NCBI GenBank assembly: GCA_027451445.1
Contig: DAIDJG010000056.1
Span: forward strand, 1-39,611
From: Singulisphaera sp.
GTDB lineage: Bacteria > Planctomycetota > Planctomycetia > Isosphaerales > Isosphaeraceae
Direction: 5' to 3'
DNA: 39,611 nucleotides
Part shown: in pieces, positions 1 through 39,611 of the stretch
How positions within the stretch are numbered: position 1 is the stretch's first letter
Layout of the letters: each line of letters starts with the position of its first letter
The notes under the pieces: model-generated
Seen by the model: the letters and a program-made list of their open reading frames with translations, nothing else
The model's database searches: none
Told to the model about the DNA's origin: nothing
Program-made: the position numbers and the translations under genes

Positions 1-56
1 TCACGGAGAGACTGCCGCTCGTCGTCAGTGAGGGTAACCAAGTAGTGCTTGTTCAT
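1..56 (-). CDS. IS630-like transposase, N-terminal fragment cut by the window edge
   Basis: The minus strand reads MNKHYLVTLTDDERQSLR from an ATG at 54-56 and runs off the left edge. This N-terminus is the usual opening of the helix-turn-helix half of IS630-family transposases in planctomycetes, which precedes the DDE catalytic domain. A clear Shine-Dalgarno (GGAAGGAG, seven bases before the ATG on the minus strand) supports the start. Only 18 residues are visible, so integrity cannot be judged. It lies about 80 bp from a palindromic element at 137-408, which may be a non-autonomous relative, although their ends were not shown to match. Confidence 0.6.
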   Translation of the reverse strand, partial: MNKHYLVTLTDDERQSLR

Positions 57-136
57 GGGGTTGACTCCTTCCGGAGGCGAAGTCCTCATGGACAGAGTCT
101 GCCAGGTCAACCCGACAAACACAACTTGACTAGGTA

Positions 137-408
137 CTAGAGCGGTTTTCTCTCGCGTTGCGCACGTCCCAACCACGCGGCATCATTTTATGTTCGGCAC
201 CTGCATGTTTTTGGGAGGGCGAGGCTCCGTCCGAGCCAGCCTTGTTCGGAGGACGAGTCTTCGAGTCCTCTGAACATCGCGTGCGATGACGCGGTCCCCT
301 GGGCGGCACGCGATGATCCATCGGCTCGAAGACTCGCCGATAGATCAAGGCTGGCTCGGACGGAGCCTCGCCCTCCCGTGTGCGCAACGCGTCCGTAAAC
401 CGCTGTAG
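137..408. mobile_element. MITE-like nested hairpin element with terminal inverted repeats
   Basis: The outer arms 141-165 and 380-404 are inverted repeats matching at 21 of 25 positions (AGCGGTTT...GCGTTGCGCAC against its complement), with CTAG/GTAG-type flanks that may reflect a TA target. Inside, 213-243 and 347-377 form a perfect 31-bp inverted repeat, and shorter matching arms lie near 254-266/325-336 and around 270/305. The single strand could therefore fold almost end to end. No credible coding region is present. A short, non-coding, terminal-repeat element next to an IS630-like transposase suggests a miniature non-autonomous transposon. An IS end or a structured chromosomal repeat is the alternative. 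Confidence 0.65.
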
Positions 409-435
409 TCATCACCGACCGTCTCGCGGGCTCCG

Positions 436-1470
436 CTATGGTTTCGGCGGATACAGGGCATACCCTTCCACTTCGATCGGCACCTTGAAGATCGCCTTCC
501 CCGCCGTCACGTACATTGTCTTACGATCCGGGCCGCCGAAGGCGATGTTGGTGATGACGTCTTCGGGGATCGGGATGCGTCCCAGGAGTTTGCCGTCGGG
601 CGTGATCACGTAGACGCCAGCGGGGACGTCGACCGTCTCGCCGCTGGTGCGCGGTAGGATGATGCCGGCCGCGACCCAGAGGTTTCCGCGCACGTCGAGC
701 CGCATGCCGTCGCCGCCGCGGCCCCGGCCGAAGTCGTAAACGAGGCGCTGACCGCTCAGCGAGCCGTCATCTGACACCTGGAACGCCCAGATCTTCCGGT
801 TGCCGCCGGGCTTCGGGTGGCTGTCGATCAGGTAGAGCGTTTTCGCGTCGGGTGTGATCGCGATGCCGTTGGGCCGGTCGATCGCCGGCTGCGTGACCAC
901 GCGAGTCACCTGTCCGTTGGTGTCGATGCGATAGACCGACTCGTGCGATAGCTCCAGCGAGTTCCGGTCTTCACCGTAATAGGGGTCGGTGAACCAGATC
1001 CGGCCGTGGATGTCCACGCAGACGTCGTTGGGTGCGTTGTACCGCTTCCCTTCGAACCGCTCGGTGAGCACTGTGACATCGCCCGTTGCGATGTCCGTGC
1101 GGACGATCCGCCGGCGCCCGCCGGGCCCCTGCTCCGCCCCTTCGCAACTGATAAGATGCCCCTGGGCGTCGAATGTGTTCCCGTTGGTCCGTCCGCTGTT
1201 GGGCCGGAACACGGACACGGCCCCCTGGGGATTCATCTTGAGGATGCGGTTACCGATCAGGTCACTGAAGTAGAGGTCCCCCTTCGCGTCGACGGCGGGC
1301 CCTTCGAGAAACGACGTCCGCGCCGCCACGGTCGGGAGTGTGCCCGGCGCGACGAGGCCCTCCGGGTATGGAACCCGAGCGAGGCTCCCCGGCTCGTCGG
1401 CTCCCACGCACGTCCCCGCGCCGGCCAGGGCGAGGATGGCCCCCGCTACGATCGGTTCGACCTTCTTCAT
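436..1470 (-). CDS. SMP-30/gluconolactonase/LRE family secreted protein
   Basis: A 344-residue protein starting at MKKVEPIVAGAI. The first 23 or so residues are a signal peptide (hydrophobic AGAILALAGAGTCVGA), so the product is exported. The rest is a six-bladed beta-propeller of the SMP-30/gluconolactonase family, metal-dependent lactone hydrolases. It has the expected metal-site surroundings SFLEGPAVD (Glu), NAPNDVCVD (Asn) and the GDGMRLDVRGNLW strand with Asp. I chose the start at 1468-1470 because the signal peptide begins there and GGGAG lies just upstream. The same frame stays open to an ATG at 1761 (see 1471-1761). The substrate is unknown; planctomycetes encode many secreted members, probably for sugar-acid catabolism. 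Confidence 0.85.
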   Translation of the reverse strand: MKKVEPIVAGAILALAGAGTCVGADEPGSLARVPYPEGLVAPGTLPTVAARTSFLEGPAVDAKGDLYFSDLIGNRILKMNPQGAVSVFRPNSGRTNGNTFDAQGHLISCEGAEQGPGGRRRIVRTDIATGDVTVLTERFEGKRYNAPNDVCVDIHGRIWFTDPYYGEDRNSLELSHESVYRIDTNGQVTRVVTQPAIDRPNGIAITPDAKTLYLIDSHPKPGGNRKIWAFQVSDDGSLSGQRLVYDFGRGRGGDGMRLDVRGNLWVAAGIILPRTSGETVDVPAGVYVITPDGKLLGRIPIPEDVITNIAFGGPDRKTMYVTAGKAIFKVPIEVEGYALYPPKP

Positions 1471-1761
1471 CGTCGCATTCTCCCGTGTAGTCTCTCGGTC
1501 GTATACGTCATACTCAGCCATCTTCGGGTCGTTCCATCCTTCGCCGAAGACTCGATCCAGTGCGGGATAGGTCTCCTTCGGGCCGAACTCCTCGGACGTG
1601 TTCAGGGTCGATCCGTACTCTTTGCCAGCGGCCAGTTCCTTCAACTTACGATAGACTTCCTCGCGGACAACGAGGTAAGTCCGCTTGGTCTCGGGGTCTT
1701 CAATCCGCACTGGCTCGTCGCCTGACAGTTCGATCTCCAGCCGGAGTTCGGGTGTGATCAT
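1471..1761 (-). other. Antitoxin-like small-protein segment, open in frame into the SMP-30 gene
   Basis: From an ATG at 1759-1761, preceded by GAGGAG, the frame encodes about 97 residues beginning MITPELRLEIELSGDEPVRI and ends without a stop at the signal-peptide Met of the SMP-30 gene. The opening, with EDPETKRTYLVVREEVYRKL, resembles the roughly 80-90 residue planctomycete proteins usually found beside small PemK/MazF-type or PIN toxins. No such toxin is visible here. Either the antitoxin lost its stop and partner through a deletion that joined it to the SMP-30 gene, or the two make a 441-residue fusion with an internal signal peptide, which would be hard to export. The family assignment is from memory of similar sequences and is tentative. 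Confidence 0.45.
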
Positions 1762-1948
1762 CTTGATGAGGTATCTCCTCGGAAGAATTCATCTTACCTG
1801 CCGTCTTCGGAATGAGCACGCCCCGAGTCACTCCCAGGCTCTCCGCGAGTATCTCCTCTTGAATCGAAGACTTCGACAGGCTCCAATTCAAGAGTCGTCG
1901 ATCGTCCACGGCATCGTACAGGCTCCTGGAACGACGGGAAAGACGCCC

Positions 1949-2728
1949 ATGTCACTGCTTTCCGACTGGAACGGTTACGAAGGCCAACTGAAAAACGCCA
2001 TCAAGGCCGAGCTCGACAAGAAACGGAAACCACCCAAGGCGGTGCTGGCCCTGCTCAAGACGAGCGACCTCAAGACGGCCTTGAAACAGGCTGACACCGC
2101 CGAGGCCAAAAACGACCTGCAAGCCATGACCAAGGCCTTGGCCGCGTCCCAGAAGTTCTTCATGATGTATGGCAACGTTCTCAAGCTTGCCCAGAAAGCC
2201 CTGGGCGATGATGACGACCTGCTCAACGCCCTCGCCATGCACAGCGCGTACATCGCAAGCACCCAGCAGGCCGTGTCCAAGCTGCGGAGGGACATGATCG
2301 AGGAGAGCCAGAAGAACAGCAAGGACGAGAAGAAACAGCGCGAGCTGAAACTGAAGTCGGTGATGATCCCGCAGAAGTTTCAATACGACTGGAAGGCCGG
2401 AAAGAAGGATTTCGAAAGCACCACCAAGCGAAAGAAACCTTCCGAGAAAATCCTGGGGGCCTTCCGCAAGTCGACGAAAATCGAAGCCGCCCTCGCCGCG
2501 CTCGACAAGGCGTGCGAAGATTGCAAGCCGGCCGACTACCGCAAAGCCTATGTGAAATTCACCACCGCCAAGGTTGCCTATACCAAGATCCTCGTCGCAG
2601 CGCAGTCCAACGACAAGGAAGCGGACCAGGTCTACAAGACGAGCTGCGACGAACTGAAAACCCTCCTCCATACGATCGACACCCGCGCTGGTCGCATCGA
2701 CAAAGGACTCGAAACGATTGACGACTGA
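1949..2728 (+). CDS. Lysine-rich helical hypothetical protein
   Basis: A 259-residue cytoplasmic-type protein beginning MSLLSDWNGYEGQLKNAI, with no signal peptide or membrane segment. It is rich in Lys, Ala, Asp and Glu with long amphipathic helical stretches (for example DEKKQRELKLKSV) and is likely all-alpha or coiled coil. The frame is open further upstream, but I chose the ATG at 1949 because it has GGGAAAG nine bases before it and because upstream residues are low quality. I do not recognise a family. It may be a helical-bundle protein of unknown role. It is divergent from the SMP-30 unit and about 140 bp ahead of a DUF1501 gene. Confidence 0.6.
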   Translation: MSLLSDWNGYEGQLKNAIKAELDKKRKPPKAVLALLKTSDLKTALKQADTAEAKNDLQAMTKALAASQKFFMMYGNVLKLAQKALGDDDDLLNALAMHSAYIASTQQAVSKLRRDMIEESQKNSKDEKKQRELKLKSVMIPQKFQYDWKAGKKDFESTTKRKKPSEKILGAFRKSTKIEAALAALDKACEDCKPADYRKAYVKFTTAKVAYTKILVAAQSNDKEADQVYKTSCDELKTLLHTIDTRAGRIDKGLETIDD

Positions 2729-2741
2729 CGCTCAGAAGGAC

Positions 2742-2843
2742 TAACCGCCAAGCGCGCCAAGCAAAAGAAGAGTCATTAATGGAGTATGGCTAGTACACCT
2801 ACATCCTAGGTTCTTTATTGAATTCTCGGCGTCCTGGCGGTTA
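2742..2843. repeat. AACCGCCA-type imperfect inverted repeat
   Basis: The left arm 2742-2761 (TAACCGCCAAGCGCGCCAAG) and right arm 2825-2843 (complement TAACCGCCAGGACGCCGAG) are imperfectly complementary around an AT-rich loop. It lies between the lysine-rich gene and the DUF1501 gene. Sequences like the right arm recur just upstream of the portal gene (20391-20414) and of the prohead protease gene (23395-23413), so this appears to be a dispersed repeat family. It could act as a transcript-end hairpin. Confidence 0.5.
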
Positions 2844-2872
2844 ATCGCCATTCCTCTGTTCGATCGGCTCTC

Positions 2873-4315
2873 ATGATGAATTCCACAACTCTCCTGGATC
2901 GTCGCGGCTTCCTCGCCCGTATGGGTGCAGGATTGGGCAGCGTGGCCCTCTGCGACTTGCTCGGCGGTGCGGGCTTGCTTGCCGGCGAGGCCGAGGTCGT
3001 GTCGCCGCTGGCGCCTCGGGCGCCGCATTTTGCGGCGAAGGCGAAGCGGGTTGTTCAGATTTTTTGCACGGGGGCGGTGAGCCATGTCGACACATTCGAC
3101 TACAAGCCTGAGCTGATCAAGCGCAATGGCCAGCCCATGCCGGGTGCGGAGAAGCTGATCACGTTCCAGGGCGAGAACGGTAGCCTGGTGCGGAGCCCCT
3201 GGGCGTTCAGGCCGCGAGGCGAGTCGGGGAAGTACATCTCGGATTTGCTTCCTCACCTTGCTGAGTGCGCGGATGACCTCTGTTTCATCCATTCGCTGAC
3301 CTCGCGGACAAACACACACGGGCCGGGCGAGATGTTCATGAGCACGGGATTTACCCAGGAGGGTTTCCCGAGCGCGGGGGCGTGGGTGTCGTATGCACTC
3401 GGGACCGAGAGCCAGGACCTGCCCGCCTTCGTGGCGATTCCTGACCCCAGGGGGGTGCCGCAGCAAGGGCCGGCGAACTGGACGAACGGGTTCTTGCCGG
3501 CTGTGTTTCAGGGGACGGCGTTCAACGCCGACAAACCGATCAGTCACCTGGCGCGGCCGTCGAACATCACTCCCGAGGCTGACGAGGCCACGAAGGATTT
3601 CCTCCGCTTCCTGAATGATGAGCACCTCAGTCGACATGCGGGAGACTCCGATCTCTCCGCCCGGATTGCGTCGTACGAGCTGGCGGCCCGCATGCAGTTG
3701 AGCGCTCCGGAAGTCGGGGACCTGTCGCGCGAATCCCCTGCGACGCGCGCGTTGTACGGTCTCAACGACCCGAACCCGATTCTCGCCGGGTTCGGCCGCA
3801 ACTGTCTGCTCGCCCGCCGATTGCTGGAGCGCGGGGTGCGTTACGTCACGCTCTTCAACGGGGCGTTCGCGATGGGCGAAGGGGTCCAGAACTGGGACGG
3901 CCACAAACGGATCAAGGCCGACTATGACCGCCATGGTCCTGTCCTCGACCAGCCAGCCGCCGCACTGCTCCGGGACTTGAAGGCGCGGGGGCTGCTCGAC
4001 GACACCCTGGTTATCTGGACCACCGAGTTTGGACGCATGCCCACATTCCAGAAAGGTGCCCAGGGGCGCGACCACAACCCCAAAGGCTTCACCGCCTGGC
4101 TCGCCGGCGCGGGGGTCAAACGGGCCTTCAGCCTCGGCGCGACCGACGAATTCGGCCACCAGGCGGTCGAACACGTCGTCACCGTCCATGACTTCTACGC
4201 GACCATCCTCCACCTCCTCGGCCTCGACCACGAAAAACTGACGTACTACCACAATGGGGCGCTCCGGAGGCTGACGGACGTCCACGGACATGTGATCAAG
4301 GAAATCCTGGTCTGA
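2873..4315 (+). CDS. DUF1501 family Tat-exported protein
   Basis: A 480-residue protein with a twin-arginine signal ([10 protein letters not shown], residues about 9-18) followed by a hydrophobic stretch, so it is exported folded. The body is DUF1501, a family with an alkaline-phosphatase/sulfatase-like fold abundant in planctomycetes. Recognisable blocks are [16 protein letters not shown] near the N-terminus, the [10 protein letters not shown] block and the [18 protein letters not shown] metal-site region with conserved His and Asp. Members usually pair with DUF1549/DUF1553 cytochrome-type proteins and are thought to work in a periplasmic degradation or oxidation complex. No such partner adjoins this copy. 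Two tandem ATGs begin the gene; the first is used here. A perfect inverted repeat begins five bases after the stop. Confidence 0.88.
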
Positions 4316-4319
4316 AAAG

Positions 4320-4462
4320 AAGAAAAGGCGATCTATCCGCAGATGTCGCAGATGGACGCAGATTTAAAAATGAAGTCCATTAAATCAATTATGAATAATT
4401 ATCAATTTACTCATAATTATCTGCGTCCATCTGCGACATCTGCGGATAGATCGCCTTTTCTT
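4320..4462. repeat. GCAGAT palindrome, copy 1 (perfect 44-bp inverted repeat)
   Basis: Arms 4320-4363 and 4419-4462 are perfect complements (44 of 44) around a 55-base AT-rich loop. The inner arm contains GCAGATGTCGCAGATGGACG, with GCAGAT repeated every 9-10 bases. The outer 14 bases, ending in AAAAGG, are unique to this copy. It sits directly behind the DUF1501 stop and could end transcription in both directions. Copies 2-5 lie at 24971, 27231, 31853 and 31992. Confidence 0.85.
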
Positions 4463-4568
4463 ACCTGGCTATTCCTGTCGGTGAGTGGTCTTCTCGCATT
4501 GTGAGTAAGCGGCTATACTGCCCACCCTGTCAATCCCAGGGAGGGGGGGCATGGGCCCTTAGGGCGCG

Positions 4569-5825
4569 ATGCAGGATGCAGAGCAGGATCAAAAACCAGC
4601 GGTATCGAGGGGCGTGACGCGGTCGGATTCCGCCCACGGTTCTCAACACCAGCTTCATCTCACATTCCTCGACGGGCTGCGCGGTCTCGCGGCGCTCTTC
4701 GTCGTGCTGCACCACGCCTCATACGAGCTGCCCAGGCATGAGCTCAAGCCCGCGCTCGCGCGCGCGACGGACTTTATTCAGGCTCACGGTCACGATGCGG
4801 TCGCGGTCTTCATCGTGCTGTCCGGCTTCAGCCTGATGCTGCCGGTGGTCCGGTCGTCGGATGGGTGGGTGCGAGGCGGCACGTGGGACTACCTGAAACG
4901 GCGGGCCAAGCGGATCCTTCCCGCCTATTACGCGACCCTGGCGTTCTCGCTGGCACTGATCGCGTGCGTTCCCTGGATGCGAGCGCCGTCGGGAGTGCGC
5001 TGGGATGTGGCGCTTCCTGCGTTGAAAACGGATGCGATTTTGACCCACGTTTTCATGGTCCACAATCTGCACCCGCCCTCAATTTTCCGCATCGATCCGC
5101 CGATGTGGAGCGTTGCGACCGAATGGCAGATCTACTTCCTGTTTCCGGTATTTCTCGTACTCTGGCGCCGGTTGGGGATCTCGATGACCATCGTGGCCGG
5201 CTTCCTGACCGGCTACCTCGTCTACCTGGCCATGGGGCCCTTCGCCGAGGTCGTGAGCCCCTGGTACGCTGGTCTGTTCACGGTCGGCATGGCGGTGGCG
5301 GTCTTTACCAACCCGTCGTATCGCCGCTCGGAGCATTGGGGGGACCGCTATCTCGGCGTTTTCGCGGCCGGCATCGCCTTGCTGGTCGTACTCTCACCTT
5401 CCATGATGGCCGGTGATGGCCTCACCGGTACCGCGGTGGCCGGTTTGATCGCGTACTGCGCCCGGCACGTTTTCGAGGGGAAGTCGTCCACTGAACGTCC
5501 GAGGATCCTCCGCCTGCTGGAATCGGATCCCGCGGTCAAGCTGGGTACGTTCTCGTACAGCCTGTATCTCGTTCATTTCCCGCTGCTTTCGCTCACGCAC
5601 GGTCTCTTGCGGCGCTGGGGACTGGGCCCGAACGTACGGCTGGTGTTGCTCCTCACCGTTGGGACGTCGCTGTGCGTGGCGGTGGCCTACGTGTTTTACC
5701 GCCTCTTCGAGCGGCCCTTCCTGGTCCGTTCTCGAGCAGGCGCAGATCCCCAAGGCGAACATGGCGCGAGCCGCCGACCACGGTGGAAAACCGCAGACCC
5801 GGCTCCGAAGACGTTCACAAGCTGA
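4569..5825 (+). CDS. Membrane acyltransferase (acyltransferase-3/OafA family)
   Basis: A 418-residue multi-pass membrane protein. The N-terminal LTFLDGLRGLAALFVVLHH block is the hallmark of acyltransferase family 3, with the catalytic-site His in the first membrane helix. LSGFSLMLP and the RAKRILPAYY block follow in the family's usual order, then about nine more hydrophobic segments and the FSYSLYLVHFPLL motif near the C-terminus. These enzymes O-acetylate or otherwise acylate envelope polysaccharides or lipids using acyl-CoA. The neighbours do not indicate the acceptor. The start ATG lies in GCGATGCAGGATG with a GGGAGG tract about 25 bases upstream, so a slightly different start is possible. 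Confidence 0.88.
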   Translation: MQDAEQDQKPAVSRGVTRSDSAHGSQHQLHLTFLDGLRGLAALFVVLHHASYELPRHELKPALARATDFIQAHGHDAVAVFIVLSGFSLMLPVVRSSDGWVRGGTWDYLKRRAKRILPAYYATLAFSLALIACVPWMRAPSGVRWDVALPALKTDAILTHVFMVHNLHPPSIFRIDPPMWSVATEWQIYFLFPVFLVLWRRLGISMTIVAGFLTGYLVYLAMGPFAEVVSPWYAGLFTVGMAVAVFTNPSYRRSEHWGDRYLGVFAAGIALLVVLSPSMMAGDGLTGTAVAGLIAYCARHVFEGKSSTERPRILRLLESDPAVKLGTFSYSLYLVHFPLLSLTHGLLRRWGLGPNVRLVLLLTVGTSLCVAVAYVFYRLFERPFLVRSRAGADPQGEHGASRRPRWKTADPAPKTFTS

Positions 5826-5955
5826 CTGGACCGTCAGGCCCGCGCAAATCGCACACCGGTGTTTCTACCGTCTTGACGGAGACTCGCCACGTCCTCATCA
5901 TAAGTGACGCACGGACGCTCCCCGCTTATCATGATGTCGCGGAGGATCGGTCCCC

Positions 5956-6441
5956 GTGTGTTCCCGCCCCTTGACGATCGCTCGCGAACGCAAGCACTCC
6001 CGCCTGTACTGGCTGGGGGTGCTGTTGGCGTTTTGGGCGGCTGTAGGGACACAGGAAGGCCGGGCCGCATCGCTCTCGCCGGCTCGTCAGGAAGCCCCCG
6101 CCGTGCGCAAGCACCGGTGCAAGTGCGCGGTGGACTGCGATGGGCGATGCTGCTGCGTTCGGCGCGAAAAGGCAAAAGCCGCTCCGTCCCAGGATGCCCC
6201 GAGTCCGGTATCGCAAACGAGCGCAGGCCCCTGTGTTCGGTCCCTTCCGTGTGATGAAGGAGACAGCGCCCCGACCGCTTCGCCCCAGATGCCGGTGGGC
6301 AAGTTTGCCGCTTGTGTGAATTTGGTGCATGTACTCCCGACTGGGCCTGGATCCGCGCTCTGCCAGAATCTTCTCCATCTTTACACGCACATCGTCGCTA
6401 CTCGCCTTGATGACCCTCCCGACGCCGCCCTGTTCGTTTGA
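5956..6441 (+). CDS. Small secreted Cys-rich hypothetical protein
   Basis: 161 residues from a GTG at 5956 with GGAGG about 11 bases upstream. A basic N-terminus followed by YWLGVLLAFWAAVGTQ is a signal peptide, so it is probably exported. The mature part has a dense cysteine cluster, HRCKCAVDCDGRCCCVRR (about residues 53-70), and four more cysteines later, suggesting disulfides or metal binding. No family is recognised. A similar cysteine run occurs in the phage-region protein at 15736-16335, though overall similarity is not evident. Confidence is moderate because codon choice is the main support. Confidence 0.5.
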   Translation: MCSRPLTIARERKHSRLYWLGVLLAFWAAVGTQEGRAASLSPARQEAPAVRKHRCKCAVDCDGRCCCVRREKAKAAPSQDAPSPVSQTSAGPCVRSLPCDEGDSAPTASPQMPVGKFAACVNLVHVLPTGPGSALCQNLLHLYTHIVATRLDDPPDAALFV

Positions 6442-6613
6442 CGGTTAACTGGCTCCTGGGTTTGCGACTCAGGGCCGGGGATGATGCCGCGCGCCGTGCG
6501 GCTGACGATCGTCCATGACGTGTCCAGGGCTTTGTCTCGAGCAAGGATCAGTGCGATCTGACGCGCCTCGCTTCCGTTGCGGGTGCCCGGATCGTGCGAG
6601 GAGCTTTCTTCCG

Positions 6614-7576
6614 ATGCGGCATCAGCGTCGAGGTTTCACTCTCATCGAGTTGTTGGTTGTCATTGCGATCATCGCCGTGTTGATCGCCCTGCTCCTCCCA
6701 GCAGTACAAGCCGCCCGCGAGGCGGCCCGTCGCGCCCAATGCGCGAACAATCTCAAGCAGGTTGGCCTGGCCTTGCATAATTACGCAGACGCCATGGGAG
6801 CACTACCACCGGGGGTGCTCTCGCGACCCAACCCGACCACCGGCGACAACGCGGGCCCGGGCTGGGGCTGGGCATCGATGATCCTGGGCCACATGGAGCA
6901 AACCGGGGTCTTCAACGCGACCAATTTTTCGCTGGGGATCGAGTCGCCGGCGAACTCGACCGCTCGAGTGGCTCAGATCAACGCGTTCATATGTCCGAGC
7001 GATGCGAACTTCATGCCGAGGTTTACCGTGGTCGACACGAACACCACGAACGTTACGCTCGGCAACTCGATCTGCGACGTCGCGTCGTCGAGCTACGTCG
7101 GATGCTTTGGCACGGGGGATCCCTCGAGCCTTTATCCGTTTAGTCCCAGCGATGACCCGCCAGGTCGAGACAGGGGCGAAGGACTGTTCTTCCGTAACCG
7201 CTCGGTACGCATCGAAGAGATCCTTGACGGTACGAGTCAGACGATCGCCGTGGGGGAGAAAAGCCAGAACCTTGCGCGGGCGACCTGGACCGGGGCGGTC
7301 ACGGGGGCCGCTGTCCCCATCACCCAGCTTCAGTCCGAAAACGGCCTCTCGCCCGAGGGCGGAGATGCACTCGTGGTTGCTCACACGGGGGAACTGAACG
7401 GGCCCAACTCGACTCCTGCCCACGCGGACCAGTTCTGGTCGCTCCATCCCGGCGGCGCGCAGTTCGCATTTGCCGACGGAAGTGTGCGGTTTATCAAGGA
7501 GAAGCGGCCTTTGGTCATCTTCAAGTCGCTCGCCACACGCCAGGGGTGCGAGGTCGTCTCGGCCGACTCGTATTAA
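6614..7576 (+). CDS. DUF1559 protein with type II pseudopilin-like N-terminus
   Basis: 320 residues starting MRHQRRGFTLIELLVVIAII: a short basic leader, the prepilin-peptidase site G/FTLIE and a long hydrophobic helix. The DUF1559 (SBP_bac_10) body follows, with AREAARRAQCANNLKQVGLAL and the diagnostic H-x9-DG motif (His278 to Asp288-Gly289). The family is hugely expanded in planctomycetes; members are cleaved and methylated like pseudopilins and are presumed envelope or secretion components. I chose the ATG at 6614, preceded by GAGGAG, over an open frame 99 bases further upstream, because the prepilin leader must be short. Confidence 0.9.
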   Translation: MRHQRRGFTLIELLVVIAIIAVLIALLLPAVQAAREAARRAQCANNLKQVGLALHNYADAMGALPPGVLSRPNPTTGDNAGPGWGWASMILGHMEQTGVFNATNFSLGIESPANSTARVAQINAFICPSDANFMPRFTVVDTNTTNVTLGNSICDVASSSYVGCFGTGDPSSLYPFSPSDDPPGRDRGEGLFFRNRSVRIEEILDGTSQTIAVGEKSQNLARATWTGAVTGAAVPITQLQSENGLSPEGGDALVVAHTGELNGPNSTPAHADQFWSLHPGGAQFAFADGSVRFIKEKRPLVIFKSLATRQGCEVVSADSY

Positions 7577-7737
7577 TCCTTGCTCGAGGCATATGGCTTA
7601 CCGGAGATCAGTGAGCGGCTGGATCGCGCCAGCCTAACGCGACTTCCCTTGATCAGGAAGCATTTCTCGATTCCGGCGCCGGGGACATCCCCGGCGAGCC
7701 GCGCACGTCGCAGGGCTGGGCTCGCCCTTGCCGAGGC

Positions 7738-7765
7738 TGGCATGGCGCCCGTTCGGCGATATAAT
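7738..7765 (+). promoter_or_regulatory. Candidate sigma70-type promoter
   Basis: A perfect TATAAT at 7760-7765 is preceded 16 bases upstream by TGGCAT (7738-7743), a weak -35. It lies about 92 bases ahead of the ATG at 7858, in the 281-bp gap after the DUF1559 gene, where no convincing gene was found. Pattern-based only. Confidence 0.35.
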
Positions 7766-7857
7766 TCGTCTCCATAGAGTGTTCAACGACCGACCCTGGA
7801 AACGCGCGGCTCTGGCTGGGAACGTTCGCGCGTGATACGACCAACAACGAGGATCCC

Positions 7858-8739
7858 ATGGACGCCTATGAAGCGCCGCTCGAGCCGTTAGAACCTGTCA
7901 AGAAGCCACGCGGGTGCTTCTTCTATGGCTGCGTGATCGCCTCGGTCTTGACCCTGCTGCTGCTGATCGCGTTGGGGATCGGCGGGTTCATGGTGTACCG
8001 TGGGATCACGGCGTTTATCGAACAAAACACCTCCACGACGCCCATGCCTCTGCCCCATGTCGAGCTCCCGCCCGAACAGATGGAGGACCTCGACAAGCGG
8101 TGGGAAACCTTCTTCAAGGATGCTGGGACCGATAAGGACGTACCGCCTCTCGTGCTGACCGCCGACGAAATCAACGCCAAGATTGCACAAAACGCTGAGC
8201 TCAAGGATCACGTGCACGTCGAGCTCCCCGGCGATCGGATTGCGGGGCAAATCAGTATCCCGCTCGAAAAAACGGGCTTCCCCGGCACGAAGGGCCGCTA
8301 TCTGAACGGCAAAGCCTCGTTCCGCGTCGAGCTGGTGAACGGAACCCTCTTCGTCTTCCTCGAGTCGCTCGAGGTTAACGGCAAGCCCATTTCCGAGGAC
8401 GCGCTCAAGAGTTTCCGGAGCCAAAATCTTGCGGCCGACGTCGCCAACAAACCGGAGAACGCCAGAGAGATCGAAAAGCTGGAGAGCATCGAAGTCAAGG
8501 ACGGGAAACTGATCCTGAAAGCGCGCAAGAAGCGGACCGAGGATCAGGAAAAGACCCCCGATGCCGAGAAGCCCAAAGCCGATGCCCGTGACGACAAGGC
8601 AAAGGCCGAGGACAAGCCGGCGGCGGATACCGAGAAGCCGAAAGCGGATGGTGGTGAAGACAAGGCGAAGGCCGAGGACAAGCCGGCGACCAAGGCCGAC
8701 GAGAAGGCGGAGGAGAAGACCCCCGCCGAAGTGAAGTGA
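7858..8739 (+). CDS. Membrane-anchored protein with charged repetitive C-terminal tail
   Basis: 293 residues. A short cytoplasmic part ends in RGCFFYGCVIAS, followed by one membrane helix (about residues 26-48). The extracytoplasmic domain (about 60-215) has VELPGDRIAGQISIPLEK and resembles planctomycete proteins of unknown function. The last 80 residues are low-complexity Lys/Ala/Asp/Glu/Pro, built on DKAKAEDKPA and EKPKADG repeats that appear twice. Such tails are disordered and often span or bind envelope material. The start ATG follows AACGAGGATCCC with a GAGG. The function is unknown. Confidence 0.7.
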   Translation: MDAYEAPLEPLEPVKKPRGCFFYGCVIASVLTLLLLIALGIGGFMVYRGITAFIEQNTSTTPMPLPHVELPPEQMEDLDKRWETFFKDAGTDKDVPPLVLTADEINAKIAQNAELKDHVHVELPGDRIAGQISIPLEKTGFPGTKGRYLNGKASFRVELVNGTLFVFLESLEVNGKPISEDALKSFRSQNLAADVANKPENAREIEKLESIEVKDGKLILKARKKRTEDQEKTPDAEKPKADARDDKAKAEDKPAADTEKPKADGGEDKAKAEDKPATKADEKAEEKTPAEVK

Positions 8740-8874
8740 ACCCGTTCCGGGTTCCGTGGAGTGCGTGGAGCTTGCGCCCGCTGTCGAGTTCGGATCACCG
8801 GCTCGATCGCGGGCGGGAGCGACTCCCTCGAATTCCCGGGCCCTCGGTGCCTACCGGTTGTTCGCAGGACGCGG

Positions 8875-10167
8875 TCAGCTCCAGAAGTTCTCCAACCGTT
8901 CCTTCGGCGCTACTCCCAGCGGGAACTGCTTGCTGAACTGGTGATCTTGAATCCCTGCCAGCTCCCGAAGCGCCTGATGTACGTGTTCCGGGCGCACGCG
9001 AATGCCCTGTTCCTTGTCGAAGGCCAGCGTCTGCGGATTGACCGGCACTAACTGTTGTTTTTCGTCCGTGGCGCCCATGACACGGTTCCCGGCGATCCCT
9101 TGTCCCAGGAACATGATCGAGCCGATCGACCAGTGGTCCTTACCGTTGCCCTTGTTGTAATCGGGCGTACGGCCCATCTCGCTCTGGATGACCACCACCA
9201 GTTTCTCGCGGATCTTCAGCTCCTCGGCCTTCCGCATCAGGTGGTCGATCCCCGCGAGGAATTGCGGGATCAACTTCATCTGATCGACGTCGTTGTTGTT
9301 ATGGCTGTCGAACTGGCCGATCGAGAGGTTGGCCGCGACGCACACGCCCCCCTTGAACGCCGCGAGCGAGATGTCGACTTGCTGGGCCAGCGGGTCCTTG
9401 GAGGGTTCCTTGGGGATGAACGGCACAACCCTTTGCAGGGCTTTCGAACTCACCTGGGCGGCGTAGAGCATGCTCCGGCTACGTTCCACGCGCGGGAGCC
9501 GGGCCTCAGAGACGCGAGCTTCGAATTGTGCTTCCAGAGCTTGCTCGATCCGGCTCGACACGAACGGATCGTGGTAAGGACTGCGCGGGTTTCCCTCGAC
9601 GCCGTCGGCGTTGGCCAGCAGGTTGAGCGACTGGAGATAAGGCACGCGCGACATGGGCACAAGGTTCCCCGTTGCCGAGTAGTTGCCGAATGTCAGGAAC
9701 GCCAAGGGCGCCTCGGATCCCCGGCAGGCTGCGACAAGGGCCGGAAACGTGGGATAGGCCAGGCTATCGAGCTTGCCCGTCGCCATGTAACGGGCGCAGG
9801 GCGTGTGGTTGTTCACGGAGAAGTCGAGCCCGTTGAACACCCGCAGCTCCACGCCGTACTTCGCGAAGAAGTCCTCGTTGCTCATCCCTTGCTTGATGTG
9901 CTTCGCGGTGGGGGCGAACTTGTGCGGGCCGGCAGTGACGATGTCGCCTTCCTGATAGAGGCGGTTGATGCCGCCGATCCCCTTGGGATCCATCAGGTAC
10001 GTGGTGTCCCAGCCCCCGGAGGCGTTGAAGACCACGTAAAAGGGACCGTCGTAGCCCTGGGAGGCCGACGCGTCTTCCTTCCCGCGCGCGCGGGATTGCA
10101 GGCCGATCGGGACGGCGAACCCCAGGCCCGCGAGACTGCACCGTCGCAAAAAGTCGCGGCGTGACAT
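8875..10167 (-). CDS. DUF1501 family Tat-exported protein, second copy
   Basis: 430 residues starting MSRRDFLRRCSLAGLGFAVP, a classic twin-arginine signal (SRRDFLRR). The body shows DUF1501-type blocks: FNASGGWDTTYLMDPKG, NIGQF-like SIGQFDSHNNND, VVVIQSEMGRTPDYN, and GKDHWSIGSIMFLG with the metal-site His. It is only distantly like the copy at 2873. It starts ten bases after the stop of the cytochrome gene upstream on the same strand, so the two are almost surely co-transcribed. In related pairs the cytochrome and DUF1501 partners act together in the periplasm. I chose the start at the Tat signal; a longer open frame upstream overlaps the cytochrome gene and is not real. Confidence 0.85.
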   Translation of the reverse strand: MSRRDFLRRCSLAGLGFAVPIGLQSRARGKEDASASQGYDGPFYVVFNASGGWDTTYLMDPKGIGGINRLYQEGDIVTAGPHKFAPTAKHIKQGMSNEDFFAKYGVELRVFNGLDFSVNNHTPCARYMATGKLDSLAYPTFPALVAACRGSEAPLAFLTFGNYSATGNLVPMSRVPYLQSLNLLANADGVEGNPRSPYHDPFVSSRIEQALEAQFEARVSEARLPRVERSRSMLYAAQVSSKALQRVVPFIPKEPSKDPLAQQVDISLAAFKGGVCVAANLSIGQFDSHNNNDVDQMKLIPQFLAGIDHLMRKAEELKIREKLVVVIQSEMGRTPDYNKGNGKDHWSIGSIMFLGQGIAGNRVMGATDEKQQLVPVNPQTLAFDKEQGIRVRPEHVHQALRELAGIQDHQFSKQFPLGVAPKERLENFWS

Positions 10168-10177
10168 CGGCGGTTTC

Positions 10178-12559
10178 CTATTCGTAGAGGAAATCATGCT
10201 GACGCATGAGATACGTAACAACCCCGCGCCACGCGCGCACCGTGTATTCGGGATCGGCGGTCCGGAACTCCTCGCGGCCGCCGCAAAAGTAGGTTTCGCG
10301 GGGTTCGAAGCCCTTCTTGGCCTTGGCCTCGGCCACGATCCCCGAGAAAAGTTGGAAGGTTCTTTCGATCTCTGGATGTTCCGCGGTGCGGTCCTGGCCG
10401 AGCAATCGTTGGTGCAGGTAAATGATGGCCTGGCGGATCTTCTGGTCGGACTCGACTTCCCCCGGAACCACGTTGGGCTCGATCTGTGGGAAGAGTCTGC
10501 GCTGACCCGATTCAAGCCGGAAGTCGCGGGCCACATGGTAGCAGGCCATGTCGTTCGCCATGAGGCGCTGGATCGCCCCCATGGCTCCGCTCGGGTCGAG
10601 GTTGCGTTCGGTGACGGTCTGCGAATCGATGCCACCGTAGAGGATCCGGAGCTGATCGTCGAGCCGGCCCCAGGGCTTGCCGAAGATCGCCTTCAGCTTG
10701 CGCTCGAGCTGCTCAGGGGTTAGCAGGCGGACCAGCCCGACGTCGTCCAGCTCGGCCACGCGCTGGGGATGATTGGCCAACGCATCGAGGCCGTCGACGC
10801 GGTAGAAGTCGGACAGGATGATCCCCTTGAAGGCTTCCTTGAGATTGAAGTTCGCGCTCCGGAAGCGCTGGGCGACCTCTTCGATCATCCGGCGCTGGGC
10901 GCGGTAGGCACGCAGCCGGGCCGCGAACGTGGGGCTGTCGATATCGTCCGGGGCCAGCATGACCTTGCGGCCCATCATGATATAGTAGATATGTTCGGCC
11001 ATGGCGATCGGGAACCGAGGGTCCTTCACCGCCCGTTCGCCGAGCCACTGCGGCGCCCGCCAGCGCTCGGAGGCGGGCAAGTCCTCGCCCTCGAATCCGG
11101 GTCCGAACATGTCCTTGTACCAGCCGTCCTTACGGGGTCCGAGATGGCCTTCCATGTCGAAGTCCTGGAAGATCCCGGCGACGGGGTCGATCGTCTTGTG
11201 GCAGACCACGCAGTCGGCCGCCTGCATGGTCGGGATCGGATACTTGGCGGTCACCGCCGCGGCGTCGGTGACGCGCGGGGCGAGCTGCATGATGTCGATG
11301 CCCAGGAAGTGCTGGTAGAACATCCGCGCCCGCAGACGGTTGCGGTTGGTCTCCGTGGTTGGGTACCGCTTCAGATAGTGGAACATGCTCAGGAAACCCG
11401 CGTGCGGGTAGAGGCCCGTCGCGGACTCCTGCATTTTTCCGCTACGGTCTTTCAAGGCCTTCAGCTTCGCGGGGACGTACTCGAAGGGGTCGCCCGCCTT
11501 GAACGAGTCGTCAGGGTTCTTGAACTGATCTTTCACCTCTTCATAGATGCCGTACCCCCGAGCTGTGAACGGTGAGACCATGATGTAGTCGGCCGTGGCC
11601 AGCTCCGAGAACGGCCGGTCGTTCCGGACGATATACGCGATTAACTCCAATGGCTCCCGGAGAATGGCGTCGCGATAGACCGACGCCAAGGCCCAGCGCT
11701 TGCGTTGCCGCTCGGCCTCGGGGATATGATTCAAGTCGTGCTTTTCGGTCCAGTGCCGTGTCTTCTCGAAGTGCTCATAGGAGAGCAGCGTCTCGGCGTT
11801 GTCTTCGACCCCGAGCGTCAGGAAGATGTCGTTGAAGCCTTCCTTCAGGCGTACGTAAAACGCATCTTCGCGCATGATCTGGTCGAGAATCGCGTCGATG
11901 GCCTTCATGCCGTCCTGCTCCACGGCCTTCTGCTCATCGCTCGAAGGCAGACGTCCGACGAGCGAAAGCGCGACCCGCCGCAACAAGCGCTGGGGTGTCA
12001 TCATCCGGACGCCTTCGAACAGAGGCTGCGGCTTGTAGTCGCTGGCCGCTCCACTCGGCTCGATGGGCTTGCCGTTCAGCCGGCCGACGTACCGCTCGAG
12101 GATCTTGTAGCCCGTGGAGTCCGGTTTGAGAACCCGGCCGCCGCCGTGCTCGAGTCCGCCCAGCACTTTGACCAACAGCCGCGACTGGTCCCCTTCGGGG
12201 GTCTTCGCCATCGTCTGGAACGCCTGGCAATTCTCCTCCATCCAGCGCGGGTTGGGTTCCGACACATCCCTGGGATCCGCGAGCAGGAATTTGCTCTCAC
12301 CCGCGTCACCATCGACGGTGTGACACTTGAGGCACGTGCGCTCTCCGACCTTGGCCCACACCTCGTCCTCGAAGAACCGATCGGGTCCAAAGCAGTTCGG
12401 CGACGATTTGGCCGCCGGAGGGTTTTGAGGGAAAACCGGCGCGGCGATACCCAGGATCCAGGCCAGCCCCACCAGACACAGGATCGGTCGAAGAAACACG
12501 TTCTGATGTGAACAATTGATCCATAACCGCGCCTGTAACGGGTTTGTAGAAGCGTCCAT
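10178..12559 (-). CDS. Planctomycete multi-domain cytochrome (PSCyt/DUF1549/DUF1588-like)
   Basis: 793 residues. After about 22 polar residues there is a hydrophobic export segment (FLRPILCLVGLAWILGIAAP). Two c-type heme motifs are visible: CLKCH (76-80), in the setting of a PSCyt1 cytochrome domain, and CVVCH (about 449-453), followed by KTIDPVAGIFQDFD as in DUF1588-type domains. The central RVALSLVGRLPSSDEQ block resembles DUF1549. The product is periplasmic and heme-binding, probably an electron-transfer or oxidative-degradation component working with the DUF1501 protein encoded ten bases downstream. The start at 12557-12559 gives the cleanest signal sequence; further upstream in-frame residues look non-coding. 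Substrate unknown. Confidence 0.83.
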   Translation of the reverse strand: MDASTNPLQARLWINCSHQNVFLRPILCLVGLAWILGIAAPVFPQNPPAAKSSPNCFGPDRFFEDEVWAKVGERTCLKCHTVDGDAGESKFLLADPRDVSEPNPRWMEENCQAFQTMAKTPEGDQSRLLVKVLGGLEHGGGRVLKPDSTGYKILERYVGRLNGKPIEPSGAASDYKPQPLFEGVRMMTPQRLLRRVALSLVGRLPSSDEQKAVEQDGMKAIDAILDQIMREDAFYVRLKEGFNDIFLTLGVEDNAETLLSYEHFEKTRHWTEKHDLNHIPEAERQRKRWALASVYRDAILREPLELIAYIVRNDRPFSELATADYIMVSPFTARGYGIYEEVKDQFKNPDDSFKAGDPFEYVPAKLKALKDRSGKMQESATGLYPHAGFLSMFHYLKRYPTTETNRNRLRARMFYQHFLGIDIMQLAPRVTDAAAVTAKYPIPTMQAADCVVCHKTIDPVAGIFQDFDMEGHLGPRKDGWYKDMFGPGFEGEDLPASERWRAPQWLGERAVKDPRFPIAMAEHIYYIMMGRKVMLAPDDIDSPTFAARLRAYRAQRRMIEEVAQRFRSANFNLKEAFKGIILSDFYRVDGLDALANHPQRVAELDDVGLVRLLTPEQLERKLKAIFGKPWGRLDDQLRILYGGIDSQTVTERNLDPSGAMGAIQRLMANDMACYHVARDFRLESGQRRLFPQIEPNVVPGEVESDQKIRQAIIYLHQRLLGQDRTAEHPEIERTFQLFSGIVAEAKAKKGFEPRETYFCGGREEFRTADPEYTVRAWRGVVTYLMRQHDFLYE

Positions 12560-12829
12560 AGATCGTCTCGAAGAACGAAGCCGGACATCGTCAACAACGC
12601 CGAAGAATCCTCCTATCATGGCACCTCCGGCAGCATGAAGCAAGCCGCCTTGCTCTGAATCATGCATGCTCAAATTCGAACGCGATTGCAGTATGGCCGA
12701 CTCTCCGGTGGACGTGGCTGTAGCCGCTCGGCGGTATGGCAATCGTTCGCAAGAAACGGGCTCCCCTCGGCTCAAAACCCCGCCGCAAGATTCCTGTTTC
12801 GTCTGTTAGAACGATTTTTTCGGTTTTTA

Positions 12830-12858
12830 TTGAAATCTCTGACGAAGCTCCGTATGAT
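12830..12858 (+). promoter_or_regulatory. Sigma70-like promoter opening the phage-like region
   Basis: TTGAAA (12830-12835), a 17-base spacer and TATGAT (12853-12858) form a good -35/-10 pair, 49 bases before the ATG at 12907. It sits in a 347-bp divergent gap (12560-12906) with an AT-rich stretch at about 12810-12835. No gene, tRNA or attachment-site repeat was recognised in the gap. It marks the likely left start of the phage-like operon. Confidence 0.5.
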
Positions 12859-12906
12859 TGACGCACGTCCACTATACAGACCCAACTCCAGCGGGGGGCC
12901 GCGACC

Positions 12907-13614
12907 ATGATCGAGTTGAGCGACGATGAATTCGGCCTTTTGCAGACATTGCTTCGAGAGCCGATTGCGGGTGTTGCGCCGGGGGAATTGGCTGGCTCGC
13001 TGGGCTGGGAGCCGATGCGGGTGGCGACGGTGCTGGCAAATTTGCTGAATGGACAATGGGTCGAGATCAGCCAGGGGGGCGCCTCGGTGGCCCTGACACC
13101 CTGGGCGGCGGTGTGGCTCGATCATGAGACGAGCGACGACGGCCTGCGCTGGCTTCCGGTTCGTGCGCTTGTACCGCACGTCGAGCTAACCTTCGAACCG
13201 GCGGACACGCGGTCGAGCGATGCGATGCCACGAGAGAGGCGGGCGTTTCCCAAGCGACGGGAGCCCGGCGCCAACCATCGCATCCCGCTTACGGTCTTTC
13301 CCGAGGTCGTGCTCGCGGGGGGCCGTTATGCGTGGCTCCCCTGGCGCGAGCGGCATCGTCGCCGTTGCGAGTGCACGGCCTGCCAGCTCGAAGTCAGCGC
13401 GACGAAGCCACCGCGCAAGTTCTGCCTGAGCGCGCACGGAAGGAAGCTGCCGCCTCTCTGGGAATGCCTGGAATGCGGGTGCGGTGGACGCGATCACTTG
13501 CTACCGCGGCATCCGAAGGTTCGGACTCGGTGGGAGGGAATACCCACGAAGGACCTGTCACCTCGCGACCGCGACCGTAAAGCGGCTCGGCCGTTGAAAG
13601 GAGGGTTAGCGTGA
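12907..13614 (+). CDS. Winged-helix plus zinc-ribbon-like protein, first gene of the phage region
   Basis: 235 residues. The N-terminal 70 (IELSDDEFGLLQTLLRE...LGWEPMRVATVLANLLNGQWVE) look like a winged-helix DNA-binding fold. The second half is basic and has paired cysteines, CECTACQ (about 158-164) and CLECGCGG (about 193-200), with Cys and His between, which suggests a structural zinc site. No known family was recognised. It overlaps the next gene by four bases (GTGA), so the two are translationally coupled. As the first gene after a promoter and next to a helix-turn-helix protein, it may regulate the phage operon or act in packaging. That role is inference. Confidence 0.6.
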   Translation: MIELSDDEFGLLQTLLREPIAGVAPGELAGSLGWEPMRVATVLANLLNGQWVEISQGGASVALTPWAAVWLDHETSDDGLRWLPVRALVPHVELTFEPADTRSSDAMPRERRAFPKRREPGANHRIPLTVFPEVVLAGGRYAWLPWRERHRRRCECTACQLEVSATKPPRKFCLSAHGRKLPPLWECLECGCGGRDHLLPRHPKVRTRWEGIPTKDLSPRDRDRKAARPLKGGLA

Positions 13615-13883
13615 CCCGATCGCGTCGCAACCCTTCGATCTGCGCGACGAAGGCTTCCGAGCCCGAGACCGTCCGGACGTGCGAGCAACGCCGGCGCTGG
13701 CGGCGCGATGTGCTTGTGTGCTGGGCCATGGACGCGGGGTTCAGCTCGGCCTTCCTCGCCGACGTTTTCGGTCTCACGCCCCCTCGCGTCAGGCAGATTT
13801 TTGACGAAAAACTAGCGAGCAAAAATTTTCCGGATCCCCGGAAAAACATGGATTGGGAACGCAATTTCGATGGAAAGAACTAG
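13611..13883 (+). CDS. Small helix-turn-helix protein
   Basis: 90 residues from a GTG at 13611 that overlaps the previous stop (GTGA), with a strong AAAGGAGGG just upstream. The segment AGFSSAFLADVFGLTPPRVRQIF (about 55-77) fits a helix-turn-helix like that of sigma-factor region 4 or terminase small subunits. The rest is basic. Its size, basic character and position near the start of a phage structural region fit a small terminase or regulator, but it is about 4 kb from the large terminase. The DNA towards its end becomes AT-rich. Confidence 0.55.
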   Translation: MTRSRRNPSICATKASEPETVRTCEQRRRWRRDVLVCWAMDAGFSSAFLADVFGLTPPRVRQIFDEKLASKNFPDPRKNMDWERNFDGKN

Positions 13884-13935
13884 CAAGTTACTAGGAGCAT
13901 ATAGGGTGTAGGACGACGAGAACAACACAAAGAAT

Positions 13936-14065
13936 GACCCGCAGATGACGCCAATCGACGCTGATTCGGGAAACGCAGCACGCAAGCGAATCACTCGACT
14001 TCGCAGCATCCCAATCGCCTTCATCTTGCAGGCGATTTCTACCATCGGCGCTCATCTGTGGGTCC
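13936..14065. repeat. Degenerate GCAGAT palindrome (probable decayed copy)
   Basis: The left part (ACCCGCAGATGACGCC, 13937-13952) pairs imperfectly with the right part (GGCGCTCATCTGTGGGT, about 14047-14063), with further weak pairing inwards. The arms resemble the five better copies elsewhere but carry many changes. It fills the gap between the helix-turn-helix gene and the next small gene. Confidence 0.4.
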
Positions 14066-14101
14066 CTCCACTTCTCGATGAGGAGTCATCGACTCTCACC
14101 C

Positions 14102-14344
14102 ATGCCCGACATTCGTGATCACATCCAGCAGCGCGAAGCCCATCTCGCCGAAATCGAGACACGCAAGCAGGCTGTCCGCACGATCGATGCCGACCTTCCC
14201 AACTGCACGTTCAACGGCCAACCCCTTCCGGATGGGGTCTATTCGACCGATCCCGACCCCGCTCCCGTTTGGATCAAGCAAAACGGCAAGGTGGCCCTGG
14301 TGAGGCCGCGGTCGTTGGCAGTGAACACTCCTTACACATCCTGA
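14102..14344 (+). CDS. Small hypothetical phage-region protein
   Basis: 80 residues starting MPDIRDHIQQREAHLAEIETR: a helical N-terminal half, then a short beta-type segment (FNGQPLPDGVYSTDPDPAPVWIKQNGKVAL) that looks like a small globular domain. There is no signal or membrane segment. An in-frame ATG 24 bases upstream is possible; neither has a strong ribosome site. It is followed four bases later by the next gene. Function not recognised. Confidence 0.55.
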   Translation: MPDIRDHIQQREAHLAEIETRKQAVRTIDADLPNCTFNGQPLPDGVYSTDPDPAPVWIKQNGKVALVRPRSLAVNTPYTS

Positions 14345-14347
14345 GCC

Positions 14348-14848
14348 ATGCCACCCATCGATTCGGAATTTGCACCGCTCGACGGCGCGTTGCCGTCCGG
14401 CTGGTCCGTACCACGTCCGAACCGCCAGCCCGCGTCCGTACCGGCGGCACCTCCGAAGCGGCTCGGCCGCTGGCTGTTCCTTGGTGTCGTCGTCGCGGCC
14501 GTCGTTGTCGCGGCGTGGACGTTGCGCCGCGACTGGATCGAACCCACGCCTCCCGTTCACGAAGGCGTCGCCGTCGGCCGTACGCTTGCACCCGCTCTCT
14601 CCGAGGCGCTGGCGAAGGGCTTTGATGCCGCGGCCACGCTCATCGAGTCGGGCCAGAGCATCAAGATGGCCGACGACACGCTCAAGTCCACGTTCGACAC
14701 CGAGCGCAAAGCGGCGTTCGGCAAGATCGGCGGGCCGTTTCTGGGCTCGATCGTCAAGAGCGGTGAAGAGCCCAAAGACGAGGCGCAACGCCAACAGTTC
14801 GCCGAGGCGCACCGGGCCATTGCCCGCGGATTGCGAGGGACACGATGA
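14348..14848 (+). CDS. Single-span membrane protein of the putative lysis cassette
   Basis: 166 residues. A Pro-rich cytoplasmic N-terminus ends in PPKRLGRWLF, followed by one helix (LGVVVAAVVVAAW, about 40-58) and a soluble part predicted helical (LSEALAKGFDAAATLIE, DDTLKSTFDTERKAAF). The type II topology with a periplasmic helical domain would fit an inner-membrane spanin-like role, but no family was recognised. It overlaps the peptidase gene by four bases (ATGA). Confidence 0.6.
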   Translation: MPPIDSEFAPLDGALPSGWSVPRPNRQPASVPAAPPKRLGRWLFLGVVVAAVVVAAWTLRRDWIEPTPPVHEGVAVGRTLAPALSEALAKGFDAAATLIESGQSIKMADDTLKSTFDTERKAAFGKIGGPFLGSIVKSGEEPKDEAQRQQFAEAHRAIARGLRGTR

Positions 14849-15735
14849 ACAGCTTCGATCCCAAGGGGCTCTGCGGCTGGCTCGACGTTCCCGAGCGCCA
14901 CGCCGTCGCGGCCACGATGCCGGCCCTCGCGCAGTTCGCGCTGGCGTCGTTGGCCGACTCGAACATCCTGCTCTACAAAGCCTGGCACGATGCGACCGGC
15001 GCCTACTGGCCCTACACGGCCCAGACCATCGGTGATTGTGTCTCGCACGGCCATGGCCACGGCTACGACCTGCTCCAGTGCATCGAGTGGGTTCTCGACG
15101 GCGGCAAAGGGGACCTCAAGCGCGAGGACGCCGAGACCGACACCGAGGCCCTTTATGGAATGGGCCGCGAGGCCGGCAACATGCTCGGCTGGGCCGACGG
15201 CTGTTACGGCTCGGCAGCCGTCAAGGCCATGACCACGATGGGCGTCGTTCCTCGCTCCCTCGTCGGTCCCTACGACGGCCAGCGCGCCAAGCAATGGGGA
15301 GCCCGCGGCACGCCCGCCGAGCTCAAGCAAAAGGCCGCCCAGTGGAAGCTCGGCAACGCCGCCCTCGTGCGGACGTGGGACGAACTCGTCTCGGCCATGT
15401 CCAACGGCTATCCCGTCACGATCTGCACCGGCATGGGCTTCACCATGCGGCGCGACGAGCAGGGCTTCTGCTCGCGACAGGGGCGCTGGGGCCACTGCAT
15501 GCTCGTGTGTGGAATCCGTCAGGATTCCCGCCCCGGCGCCTGCATCTTCCAGTCGTGGGGGCCGAACGTTCCAAGCGGACCCACGACGCTCGACCAACCC
15601 GACAACTCGTTCTGGATCGACCGCCCGAACATCGAAGCGATCCTCTCCGAGGGCGACTCCTGGGCTCTCAGCAAGGGCCCCCTCTTCAAACCGCGTCCCC
15701 TCCCCGAACGTTGGTCTTACGAGGATTACATTTAA
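14845..15735 (+). CDS. Papain-like (C1-type) cysteine peptidase
   Basis: 296 residues. QTIGDCVSHG (Gln60, Cys65) fits the oxyanion Gln and nucleophile Cys of papain-like peptidases. GRWGHCMLVCGI provides the His (His217), and IFQSWGPN (236-241) aligns with the usual NSWG. Gln stands where the catalytic Asn is expected, although Asn241 is close by. DGCYGSAAVKAMTTMGVVP matches the family's central helix. There is no signal peptide, so it acts in the cytoplasm, in the virion or after lysis. Possible roles are proteolysis of head proteins or help with host lysis. It is coupled to genes on both sides: ATGA overlap upstream, and the next ATG immediately after its stop. Confidence 0.7.
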   Translation: MNSFDPKGLCGWLDVPERHAVAATMPALAQFALASLADSNILLYKAWHDATGAYWPYTAQTIGDCVSHGHGHGYDLLQCIEWVLDGGKGDLKREDAETDTEALYGMGREAGNMLGWADGCYGSAAVKAMTTMGVVPRSLVGPYDGQRAKQWGARGTPAELKQKAAQWKLGNAALVRTWDELVSAMSNGYPVTICTGMGFTMRRDEQGFCSRQGRWGHCMLVCGIRQDSRPGACIFQSWGPNVPSGPTTLDQPDNSFWIDRPNIEAILSEGDSWALSKGPLFKPRPLPERWSYEDYI

Positions 15736-16335
15736 ATGCTGACTGCTCTTGCACTGGTCGTGCTGTCCCAGGGGCCGGACTACGCCGATTACATCAGCGA
15801 CCCGAGGCCCAGCCCTGATCGAATCGCCAGCGCGCCGGCCGGTCTGGGTGAAGTCGGCGGCCGCTCGAAAACGGCCGCCGTGCGGTTGCCCAAGATCGCT
15901 CGCGCCTTCTCGGCACCGACTGCCTCTCGTCCCTCCTCCGATCCGCCGACCCGGGACGGGGCAGGCGCCTTGTCTCAGCCTGTTCCTTCTCGCCCCTCGG
16001 CCGCGAAAGTGGACTGTCCGTGCCGCATTTGTGCATGTGCCTTGTGTTCCTGTGAGAACCCGCCGCTTGCCAAGGCGTCCGACAAAGCGCCGCCGATTTC
16101 CAAGGCGATGACAGTCGCCCGCGAGACCAAGCCTCAGCTCGCGGCTCGACCAAAGCTTCCCCAATCGGTTTACCGATGCGCCGACGCATCGGGACAGGTC
16201 TGGACACACGCCGACGCGGCGTACCTCGAACAGTGGGTTCGTCAGAGAAACGCACGAATGACGACACCGGCCTGCGTCAATGGCCGGTGCGCAGCCCCTC
16301 GATACGAGCGCCGAGGTCTCTTCGGGCGTCGGTGA
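15736..16335 (+). CDS. Hypothetical protein with dense cysteine motif
   Basis: 199 residues beginning directly after the previous stop codon (TAAATG). The first 12 residues, MLTALALVVLSQG, look like a short export signal. A disordered Pro/Ser/Arg-rich region follows, then the cluster CPCRICACALCSC (about 94-106), and a C-terminal segment YRCADASGQVWTHADAAYLEQWVR resembling a small ligand-binding fold. Cysteine spacing suggests metal binding or disulfides. Family not recognised. Its place in the run of coupled genes before the terminase points to a conserved phage-module gene. Confidence 0.55.
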   Translation: MLTALALVVLSQGPDYADYISDPRPSPDRIASAPAGLGEVGGRSKTAAVRLPKIARAFSAPTASRPSSDPPTRDGAGALSQPVPSRPSAAKVDCPCRICACALCSCENPPLAKASDKAPPISKAMTVARETKPQLAARPKLPQSVYRCADASGQVWTHADAAYLEQWVRQRNARMTTPACVNGRCAAPRYERRGLFGRR

Positions 16336-16375
16336 AGCAGAAACACTCGTTCAACCGCTTCATCCTCATTCAGCC

Positions 16376-16885
16376 ATGACAAGTCGCGACGATTTCTCCA
16401 CCCCCGACGGCTTCGAGAAAGCCACGAGACTCATGATCCTTCAAACCCTGCGCCGGTGCGTGCCGTACGCGGTGGCGTTCGCCTGCGGTGCGGCCTCGAT
16501 GCTCGCGATCGGAGTCTATCTTGCGGGAACTCCTCCGTCGCCCCCCTTGACCGACCTGCGTTTCACCGCACCGACGGGACCGGCTCTGACGGTCGATCAC
16601 CTCACGGCCAAGATCGCTCCGGTGATTCAGCGTGAACTGATGGACGCGAAGCCTGACGTGCTCGAACACGCCGGCGGTCCGATCGAGCGAGGGGCGATCC
16701 GGCTGGCTTATCCGCTGGCGGTCCGCGAAGTCCCCGTCTTCACCGAACATGGCATCAGGGCCCTCACTGACGAATTCGGACAGTACTCCGTGCAAGACCT
16801 CGTTCATCTCCTCGAAGACGCAGCGGCGACCAAAGGAGACCGCGAGGGACGATTACTCAGCCAACTGAAAAGGACGACTCCATGA
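16376..16885 (+). CDS. Membrane-anchored hypothetical protein
   Basis: 169 residues from the ATG at 16376 (an open frame upstream overlaps the previous gene and is not needed). One transmembrane helix (VPYAVAFACGAASMLAIGVYLAG, about 26-48, quoted in part) is followed by a soluble domain with LTDLRFTAPTGPALTV and FGQYSVQDLVHLLEDAA. The type II topology again fits a periplasm-facing role in a lysis or envelope cassette. The stop overlaps the next start (ATGA). No family recognised. Confidence 0.55.
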   Translation: MTSRDDFSTPDGFEKATRLMILQTLRRCVPYAVAFACGAASMLAIGVYLAGTPPSPPLTDLRFTAPTGPALTVDHLTAKIAPVIQRELMDAKPDVLEHAGGPIERGAIRLAYPLAVREVPVFTEHGIRALTDEFGQYSVQDLVHLLEDAAATKGDREGRLLSQLKRTTP

Positions 16886-17028
16886 ATGAATCGGAAATCG
16901 CCCGAGGGATTGCGGCTCTCACGCTTGCGGCGATCCTCGCGGTGATCGGCCTGGTGCTCGTCATCTCGGTGGCGAATCACACTCCGAAGGTCCATGCGTT
17001 TCGCTCGCCGTTCCTTGCCAACCCTTGA
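16882..17028 (+). CDS. 48-residue single-span membrane protein
   Basis: A very short gene with an ATG overlapping the previous stop (ATGA) and ending TGA at 17026-17028. It begins MNESEIARGIAALTLAAILA, and residues about 9-32 form one strongly hydrophobic helix, with a short C-terminal tail ending in RSPFLANP. The size and topology fit pinholin or accessory holin proteins, or small membrane proteins in general. Its overlap with a real gene and clean hydrophobic profile support it being expressed. Confidence 0.5.
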   Translation: MNESEIARGIAALTLAAILAVIGLVLVISVANHTPKVHAFRSPFLANP

Positions 17029-17046
17029 CCCGAGGTTGAACCCGTC

Positions 17047-17187
17047 ATGAAACGAATGATCATTGCGATTGCCAGCTTGATCTTCCTCGCGCTCGCACCC
17101 GGCTGCATCGAGCTGCGGTGCGACGAGCGCGAGCGGGATCGTCACCCTCACTTCCGCAACACGACTCCGAACCACGAAAGGAACTGA
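17047..17187 (+). CDS. 46-residue lipoprotein, candidate outer spanin
   Basis: MKRMIIAIASLIFLALAPGC has a basic start, a hydrophobic core and a lipobox ending at Cys20 (L-A-P-G-C). The mature part is a short charged peptide (IELRCDERERDRHPHFRN). Tiny phage lipoproteins of this kind are typically Rz1-like outer spanins that join an inner-membrane partner to disrupt the outer membrane. Most Rz1 proteins are Pro-rich, which this one is not. The gene is 18 bases after the previous stop and six bases before the next start. The spanin role is inferred from size, lipobox and location. Confidence 0.5.
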   Translation: MKRMIIAIASLIFLALAPGCIELRCDERERDRHPHFRNTTPNHERN

Positions 17188-17193
17188 CGCCCC

Positions 17194-17436
17194 ATGTCCA
17201 CGGGAACAAGCGCAAGCCCCGCCCCGCCGAAGCCCGCCCCGAGCGGCCCGCTCGCGGCGGTCGATGGCTACAAGACCTACATCGCCGCGGCGGGGCTCGC
17301 CGTAACCGCCTTGATTCAAGGACTGGTGCAACATGACTGGACGAGCGCTTTGCAATCGCTGATGGCCGCGCTCGGTGCGCTGGGCATCCGGCACGCGATC
17401 GCGAAGTCGTCGCCCGCCACAGCAAAAACCTCCTGA
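17194..17436 (+). CDS. Holin-like small membrane protein
   Basis: 80 residues. A Pro/Ala-rich N-terminus is followed by DGYKTYIAAAGLAVTALIQG and SALQSLMAALGALGIRHAIA, giving one to two amphipathic or hydrophobic helices. The pattern KTYI...LMAALGALGIRHAIAK is common in small phage membrane proteins near lysis genes and is often annotated as holin or hypothetical. AAAGGAA lies ten bases before the ATG. It directly precedes another small gene, with one base between stop and start codon. Confidence 0.5.
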   Translation: MSTGTSASPAPPKPAPSGPLAAVDGYKTYIAAAGLAVTALIQGLVQHDWTSALQSLMAALGALGIRHAIAKSSPATAKTS

Positions 17437-17437
17437 C

Positions 17438-17767
17438 ATGGGACATCTCCGCACGTTCTATCGCGGCTTCTGCCGCTGGTTCGGCCCGGTCGCGGGCGCG
17501 ATCAAGGGCGAAGTCAGCAAAGAGGAGCGGAAGCGCGTCCTCGCCAAGGCCGCGATCACGTACGGCACGACGTGGGCCGGTTTGAAACGAGCCATGCACG
17601 ATGCCGACGTGGTCGCGGAGTTCTTCCTGCCTTTGGCCACGGCGGCGGTCGTCGCCTGGCTCGAGACGGTCAGCCGGAAAGAGCAAGGGGAAGAGAAAAC
17701 ATGTCCCGACACGCCACCAACGGCGGAGCCCTCCTCGCCGTCTTCGCCGGCCTCGCCGAATGGTTGA
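17438..17767 (+). CDS. Small hypothetical protein of the lysis cassette
   Basis: 109 residues starting MGHLRTFYRGFCRWFGPVAG. The N-terminal 40 are basic and aromatic, the middle has a hydrophobic helix (VVAEFFLPLATAAVVAWLE, about 58-76), and the C-terminus is a disordered Pro/Ser/Thr tail. The last 67 bases overlap the start of the next gene in another frame, so the tail may exist only because of the overlap. Function unknown; possibly a membrane-associated lysis accessory. Confidence 0.5.
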   Translation: MGHLRTFYRGFCRWFGPVAGAIKGEVSKEERKRVLAKAAITYGTTWAGLKRAMHDADVVAEFFLPLATAAVVAWLETVSRKEQGEEKTCPDTPPTAEPSSPSSPASPNG

Positions 17768-17931
17768 GCCGGCACGGACTGAGCGACGTCACCGTCATCT
17801 GCGCCGTGATCGGCGCGGCCTGCGCACTCGCCGGACTGGCGGTCAATACCTGGACGCGGCTCCCCGAGATGCACAGAACCTGGGGTTGGCTCCGGGGAAA
17901 ACCCGTCCAGCCTATCGAACACGAAGACTGA
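17701..17931 (+). CDS. Probable holin with two membrane helices
   Basis: 76 residues, start ATG at 17701 inside the previous gene, with AAGGGGAAGAG before it. Two hydrophobic segments, GALLAVFAGLAEWL (9-22) and VTVICAVIGAACALAGLAVN (30-49), are followed by a charged tail with WTRLPEMHRTW. The size, two-helix layout and AGLAVNTW end of helix 2 resemble class II holins of tailed phages. It is the last gene before the large terminase. The holin call rests on topology and context. Confidence 0.55.
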   Translation: MSRHATNGGALLAVFAGLAEWLSRHGLSDVTVICAVIGAACALAGLAVNTWTRLPEMHRTWGWLRGKPVQPIEHED

Positions 17932-17950
17932 AAAGGCGATTGATCCGTCG

Positions 17951-19657
17951 ATGGCACAGAAGAGTGCAGGAAACAAGCGGGGCGTCTCTCGGACGAAGGC
18001 CAGGCCCCAACCCCAGCAGGACGCACTGGAGCACGATGACCGGCAGGACGCCGGCACAACCAAGCCGCAATCGTTCCGAGAATTCGTCGATCGGGTCGAC
18101 TCACGTTATCGGTGGTACCGGCACTGTGAAGTCCTCGCGTCCGTCTTGCAACGCGTGGCTGACGGGCACTTGAAACGGCTCATGGTTTTCGAGCCCCCGC
18201 GACATGGCAAGAGCCAGGCGGTGAGCCGGCTCTTCTCAGCGTACTATCTCAGCCGCTTCCCGCAGCGCTGGGTCGGTCTCACCTCCTACGGTGCTGACCT
18301 CGCGTATACGCTGAGCCGCTCCGCTCGCGACCATTACCAGAACAGCGGCGGATCTCTTCGCGAAGGCGCAGGCTCGGTCAAGCACTGGGAGACCGGCGCA
18401 GGAGGCGGCATGTGGGCCTGCGGCGTCGGTGGGCCGATTACCGGTAAGGGCTGGCACCTTGGCATCATCGACGACCCGATCAAGAACGCGGCCGAGGCCG
18501 CCAGCGAGACGATCCGGGCGAAGCATAAAGATTGGTATGAATCCACATTCTACACCCGCGAAGAGCCGACCGCCGAAGGCGACCCGGATGGGGCCGTCAT
18601 CGTCATCCAAACGCGCTGGCATGAGGATGACCTCGCCGGCTGGCTCCTCGCCCAGGAAGACGGCGACGACGAGCCCGAACGCTGGCACATCGTCTGCTTT
18701 GAGGCCATCAAGGACGAGGCACCACAACAATTCCCGAACTCGTGTACCGTCGAGCCCGATTGGCGTGCCTCCGGTGAGGCCCTTTGCCCCGAACGCAGGC
18801 CCAGGGAAAAGCTCGAGCGGATCGCGCGCCGTATCGGTTCCTACTTCTGGGCCGCCCTGTTTCAGCAGCAGCCCCAGCCGGCAGCCGGAAACAAGTTCAA
18901 ACGCGAGTGGTTCCGCCGCTGGCGGTCCGAAACGGTGCTCTGTCCGCGTTGTCAGGGGCAAGGGATGTCCGGTCGGCAGCCTTGCTCTCACTGCATCGCT
19001 TCCGGGCGGGTCATCCGCTATCACCTGGAGCGTAAGGATGCTCCTCCCAAGCTTGTGAACGCCGCGGAGTGCCGGCGTTTCGGCACGGTCGACCTGGCTG
19101 TCTCGTTGCGAACGTCGGCCGACTACACCGTGCTCGCCGCCTGGGCGGTGACTCTCGAATCCGAGCTCATCCTGCTCGACCTCGTACGTGACCGTTTTGA
19201 AGAACCGGACATCCTCAAAGAAGCGCGTGCATTCTCCACAAGGCACGGCCTGGGCTACCTCACTGTCGAATCGAATGGAATGCAGCTCGGCATCGTGCAG
19301 AGCTTGCGCCGGGGTTCGAAGGACGACCAGGGCCGCGCTCGGGGTGATGCCCTGGCTGTGCGCGGGTTGTCGAGCAGCACCGACAAGATCTCGCGTGCTT
19401 CGACTGCCATCGTCGCGTGTGAAGCGGGCCAGCTTTACCTTCCCCAAGCGGCGCCGTGGGTCGGCGAGTACGAAAAGGAGCTCCTCGCCTTCCCGAACGC
19501 GTCGCACGACGACCAGGTCGACGTGACCAGCCTGGCTGCAAACGACGTGTTCAAACGCGGCGGTTCTGGCGGGGAAACCGACGCGTTCGACGACGACTAC
19601 GAGCGCGAGATCGAGGCCGAACACCGGCGTGCGGACAATCCGCTGTGGTGGAGTTAG
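17951..19657 (+). CDS. terL: Phage terminase large subunit with DnaJ-type zinc-finger insertion
   Basis: 568 residues. The packaging ATPase has Walker A PPRHGKSQ (82-89) and Walker B GIIDDP (171-176), followed by TRWHEDDLAGWLL. The C-terminal nuclease has a metal Asp in FGTVDLAVS (Asp381) and HDDQVD (520-524), as in Terminase_6-type proteins. It cuts concatemeric DNA and pumps it through the portal. Between the two domains, CPRCQGQG...CSHC (Cys331, 334, 345, 348) followed by SGRV is a DnaJ-style zinc module not usual in this family. It begins about 20 bases after the holin candidate, and the next structural genes follow directly. Confidence 0.93.
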   Translation: MAQKSAGNKRGVSRTKARPQPQQDALEHDDRQDAGTTKPQSFREFVDRVDSRYRWYRHCEVLASVLQRVADGHLKRLMVFEPPRHGKSQAVSRLFSAYYLSRFPQRWVGLTSYGADLAYTLSRSARDHYQNSGGSLREGAGSVKHWETGAGGGMWACGVGGPITGKGWHLGIIDDPIKNAAEAASETIRAKHKDWYESTFYTREEPTAEGDPDGAVIVIQTRWHEDDLAGWLLAQEDGDDEPERWHIVCFEAIKDEAPQQFPNSCTVEPDWRASGEALCPERRPREKLERIARRIGSYFWAALFQQQPQPAAGNKFKREWFRRWRSETVLCPRCQGQGMSGRQPCSHCIASGRVIRYHLERKDAPPKLVNAAECRRFGTVDLAVSLRTSADYTVLAAWAVTLESELILLDLVRDRFEEPDILKEARAFSTRHGLGYLTVESNGMQLGIVQSLRRGSKDDQGRARGDALAVRGLSSSTDKISRASTAIVACEAGQLYLPQAAPWVGEYEKELLAFPNASHDDQVDVTSLAANDVFKRGGSGGETDAFDDDYEREIEAEHRRADNPLWWS

Positions 19658-19670
19658 AAGTACGTTTCAC

Positions 19671-20012
19671 ATGCTAGAGCCACATATGAGGCAATATTCG
19701 GAATCGGTCGACCTGCATTCCATTTCTCTTCCCCTGGAGCCGCTGGGCGACTACGTCGTGTTGAAACGACTGGAAGCGGCAGCAACGGGGATCGTCGTTC
19801 CCGAGGGGGCACGCCAGATCTCGAACCGTGCGGTCGTGCTCGCGGTCGGACCTGGGGTCATCGACCCAGCCGGCACTCGCACCCCGGTCTCTCTCGAGGC
19901 CGGTGATGAGGTGCTGGTGTCCCCTCGGGTGGGAACGGACGTGCGGATTGGGAGCGTCGTCGTCACGCTCGTTCGGGCCGACGACATTTTTGGACGCTGG
20001 GATGCATCGTGA
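19671..20012 (+). CDS. GroES/Cpn10-like co-chaperonin in phage head module
   Basis: 113 residues. From residue 22, LEPLGDYVVLKRLE, GIVVPEGARQ, AVVLAVGPGVID, LEAGDEVLVSP and VRADDIFGRW follow the order of the GroES fold: strand DRVIVKR, mobile loop, GEVLAVG, VGDxVLF, and the final DILAI-type strand. The mobile loop is shorter than in E. coli GroES but keeps a Gly-Ile-Val-Val core, which could bind GroEL. A phage GroES-like protein such as T4 gp31 helps the host chaperonin fold capsid protein. That role here is inference. It lies between terminase and gp10-like genes; two nearby starts (19671 or 19686) are possible. Confidence 0.75.
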   Translation: MLEPHMRQYSESVDLHSISLPLEPLGDYVVLKRLEAAATGIVVPEGARQISNRAVVLAVGPGVIDPAGTRTPVSLEAGDEVLVSPRVGTDVRIGSVVVTLVRADDIFGRWDAS

Positions 20013-20039
20013 GTCGTTTCCAGAAGGGCAAACACCGCC

Positions 20040-20345
20040 ATGTCTTCGCAACTGCAGTGGCACGGTGACGCCGTGCTTGCCGCCATTCGGGCGCAACTCG
20101 ACGCTCGGATGGAACGCGCCGGGGCCGCCGGAGTCCAGGCGGCGCAGGCGCTTGTGCCGGTCCGAACCGGGCAAACGAAGGCGAGCATCGGCTTCACCTA
20201 TGACCGTTCCCAGGGTCTCTTGCAGCTCCACGCTGGGACTCCCTGGGCCGTTGACGTCGAGCTTGGCACTCGGTGCACCCCTGCGCGACCCTTCCTCCGC
20301 CCAGCCCTGGATGCGGCGGCGAAAGCGTTGGGCAACTCTTCATAG
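20040..20345 (+). CDS. HK97 gp10-like head-tail/tail-completion protein
   Basis: 101 residues. A helical N-terminus (HGDAVLAAIRAQLDARMERAG) is followed by LVPVRTGQTKASIG, GTPWAVDVELGT, ARPFLRPALDAA. The pattern 'VRTGxLxxS ... YAxxxExGT ... PxPFLxPA' is diagnostic of the HK97 gp10/minor tail-completion family at the head-tail joint. Normally this gene lies after the connectors. Here it sits between the GroES-like gene and the portal, far ahead of the connectors at 27348 and 28341. Confidence 0.78.
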   Translation: MSSQLQWHGDAVLAAIRAQLDARMERAGAAGVQAAQALVPVRTGQTKASIGFTYDRSQGLLQLHAGTPWAVDVELGTRCTPARPFLRPALDAAAKALGNSS

Positions 20346-20390
20346 AGCGATCATCCGGCTGAGAAATAACTTCGACTCTTCTCCTTCCTC

Positions 20391-20414
20391 GGCGCACCTG
20401 GCGTCCTGGCGGTT
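20391..20414. repeat. Half copy of the AACCGCCA-type repeat
   Basis: GGCGCACCTGGCGTCCTGGC, followed by GGTT, matches the right arm of the repeat at 2742-2843 and lies 63 bases before the portal start. No clear left arm is visible in the 131-bp gap 20346-20476. It could be a decayed repeat or a short regulatory site. Confidence 0.35.
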
Positions 20415-20476
20415 CGTTCCTCTTCGACGATCTCCTCTCCGCCTTTCGCGGTGACTTCCTCCATCTCTCGAGCATC

Positions 20477-22798
20477 ATGACTTATCGCTACGAGGCCTAC
20501 CTCGACGAGGGCGCTGCGCGCTGGATTCGGGCCGCCCAGGCGGGCGAGTTCGTCGAAAAGCGCGTGCAAGGCGGTCCCCCCAGCTACTCGACGGGCGGCT
20601 GGAACAGCGGTCCAGCCTTCACCGACTGGAACCGGACCCGACGCGCTCCCACGCCCTTTGACCTCGTCGAGGCCTGGCGACAGCTCACGTTCGGCTGCTC
20701 GGTGCTCAACGCCAATGCGGTCAGCCGGCAGCCGCTACGTCTCTTTGTCTCGACGTCGCTCGGTCAGCACCGTCCCAAGAGCTATTTGCGAGGCCGGCCC
20801 CTCACTCGCGCGGCCTCCGGCTACCTGCGGTCTCAACCCGAGTACGGCCAGTACGTCAAGTCCGCCGAGGAGATCGACGAGGTCACCGAGCATCCTCTGC
20901 TGACGCTGCTCGGCGAGGTGAATCCCGACTGGGACCACATCCGCCTGATCCGTTACACGTCGATCTGTCTCGACATCATCGGCCGCGCCCACTGGCTCCC
21001 CGGCGACGAGCGGGGCCAACCCACGCGCGGCCGGCTCGTCCCGCCGTTCCTCTGGCCGCTGTTGGCTCAGTATGTCCTCCCGTACCGCGACTCCGAGGGG
21101 TCGCTCGTTTCGCACTACAACTACTTCTCGAACGAGTACGACCCGACCGAGCTCATCAACTTCCGCGGCGACTCCTTGCGCGATCCCTATGCGCTGGGGC
21201 AATCGCCGACGCAGGCGGCCTTCGCGTTCGTGGGCCTGAGCGACAGTTATACGCAGTTGATGGAAAACATGATGACGCAGAGCATTCGCCCGAGCGTCAT
21301 CGTGACAAACAAGAATGCGAACGAGCCTTTCGGCGACGCCGAGCGCCGGCGGCTCCAGCGCGAGATCAACTACCAGTTGAGCGCGGGGGGTGCGGGGAAG
21401 GCATGGGTCGTCGACGGTTCGGTCGACATCAAGACGCTCACGTTCCCGCCGACGTCGCTGGCCGAGAACGAGATCAGCGAGACGGCGGTCAAATACGTCT
21501 CGTTCATCTTCGGCGTACCGCTCAGCTTTCTGCGCAATGAAGACTCGAACCGCGCCGTGGCCGAGGCGGGCCACTACCAGCACGCGAAGCTCGGCGTTGA
21601 GCCGCGTTGCGTGAACATCGCGTCGACCTTGACGAAATGGACCCATGCCGAAGGCCGCCGCCGAGGTCAGGACTGGTCGCGGCTGCTCTGGGCCTTTGAC
21701 AACCCCGTGAAGGAGGACGAACAGCGCGAAACGACGATCTTCGACATGCGGCTCAAGAACGGTTCGACGACCGTGAACGAGTACCGCATGCACCTCGGCT
21801 ACAATCGCGTGCCTTGGGGCGATGAGCCGTGGCTGCCGAGCTCGCTCGTGCAGCCGAGCGCGGCGAAGGAACAGAGTCAGACCAGTCGCCGTCCAGAGAT
21901 AGGTAGTCCAGACGATTCGTTAGACGATCAGGAGAAACAGTACAGGCGCAAGTCAGAATCCCTCGTCGCTCGTGTTGACGATCGAGGTGCGATTGTCCCA
22001 GATGCGGTCGGCAATACGCTTGAACATGCTCCTGACTCGGTGTATTCCGCTTTCGAGGGTCCAGGATCCGCCGATGCGGCGATTTCAAGGGCATTCAAAT
22101 CTGATCGCGGTAGGGGCCGCCAGCGGTATCGGTTTCGCGGGGTCAGAGTCGGCGCGAACCAACCGAGGTTGCGTTCCGCAAGCGGCCGTCCCAGAGCAAA
22201 CGGCGGCCGAAAAGGCAATCCCTATCATGACGAGCGAGGCCGCTTTGCAAGCGGCCCGCACAGCGGTCGACAGGCGAGGGCTCGCCGGCGAAGACGAACT
22301 CGCACGCAGGCATTCCGACCCCTTGCCAAACCGGCTCTCCAGAGTGTACATTACGACACATCGCTCATTCCGGGACCGAATCCCAACAAGTTGAGACAAA
22401 GAGTCGTCACCACTCCCACGTCGGGACAAGGAGGTGTTTACCTCAAACCACAAAACGGCAAGTTGAAGATCGGTTCCACAAAAGACTTCAAGGGACGGTA
22501 CGGGAAGAAGGAACCCGAGCCGATTCAAATCGAGATTCTCCAAACCCGCGACCGAAAACCACGGGGAGTGAACGACCAAGAGTATCCGTGGACCCCTCGA
22601 AAACAACGGCGTTTTGATGAGGAGTATGTCGACCGGACGATTCACCCAGATGCACGGTATCGAGCGGCTGACGAGAAAGGACCGGTCCGAGCGGAGAAAT
22701 GGAAGAAATACCGCCATATTTTCGGGTATGGCAATGTTCCGGAAGACTTTAATCACAAGGGACTTCGCCGATGGACGAGCTTCTTCGACAGTTACTGA
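20477..22798 (+). CDS. Phage portal protein with C-terminal GIY-YIG/URI toxin-like domain
   Basis: 773 residues, far longer than the usual 400-500 of HK97-type portals. Residues about 1-470 are portal: blocks such as SIRPSVIVTN, VKYVSFIFGVPLSFL and STTVNEYRMHLGY fit the family, which forms the dodecameric DNA channel. About 470-580 is linker; 580-593 is GNPYHDERGRFASG, the short motif common where phage structural proteins join extra domains. Then comes a basic stretch ARARRRRRTR. The last 120 residues hold GGVYLKP (Gly653-Val-Tyr655), KIGSTKDFKGRY (664-675, with Arg674) and Glu715/716, the GIY-YIG nuclease order. Codons in this tail are less GC-rich than in the portal part. The likely immunity gene overlaps the end. 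The toxin role is inference. Confidence 0.82.
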   Translation: MTYRYEAYLDEGAARWIRAAQAGEFVEKRVQGGPPSYSTGGWNSGPAFTDWNRTRRAPTPFDLVEAWRQLTFGCSVLNANAVSRQPLRLFVSTSLGQHRPKSYLRGRPLTRAASGYLRSQPEYGQYVKSAEEIDEVTEHPLLTLLGEVNPDWDHIRLIRYTSICLDIIGRAHWLPGDERGQPTRGRLVPPFLWPLLAQYVLPYRDSEGSLVSHYNYFSNEYDPTELINFRGDSLRDPYALGQSPTQAAFAFVGLSDSYTQLMENMMTQSIRPSVIVTNKNANEPFGDAERRRLQREINYQLSAGGAGKAWVVDGSVDIKTLTFPPTSLAENEISETAVKYVSFIFGVPLSFLRNEDSNRAVAEAGHYQHAKLGVEPRCVNIASTLTKWTHAEGRRRGQDWSRLLWAFDNPVKEDEQRETTIFDMRLKNGSTTVNEYRMHLGYNRVPWGDEPWLPSSLVQPSAAKEQSQTSRRPEIGSPDDSLDDQEKQYRRKSESLVARVDDRGAIVPDAVGNTLEHAPDSVYSAFEGPGSADAAISRAFKSDRGRGRQRYRFRGVRVGANQPRLRSASGRPRANGGRKGNPYHDERGRFASGPHSGRQARARRRRRTRTQAFRPLAKPALQSVHYDTSLIPGPNPNKLRQRVVTTPTSGQGGVYLKPQNGKLKIGSTKDFKGRYGKKEPEPIQIEILQTRDRKPRGVNDQEYPWTPRKQRRFDEEYVDRTIHPDARYRAADEKGPVRAEKWKKYRHIFGYGNVPEDFNHKGLRRWTSFFDSY

Positions 22799-23187
22799 AT
22801 CGGCTCGATGCAGTCCAGGAAACGAATGAAGAACTGTCCGATTCAGAATGCCGGGACCAGATGAGCAGAGCCATCCATCATGCGTTTCTGGTTCCGGACC
22901 CGAATTACGTCTTGCCCGACGAATTCGGCCTGTACACCGACGAAGGGAACCGGGCCGTCAAGGCCGCGCTCGCGGCATACATCCGAGAGGCGAATGCAAA
23001 GTGCGCCGAGCTGGGAATCCACAAGTTCCACGACCGTCTCGCCGCCTTTCAGGCCGAAGACGTGGTATCCGATCATCCGGACGAACCCACCTATAATGAC
23101 GATTACTTTGGCTGGGCGAATCCCCAGGATTTCGACGAGTCGGGGAAGTTTACCGGTGGCTCGGGACGTTGGGGGAAGGTCGAATAA
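22771..23187 (+). CDS. Candidate immunity protein for the portal-fused toxin domain
   Basis: 138 residues, acidic, with no signal or membrane segment, starting inside the last 28 bases of the portal-toxin gene, with AAGGGA before the ATG. It opens MDELLRQLLNRLDAVQETNE and includes HAFLVPDPNYVLPDEFGLYT and a Gly/Trp-rich end (FTGGSGRWGKVE). A single small acidic gene overlapping the end of a toxin domain is the classic arrangement of an immunity gene that shields the producer. No known immunity family was recognised, so this call rests on position, size and charge. It could instead be a scaffold or regulatory protein. Confidence 0.6.
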   Translation: MDELLRQLLNRLDAVQETNEELSDSECRDQMSRAIHHAFLVPDPNYVLPDEFGLYTDEGNRAVKAALAAYIREANAKCAELGIHKFHDRLAAFQAEDVVSDHPDEPTYNDDYFGWANPQDFDESGKFTGGSGRWGKVE

Positions 23188-23394
23188 CCCCCGAGAACGC
23201 CAACGCGGCGTCCCGTCACTGTGTTGTGTGCCAATCGCTCGCTCCGTGGTATGGACCTGGCTCAATTCTCAGAACCCGGCAGACCAGAACCGAGTCTGCC
23301 GGGAATTGAAGATACGCATGAACACCTAAATGATATAATATTTAAAATGTTGTTTATTTCGCATTTTTCATTGTAAACCTTCCATTTCCATCTT

Positions 23395-23413
23395 CCCGTC
23401 CTCGCGGTTAATC
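23395..23413. repeat. Half copy of the AACCGCCA-type repeat
   Basis: CCCGTCCTCGCGGTTAATC (23395-23413) matches the right arm at 2825-2845 with changes and lies 47 bases ahead of the protease start. The 272-bp gap 23188-23459 also contains an AT-rich patch (about 23320-23370, including ATATAATATT) that could hold a promoter, but no well-spaced -35 was found. Confidence 0.35.
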
Positions 23414-23459
23414 CCACTTTCTCTCTGCTCTCCTGCACCTCGCGCGGAGTTTTCATCCG

Positions 23460-24938
23460 ATGTCCACTTGCGGGTCTCACGACCTGGTAGCCCCGGTGCG
23501 CCCTGCCCCGATCAACAAGCAGTTCACGCCCGCGGAGATCAACTTCACCCCCGGCGAGCGTTCCTTCGTCGCCTGGATCAGCATGGACGTGGTCGACATC
23601 GAGGGGGACGTCGTCGTGCCCTCGGGCGTCGATTATGAGTCAGTGTTCATGGGCGTTCAGGGCGATCCCTCGCATCCCGGGAACCCCGTCGTCATGGCGG
23701 TCCACGATTATCAGCGCTGGCCGATCGGGACCTGCGAGTGGATCAAGGTCGCGCGGCCGTCGAGGCGGTTGCAGTTCAGCGGCCTCTATTCGAAGACACT
23801 GATCGACGAAGACCCAGATGCCCTCAAGGTCTTCGGCATGATCCAGCGCAGGGTGGTGCGGGGAATCTCGATCGGCTTCCGTCCTCCCGAGGATTTCCGC
23901 CCCGGCGAGTGGGGTCCGCCGACGCAGGCGGAGCTCGCCGCGAGGCCCGACTGGGCGACCGCCCGGCGCGTGATCCGCCGGTGCGTGCTCCTGGAATACA
24001 GCGTCGTCCCGATCCCCATGAACCAGAGCTCCTTGATCGTCGCCGTGTCGAAGGGTCTCGAACTCCCCTCGTTTCTTCAGGACAAGGTTTCCGTCATGAC
24101 CTCCACGCGATCGCGCATCTTCGGCAAGGCCGAAGCCGACCCCGACGCCTCGAACTCCCCCCAGGCCGGCGACCATGTACGGATCCACGCCCAGGCGGGA
24201 GGCGGCTGCGGGGTGGTCCGTTCGCTTCATAAGTCCGGCCCCGTGCCGGGTGTTCACGAAGAGGCGGACGGTTGCGACGATGGACCGGCCGCCAAGGTCG
24301 AGCTCCACGATGCCCAGTGCCGCGCGACCGGGGTCCTCAAGGCTGTCCGTTGCTGCCACCTGACCCCGCTTGACCCTGGCGACCCAGATGACGCGGAGGG
24401 TGTCACATCCCAGGACAAGGCGCTCGCCGAATCGAGCGGCACATCCGGCGGATACGTCGTTCCGCCAGAACACGGCCACGAAGACAAGGAGGCGGCTGAA
24501 GACCAATCCGAGCCCGCATCCACACCCGCACCGATCCGCAAAGGCGACTATGTGAAATGGGAACGGCACCGCGATGTCCCCGCCGGCTGCGGCCGGGTCG
24601 CATCGATCCATAAAGCGGGCGTGGTCCCTGGGGTGGCCAACACGATCGAAGCGTCGGAAGACACGCCGGCCGCCCGCGTCAAACTGTACAAGTCGATGGA
24701 CGACCCGCACCACTTCCATGAGTCGGACCACCACGTTGGCGTGTTCGTCCACAAGTGCGCACGAATGGACTCCATGCGGTTCACCACGGGCGCGAAACAC
24801 GCTCGTGCGATCCCGCCGTTCCGCACCCAGGCCCAGTGGCTCGCGAGCGTGGAACGGCTCACACGCGAACGGCTCGCGCTCGAACCCGAAGACGACCTGG
24901 TCGGTGAAACACTCGACCGTATCCACGGCACCATCTAG
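23460..24938 (+). CDS. HK97-type prohead protease with two C-terminal SH3/Tudor-like repeats
   Basis: 492 residues. The protease part (about 30-195) has MDVVDIEGDVVVPSG, AVHDYQRWPIG (catalytic His82) and RGISIGF (Ser137), then LEYSVVPIPMN, as in peptidase S78 prohead proteases that cleave capsid delta domains. Most members are about 200 residues. The extra 300 hold two related modules, about 236-305 and 360-437, each with GD-V-I/W...GCG-V-S-HK-G-VPGV...PAA-V-L, resembling the SH3/Tudor-like domain found in other phage proteins. Between them, residues 320-337 copy a segment of the capsid protein. This domain layout is unusual; interest is discussed separately. Confidence 0.85.
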   Translation: MSTCGSHDLVAPVRPAPINKQFTPAEINFTPGERSFVAWISMDVVDIEGDVVVPSGVDYESVFMGVQGDPSHPGNPVVMAVHDYQRWPIGTCEWIKVARPSRRLQFSGLYSKTLIDEDPDALKVFGMIQRRVVRGISIGFRPPEDFRPGEWGPPTQAELAARPDWATARRVIRRCVLLEYSVVPIPMNQSSLIVAVSKGLELPSFLQDKVSVMTSTRSRIFGKAEADPDASNSPQAGDHVRIHAQAGGGCGVVRSLHKSGPVPGVHEEADGCDDGPAAKVELHDAQCRATGVLKAVRCCHLTPLDPGDPDDAEGVTSQDKALAESSGTSGGYVVPPEHGHEDKEAAEDQSEPASTPAPIRKGDYVKWERHRDVPAGCGRVASIHKAGVVPGVANTIEASEDTPAARVKLYKSMDDPHHFHESDHHVGVFVHKCARMDSMRFTTGAKHARAIPPFRTQAQWLASVERLTRERLALEPEDDLVGETLDRIHGTI

Positions 24939-24970
24939 CAATCTCTCCGCCGAGTGAGAATGAAGAGGCT

Positions 24971-25056
24971 ATCCGCAGATGTCGCAGATGGACGCAGATT
25001 AGTTAATAATATTTTTATAATAATTCAATCTGCGTCCATCTGCGACATCTGCGGAT
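24971..25056. repeat. GCAGAT palindrome, copy 2
   Basis: Arms 24971-25000 and 25027-25056 are perfect 30-base complements (ATCCGCAGATGTCGCAGATG at the outer end) around a 26-base AT-rich loop. It lies in the 354-bp gap between protease and capsid, and could act as a transcription terminator or processing hairpin. The rest of the gap, 25057-25292, holds no recognised gene. Confidence 0.85.
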
Positions 25057-25292
25057 CGATTCCCCGTCCCTGACAGAACCCGACCCCGAGAGATCAGGGC
25101 CAGAGCTTGGTCGATCGTCCGTCCGGAACGACACCGCGAGCACGTTTTCGCGGATGTCGCAGGATGCCGGCGATGGCCGCTTGCGCCCCAAGGTCCCCGT
25201 TGCGGTGCTGCTGAACACGGGCCGGCTGTCCCACCGGAGCGGTCACTCCGGTCCACGATAGTTTCCTTATCTTGCAACAGGAACCCTGCGCC

Positions 25293-26684
25293 ATGAAGCG
25301 TATGTATAAGTGCGTGAAGAGTTTTCCCGCCGCCAACTGGGTGGCCGGCCGCCAGTACGAGCTGGACGAGGCCGATGCGCTCGAGTTCGTCGAAACCCGC
25401 CGGCTCGAACCGATTGCGCTCGATGAGACCGAGGCTCAAATCGAACAGATCGTCAAACGCGTTCGTGCCGAAGACACCGTCGCCCAGGCGCGGAACGTCG
25501 CGACCGTGGTCGACGAGGTCTTCCGCCGCCTTCGCGCTGAGAAGGCGTTCGGCCCGTCGATCGGCGTCGTCACCGACGAGGCGGACAAGTCGAAGAGCTT
25601 CGCCGACCAGTTGAAGCAGATCGTGATTGCCCAGTGTCCAATCATCGCCGGCGAGTTCGGCGGAATGGCCGCCCAGCAGAAGGCCATCGATCGTCTCAAG
25701 AACGTCTACGGCTCGACCTACTCCACCTGGGGCACGAAGGCGGCCCTGGCCGAGTCGTCCGGCACCACCGGCGGCTACACGGTGAAGCCCGAGTACTCGC
25801 AAGAACTGCTCAAGATGGCCTCGGAGATGTCGATCGTCCGCCCGTATGCGAACGTGAAGACGCTCCCCGCTCGCGAAGCCTTCTACCCCATGCTCAACCA
25901 GACCGCCGGTCAGCCGGCCCACGGCACCAACTACGCCGGCGGCGCTTACGTGAACTGGACCTCGGAAGCGTCGACAATCCCCGAAACGGCCGAGCCCAAC
26001 TTCAAGCAGGTCCACGTCGTCACCAACGAGCTCACGGGCCTGGCCAAGATCAGCCGGACCTTGATGAGCGACAGCTTCCTCGCAATGGACGCCGAACTGC
26101 GCTCCATTTTCGCGATCGCGATCAGCTATGAAGAGGACTATCAGTTCCTCCAGGGGAACGGCACGGGCAAGCCGTTGGGAGTCCTCAACGCGCCCGCCAC
26201 TCAGTCCGTATCCCGCACCACGACCAGCGAGTTCAAGCTGAACGACGCGGCCAACATGATGGCCAAGCTCCTCCCTCGCTCGCGGCCCAATGCGATCTGG
26301 GTGATGGAGAGCCTCGTGTTCGCCCAGCTCGTTCAGCTCCTCGACTCCAGCGGTAGAGTCACGTACATCCCGAACTTCGGGAGCGGCTACGACAAGTACA
26401 ACCTGGCCGAGACGAACCTCGTCCTCTTCGGCCGGCCCGTACTGTTCACCGAGAAGCTGAACCCGCTCGGGACGGTGGGCGACATCCTGCTCGCGGACCT
26501 CTCGTACTACATCGTCGCCGATACGGGGACGCTGGAGATCGCGGTCAGCGACCAGTACGCGTTCAACACCAACCAGTTGACCTTCCGCGTCCTCAAGCGC
26601 GTCGACGGCCGGCCGCAACTCGATGCACCGTTCACACAGCAGAACGGCAATACCGTCACGCCGTTTGTGACCCTGGCGAGTTGA
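25293..26684 (+). CDS. HK97-fold major capsid protein
   Basis: 463 residues. The N-terminal about 150 (MKRMYKCVKSFPAANW... ending near KNVYGSTYSTWGTKAA) is a charged helical scaffold-like delta domain. From ALAESSGTTGGYTVKPEYSQ (151-170) on it is the HK97 capsid: SEMSIVRPYANVKTLP, ISRTLMSDS, YEEDYQFLQGNGTGKPLG, ADLSYYIVAD. Cleavage is expected near the start of the ALAESSG block by the protease encoded upstream. I chose the ATG at 25293, with AGGA ten bases before, over an in-frame TTG seven codons earlier. It forms the head shell. Confidence 0.93.
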   Translation: MKRMYKCVKSFPAANWVAGRQYELDEADALEFVETRRLEPIALDETEAQIEQIVKRVRAEDTVAQARNVATVVDEVFRRLRAEKAFGPSIGVVTDEADKSKSFADQLKQIVIAQCPIIAGEFGGMAAQQKAIDRLKNVYGSTYSTWGTKAALAESSGTTGGYTVKPEYSQELLKMASEMSIVRPYANVKTLPAREAFYPMLNQTAGQPAHGTNYAGGAYVNWTSEASTIPETAEPNFKQVHVVTNELTGLAKISRTLMSDSFLAMDAELRSIFAIAISYEEDYQFLQGNGTGKPLGVLNAPATQSVSRTTTSEFKLNDAANMMAKLLPRSRPNAIWVMESLVFAQLVQLLDSSGRVTYIPNFGSGYDKYNLAETNLVLFGRPVLFTEKLNPLGTVGDILLADLSYYIVADTGTLEIAVSDQYAFNTNQLTFRVLKRVDGRPQLDAPFTQQNGNTVTPFVTLAS

Positions 26685-26740
26685 GAGACGAACCGCCAAA
26701 AAGCCCTCCTTAATTCTTATGCGAGAGGAGTTGATATTCG

Positions 26741-27208
26741 ATGGGTTTTCCCTGGACTGAACAGATCACGCAGTCGCTGACGATCGCGGCCAATGGGCTG
26801 CACGCGGTCAGTCAGTCGGCCGGCACGGTGCTCACGAGCGCTGTGGATTTGAAGAAGTTTCGCAAGGTCGTCTTCCTCATCGATTCCGGCTCGATGGGCA
26901 CATCCGCCACGCTCGACTTTCACGTCGTGGCCGCGACCACCAGCGGCGGATCGTACACGACGGTCACCGGCACGGCGATCACCGAGCTGACGCAGGCCGG
27001 GTCGAACGGCAACAGTTACGTGTTCGTCGAAGTGTCGGCCGACCACCTCCAGAACCTGCTGGGCAACGGCTACGAGTTCCTGAAGGGCTCACTGACCATC
27101 GCCACGGCGGCCTGTGTGTGCAGCGTGACCGTACTCGGTGCGCTCAACGATCATGAACCCACGTCCAACCAGGCGGACGCTAGCCTGGTCCAAACGATCG
27201 TCCTCTGA
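26741..27208 (+). CDS. Beta-rich phage structural protein, candidate decoration protein
   Basis: 155 residues, with GAGAGGAG in front of the ATG. The sequence is Thr/Ser/Ala/Val-rich and beta-type (LTIAANGLHAVSQSAGTV, KVVFLIDSGSMG, SYVFVEVSADHL), with no membrane segment. Lying directly after the capsid gene and before the connector, it fits a head decoration or minor head protein. No family recognised. The repeat at 27231 follows its stop. Confidence 0.6.
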   Translation: MGFPWTEQITQSLTIAANGLHAVSQSAGTVLTSAVDLKKFRKVVFLIDSGSMGTSATLDFHVVAATTSGGSYTTVTGTAITELTQAGSNGNSYVFVEVSADHLQNLLGNGYEFLKGSLTIATAACVCSVTVLGALNDHEPTSNQADASLVQTIVL

Positions 27209-27230
27209 TTGTGAAGAAGCAAAAACGACG

Positions 27231-27325
27231 ATCCGCAGATGTCGCAGATGCACGCAGATTAATAGATAATTAAAGTAATTAGACTACGATGATTCAATCT
27301 GCGGTCATCTGCGACATCTGCGGAT
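27231..27325. repeat. GCAGAT palindrome, copy 3
   Basis: Arms 27231-27260 and 27296-27325 are complementary at 28 of 30 positions around a 35-base AT-rich loop. It lies between the decoration candidate and the connector, ending 22 bases before the next ATG. Confidence 0.82.
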
Positions 27326-27347
27326 CGATTTCTTCCCCTGGCATTCC

Positions 27348-28316
27348 ATGAACCCACTTGATCTGGTCTCTCTGTCCACTGCCCAGACCGCCCTGGCGGA
27401 GGTCTTGCCCGACGATCAGTCGTTCCTCGCGACGGCGATCACAGCCGCAAGCCGGGCGGTTCAGCGCTACTGCCGCCGCTGGTTTTTGCTCCAGAGCTAT
27501 CTCGAGATCCGCACCCCGTGCCCAGGTCAGTGGGATAAGGCCGATCCCGACCTGATCCTGCTCGGACAGTATCCCATCGTTGGCCCGGCCCGGCTGCGAA
27601 TCGGTCGGACCAACGCTGTCCAGATCGTCAATCAGAACGCCACGACGAACCAGGAGGCTTATGTCAGTTTCACGACGTCCGGCGATCCTGACATCAGCCT
27701 GACGAATACCGGGCTTTTGCTCACGACTGTAGCCAGCGGCGTTCAGACAACCAACGCAATCACTTGGACGACGACATCTCCATTCACGACGCTCCAAAGC
27801 ATCGTCAACTCTATCAACGCACTCGGCGGTGGCTGGCTCGCGACCCTTCAGTCCCCTGCCCTGGCGAACCTGGGGGCGTACAACCTTTATGGCAGCGAGG
27901 GGACGAGCGGGGCGCTCGCGCCTTCGCAATGCATGCTCAGCGTCTTTGCCACCGACCTCTCGTACGCCCGGATCGACGTCGCCAGCGGGACTGTGTTCCT
28001 CGCGTCGGAAACCTTGGGAAACAACGCAGGGCCCGACTGGCTCTGGCCCACAGGAGTGGACGCCGGCCCGGCCGGGAACTTCCGTCCCGAGGTTCTCTGT
28101 GCCTACTCGGCCGGCTACTCGGTGATCCCCGAGGACATCCAGACGGCCACGTGCACCGTCATCAAGGCGCTCCTTCAAGAGCTCCAGACCGATACCCGCT
28201 TCGACGACGAGCACGGCGACGCCGCCGACGTGAAGCTCGCCGCGCTCGCCGAACGCGTCATGCCCGCCAGCATCAAGCAACTGCTTGCCCCCTGGCGAAT
28301 CCACCGGGTGCTTTGA
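27348..28316 (+). CDS. gp6-like head-tail connector with large internal insertion
   Basis: 322 residues, about three times the usual length. The ends match gp6-like connectors: ITAASRAVQRYCRRWF near the start, then AGYSVIPEDIQTATCTVIKALLQEL near the end, forming the ring below the portal. Residues about 80-215 are an insertion rich in Thr/Ser/Ala with VSFTTSGDPDISLT, TLQSIVNSINALGGGW and LASETLGNNAGPDW, which looks like an added beta domain exposed at the neck. It begins right after repeat copy 3. The next gene starts 24 bases after its stop. Confidence 0.75.
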   Translation: MNPLDLVSLSTAQTALAEVLPDDQSFLATAITAASRAVQRYCRRWFLLQSYLEIRTPCPGQWDKADPDLILLGQYPIVGPARLRIGRTNAVQIVNQNATTNQEAYVSFTTSGDPDISLTNTGLLLTTVASGVQTTNAITWTTTSPFTTLQSIVNSINALGGGWLATLQSPALANLGAYNLYGSEGTSGALAPSQCMLSVFATDLSYARIDVASGTVFLASETLGNNAGPDWLWPTGVDAGPAGNFRPEVLCAYSAGYSVIPEDIQTATCTVIKALLQELQTDTRFDDEHGDAADVKLAALAERVMPASIKQLLAPWRIHRVL

Positions 28317-28340
28317 AACGAGCAGGCGACGGTGAGTCCC

Positions 28341-28703
28341 ATGCCGAACCACCTGACGAACAACATTCTCACGAACCGCGTCGATCTTTATGTGTTCCAG
28401 CCTTCTCAGGACCCGGACGCCGGGGCCGTGGGAGACGACTCGGCCTATCCCTTGCCGCTCGCGCAGAGCGTGCGCTGTTCGGTGCAGCCCGAGCCGCCGG
28501 AGCGCTACACCGATCAGGAACGTCAGAGCGGGCTGACAGTGTACAACGTCCTGTTCCGGAAAAACTACGGACTGAGCGTCAACGACCGCATCGTGTGGGT
28601 CGATGACAACGGCGTGACGCGCACGCTCGTGGTGACACAGACCCGCAACCTCGCGGGGCGCAGCGGCGCCTGGCACGTGAGGGCGCAGGAGCGGTTTCCA
28701 TGA
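28341..28703 (+). CDS. Head-closure / head-tail adaptor protein
   Basis: 120 residues. SVRCSVQPEPPERYTDQERQ, VYNVLFRKNYGLSVNDRIVW and TRTLVVTQTRNLAGRSGAWH give a small beta-barrel like SPP1 gp16-type head-closure proteins. I used the ATG at 28341; a GTG nine bases upstream is possible. The stop overlaps the next start (ATGA). Position after the connector supports the role. Confidence 0.65.
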   Translation: MPNHLTNNILTNRVDLYVFQPSQDPDAGAVGDDSAYPLPLAQSVRCSVQPEPPERYTDQERQSGLTVYNVLFRKNYGLSVNDRIVWVDDNGVTRTLVVTQTRNLAGRSGAWHVRAQERFP

Positions 28704-29356
28704 CACTTTCCGGCTGCATCATCGCTCGCGACGCGTTGCGATCCCTGCCGGCGGCGATCGCTAGTTTGATCGGCCACGTCGATCGTTTGCTCGTCCTGGT
28801 TGACGATCGCACGCGTGACGGCACGCAGGCCTGGCTCACGGCCCTGGATTGGCTCAAGCCCGCGGGCCTCGTCTGGGACACGTTCACGTTCACCGAGGTC
28901 GGTGGATTCGGCGCCGCGTTCAACGAAGTGCGCGGCCGTGCGGATTGCGATTGGGCCTTCGTGCTCGACGCCGACGAAACGATCGATCCTCACCACGCCA
29001 GGAATCTCCGCATGCTCGTCGAGCGAGCTGTCAGCCAGGGAGCGGACTGCGTCGCGTTTGCACGGATCAACTGGTGGAATCTTGGACGCACGCATCAGAA
29101 GGAAGAGTGGTTCCCCGATCGCCAGCTTCGTCTCATGCGGCGCGACCGCTGGTACCACTGGCGAGCCCATCCCTGCCCCCACTCGGATCGCCTCATGATC
29201 GTCGAGCCCGACGAACTGGTGATTCACCACTTTAATCTCGTCTATCGCTCGAACGCTGACTGGCACGAGATCGCTCAGTTCTACAAACGACAGCTCGAGC
29301 TCGACATTGCCGACGGACGCAACTTGACCGGACAGAGCGAGGCACAGCGCCCATGA
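28700..29356 (+). CDS. Family 2 glycosyltransferase in the virion operon
   Basis: 218 residues. GCIIARDALRSLPAAI is the nucleotide-sugar-binding start of the GT2 (GT-A) fold. FVLDADETID contains the DxD metal/sugar motif (DAD 90-92). EEWFPDRQLRLMRRDRWYHWRAHPC follows, as in TPR-less SunS/Alg-type GT2 members. It is soluble. ATGA overlaps at both ends couple it to the adaptor gene and to a second glycosyltransferase. The acceptor is unknown; virion protein glycosylation is the simplest inference from location. Confidence 0.85.
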   Translation: MTLSGCIIARDALRSLPAAIASLIGHVDRLLVLVDDRTRDGTQAWLTALDWLKPAGLVWDTFTFTEVGGFGAAFNEVRGRADCDWAFVLDADETIDPHHARNLRMLVERAVSQGADCVAFARINWWNLGRTHQKEEWFPDRQLRLMRRDRWYHWRAHPCPHSDRLMIVEPDELVIHHFNLVYRSNADWHEIAQFYKRQLELDIADGRNLTGQSEAQRP

Positions 29357-30567
29357 TCGTGGTCATCAAGGCACATCTGACGTCGTGGTCCGGCTACGGT
29401 CTTCTGGCTCAACATCTCGGCCAGGCGATCGAGTGCCAGGGCCACGCCGTGCATTACGTGCCGATCAGCATCGACGAGCATTTCGGACCGCTTGACCCTT
29501 TCGTTCGAGATCGGCTGGCGCCCAAGGCCCGCCCGACGTTGACCATAACGAATCCGCCGGCGGCATCCTCCGGAACGGAACGCTCGGACGTCCTCTTCAC
29601 GATGTGGGAAACGACCCGCTTGCCGCTCGGTTCGGCCGAAGCGATCAACGCGTATCCGTGCGTCGTCGTCCCCTGCCATGCGAACGCGCACTGGTTCCAG
29701 GACTCCGGCGTCACCGCGCCTGTTGTGGTGGCGCCCCTCGGCATCGAGCCGACGCAGTTTCGTCCCCTGCCTGAAGGCCCCACAGTCTTCGGCGCGGCCG
29801 GCAGGATGGCTCACGGCGGCAACCGAAAGGGTCTATCGGAGGTGATGCACGCTTTTGTCCGTGCCTTCCCGTCCACTCCTGACGTTCGCCTCGAGGTCAA
29901 ATGCTGGCCCGACTGCCTCAATCGACTGGATGTTCCGGACGACTCGCGGATCCGGATCGTCACCGACTGCTGGACGCGAGAGGAGCTTTCCGGCTGGTAC
30001 GACCGGATCACATGCTACGTCACGGCCTCGAAGGGCGAAGGGTGGGGCCTGCACACCCTGGAAGCGATGACACACGGCCGGCCGGTGATTGCGACCCGAT
30101 GGTCCGGCACCGCGGAATTCTTCGACTACCGCTTTGGCTGGGAGCTCGAATATGACCTGGCCCTGGCGACCGGTCTCTACGCGGGTTCCGGCGAGTGGGC
30201 GGTTCCTCGAGAAGCTAGTCTCGTCGAGGCGCTTCGGGCCTGCCATCAAGACCGCACTCTTGCCCAGACCAAGGGGACCGAGGCGGGCTCGTGGGCCAAC
30301 GGGTTTACCTGGAGCCGGACGGCCGAGGTGGTGTTGAGCGCCTTGGCTATTGCGGAGATTCGCAACCGAGAGCGCTGGCCGGGCGGGCTAACAGATCACG
30401 AGGCGATGAACGTCGAGACAAAGCTCGCGCTAGCGAACACATGTTCGCATCTTTCACGACGAAACTGGATCGCGATCTGCAAGGCTGGGCGCGGTGGGAT
30501 CTCGCCCCATTTTGCGGTTCCTGCCGACTTATGTTCGGCTTGCGTCGAGCGCGGAGGGCACCAGTAA
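29353..30567 (+). CDS. GT4-type glycosyltransferase (GT-B fold) in the virion operon
   Basis: 404 residues. The C-terminal half shows AAGRMAHGGNRKGLSEVMHAF, then KGEGWGLHTLEAMTHGRPVIATRWSG (about 226-252), the donor-site E-x7-E region of family 4 transferases. The N-terminal acceptor domain begins IVVIKAHLTSWSGYGLLAQHL. The final 60 residues, with WIAICKAGRGGISPHF, are additional. It is coupled on both sides: ATGA upstream, TAATG downstream into the lectin-like gene. With the GT2 it likely adds two sugars to a common target, possibly a capsid or tail protein. Confidence 0.85.
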   Translation: MIVVIKAHLTSWSGYGLLAQHLGQAIECQGHAVHYVPISIDEHFGPLDPFVRDRLAPKARPTLTITNPPAASSGTERSDVLFTMWETTRLPLGSAEAINAYPCVVVPCHANAHWFQDSGVTAPVVVAPLGIEPTQFRPLPEGPTVFGAAGRMAHGGNRKGLSEVMHAFVRAFPSTPDVRLEVKCWPDCLNRLDVPDDSRIRIVTDCWTREELSGWYDRITCYVTASKGEGWGLHTLEAMTHGRPVIATRWSGTAEFFDYRFGWELEYDLALATGLYAGSGEWAVPREASLVEALRACHQDRTLAQTKGTEAGSWANGFTWSRTAEVVLSALAIAEIRNRERWPGGLTDHEAMNVETKLALANTCSHLSRRNWIAICKAGRGGISPHFAVPADLCSACVERGGHQ

Positions 30568-31271
30568 TGGAGGTCATCACCAGCCAGAATTGGGACGGTG
30601 TCAGCCCCCCCGCGTTGCCCAGCGGGTGGACGTACGATGTGGGCCTTGCAACTGTGACGCTCTCGGGCACAGGAGTTACTCCCGTTTCCAGTCCCAATTT
30701 TCTCGGATCGGGTGACTCCGGCAATTGGGTCACGGCGACCTATGACACCCCGGATTCCTCCGGAGGAAACGTCCTCGTTTCCGCGGCGTTCGTCGCGACG
30801 TCCACGATATCGCCGGCCGGTGCGAGCGCCGCACTTTTCGCGCGCAGCGGCGCATACGGGGTGATCATGCGCTTGAGCACGGGCTCGATTGCGATCGCTC
30901 GCGACGTGACGACATCGCCTGTCGAACTGGTCAGTTTGAGCACAACCTTCGCTGGTCAAACCTGGTACCTCGTTCAGTTCACGTGCATCGGTCCGATTTT
31001 GTCGGTCAGCGTGCAGGGTTTGACGGATTCCCTCTGGCTTCAGAGTGACGGGTCGTGGGGTTCCGTTCCCGCGATCTGCCTCACGACGAGCAATTCCGCC
31101 GTCAGCGGGTCGGGCACGGCCGGGATCATGCTTTATAACGACAACAACGGATACGAAGGTACAACGATCGCTGATGCCTTCTCCGACAATTTCGAGTTCG
31201 ACTCGCTGGGCGACATCCTGCCGCCGGTGTTCGTTGGCCGCTATAGCCCGATCCGGTTCCTGAACAGCTAG
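30567..31271 (+). CDS. Concanavalin/LamG-like beta-sandwich protein, candidate virion lectin
   Basis: 234 residues starting MEVITSQNWDGVSPPALPSGW, with GGAGGG before the ATG that shares a base with the previous stop. The alternating beta pattern, YGVIMRLSTGSIAIARDV, TWYLVQFTCIGPILSVSVQG and the closing IADAFSDNFEFDSLGDI, fits a LamG/concanavalin-type jelly-roll that binds glycans. There is no signal peptide. It could display on the virion, bind the glycan made by the two transferases, or bind a host surface. These roles are inference. Confidence 0.65.
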   Translation: MEVITSQNWDGVSPPALPSGWTYDVGLATVTLSGTGVTPVSSPNFLGSGDSGNWVTATYDTPDSSGGNVLVSAAFVATSTISPAGASAALFARSGAYGVIMRLSTGSIAIARDVTTSPVELVSLSTTFAGQTWYLVQFTCIGPILSVSVQGLTDSLWLQSDGSWGSVPAICLTTSNSAVSGSGTAGIMLYNDNNGYEGTTIADAFSDNFEFDSLGDILPPVFVGRYSPIRFLNS

Positions 31272-31383
31272 AGCACCCGTCTTCCGGCCCGGCTCTGCGG
31301 CAACGTCAACCGGGCTTCTTCGATCACCGCCGCGCGTGCGGCTGTTGGTTTCCGACGTTTTTCACTGAAAGGACAGCCTCACC

Positions 31384-31845
31384 ATGGCTCGTCTCCAAGG
31401 CTCTTTCGCCCTCGCCCCGACCAGCATCACCGGGGGGACCCCGCAAACCCTGATCCAGATCGCCGCGCCGACCAACCAGCGGCTGGCGATCACCCAGCTC
31501 ATTCTGAGCTTCGACGGCACCAACTCGGCCAACACGCCGGCCACGGTCAAGGTCGAGCGCCAGACGGGTGGCACGTTTACCAACACGGCCGTGGCCCCGA
31601 AGAAGATCAACGATCCCTCCGGTACCGGTGAAACGTTGCAGGCGGTCGCACACACCGCGGTAACAGCCGAGCCTACCGAATCGGACGTCCTCGCCGAGTT
31701 CGTCTTCCCAGTGTTCGGCGGTTTCGGGTCGATCCCCTATCCGCTCTTCCAGGAAATCGTCGTCCCCGGTGGCACACTGCTCGGCATCAAGATCGCAGCG
31801 GCGCAGACGGTCAACTGCTCCTTGACCGTGATCTACGAAGAATAA
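31384..31845 (+). CDS. Beta-rich phage structural protein
   Basis: 153 residues, starting MARLQGSFALAPTSITGG with GAAAGGA upstream. It is Thr/Ala/Val/Gly-rich beta sequence (NQRLAITQLILSFDG, ETLQAVAHTAVTAEPT, GTLLGIKIAAAQTVNCSLTVI), resembling small head-fibre or decoration-type proteins. The last 30 bases of the gene, with the repeat behind it, have been copied in tandem (31816-32093). No family recognised. Confidence 0.55.
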   Translation: MARLQGSFALAPTSITGGTPQTLIQIAAPTNQRLAITQLILSFDGTNSANTPATVKVERQTGGTFTNTAVAPKKINDPSGTGETLQAVAHTAVTAEPTESDVLAEFVFPVFGGFGSIPYPLFQEIVVPGGTLLGIKIAAAQTVNCSLTVIYEE

Positions 31846-31852
31846 GGGACTT

Positions 31853-31934
31853 ATCCGCAGATGGCGCAGATGAACGCAGATTTAAGAATTTTTGGGTGTG
31901 ATTCAATCTGCGTAAATCTGTGACATCTGCGGAT
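31853..31934. repeat. GCAGAT palindrome, copy 4
   Basis: Arms 31853-31882 (ATCCGCAGATGGCGCAGATG at the outer end) and 31905-31934 are imperfect complements around a short AT-rich loop. It begins eight bases after the stop of the structural gene. Confidence 0.8.
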
Positions 31935-31991
31935 AGAACATCTTCCCCTTCCCTTGCTCCTTGACCGTGATTTACGAAGAATAAGAGACTT

Positions 31992-32073
31992 ATCCGCAGA
32001 TGACGCAGATTTACGCAGATAAAAAAATAGTTAAAAATTCTAAAATCTGCGTTCATCTGCGAAATCTGCGGAT
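31992..32073. repeat. GCAGAT palindrome, copy 5
   Basis: Arms 31992-32020 and 32044-32073 pair imperfectly around an AT-rich loop. It is part of the second unit of the tandem duplication with copy 4. The gap 31846-32159 contains no gene besides these repeats. Confidence 0.8.
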
Positions 32074-32159
32074 AGAACGTCTTCCCCTTCCCTACTCTGT
32101 GGATAGGTCGATTCTCCGTGTTTAACTTCGGGTCCTCGCGCCGACGCGGCATTCTCGTC

Positions 32160-34277
32160 ATGACCGAGCATGTCTCACCGGCGACGTCCTCGCAAGCTTT
32201 GCCCTGCCCGACTCGGGTTGGCCCCGCTCCCCTGGCGCGCGGATTGATCGGGCATGCTCCGTCGGTGCGCGTGTATCGCACGCCGATCCCGAGTCTGCCT
32301 CCGTCCCCGGTGCGGTCTGCGCCGTACGTCAGTATGCCGATCCGCCGGGCTGTCGCGGCCACGCTGATGGTTGCGACCGTCGTCCAAACGCGCCCGGCGA
32401 CGAACCCCGCGACGCCTCAAGGACCAGTGGATGTTGGGCGGACGCCGACCGTGGGACGGAGCTTGCTCGGCAAGACCCAACCCGTCGTCGTCCAGACGCG
32501 GATGCCGGAGCGCCCGCCGACACCACAGACGCAAGAAGCGTTCATCGGGCGACTCCCACGCGGCCGGCGGCTCGCCGGGATCGGCGGGCCGTCGATCCTC
32601 GTCAAGTCGGTCATCGACGAGCGGCCGCCAACCCCGCAGACACAAGAAGCGATCGTTGGGTGCGTGCCTCGAGGGCGGAAACTGGTCGGCAACGGCGGGC
32701 CGACGACATTCGTCAAGACCACGATCGACGTTCGTCCGGCCTCGTCACCAACTCCGGCTGTCGGCCGCGTGCCACACGGCCGGCGCCTCCTCGGCCAGGC
32801 TCCGCCGGTCTTCGTCTCGACGGCCGAGACATTCCCGCGCTGTCCGCCGACACCGAAGCCGTTCGTGGGAACGCTGCCCTCAGCGTCTTCGACGTTACGG
32901 CGTGTGGTGCGGGCCGCATCCCGCGGCGTGTCGATTCCGGAACCGGTTCCACCACGGCTCCACATTGCGCAGCCCGCGCGGTTTCAGCCAACACGACTGC
33001 TTCTCGCACTCAAGGTGTGGTCGGGCAGCGCCACTCCCCAGCCGAAGCCGCCGAAATGTCATGTCGCGAGAGTCCCGCGCCGGGCTCAGCCGGTCTCGTC
33101 TGCGCTCGTCGTGCGACCGGCCAGTTCCGAGCAACTTGCGATCCTCCCGCGCAGCGCGATCGGTCGATTGCCCAGGGCACGCCCAGAGCCGCCGGCGGCG
33201 TTTGTTGCGCGTCCGCCATGGCCCACAGCGCCGATCCCGTCGCGACCCGTAGCGATCGCTCCCACATCGCGACGTCCTCAGACGCTTTCGCCGACCGTTG
33301 CGCGGACAACCCTGCGAGTTGCCCTGCCGCGCCCGGCGTCGTACTTCGGTGTCGCGACGAGGCTTCCTCGTCCGTGCAAGCCAGCGACGCTCGCGAAATC
33401 GGCCACATTCTGGCAAATGCCCGGGCGGCCAGTCAGTGGTTCGCCACCGAAAAAACGGACACTTCCACGCTCCGTCGTCGTCACGTCATCGGCCTCCGGT
33501 GGTGTGCCGATCCCCCGCGTGCAGGTTGGCAAGAGCGCGAACGCGCGACCGCAGCCCTTGCCTGTGGTTGGGCTCCGCCCGGCGTCCGCCGGCGCCGTCG
33601 TCCAGCCACCGGCTCCGCACGGCTTGCTGCTGCCGCCCCGGCGTCCGCAGGTGGTGCGAGCGCTCGGACTGCGCACGCTCCCGGCCTCGACCGCGAACAC
33701 GACAAGGCCCCCGACCCCCTACGCCCTCCAGTGGCCCTTGCGCCCTCGGCCGCTGCCCTTGCCCGGGCTGCTCGTTCGTGCACCCTGGACCGCGACGGGC
33801 CTTCCGCCGGATCTCCCCGCCGCCGCGATCGGCTGGCTCCGACGGAGTCCCGCCGTGGTGTCGGCATTCGGCGAGAACCTGGCGGCCAATCCCCCCATGT
33901 ATAAACTCTTCGGCGACTGGAACTCGACGAAATCTCCGATGCCGTACCTGGTCTACCAGGAGGTGTTCGAGGGTACGGGCGATTATGAGTCAGCGGATCC
34001 CACCGGACTCATTCACGGTTACCCGCAAGGCCGGTTCCAGGTCTCGATCTTCGCCGCCGGCAAGAAGCAGGGCCGGGACCTGGCGCGGCTCGTGGCGTGG
34101 ACGCTCAACGATGCCCCGCTGACCTTCGCCGACGGCGTCCTGCTCGAGCTCCGTCTCGATTCGATCCATGCGATCCCGGAGGGCAATATCGGGCCGAGCG
34201 GGGTCGTGACGGCGTACCACTTCGCGTTGACATTCCTTTATCGCGTCGAACGTTACTTGACGAATCCAACCCCATAA
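32160..34277 (+). CDS. DUF3168-like tail-completion domain fused to long Pro/Arg-rich repeat region
   Basis: 705 residues from the ATG at 32160 (a GTG 42 bases upstream is also in frame). The C-terminal about 145 residues (VVSAFGENLAANPPMYKLFG, QGRFQVSIFAAGKKQGRDLA, VVTAYHFALTFLYRVE) match DUF3168/gp17-type tail-completion proteins, normally 120-150 residues long. The preceding 560 are strongly Pro/Arg/Val-rich, probably disordered and very basic. Around 85-232 a unit of about 37 residues repeats four times with consensus TP...GR.P.GR.L.G...P...RPP. Third-position GC and lack of stops in this frame support it. The next gene is the tail tube, which fits a tail-joint role; the basic tail may bind DNA or coat other virion parts. 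Confidence 0.72.
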   Translation: MTEHVSPATSSQALPCPTRVGPAPLARGLIGHAPSVRVYRTPIPSLPPSPVRSAPYVSMPIRRAVAATLMVATVVQTRPATNPATPQGPVDVGRTPTVGRSLLGKTQPVVVQTRMPERPPTPQTQEAFIGRLPRGRRLAGIGGPSILVKSVIDERPPTPQTQEAIVGCVPRGRKLVGNGGPTTFVKTTIDVRPASSPTPAVGRVPHGRRLLGQAPPVFVSTAETFPRCPPTPKPFVGTLPSASSTLRRVVRAASRGVSIPEPVPPRLHIAQPARFQPTRLLLALKVWSGSATPQPKPPKCHVARVPRRAQPVSSALVVRPASSEQLAILPRSAIGRLPRARPEPPAAFVARPPWPTAPIPSRPVAIAPTSRRPQTLSPTVARTTLRVALPRPASYFGVATRLPRPCKPATLAKSATFWQMPGRPVSGSPPKKRTLPRSVVVTSSASGGVPIPRVQVGKSANARPQPLPVVGLRPASAGAVVQPPAPHGLLLPPRRPQVVRALGLRTLPASTANTTRPPTPYALQWPLRPRPLPLPGLLVRAPWTATGLPPDLPAAAIGWLRRSPAVVSAFGENLAANPPMYKLFGDWNSTKSPMPYLVYQEVFEGTGDYESADPTGLIHGYPQGRFQVSIFAAGKKQGRDLARLVAWTLNDAPLTFADGVLLELRLDSIHAIPEGNIGPSGVVTAYHFALTFLYRVERYLTNPTP

Positions 34278-34295
34278 CGAAGGAGAGCCACCCCC

Positions 34296-34709
34296 ATGCG
34301 CAACGTGCGGACAGGCAAGGGAGCATCACTGCTCATCAACAACATCACCGTGCCGATCACGAGCCTCAAGAGCAACCTGAACACGGAGTACGCCAAGGCG
34401 ACGGACAGCGCAAACTACGTGGCCGCCACCGATACCCTGTACACGGCCCAGGTGCCGGGCGAGACCAATCTGAAAGTGAGCGTCGAGGGCCATTTCGACT
34501 TATCGCAAACCTCTGCGGCGATCTTCTCGCTGATCCAGACGGGGGCGGTCGTGTCGGCCACAGTCTACGACTTCCCTTCCAGCGTCTTCGCCTCGGGCAA
34601 CTTCAATGTCGGCAACGGCTCGACGACGCTGACCGTGCCGGGCTCCACGATGTACACCTTCTCGTGCGATCTGATTTCCAACGGCCCGTACACGCTCGGA
34701 GGTGGTTGA
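34296..34709 (+). CDS. Candidate major tail (tube) protein
   Basis: 137 residues, with GAAGGAGAG before the ATG. Beta-type sequence with LLINNITVPITSLKSNLNTEY, LKVSVEGHFDLSQTSAAIF and a hairpin-rich end STMYTFSCDLISNGPY is consistent with the tube fold of siphovirus tails. Its location between the tail-completion protein and the tail assembly genes is where the tube gene is expected. Family not firmly recognised. Confidence 0.6.
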   Translation: MRNVRTGKGASLLINNITVPITSLKSNLNTEYAKATDSANYVAATDTLYTAQVPGETNLKVSVEGHFDLSQTSAAIFSLIQTGAVVSATVYDFPSSVFASGNFNVGNGSTTLTVPGSTMYTFSCDLISNGPYTLGGG

Positions 34710-34711
34710 TC

Positions 34712-35386
34712 GTGGCTGAAGACTATTCTCGCCACTGCGATTCCCCGCGCGAGTTCGAAGTCGCGGGGATCGTGCTTCGGGTGGGCAAGCTTTGCCCGCG
34801 CGACATCGGGGACTTGCAAGCGTGGTTCAAGACCCGGCTTCCGAACCCGTATCTGGCCGCTCGGGAACGGCTACGGGGACTCCCTGACGAAGCGACGGAC
34901 GAGGAGCGCAGGGCCGTCTGGATACCGGCCGTCCAGGAGGCGCAGCGAGACTGGCCGCCGTCCCTCGCCGACGAGACCGGGCTGACGTTGCTCTTCACTG
35001 ATGAGGGGAAAGCCCGACTGCTGTATGTGGCAAGCCGGCGAAACGACCCGAAGACGACGCTGGAGCGCTGTCGAGCCATCGCGAACGTCATGACCGACGA
35101 GGACTACGGGCAACTGCTCGATTTCTGCCTCGCCTGGGGTGACGTTGGGGATGTGGTTCAGCCGGCGGACGAGGATCGGTCCGCGGGGTTACCCTACCCG
35201 CAGGTGCGAGCCATGCTCTGCGAGGCGTACCCAGGGTGGACTTACGAGACGATCGACAGGATGAGTTTTGAGCAGATTCGCGTCGCGCTGGCACGCGGGA
35301 AACCGTACGAAGTGACCGTTGGATCGGAGGTGGACGCAGAGCGTGTCGCGGCCAACTGGATGAGGTATTACCGAGGGCTGCCGTGA
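34712..35386 (+). CDS. Tail assembly chaperone-like protein
   Basis: 224 residues from a GTG at 34712, two bases after the tube gene stop, with GGAGGTGG in front. VAEDYSRHCD...FEVAGIVLRVGKLCPRDIGDL begins like a tail-assembly protein that binds the tape measure; the C-terminus contains YPGWTYETIDRMSFEQIRVALARGK, a segment often seen in such chaperones. The stop shares a base with the next ATG (TGATG). In many siphoviruses two assembly proteins are made here, often by a frameshift; here the second is separate. Confidence 0.55.
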   Translation: MAEDYSRHCDSPREFEVAGIVLRVGKLCPRDIGDLQAWFKTRLPNPYLAARERLRGLPDEATDEERRAVWIPAVQEAQRDWPPSLADETGLTLLFTDEGKARLLYVASRRNDPKTTLERCRAIANVMTDEDYGQLLDFCLAWGDVGDVVQPADEDRSAGLPYPQVRAMLCEAYPGWTYETIDRMSFEQIRVALARGKPYEVTVGSEVDAERVAANWMRYYRGLP

Positions 35387-35790
35387 TGAGACTGAGCGAA
35401 CACAAGCGGCGACGTCGCGAATTTGTGGGCGGAATGCCCGTCATGTTGCCCGACGGGCAAGTGTGGCACTTTTACGAGCCACGACTGGCGGAGCTAGGTG
35501 CGGCCTATCCCTGGGATTTTGGACCACTGCCCAGCGAGGTCACGGCATCCCTCAACGAGACATTGGGCAAACTCAGTAGGCGGCTGAAGGATGCAGCGAC
35601 GGATGAAGAGCGGATTGCGAGCGTCATCATGATGGCGTGGTTCTGTTTGGCGCGAAATTACGTAATCTTCCCGACGCAGTTCGCGAAGATAGTTCAGCCC
35701 GTCAATGCAGGGTTATGGGGGAGGCTGGAGCGGTTGATCGAGAAAATGGGGTGGCAAGTTGAGCGAGGGGCGAGCTCGCCCTTCGCGTGA
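35386..35790 (+). CDS. Second tail assembly-region protein
   Basis: 134 residues beginning MRLSEHKRRRREFVGGMPVM, starting from the ATG overlapping the previous stop; a GTG three bases upstream also fits. Small, with PDGQVWHFYEPRLAEL and MMAWFCLARNYVIFP. There is no signal or membrane segment. In place and size it resembles the second tail-assembly chaperone before the tape measure. Family not firmly recognised. Confidence 0.5.
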   Translation: MRLSEHKRRRREFVGGMPVMLPDGQVWHFYEPRLAELGAAYPWDFGPLPSEVTASLNETLGKLSRRLKDAATDEERIASVIMMAWFCLARNYVIFPTQFAKIVQPVNAGLWGRLERLIEKMGWQVERGASSPFA

Positions 35791-35982
35791 GTCTGCTCGT
35801 TGCCACCCGGCCCGTTCGGTCAGTGCGAAGCCGCCTGCGATTCTTGGCTCATTCGGTTCGGCTGCGGGGCTGACAGCGACGAAGTCGTACACCTCCTGGT
35901 GTCGTCAGTCGGCTTCGAGTGTCGCGGCGAACGGCAACACGGGCTGCAGAGGCGTGTTTTTGATCGGTGTTCCGGCAGAAGG

Positions 35983-36345
35983 CTATTTGAGGGGGCGAAG
36001 GTACTGGCGAGGAATAAAGCCCGTCTTGCCGGCATGCTCGCCGGTTTCGACCTTTGCGGTCACCGCTCTGTTGATCCAAAAATCTTTCATTCTCTTATCA
36101 GCGCCCGGATCTGGTTCCGGACTGTCCTCCACGACCGAAATCCTCGTGCCAGGCGCGACATGTGAGAGCGCTGCGTCTACGCTGAACACAATCTTGCCCT
36201 CTTTGTTGTCAATCTTAGGGTTCCCCATATCTGTGTAGACGGCCTCGGCCACGGTCCCTGGCTTCAGATAGCTCGTCTTCGAGTACGGTCCTGACGTCCC
36301 GCATCCACATAGCGTTAACATCATCATCCAGGTAAGCCGCCGCAT
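35983..36345 (-). CDS. Minus-strand lipoprotein with SH3-like domain, candidate moron
   Basis: 120 residues, start ATG at 36343-36345, opposite to all neighbouring phage genes. MRRLTWMMMLTLCGCGTSGP has a lipobox with Cys at about 13 or 15. The rest shows GTRISVVEDSPEPD and TGEHAGKTGFIPRQYLRPLK, an SH3-type end. The product is an envelope lipoprotein. A single oppositely oriented gene inside a tail operon, with own expression, fits a moron; phage lipoproteins often block superinfection (Llp/Cor type). That function is inference. DNA composition here looks less GC-rich than in the head genes. The 192-bp gap 35791-35982 has no recognised feature. Confidence 0.68.
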   Translation of the reverse strand: MRRLTWMMMLTLCGCGTSGPYSKTSYLKPGTVAEAVYTDMGNPKIDNKEGKIVFSVDAALSHVAPGTRISVVEDSPEPDPGADKRMKDFWINRAVTAKVETGEHAGKTGFIPRQYLRPLK

Positions 36346-36444
36346 CGTACATCCCCTTTCGTGACCGAGTTCATCGATGTCGGAGGAACAGTGTACAGCG
36401 AACAGTATGGCAAATCACGGGAATTCGAAAGATGAGGCTGATTT

Positions 36445-38295
36445 ATGGCCAGCGGATTTAAGATCGCCGACGTTTACGCTGAACTCAGCGTGCAGGACAA
36501 TATGGCCGGCGGAATCGCGAAGGCACGGCAAGCGCTTCAGACCCTTGGCAATGAAATCAAGCAGGTGCAAGGTGACTTCAAACTCAAAGCGATCGACAAG
36601 GGCGATGCGATCGCGCGCATTCGAGAACTGAAGGCCGAGATGGCCACTCTTCAGACTTCGATGCAAAGCGCCTACGCGACCCTGGGTGCCAAGGGAAACG
36701 CCCTCGACATACTCGATGCGAAGATGGGAGCGGGCGCCGGCAAGGCGACGGCGTTCTCCATGGCCCTAATGCAACTCGGCAGCGCAGCCGACGATGCGCA
36801 GTATGGGTTCCGGGGCGTCTTGAACAACATCCCGTCGATTGTTTCAGGGCTGGCCCAAGTCGCCGGGGCCAGCCCCGCAATGGCAATGGGGATCGCGGGT
36901 GGGGCGTCCATCGCCGCGACGGCCATCTATCAGTTGATCAACCACTGGGATGAAGTCAAACAGGTTTTTGGAATGCCGGTGTTCACGGATGCGATCAAGG
37001 AGCTTGCTCTCCTGACGGAGGCCACAGATCAGGCGACGGAGGCTGAGAAGAAACGCAAGGAAATGCGCGAGCAGATGGAGAAGAACAAGGCCATGAGGGA
37101 AGAGGCCACGCCAGAAGCCGAGACAGCGGCCAGAGCGCGAAAGGAAGCCATTAAGAAAGGCGGTAACGAGGCCGTCATGGCGGGCATCGAGATGTCCGAT
37201 CTGGTGTCCGGCGCCCTTGATGAGAAGGAGACGATGGCCGCGCAGAGCAAAGCCTATGCAGCGCTCCCGATCTTGGCGCAGCCTCTCGCGCGGATGGGGC
37301 TCATGAACTCGGGGATTGCCCAGCAGTATCTCGCTGCCGAAGAGCAGGAAATCAAAATGGCGATGGCCGCCAAACGCAAGTTTCAGGCGGAGAGTCTTGT
37401 CGAGGAAGCAACCAGCACACGGCCTGGATCGGAAGTGGCGGCGCAGAAGATTGCAGCAGAGATGATGGCCCGCCCTAACAATTTCAAGGCGGTCAACGAT
37501 CCGGCGAAAGTTGCCTCCGCTCTCGTAACCGAAACCGAAATGAATGCCCGGAACGCGCGAAAAGATGAAGAAGACCGTCAGCGTGAGATGGCGAGGGCGA
37601 CGACAGGCCCAAATGCTGAATTCAACAAACAGGTCGGCCTCGTTCCTATGACTCAGGAACAACGACGCGAGTTTAAGGAAAAACAGGTCGAGCACGACGA
37701 CCAAATGAAGGAAACGGTTGAGAGAGGTTACGAGAACCAGGCCCGCGAACGGCTTGGAGTGTTCCGTCGCGGGAAGGCCGGACAGAAAATAATCGCAGGA
37801 AAGAACGTCACAGAAAATGAGATCGCCAGCGAACTGATATCCCAAGGCATGGGCAAGAACACCGCCAATCAGGTCGCGCGACATCTCCTCACCGACCTCG
37901 AACAGTCGATCGACAAGGAAATCGAAGAGCGCGCCACCCGACAAGGGATCAGCAGGGACGAGGCTCGCAAGCGCATCGGTGAAGACACCAAGGAATCCCA
38001 TCAGCGAAAGATCGACGACGCCCAGTGGCGCGTCGGCGAAGCCCAGTACTCCCTCGCCAAGGCCCGCCAGGCCAAGCAGAACTTCTACATGGACAAGTTC
38101 GGCCCGAAGTTCACGAGCCACGAGGAGTACAGCCAGAAAATCGCGCTGAGCGGATTCCAAACGCGATCCGAGCTCCAGCAACTCGTCGACCTTCAGCACC
38201 AGCAACTCACGGCACTCCACGGCCTGATTACGGCCACACAGGATCAGACCAACGTCGTCCGCAACCTCGACGTGGATCCGATTAGCCCCGACTGA
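36445..38295 (+). CDS. Tape measure protein
   Basis: 616 residues, helical and Ala/Glu/Lys/Arg-rich. It begins MASGFKIADVYAELSVQDNM and has coiled-coil-like stretches (IRELKAEMATLQTSMQSAY, ATDQATEAEKKRKEMREQME) and a hydrophobic central patch (VSGLAQVAGASPAMAMGIAGG, about 130-170), typical for tape measure proteins that set siphovirus tail length. By the usual about 1.5 angstrom per residue rule a tail near 90 nm is expected. It follows the oppositely oriented lipoprotein gene and precedes distal tail genes. Confidence 0.8.
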   Translation: MASGFKIADVYAELSVQDNMAGGIAKARQALQTLGNEIKQVQGDFKLKAIDKGDAIARIRELKAEMATLQTSMQSAYATLGAKGNALDILDAKMGAGAGKATAFSMALMQLGSAADDAQYGFRGVLNNIPSIVSGLAQVAGASPAMAMGIAGGASIAATAIYQLINHWDEVKQVFGMPVFTDAIKELALLTEATDQATEAEKKRKEMREQMEKNKAMREEATPEAETAARARKEAIKKGGNEAVMAGIEMSDLVSGALDEKETMAAQSKAYAALPILAQPLARMGLMNSGIAQQYLAAEEQEIKMAMAAKRKFQAESLVEEATSTRPGSEVAAQKIAAEMMARPNNFKAVNDPAKVASALVTETEMNARNARKDEEDRQREMARATTGPNAEFNKQVGLVPMTQEQRREFKEKQVEHDDQMKETVERGYENQARERLGVFRRGKAGQKIIAGKNVTENEIASELISQGMGKNTANQVARHLLTDLEQSIDKEIEERATRQGISRDEARKRIGEDTKESHQRKIDDAQWRVGEAQYSLAKARQAKQNFYMDKFGPKFTSHEEYSQKIALSGFQTRSELQQLVDLQHQQLTALHGLITATQDQTNVVRNLDVDPISPD

Positions 38296-38320
38296 TCCTC
38301 CTCAGGGACCTACATTCCTC

Positions 38321-39166
38321 ATGGCTGAAATCATCTCCGTCCCCTTCACCGTGTTGTGGGACAGCGGTGTCACGGAAAGCTACGACCCCGACCAGGGCGG
38401 GACCGCGACCGTGAAGTTCCGCTGTCTCTGGACCGACCATCTGCGGCTCGTGCAGGATCTCGTCGGGACGCGACTCATTTCCACCCCGCCGCCACCCGGC
38501 GAGGCCGGAAGCGGGATCACGTCGATCTTCCCCTATCGCTACCCCGGTTCGCCGAACCTCTACGCACGCAGCGTGACCGTGGAGCCACTGAAGGGATCGG
38601 CCTACCAGCCGGGATGGTATCCGCTGGCGTCCTGGCTCGTCGCGAAGGAAGTGATCGTGACCTGCCAGTTCGGATTCCCGAAGTTCTTCTCCCCAGAGAG
38701 CCAGCAGTCCGACGCCAGCGGCAAACCGTACACCCAAACCTCGCTGAAGATCGACTCAGAGGTCGTTACCATCCCCAACGGCTTCCTCTTCTTCCCGGAC
38801 GGAACGCCGACGTTCACGCCTTTCGCGATCTTTCCCCCACAGATCCAGATCAGCCAAAAGCGTTACATGCTCCCGTACCTGCCCGTCTACGAAATCCTCA
38901 CGGTTCTCAGCCAGGTCAACCAGGATGTGTTCCCGCTTGGCAACTTCCTCTGCGATGTGGGGACCGTGCTGTTCGCGGGCGCTGATAGCGACGTTACGGT
39001 CAACACGGATGGAACCGTGCTCCAGACGGTCGGCTACAACTTTATCTACAAGGCGCGCGGTTGGAACAACGCGCTCGACCCGCGGACGCTGCAATGGACG
39101 CCCGTTACCGATCGGTCCGGACAATATACGCCGTATCAACCGGGGGACTTCTCGATCCTTCCCTGA
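38321..39166 (+). CDS. Distal tail-region protein
   Basis: 281 residues, beginning MAEIISVPFTVLWDSGVTES. Pro/aromatic-rich beta-type sequence (LIST, YPGSPNLYARSVTVEPL, VYEILTVLSQVNQDVFPLGNFL), without signal or membrane segments. It lies after the tape measure where distal tail or hub proteins are expected. No family recognised. Confidence 0.6.
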   Translation: MAEIISVPFTVLWDSGVTESYDPDQGGTATVKFRCLWTDHLRLVQDLVGTRLISTPPPPGEAGSGITSIFPYRYPGSPNLYARSVTVEPLKGSAYQPGWYPLASWLVAKEVIVTCQFGFPKFFSPESQQSDASGKPYTQTSLKIDSEVVTIPNGFLFFPDGTPTFTPFAIFPPQIQISQKRYMLPYLPVYEILTVLSQVNQDVFPLGNFLCDVGTVLFAGADSDVTVNTDGTVLQTVGYNFIYKARGWNNALDPRTLQWTPVTDRSGQYTPYQPGDFSILP

Positions 39167-39187
39167 CCGGATCGGATCGACCGAATC

Positions 39188-39611
39188 ATGGCCTGGTTCA
39201 CCAAGCTCAAGCGCGCGTCGCCCAAGCACAAGATCGCGCAGTCGTCGATCAACCGAACGCTCGACGGCGTCCAGCAGTTGTTCCAATTCAAGGCGGCTGC
39301 GCCGCTCTCGCTCCTCTGGGGGCCGGGCGGTCCGCAGTTGCTCTGGATGGGGCCGCTCGTCGATCTCCAGTACTTCGTGCCGACGAATGGTCCGATCCCC
39401 GCGGCCTCCGGCTCGCTTCCTGGCACGGTCACGCTCGGTTCCGGTCAGGCGCAGCGGTATTATCGGGACTGGTCGTCAAACGGCTTGGTCTCGGCCAAAG
39501 GCGATTCCGTCACCATCTACAACTGGGCGCCTTCGCCCGTGGGGTCCGCTTCCACCGTCCTTGTCTGCGGGCTCGTCAACGGCGATTGGACCGTCATCGC
39601 GGAGGCGTGCC
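39188..39611 (+). CDS. Tail-region protein, cut at the right edge
   Basis: Begins MAWFTKLKRASPKHKIAQSS and stays open for 141 residues to the window end. The visible part has a short basic helical start, then beta-type sequence (GTVTLGSGQAQRYYRDWSSN, DSVTIYNWAPSPVGSAS), as in virion structural proteins. It starts 21 bases after the previous stop and continues the tail module. Confidence 0.55.
   Translation, partial: MAWFTKLKRASPKHKIAQSSINRTLDGVQQLFQFKAAAPLSLLWGPGGPQLLWMGPLVDLQYFVPTNGPIPAASGSLPGTVTLGSGQAQRYYRDWSSNGLVSAKGDSVTIYNWAPSPVGSASTVLVCGLVNGDWTVIAEAC

Follow-up and report, generated by a model that had tools for sequence, protein, structure and literature searches.

A copy of the capsid cleavage junction in a Singulisphaera prophage prohead protease and its candidate role as a self-cleavage site

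Why should a prohead protease carry, within its own chain, a near copy of the capsid sequence at which the delta-domain is expected to be cut away? The question is raised by a 39,611-nucleotide stretch of a 10.9-Mb Singulisphaera sp. genome (contig DAIDJG010000056.1 of GCA_027451445.1), referred to here in its entirety as the window. The original prediction offered three answers, namely a remnant of an ancestral protease-capsid fusion, a recombination scar or a built-in substrate for self-cleavage, and the last of these is the one that we find best supported.

The prophage head cluster

The left part of the window reads as host genes, and a prophage head-and-tail cluster starts at about 17.8 kb. 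The gene order is terminase, portal, protease (23460) and capsid (25293), followed by more head and tail genes, and the named relatives found belong to Isosphaeraceae and Singulisphaera.

17951, head cluster: terminase gene
20477, head cluster: portal gene
23460..24938, + strand: prohead protease gene, 492 aa, HK97-type S78 (profiles; between portal and capsid genes)
23535..24059, + strand: protease domain, approximately residues 26-200, with invariant H82 and S137 (PF04586 at 108-198, phrog_80 at 113-207, alignment)
25293..26684, + strand: major capsid gene, 463 aa, with N-terminal delta-domain (PF05065, 2e-47; TIGR01554, 1e-59)

Judged by its profile matches, the protease is probably a remote HK97-type member of S78: it scores 20.9 bits against PF04586, just below the Pfam cut-off of 21, and 24.1 against TIGR01543 (cut-off 59), it matches phrog_80 of PHROG at 1.4e-10, and NCBIfam too backs the HK97-type assignment. 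Its gene lies between those for portal and capsid, as for an HK97-type prohead protease. H82 and S137 are invariant in an alignment of five proteases and are, we presume from family knowledge, the catalytic residues. The capsid gene starts with the ATG at 25293, and TIGR01554 spans residues 43-447 of its product (1.1e-59), which appears to be an HK97-type major capsid protein with a delta-domain; 149 residues lie ahead of the junction as an N-terminal extension.

Several other features of the cluster deserve mention in their own right. A glycosyltransferase family 2 gene is found inside it (28700-29353; PF00535, 1.4e-8). A palindromic repeat of about 80 bases occurs once between the protease and capsid genes (24973-25054) and at two other intergenic places (27233-27323 and 31857-31932); with 96 matching stretches genome-wide, it looks like an element of the REP/MITE type that spread into the prophage. 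The portal proteins carry long C-terminal extensions that seem unrelated to each other (window 22000-23187; 1201-2278 in the sister phage L028; 9-2621 in L006), and after the portal gene the window and L028 each have a small gene, dissimilar between the two. Extension and small gene, for which no Pfam match was found, resemble a swappable toxin-and-immunity arrangement. The L006 portal, from a Singulisphaera acidiphila prophage, additionally shows a long run of KPNAST-type repeats between portal domain and C-terminal domain (approximately 1400-2000).

The capsid-junction string and its surroundings

24417..24470, + strand: capsid-junction string K320-E337 of the protease, KALAESSGTSGGYVVPPE (alignment, shuffles, capsid-only profile)
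25737..25793, + strand: junction K149-E167 of the capsid, KAALAESSGTTGGYTVKPE, with the expected delta-domain cut after K149 (alignment)

Past the lysine, 14 of 17 residues of the string are identical to the phage's own capsid, which has one extra alanine next to the junction lysine. The local alignment of protease and capsid scores 82, compared with a maximum of 69 and a mean of 35.6 in 3000 shuffles (fitted p 2.4e-6), and searching with a profile built from capsid junctions only picks out the protease string (E 1.2e-8 for 10,000 ORFs). The string was not found in other proteins of the window, the next best ORF scoring 36 versus 78. At the DNA level, a degenerate pattern of the string has exactly two matches in the window, in protease and capsid (0 expected), and none in 391 other genomes of the phylum. 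The shuffles, the capsid-only profile and the pattern search together argue that the string is neither a chance product nor a common linker unrelated to capsid, so that the near identity to the junction between delta-domain and mature capsid, as originally proposed, stands. The string is indeed rich in Ala, Ser and Gly, and a linker rich in small residues might resemble a capsid by accident; given the shuffle result and profile matches in two phages (E 6.9e-5 in the second, L041, described below), we consider this extremely improbable.

What part of the capsid has been copied is indicated by comparison with HK97 gp5, whose full-length chain reads K103-SLGSDADSAGSLIQP and whose mature chains begin at S104. 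A gapless alignment places the lysine of the string on K103, the known cut, its GGY on GSL and its first proline on a proline. Because of this alignment, the string would cover the predicted cut together with residues 1 to 17 of the mature N-arm, and the bond predicted to be cut in the protease is that between K320 and A321, i.e. between nucleotides 24419 and 24420. Cleavage likewise follows K or R in phi12 and a SaPI relative, the two sites having little in common beyond K/R at P1 (PMC8569155).

24129..24308, + strand: SH3-like module 1, a diverged copy (profile of module 2 plus tail, E 1.1e-9; not folded in the model)
24471..24524, + strand: acidic linker between the string and module 2 (sequence; low pLDDT)
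24525..24767, + strand: SH3-like module 2, approximately residues 356-436 (AlphaFold2 pLDDT up to 94 per ten-residue block)
24828..24923, + strand: two C-terminal helices, residues 457-474 and 479-488 (model; C-terminus conserved in alignments)

The string had been placed between two related SH3/Tudor-like modules, and this description stands in part. The modules are related in sequence, as the profile of module 2 finds module 1 at E 1.1e-9, and module 2 is modelled as a five-stranded SH3-like barrel, although its Z values of 6 to 7 against SH3-like barrels (R67 DHFR, KOW, Tudor and BAH chains) are middling and speak to fold class only. Module 1, despite its homology to module 2, is not confidently modelled by AlphaFold2, and the full-chain model of the protease is poor (mean pLDDT 43). 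In both AlphaFold2 models the string is a low-confidence coil flanking the well-modelled module 2, and it is thus predicted to lie in a disordered linker. We rejected the idea that module 1 arose by recent tandem duplication of module 2, as their DNA shows no real similarity. An unrelated phage (L068, 5983-8136) also has the SH3-like module (E 9e-13), at the N-terminus of a head-region protein of 718 aa, and for this reason we regard the module as a probable mobile part of head proteins.

Relatives and the origin of the string

24090..24500, + strand: stretch absent from L028, comprising module 1 and the string, borders approximate (protein and DNA alignment)

The capsid of the sister phage L028 is 88% identical to that of the window, and its protease is without about 125 residues covering module 1 and the string; on this alignment, recombination, or its reversal by loss, clearly appears to lie behind the difference. 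Neither was the string found in the proteases of L006/L030 (Singulisphaera acidiphila), L009/L029 (Singulisphaera sp. GP187), L008 and L032. L028 and all of these have one SH3-like module, with the exception of L032.

A second virus carries the string. In L041, which together with L040 represents one virus in two metagenomes (99.9% identical), the protease has KAMAEGSGAAGGYATKPE ahead of a homologous SH3-like module, and the capsid counterpart is KDLAEGSGQTGGYTVKPD. String, acidic linker, SH3-like module and C-terminus follow each other as in the window, but L041 has an unrelated middle region and a far more distant protease domain. In a set of 5,582 ORFs from 109 loci, many of them overlapping, the window and L041 proteases are the only non-capsid ORFs of a head cluster with a clear junction match. 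When both protease strings were made part of the profile, 13 of 392 genomes of the phylum gave a junction hit below E 1e-5, and only the window genome had two. A second junction copy was not found in some 12 further phage head regions from GenBank. Viral contigs yielded neither the insert nor the exact protease string, genome contigs gave no match to the insert combined with module 2, and phage records had neither insert nor string; nor did the L041 tail turn up among phage or plasmid records. A junction copy in the protease is rare.

Does the string track the capsid of its own phage? Matched string-capsid pairs score 65 and 60, versus 55 and 55 when swapped; ESSGT is the window capsid type, and EGSG the type of the L041 and L006 capsids. 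The best single matches are the L036 capsid for the window string (72) and the L006 capsid for the L041 string (62). It would seem that each string resembles the capsids of its own clade, which with two pairs is suggestive only. At shared residues, the window string uses the same codon as its own capsid in 5 of 14 cases (6.5 expected at random) and the L041 string in 9 of 11 (6.9 expected, p 0.14). A recent DNA copy of the phage's own capsid gene into the window protease was rejected, as codon identity is no higher than in random coding. Since codon agreement does not rise above random, the window string is either of old origin and conserved in its amino acids, or derived from a capsid gene that has not been sampled.

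These data bear on the suggestion of a recombination scar, of which the recombination (or loss) is plain from L028 and the lack of function is weakened by recurrence. Module 1 and the string could have been brought in from the head genes of another phage and play no role, as would fit the absence of the stretch from L028, the mosaic head genes of the group and a string that is as like other capsids as its own. Yet two phages have the string at the same place ahead of the SH3-like module, and amino acids that still match while the codons agree no better than random are not what neutral copying of the phage's own capsid would leave; we therefore deem a functionless insert unlikely.

The proposed remnant of a protease-capsid fusion fares worse. 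A search of relatives did turn up a natural fusion, a 677-aa ORF in L045 (3573-5603) with a single junction string, AKAALSGASGTTGGYLIPEQF, and NF045541, the prohead protease/major capsid fusion family, matches the protease part of L041. A second candidate, L046, was rejected, as its upstream part is in another reading frame, leaving L045 as the only fusion. Such fusion proteins resemble the window protease in having protease and capsid junction in one chain; however, there the whole delta-domain and capsid follow, whereas the window protease has no capsid domain, only 18 matching residues and then an SH3-like module. With no delta-domain ahead of the string, no capsid after the N-arm start and a complete capsid gene separately downstream, descent from a fusion is very improbable.

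A candidate maturation site and its parallels

That the protease sheds its SH3-like tail by cutting at the string, a built-in site of capsid type, is in our view an evenly balanced proposition. The protease would go into the procapsid with a C-terminal tail of linker, SH3-like barrel and helices, the tail serving to target or anchor it. Once active, it would cut the capsid after the lysine of KA(A)LAESSGT, taking off the delta-domain, and cut itself at the matching bond after K320, setting the catalytic half apart from a freed tail of 172 residues that includes the barrel. That this bond is cut, that the window protease does so and that the tail has a targeting or anchoring role we infer from sequence.

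In favour of self-cleavage at a built-in site are a match that is beyond chance and capsid-like by profile, coverage of the junction with its lysine within a predicted disordered linker, and the L041 string in the homologous place before an SH3-like module, although the middle region there is different and the protease domain distant. Against it, five related proteases manage without the string, which is therefore not needed in the group; the preference for the own capsid is weak and the independent cases are only two; and the likeness reaches +17 past the lysine, further than is usually required of a cut site. The cut sites of phi12 and the SaPI relative are so dissimilar that such proteases may need no long motif (PMC8569155).

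The length of the match could instead point to mimicry: by imitating the first residues of the mature N-arm, the string would let the protease tail dock on the capsid lattice and so enter the procapsid or stay there, whether or not a cut is then made. The likeness begins at the cut and covers residues of the N-arm and not the delta-domain, and GGY and the downstream P-E are kept in both copies well past the predicted cut. Conversely, the lysine and the residues beside the cut are kept as well, the copy leaves out the delta-domain, the driver of HK97 assembly, and no structure puts the string on a capsid; we find the mimic reading unlikely. Since the match extends well beyond the cut, the N-arm part of a built-in site could nevertheless dock as well. 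In its broadest form, which we put forward tentatively and as a whole rather doubt, the proposal is that some HK97-type phages would process capsid and protease together, in a single coordinated step that relies on substrate mimicry: a replica of 18 residues from the junction and N-arm start, changing along with the capsid, would act both as a dock on the procapsid lattice and as a self-cleavage site.

Being tethered to the enzyme, the capsid-like string might also act as a substrate-like inhibitor, filling the active site of its own chain so that the protease stays inactive until assembly. We think this quite improbable, as the lysine and a small P1' residue are kept, as expected of a substrate, and most relatives are without the string.

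Self-removing tails of maturation proteases are already known, as are protease-capsid fusions (NF045541). In the giant phage SPN3US, gp245 removes 64 C-terminal residues in vivo at the motif used in head proteins (PMC10052503, PMC5694885). It and phiKZ gp175 (MEROPS S80) are, like the window protease, encoded in head operons and have a C-terminal part removable at their own type of site (PMC10052503, PMC5694885); in the window, the predicted cleavage motif stands in cis ahead of the C-terminal region. The giant-phage proteases differ in belonging to another family, in their A-X-E motif, in having no reported SH3-like tail and no 18-residue capsid-junction copy, and in that their self-cleavage is proven whereas that of the window protease is inferred. 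Self-cleavage is also known from the herpesvirus protease, at its R and M sites, one cut freeing a capsid-binding C-terminus (PMC12474303). UL26 thereby shares with the window protease a catalytic N-terminal half, internal sites and a C-terminal part freed at maturation (PMC12474303), although its tail is scaffold and its sites match scaffold, while the window site matches capsid. HK97 gp4 and gp5 are similar in gene order, in the kind of protease and capsid, and in the cut after lysine at the delta-domain junction. To our knowledge, the short gp4 carries neither a copy of the gp5 junction nor an SH3-like tail.

What appears to be new is a capsid-junction copy with the N-arm start in the tail of an S78 protease, which we did not meet in a limited search of open-access papers. 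How HK97-type proteases enter the procapsid, recognize their substrate and are disposed of is poorly understood, and a protease carrying a copy of the capsid site constitutes a natural experiment on which residues around the cut may matter. The string predicts one exact bond. If the proposal is true, self-removal of a C-terminal tail would occur in the S78 family, alongside giant phages and herpesviruses.

Follow-up and report, generated by a model that had tools for sequence, protein, structure and literature searches.

A long Pro/Arg-rich repeat arm fused to a tail terminator in the neck region of a Singulisphaera phage module

Tail terminators form hexameric rings on the tail end nearest the head; they are usually small and belong to the best-conserved components of long-tailed phages. 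The stretch of Singulisphaera sp. DNA analysed here (39,611 nt, referred to as the window; assembly of 10.9 Mb in 622 contigs) holds a gene that the original prediction described as a tail-completion domain with a long Pro/Arg-rich repeat extension. That observation is confirmed below, and with an arm 3-4 times the size of the terminator ring bearing it, the locus raises the question of what this arm is, whether it is translated and what it may do at the neck of the virion.

The window carries a tailed-phage module with genes for a terminase, a GroES-like protein, a portal, a protease, a capsid protein and a head-tail adaptor, followed in order by a probable head-closure gene, two glycosyltransferases, a 234-aa protein, a 153-aa protein, the arm gene, a weakly matching major tail protein and more tail genes (Table 1). 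The AF2 model of the 234-aa protein was uninformative, and alignments of the tail tube and distal-tail proteins retrieved no viral relatives. Within the head module, the GroES-like gene (19629-20012; phrog_3188, E 5e-14) encodes a Cpn10 co-chaperonin, and the portal gene (20477-22798; 773 aa) has a long basic C-terminal part containing a stretch that, judged by eye, we take to be GIY-YIG-like. The glycosyltransferase genes (28700-30567) separate head closure from the neck cassette; in a congeneric genome (G001; locus L123, reverse strand) a glycosyltransferase-like gene is found at the corresponding place and a sulfotransferase-like one further up (by eye). Imperfect palindromes with ATCTGCG units recur at 31852-31935 and 31991-32074 and near 4338-4444, 24974-25053 and 27234-27324, and a 139-nt tandem duplication that takes in one palindrome copy plus the last part of the 153-aa gene lies just 5' of the arm gene.

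Table 1. Features of the neck cassette, in positions of the window.
Feature	Position	Strand	Basis
Probable head-closure protein	28332..28703	+	Position and likeness to the gene preceding the terminator in contig L014; no family match
234-aa protein of the cassette	30567..31271	+	Conserved in G001 (44%); no family match
153-aa conserved protein of the neck region, used as marker for the cassette context	31384..31845	+	
272-nt gap with palindromic repeats, 153-aa gene to arm gene	31846..32117	.	
Complete gene (719 aa) with a repeat arm at its N-terminus, fused to the tail terminator	32118..34277	+	Same architecture in G001, L158, L159, L165
N-terminal tag (VFNFGSSRRRGILV), from likely GTG start up to ATG 32160	32118..32159	+	Arg-rich tag in 18/20 chosen relatives
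Six recognisable repeat units, 32-40 residues each (residues 29-242)	32202..32843	+	
Remaining Pro/Arg-rich arm, units not recognisable any more	32844..33794	+	
Tail terminator domain (PF11367)	33795..34274	+	Profile and predicted fold
Probable tail tube protein, encoded just after the arm gene	34296..34709	+	phrog_10528 major tail protein, E 0.0024

The C-terminal part of the protein (last 160 residues) is an ordinary tail terminator, and profile, fold and gene position agree with the tail-completion domain that had been proposed for it. Residues 573-692 match PF11367 (Tail_completion_gp17; E 5e-5), with 23.8 bits for the whole protein (just under the cut-off of 24.5), 27.2 bits in another search, above the cut-off, and 27.1 bits for the G001 counterpart. 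In an AF2 model (domain pLDDT ~40-86 by blocks), residues 555-719 have the terminator fold with the expected helices and strands, the arm joining at helix 566-576. Among the solved terminators matched by VIA-align at Z ~8-12, including those of GTA, Douge, NF5, T5 and lambda, 6tba_4A was the best (Z 12.4, rmsd 2.9, 129 aligned), many others having Z 8-10. The gene comes after the head-tail adaptor and before the tail-tube gene. In profile, predicted fold and this place the domain thus resembles known PF11367-type terminators (lambda gpU, SPP1 gp17, T5 p142, GTA 6tba chain 4A), and it presumably forms a hexameric ring as they do. However, those solved terminators comprise ~130-160 residues, whereas the window's protein has 559 extra N-terminal residues.

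This extension is composed of 18.1% Pro and 11.6% Arg, is also rich in Ala and Val, and bears a net charge of +66. Its strongest autocorrelation is at lag 37 (z 3.9; 95% maximum of block shuffles 3.53), with a near-multiple at lag 72 (z 3.4), in line with the long basic region and units of about 37 residues originally read from it. About six units lie within residues 29-242, two adjoining copies being exactly 111 nt each and 70% identical, and residues beyond 242 do not score as copies. The AF2 model gives the arm almost no secondary structure at a pLDDT near 30, a low confidence that, with 4 aligned rows behind it, is weak evidence of disorder; the arm is probably disordered. At the thresholds used, the extension matched no Pfam or PHROG family, and no adhesin domain was found on it.

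The gene is a single frame running from GTG 32118 (719 aa) or ATG 32160 to the stop at 34277. The frame originally proposed from ATG 32160 holds, but its start probably does not: GTG 32118 is more likely, because the 14 intervening residues hold an Arg-rich tag common to relatives (see below). A start near the terminator domain, which would leave the upstream frame untranslated, was looked for and not found, no ATG lying upstream of the domain within 126 codons in the window or 422 codons in G001; possible late non-ATG starts are TTG 33759 (window) and GTG 1788 (G001). The extension frame is open across 559 codons in both genomes and stayed open in 8 of 2000 dinucleotide shuffles for the window and 15 of 2000 for G001. 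Codon usage put the frame first of six in two of six extension windows for the window's gene and in five of six for G001 by the full score, and in four of six for both by its synonymous part; the weak point is mid-extension (32718-33618), where no clear preference for the arm frame was seen. Differences between the adjacent 111-nt copies fall 9/6/18 by codon position (11/5/17 in another register; chi-square p 0.04), as is typical when a frame is translated. Long false frames do precede PF11367 in GC-rich genomes as Arg-rich shadows of an overlapping natural gene, and most open frames of 300-390 aa at this position (loci L037, L039, L069, L070, L086, L088) were rejected as such off-frame shadows. 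No natural-looking alternative frame was seen by eye over the window's extension. On these several lines of evidence, translation of the arm frame is well supported.

The architecture recurs in the congeneric genome G001, where the extension is likewise exactly 559 residues long. Contig C319 of this genome ends in homologues of the window's 234-aa (44%) and 153-aa (67%) proteins and its contig C142 opens with the extended terminator, so that the gene order agrees across the contig break. The terminator domains are 76% identical (dN/dS 0.14); the extensions cannot be aligned residue by residue. Their global alignment scored above all 100 shuffles, the local one did not exceed the best of 200, and ungapped alignment at offset 0 was no better than at other offsets. 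A molecular ruler was considered for the equal lengths and rejected, the arms of three viral contigs (L158, L159, L165) having ~330, 391 and 194 residues; the identity in length may be a coincidence.

How rare such an arm is was estimated from two surveys, in which arms were counted solely from frames inspected by eye, as frame length alone misleads in GC-rich genomes. Among 397 genomes of the class, PF11367 was found at 75 places in 55 genomes, and only at three of the 75 was the open frame at least 500 aa long (the window, G001 and G039), which makes the window's length unusual. Among 392 genomes of the phylum, 24 had PF11367 matches, no further real arm was present among the long frames inspected, and the terminator alignment A1, used for a wide search, hit the window alone. 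In Singulisphaera and in IMG/VR contig L014, the related terminators are plain, without an arm; G044 encodes a 405-aa terminator with ~270 extra N-terminal residues. A match in G041 was set aside as chance, the gene being amidase-like by eye. The long frame of G039 (L061 7256-11036) belongs to a prophage and comprises 1128 aa, with two Laminin_G_3 stretches and Ala/Asp-rich repeats of ~25 residues before the terminator. This fused terminator sits in a phage module and is followed by a second, plain one. Like the window's protein it carries N-terminal repeats on a PF11367 domain within the same bacterial family, but it differs in its lectin domains, its Ala/Asp-rich repeats and the second terminator, and it is an independent fusion, a parallel case in which terminator duplication possibly freed one copy to carry an adhesin.

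The conserved 153-aa gene next to the arm gene led to further loci. A profile built from six 153-aa proteins matched 21 places in 17 of the 397 genomes and 14 loci in IMG/VR, and 30 loci were examined: all 14 viral ones and, of the 21 genome places, the 16 strongest (E below 1e-25). In five of the 30, the 153-aa gene is directly followed by a terminator with an N-terminal arm (the window, G001, L158, L159 and L165), the adjacency in G001 being inferred across the contig break; in the window, the 153-aa gene (31384-31845) is followed by the arm gene at 32118 across the 272-nt gap. For the three viral contigs, PF11367 gave 23.8 (L158), 24.5 (L159) and 42.6 bits (L165), and our own profile, its training rows included, gave E 4e-46 to 4e-54. 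At nine loci (G031, three in G559, two in G091, L166, L167, L170) the next gene encodes a separate Pro/Arg-rich protein, of which two (G559b, G091b) bear an additional C-terminal domain. In G031, G559 and G091 the 153-aa gene and the arm gene lie within a few bases of each other, at L154 and L156 tape-measure genes follow, and in G031, L166 and L167 the separate arm version precedes connector genes. Period-35 repeats on another domain follow at L162, and basic proteins with period 20 at L160, L164 and L171. The L164 protein (5405-9385; contig 47% GC), directly after the 153-aa gene, reaches 1327 aa, with repeats of ~20 residues (z 20-24 at lags 20 and 40) and a net charge of +120.

The next gene was different or unclear at the other 12 loci, including G005, G017 and G014, where Pro/Arg-rich stretches precede fibronectin-like domains (by eye). 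No arm followed the 153-aa gene in three of the 16 genome loci (G590, G682, G550) and two of the 14 viral ones (L161, L168), and the proteins following it in G601 and G702 may be basic. None of the arms received a Phrog or Pfam name, although the C-terminal part of the L154 protein touches the fibre-tail adaptor family PF23148, below its cut-off. The modularity of the arm, which is mostly a separate gene or placed on another domain and only in five of these loci part of the terminator, is well supported.

An Arg-rich tag (R-R or R-x-R in residues 2-17; SRRRG in the window) was present in 18 of 20 chosen proteins, compared to 6.3 expected from their own internal windows, and in 15 of 17 without near-duplicates (5.2 expected). 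None of 50,000 simulations reached the observed count, a probability that is optimistic because the 20 were chosen by eye after the tag had been seen in some of them, leaving out ten of the 30 loci on account of a dissimilar or non-adjacent next gene (G590, G601, G682, G550, G702, G014, G017, G005, L161, L168). The order of the neck genes and the common N-terminal tag count as shown. In the Pro/Arg class the periods are 31-39 where significant (L158 and L167 have no significant period), and most relatives are basic, a few being weakly charged or acidic (L162 +3, L163 -4, L169 +3). Repeat profiles gave no detection beyond shuffles, whether built from window or G001 units (21 and 116 of 200 shuffles as good), from mixed cores (46 of 500) or from units of five prophage loci (186, 121, 102 and 198 of 500). 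Sequence homology of the arms is therefore not claimed, three profile designs having failed to cross-detect, and their probable kinship rests on position, tag, composition and period.

For the separate arm versions of five prophage loci, dN/dS was 0.38-0.94 over all 10 pairs, the highest value coming from a pair at 34% identity for which the alignment is doubtful, compared to 0.06-0.12 for the adjacent 153-aa protein, so that the arm is 4 to 15 times higher. As all 10 values lie below 1, the separate arm is translated and constrained, but loosely. The original suggestion of a rapidly evolving linker stands as far as the fast evolution is concerned; a mere linker is contradicted by the separate small proteins, which have nothing to link.

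Several known neck structures invite comparison. The neck passage structure proteins of lactococcal phages (TP901-1 ORF51 and the 936 group) are long and variable, forming non-essential fibres in TP901-1 and appendages with carbohydrate-binding parts in the 936 group (PMC4493119, PMC6669499). The arm resembles them in length, variability and presumed neck location. They differ in having a gene of their own (downstream of the baseplate genes in TP901-1), a carbohydrate-binding or hydrolase-like C-terminal part and no terminator fusion; the window's C-terminal domain is the terminator instead. The terminator of phage 812 has an outer addition as well, but this is a folded beta-sandwich; that phage also has neck decorations, which are separate proteins, and putative whiskers (PMC12886913). 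A tblastn search of the window's protein, a 153-aa homologue and a separate arm protein against 50,697 phage records gave no match, and a full-text literature search on extended, disordered or fused terminators and on planctomycete phages found no description among the papers listed, in agreement with the earlier statement that no described phage tail protein of this type was known. As far as these searches reach, the terminator is of a known kind and the arm and its cassette are undescribed.

With regard to function, we give an even chance to a mostly basic plug-in repeat arm of the virion neck, here fused to the terminator, that would form outward whiskers and serve as an auxiliary adhesin. 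The gene would then be a fusion between a terminator and an arm from a fast-evolving, mostly basic repeat class encoded beside the 153-aa neck-region protein of planctomycete phages and prophages. Six arms per virion, each with a charge of +66, would surround the neck as a disordered polycationic fringe, most likely contacting the anionic surface polymers of the host reversibly and electrostatically. The failure of the repeats to detect each other, the five loci at which no arm follows the 153-aa gene, the missing adhesin domain, the weakly charged or acidic arms and the Ala/Asp-rich repeats of G039 speak against this reading. Neck location, outward projection and adhesion are what we infer. 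The channel of the phage 812 terminator is beta-lined, with the helices arranged around its outside (PMC12886913); since the arm enters at helix 566-576, it would by analogy leave outward. Of the possibilities first raised, a fibre or whisker is favoured. A tentative, more general reading would see an unnamed plug-in module of planctomycete phages, consisting of the Arg tag and fast-evolving, mostly basic repeats (~35 or 20 residues) and swapped between C-terminal anchors (terminator, fibronectin-like or adaptor-like domains, or none) beside the 153-aa protein, and yielding, when on the terminator, six polycationic whiskers that grip the anionic host surface.

Given that neck appendages of other phages are carbohydrate-binding or non-essential fibres, the auxiliary electrostatic whisker is favoured and a cement or collar is its main rival, though a somewhat doubtful one. 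Here the basic extended arm would run outside the virion along the capsid vertex, neck or tail and stabilise the head-tail joint, perhaps with its Arg tag docked on the 153-aa protein. The constant place of the arm beside that gene in the neck region, the common tag and the separate versions located before connector genes fit such a role, as does the report that neck decoration proteins of phage 812 are thought to reinforce the neck (PMC12886913); a cement would nevertheless keep its contacts, yet the arm changes fast in sequence and length. Less probable still is a neutral or decaying extension, functionless in itself and free to take on almost any sequence, or a GTG or TTG start near the domain. 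The poor codon signal mid-arm in the window, the failure to align with G001 and the possible late starts would be expected from it, but 559 codons are open in both genomes, three more viral contigs have the arm, the separate versions are under purifying selection and the N-terminal tag is conserved. Binding of packaged DNA, with the basic arm inside the neck channel holding the DNA end, is disfavoured and seems very unlikely: the charge of +66 and the basic nature of most relatives would suit it, whereas the arm enters at a helix of the kind lying outside the channel in phage 812 (PMC12886913), six arms of 559 residues are by our own estimate too bulky for the channel, and the repeats of the parallel case G039 are not basic.

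If the arm is a whisker, it offers a defined gene with which to test how planctomycete phages adsorb, a subject on which we found little in print; as a cement it would be unusual, being built of quickly turning-over repeats. Either way, the 153-aa gene is a marker for finding such unannotated neck cassettes.

Two further observations concern the phage of G001. A second protein of this phage (L123, reverse strand, 6297-7289) ends in ~150 Pro/Arg-rich residues, in which RRLPRRAAGV resembles a motif of the terminator arm. Finally, the 13.3-kb contig that begins with the terminator has the start of a portal gene at its far end (L006 12804-13301), as in a circularly permuted phage genome.
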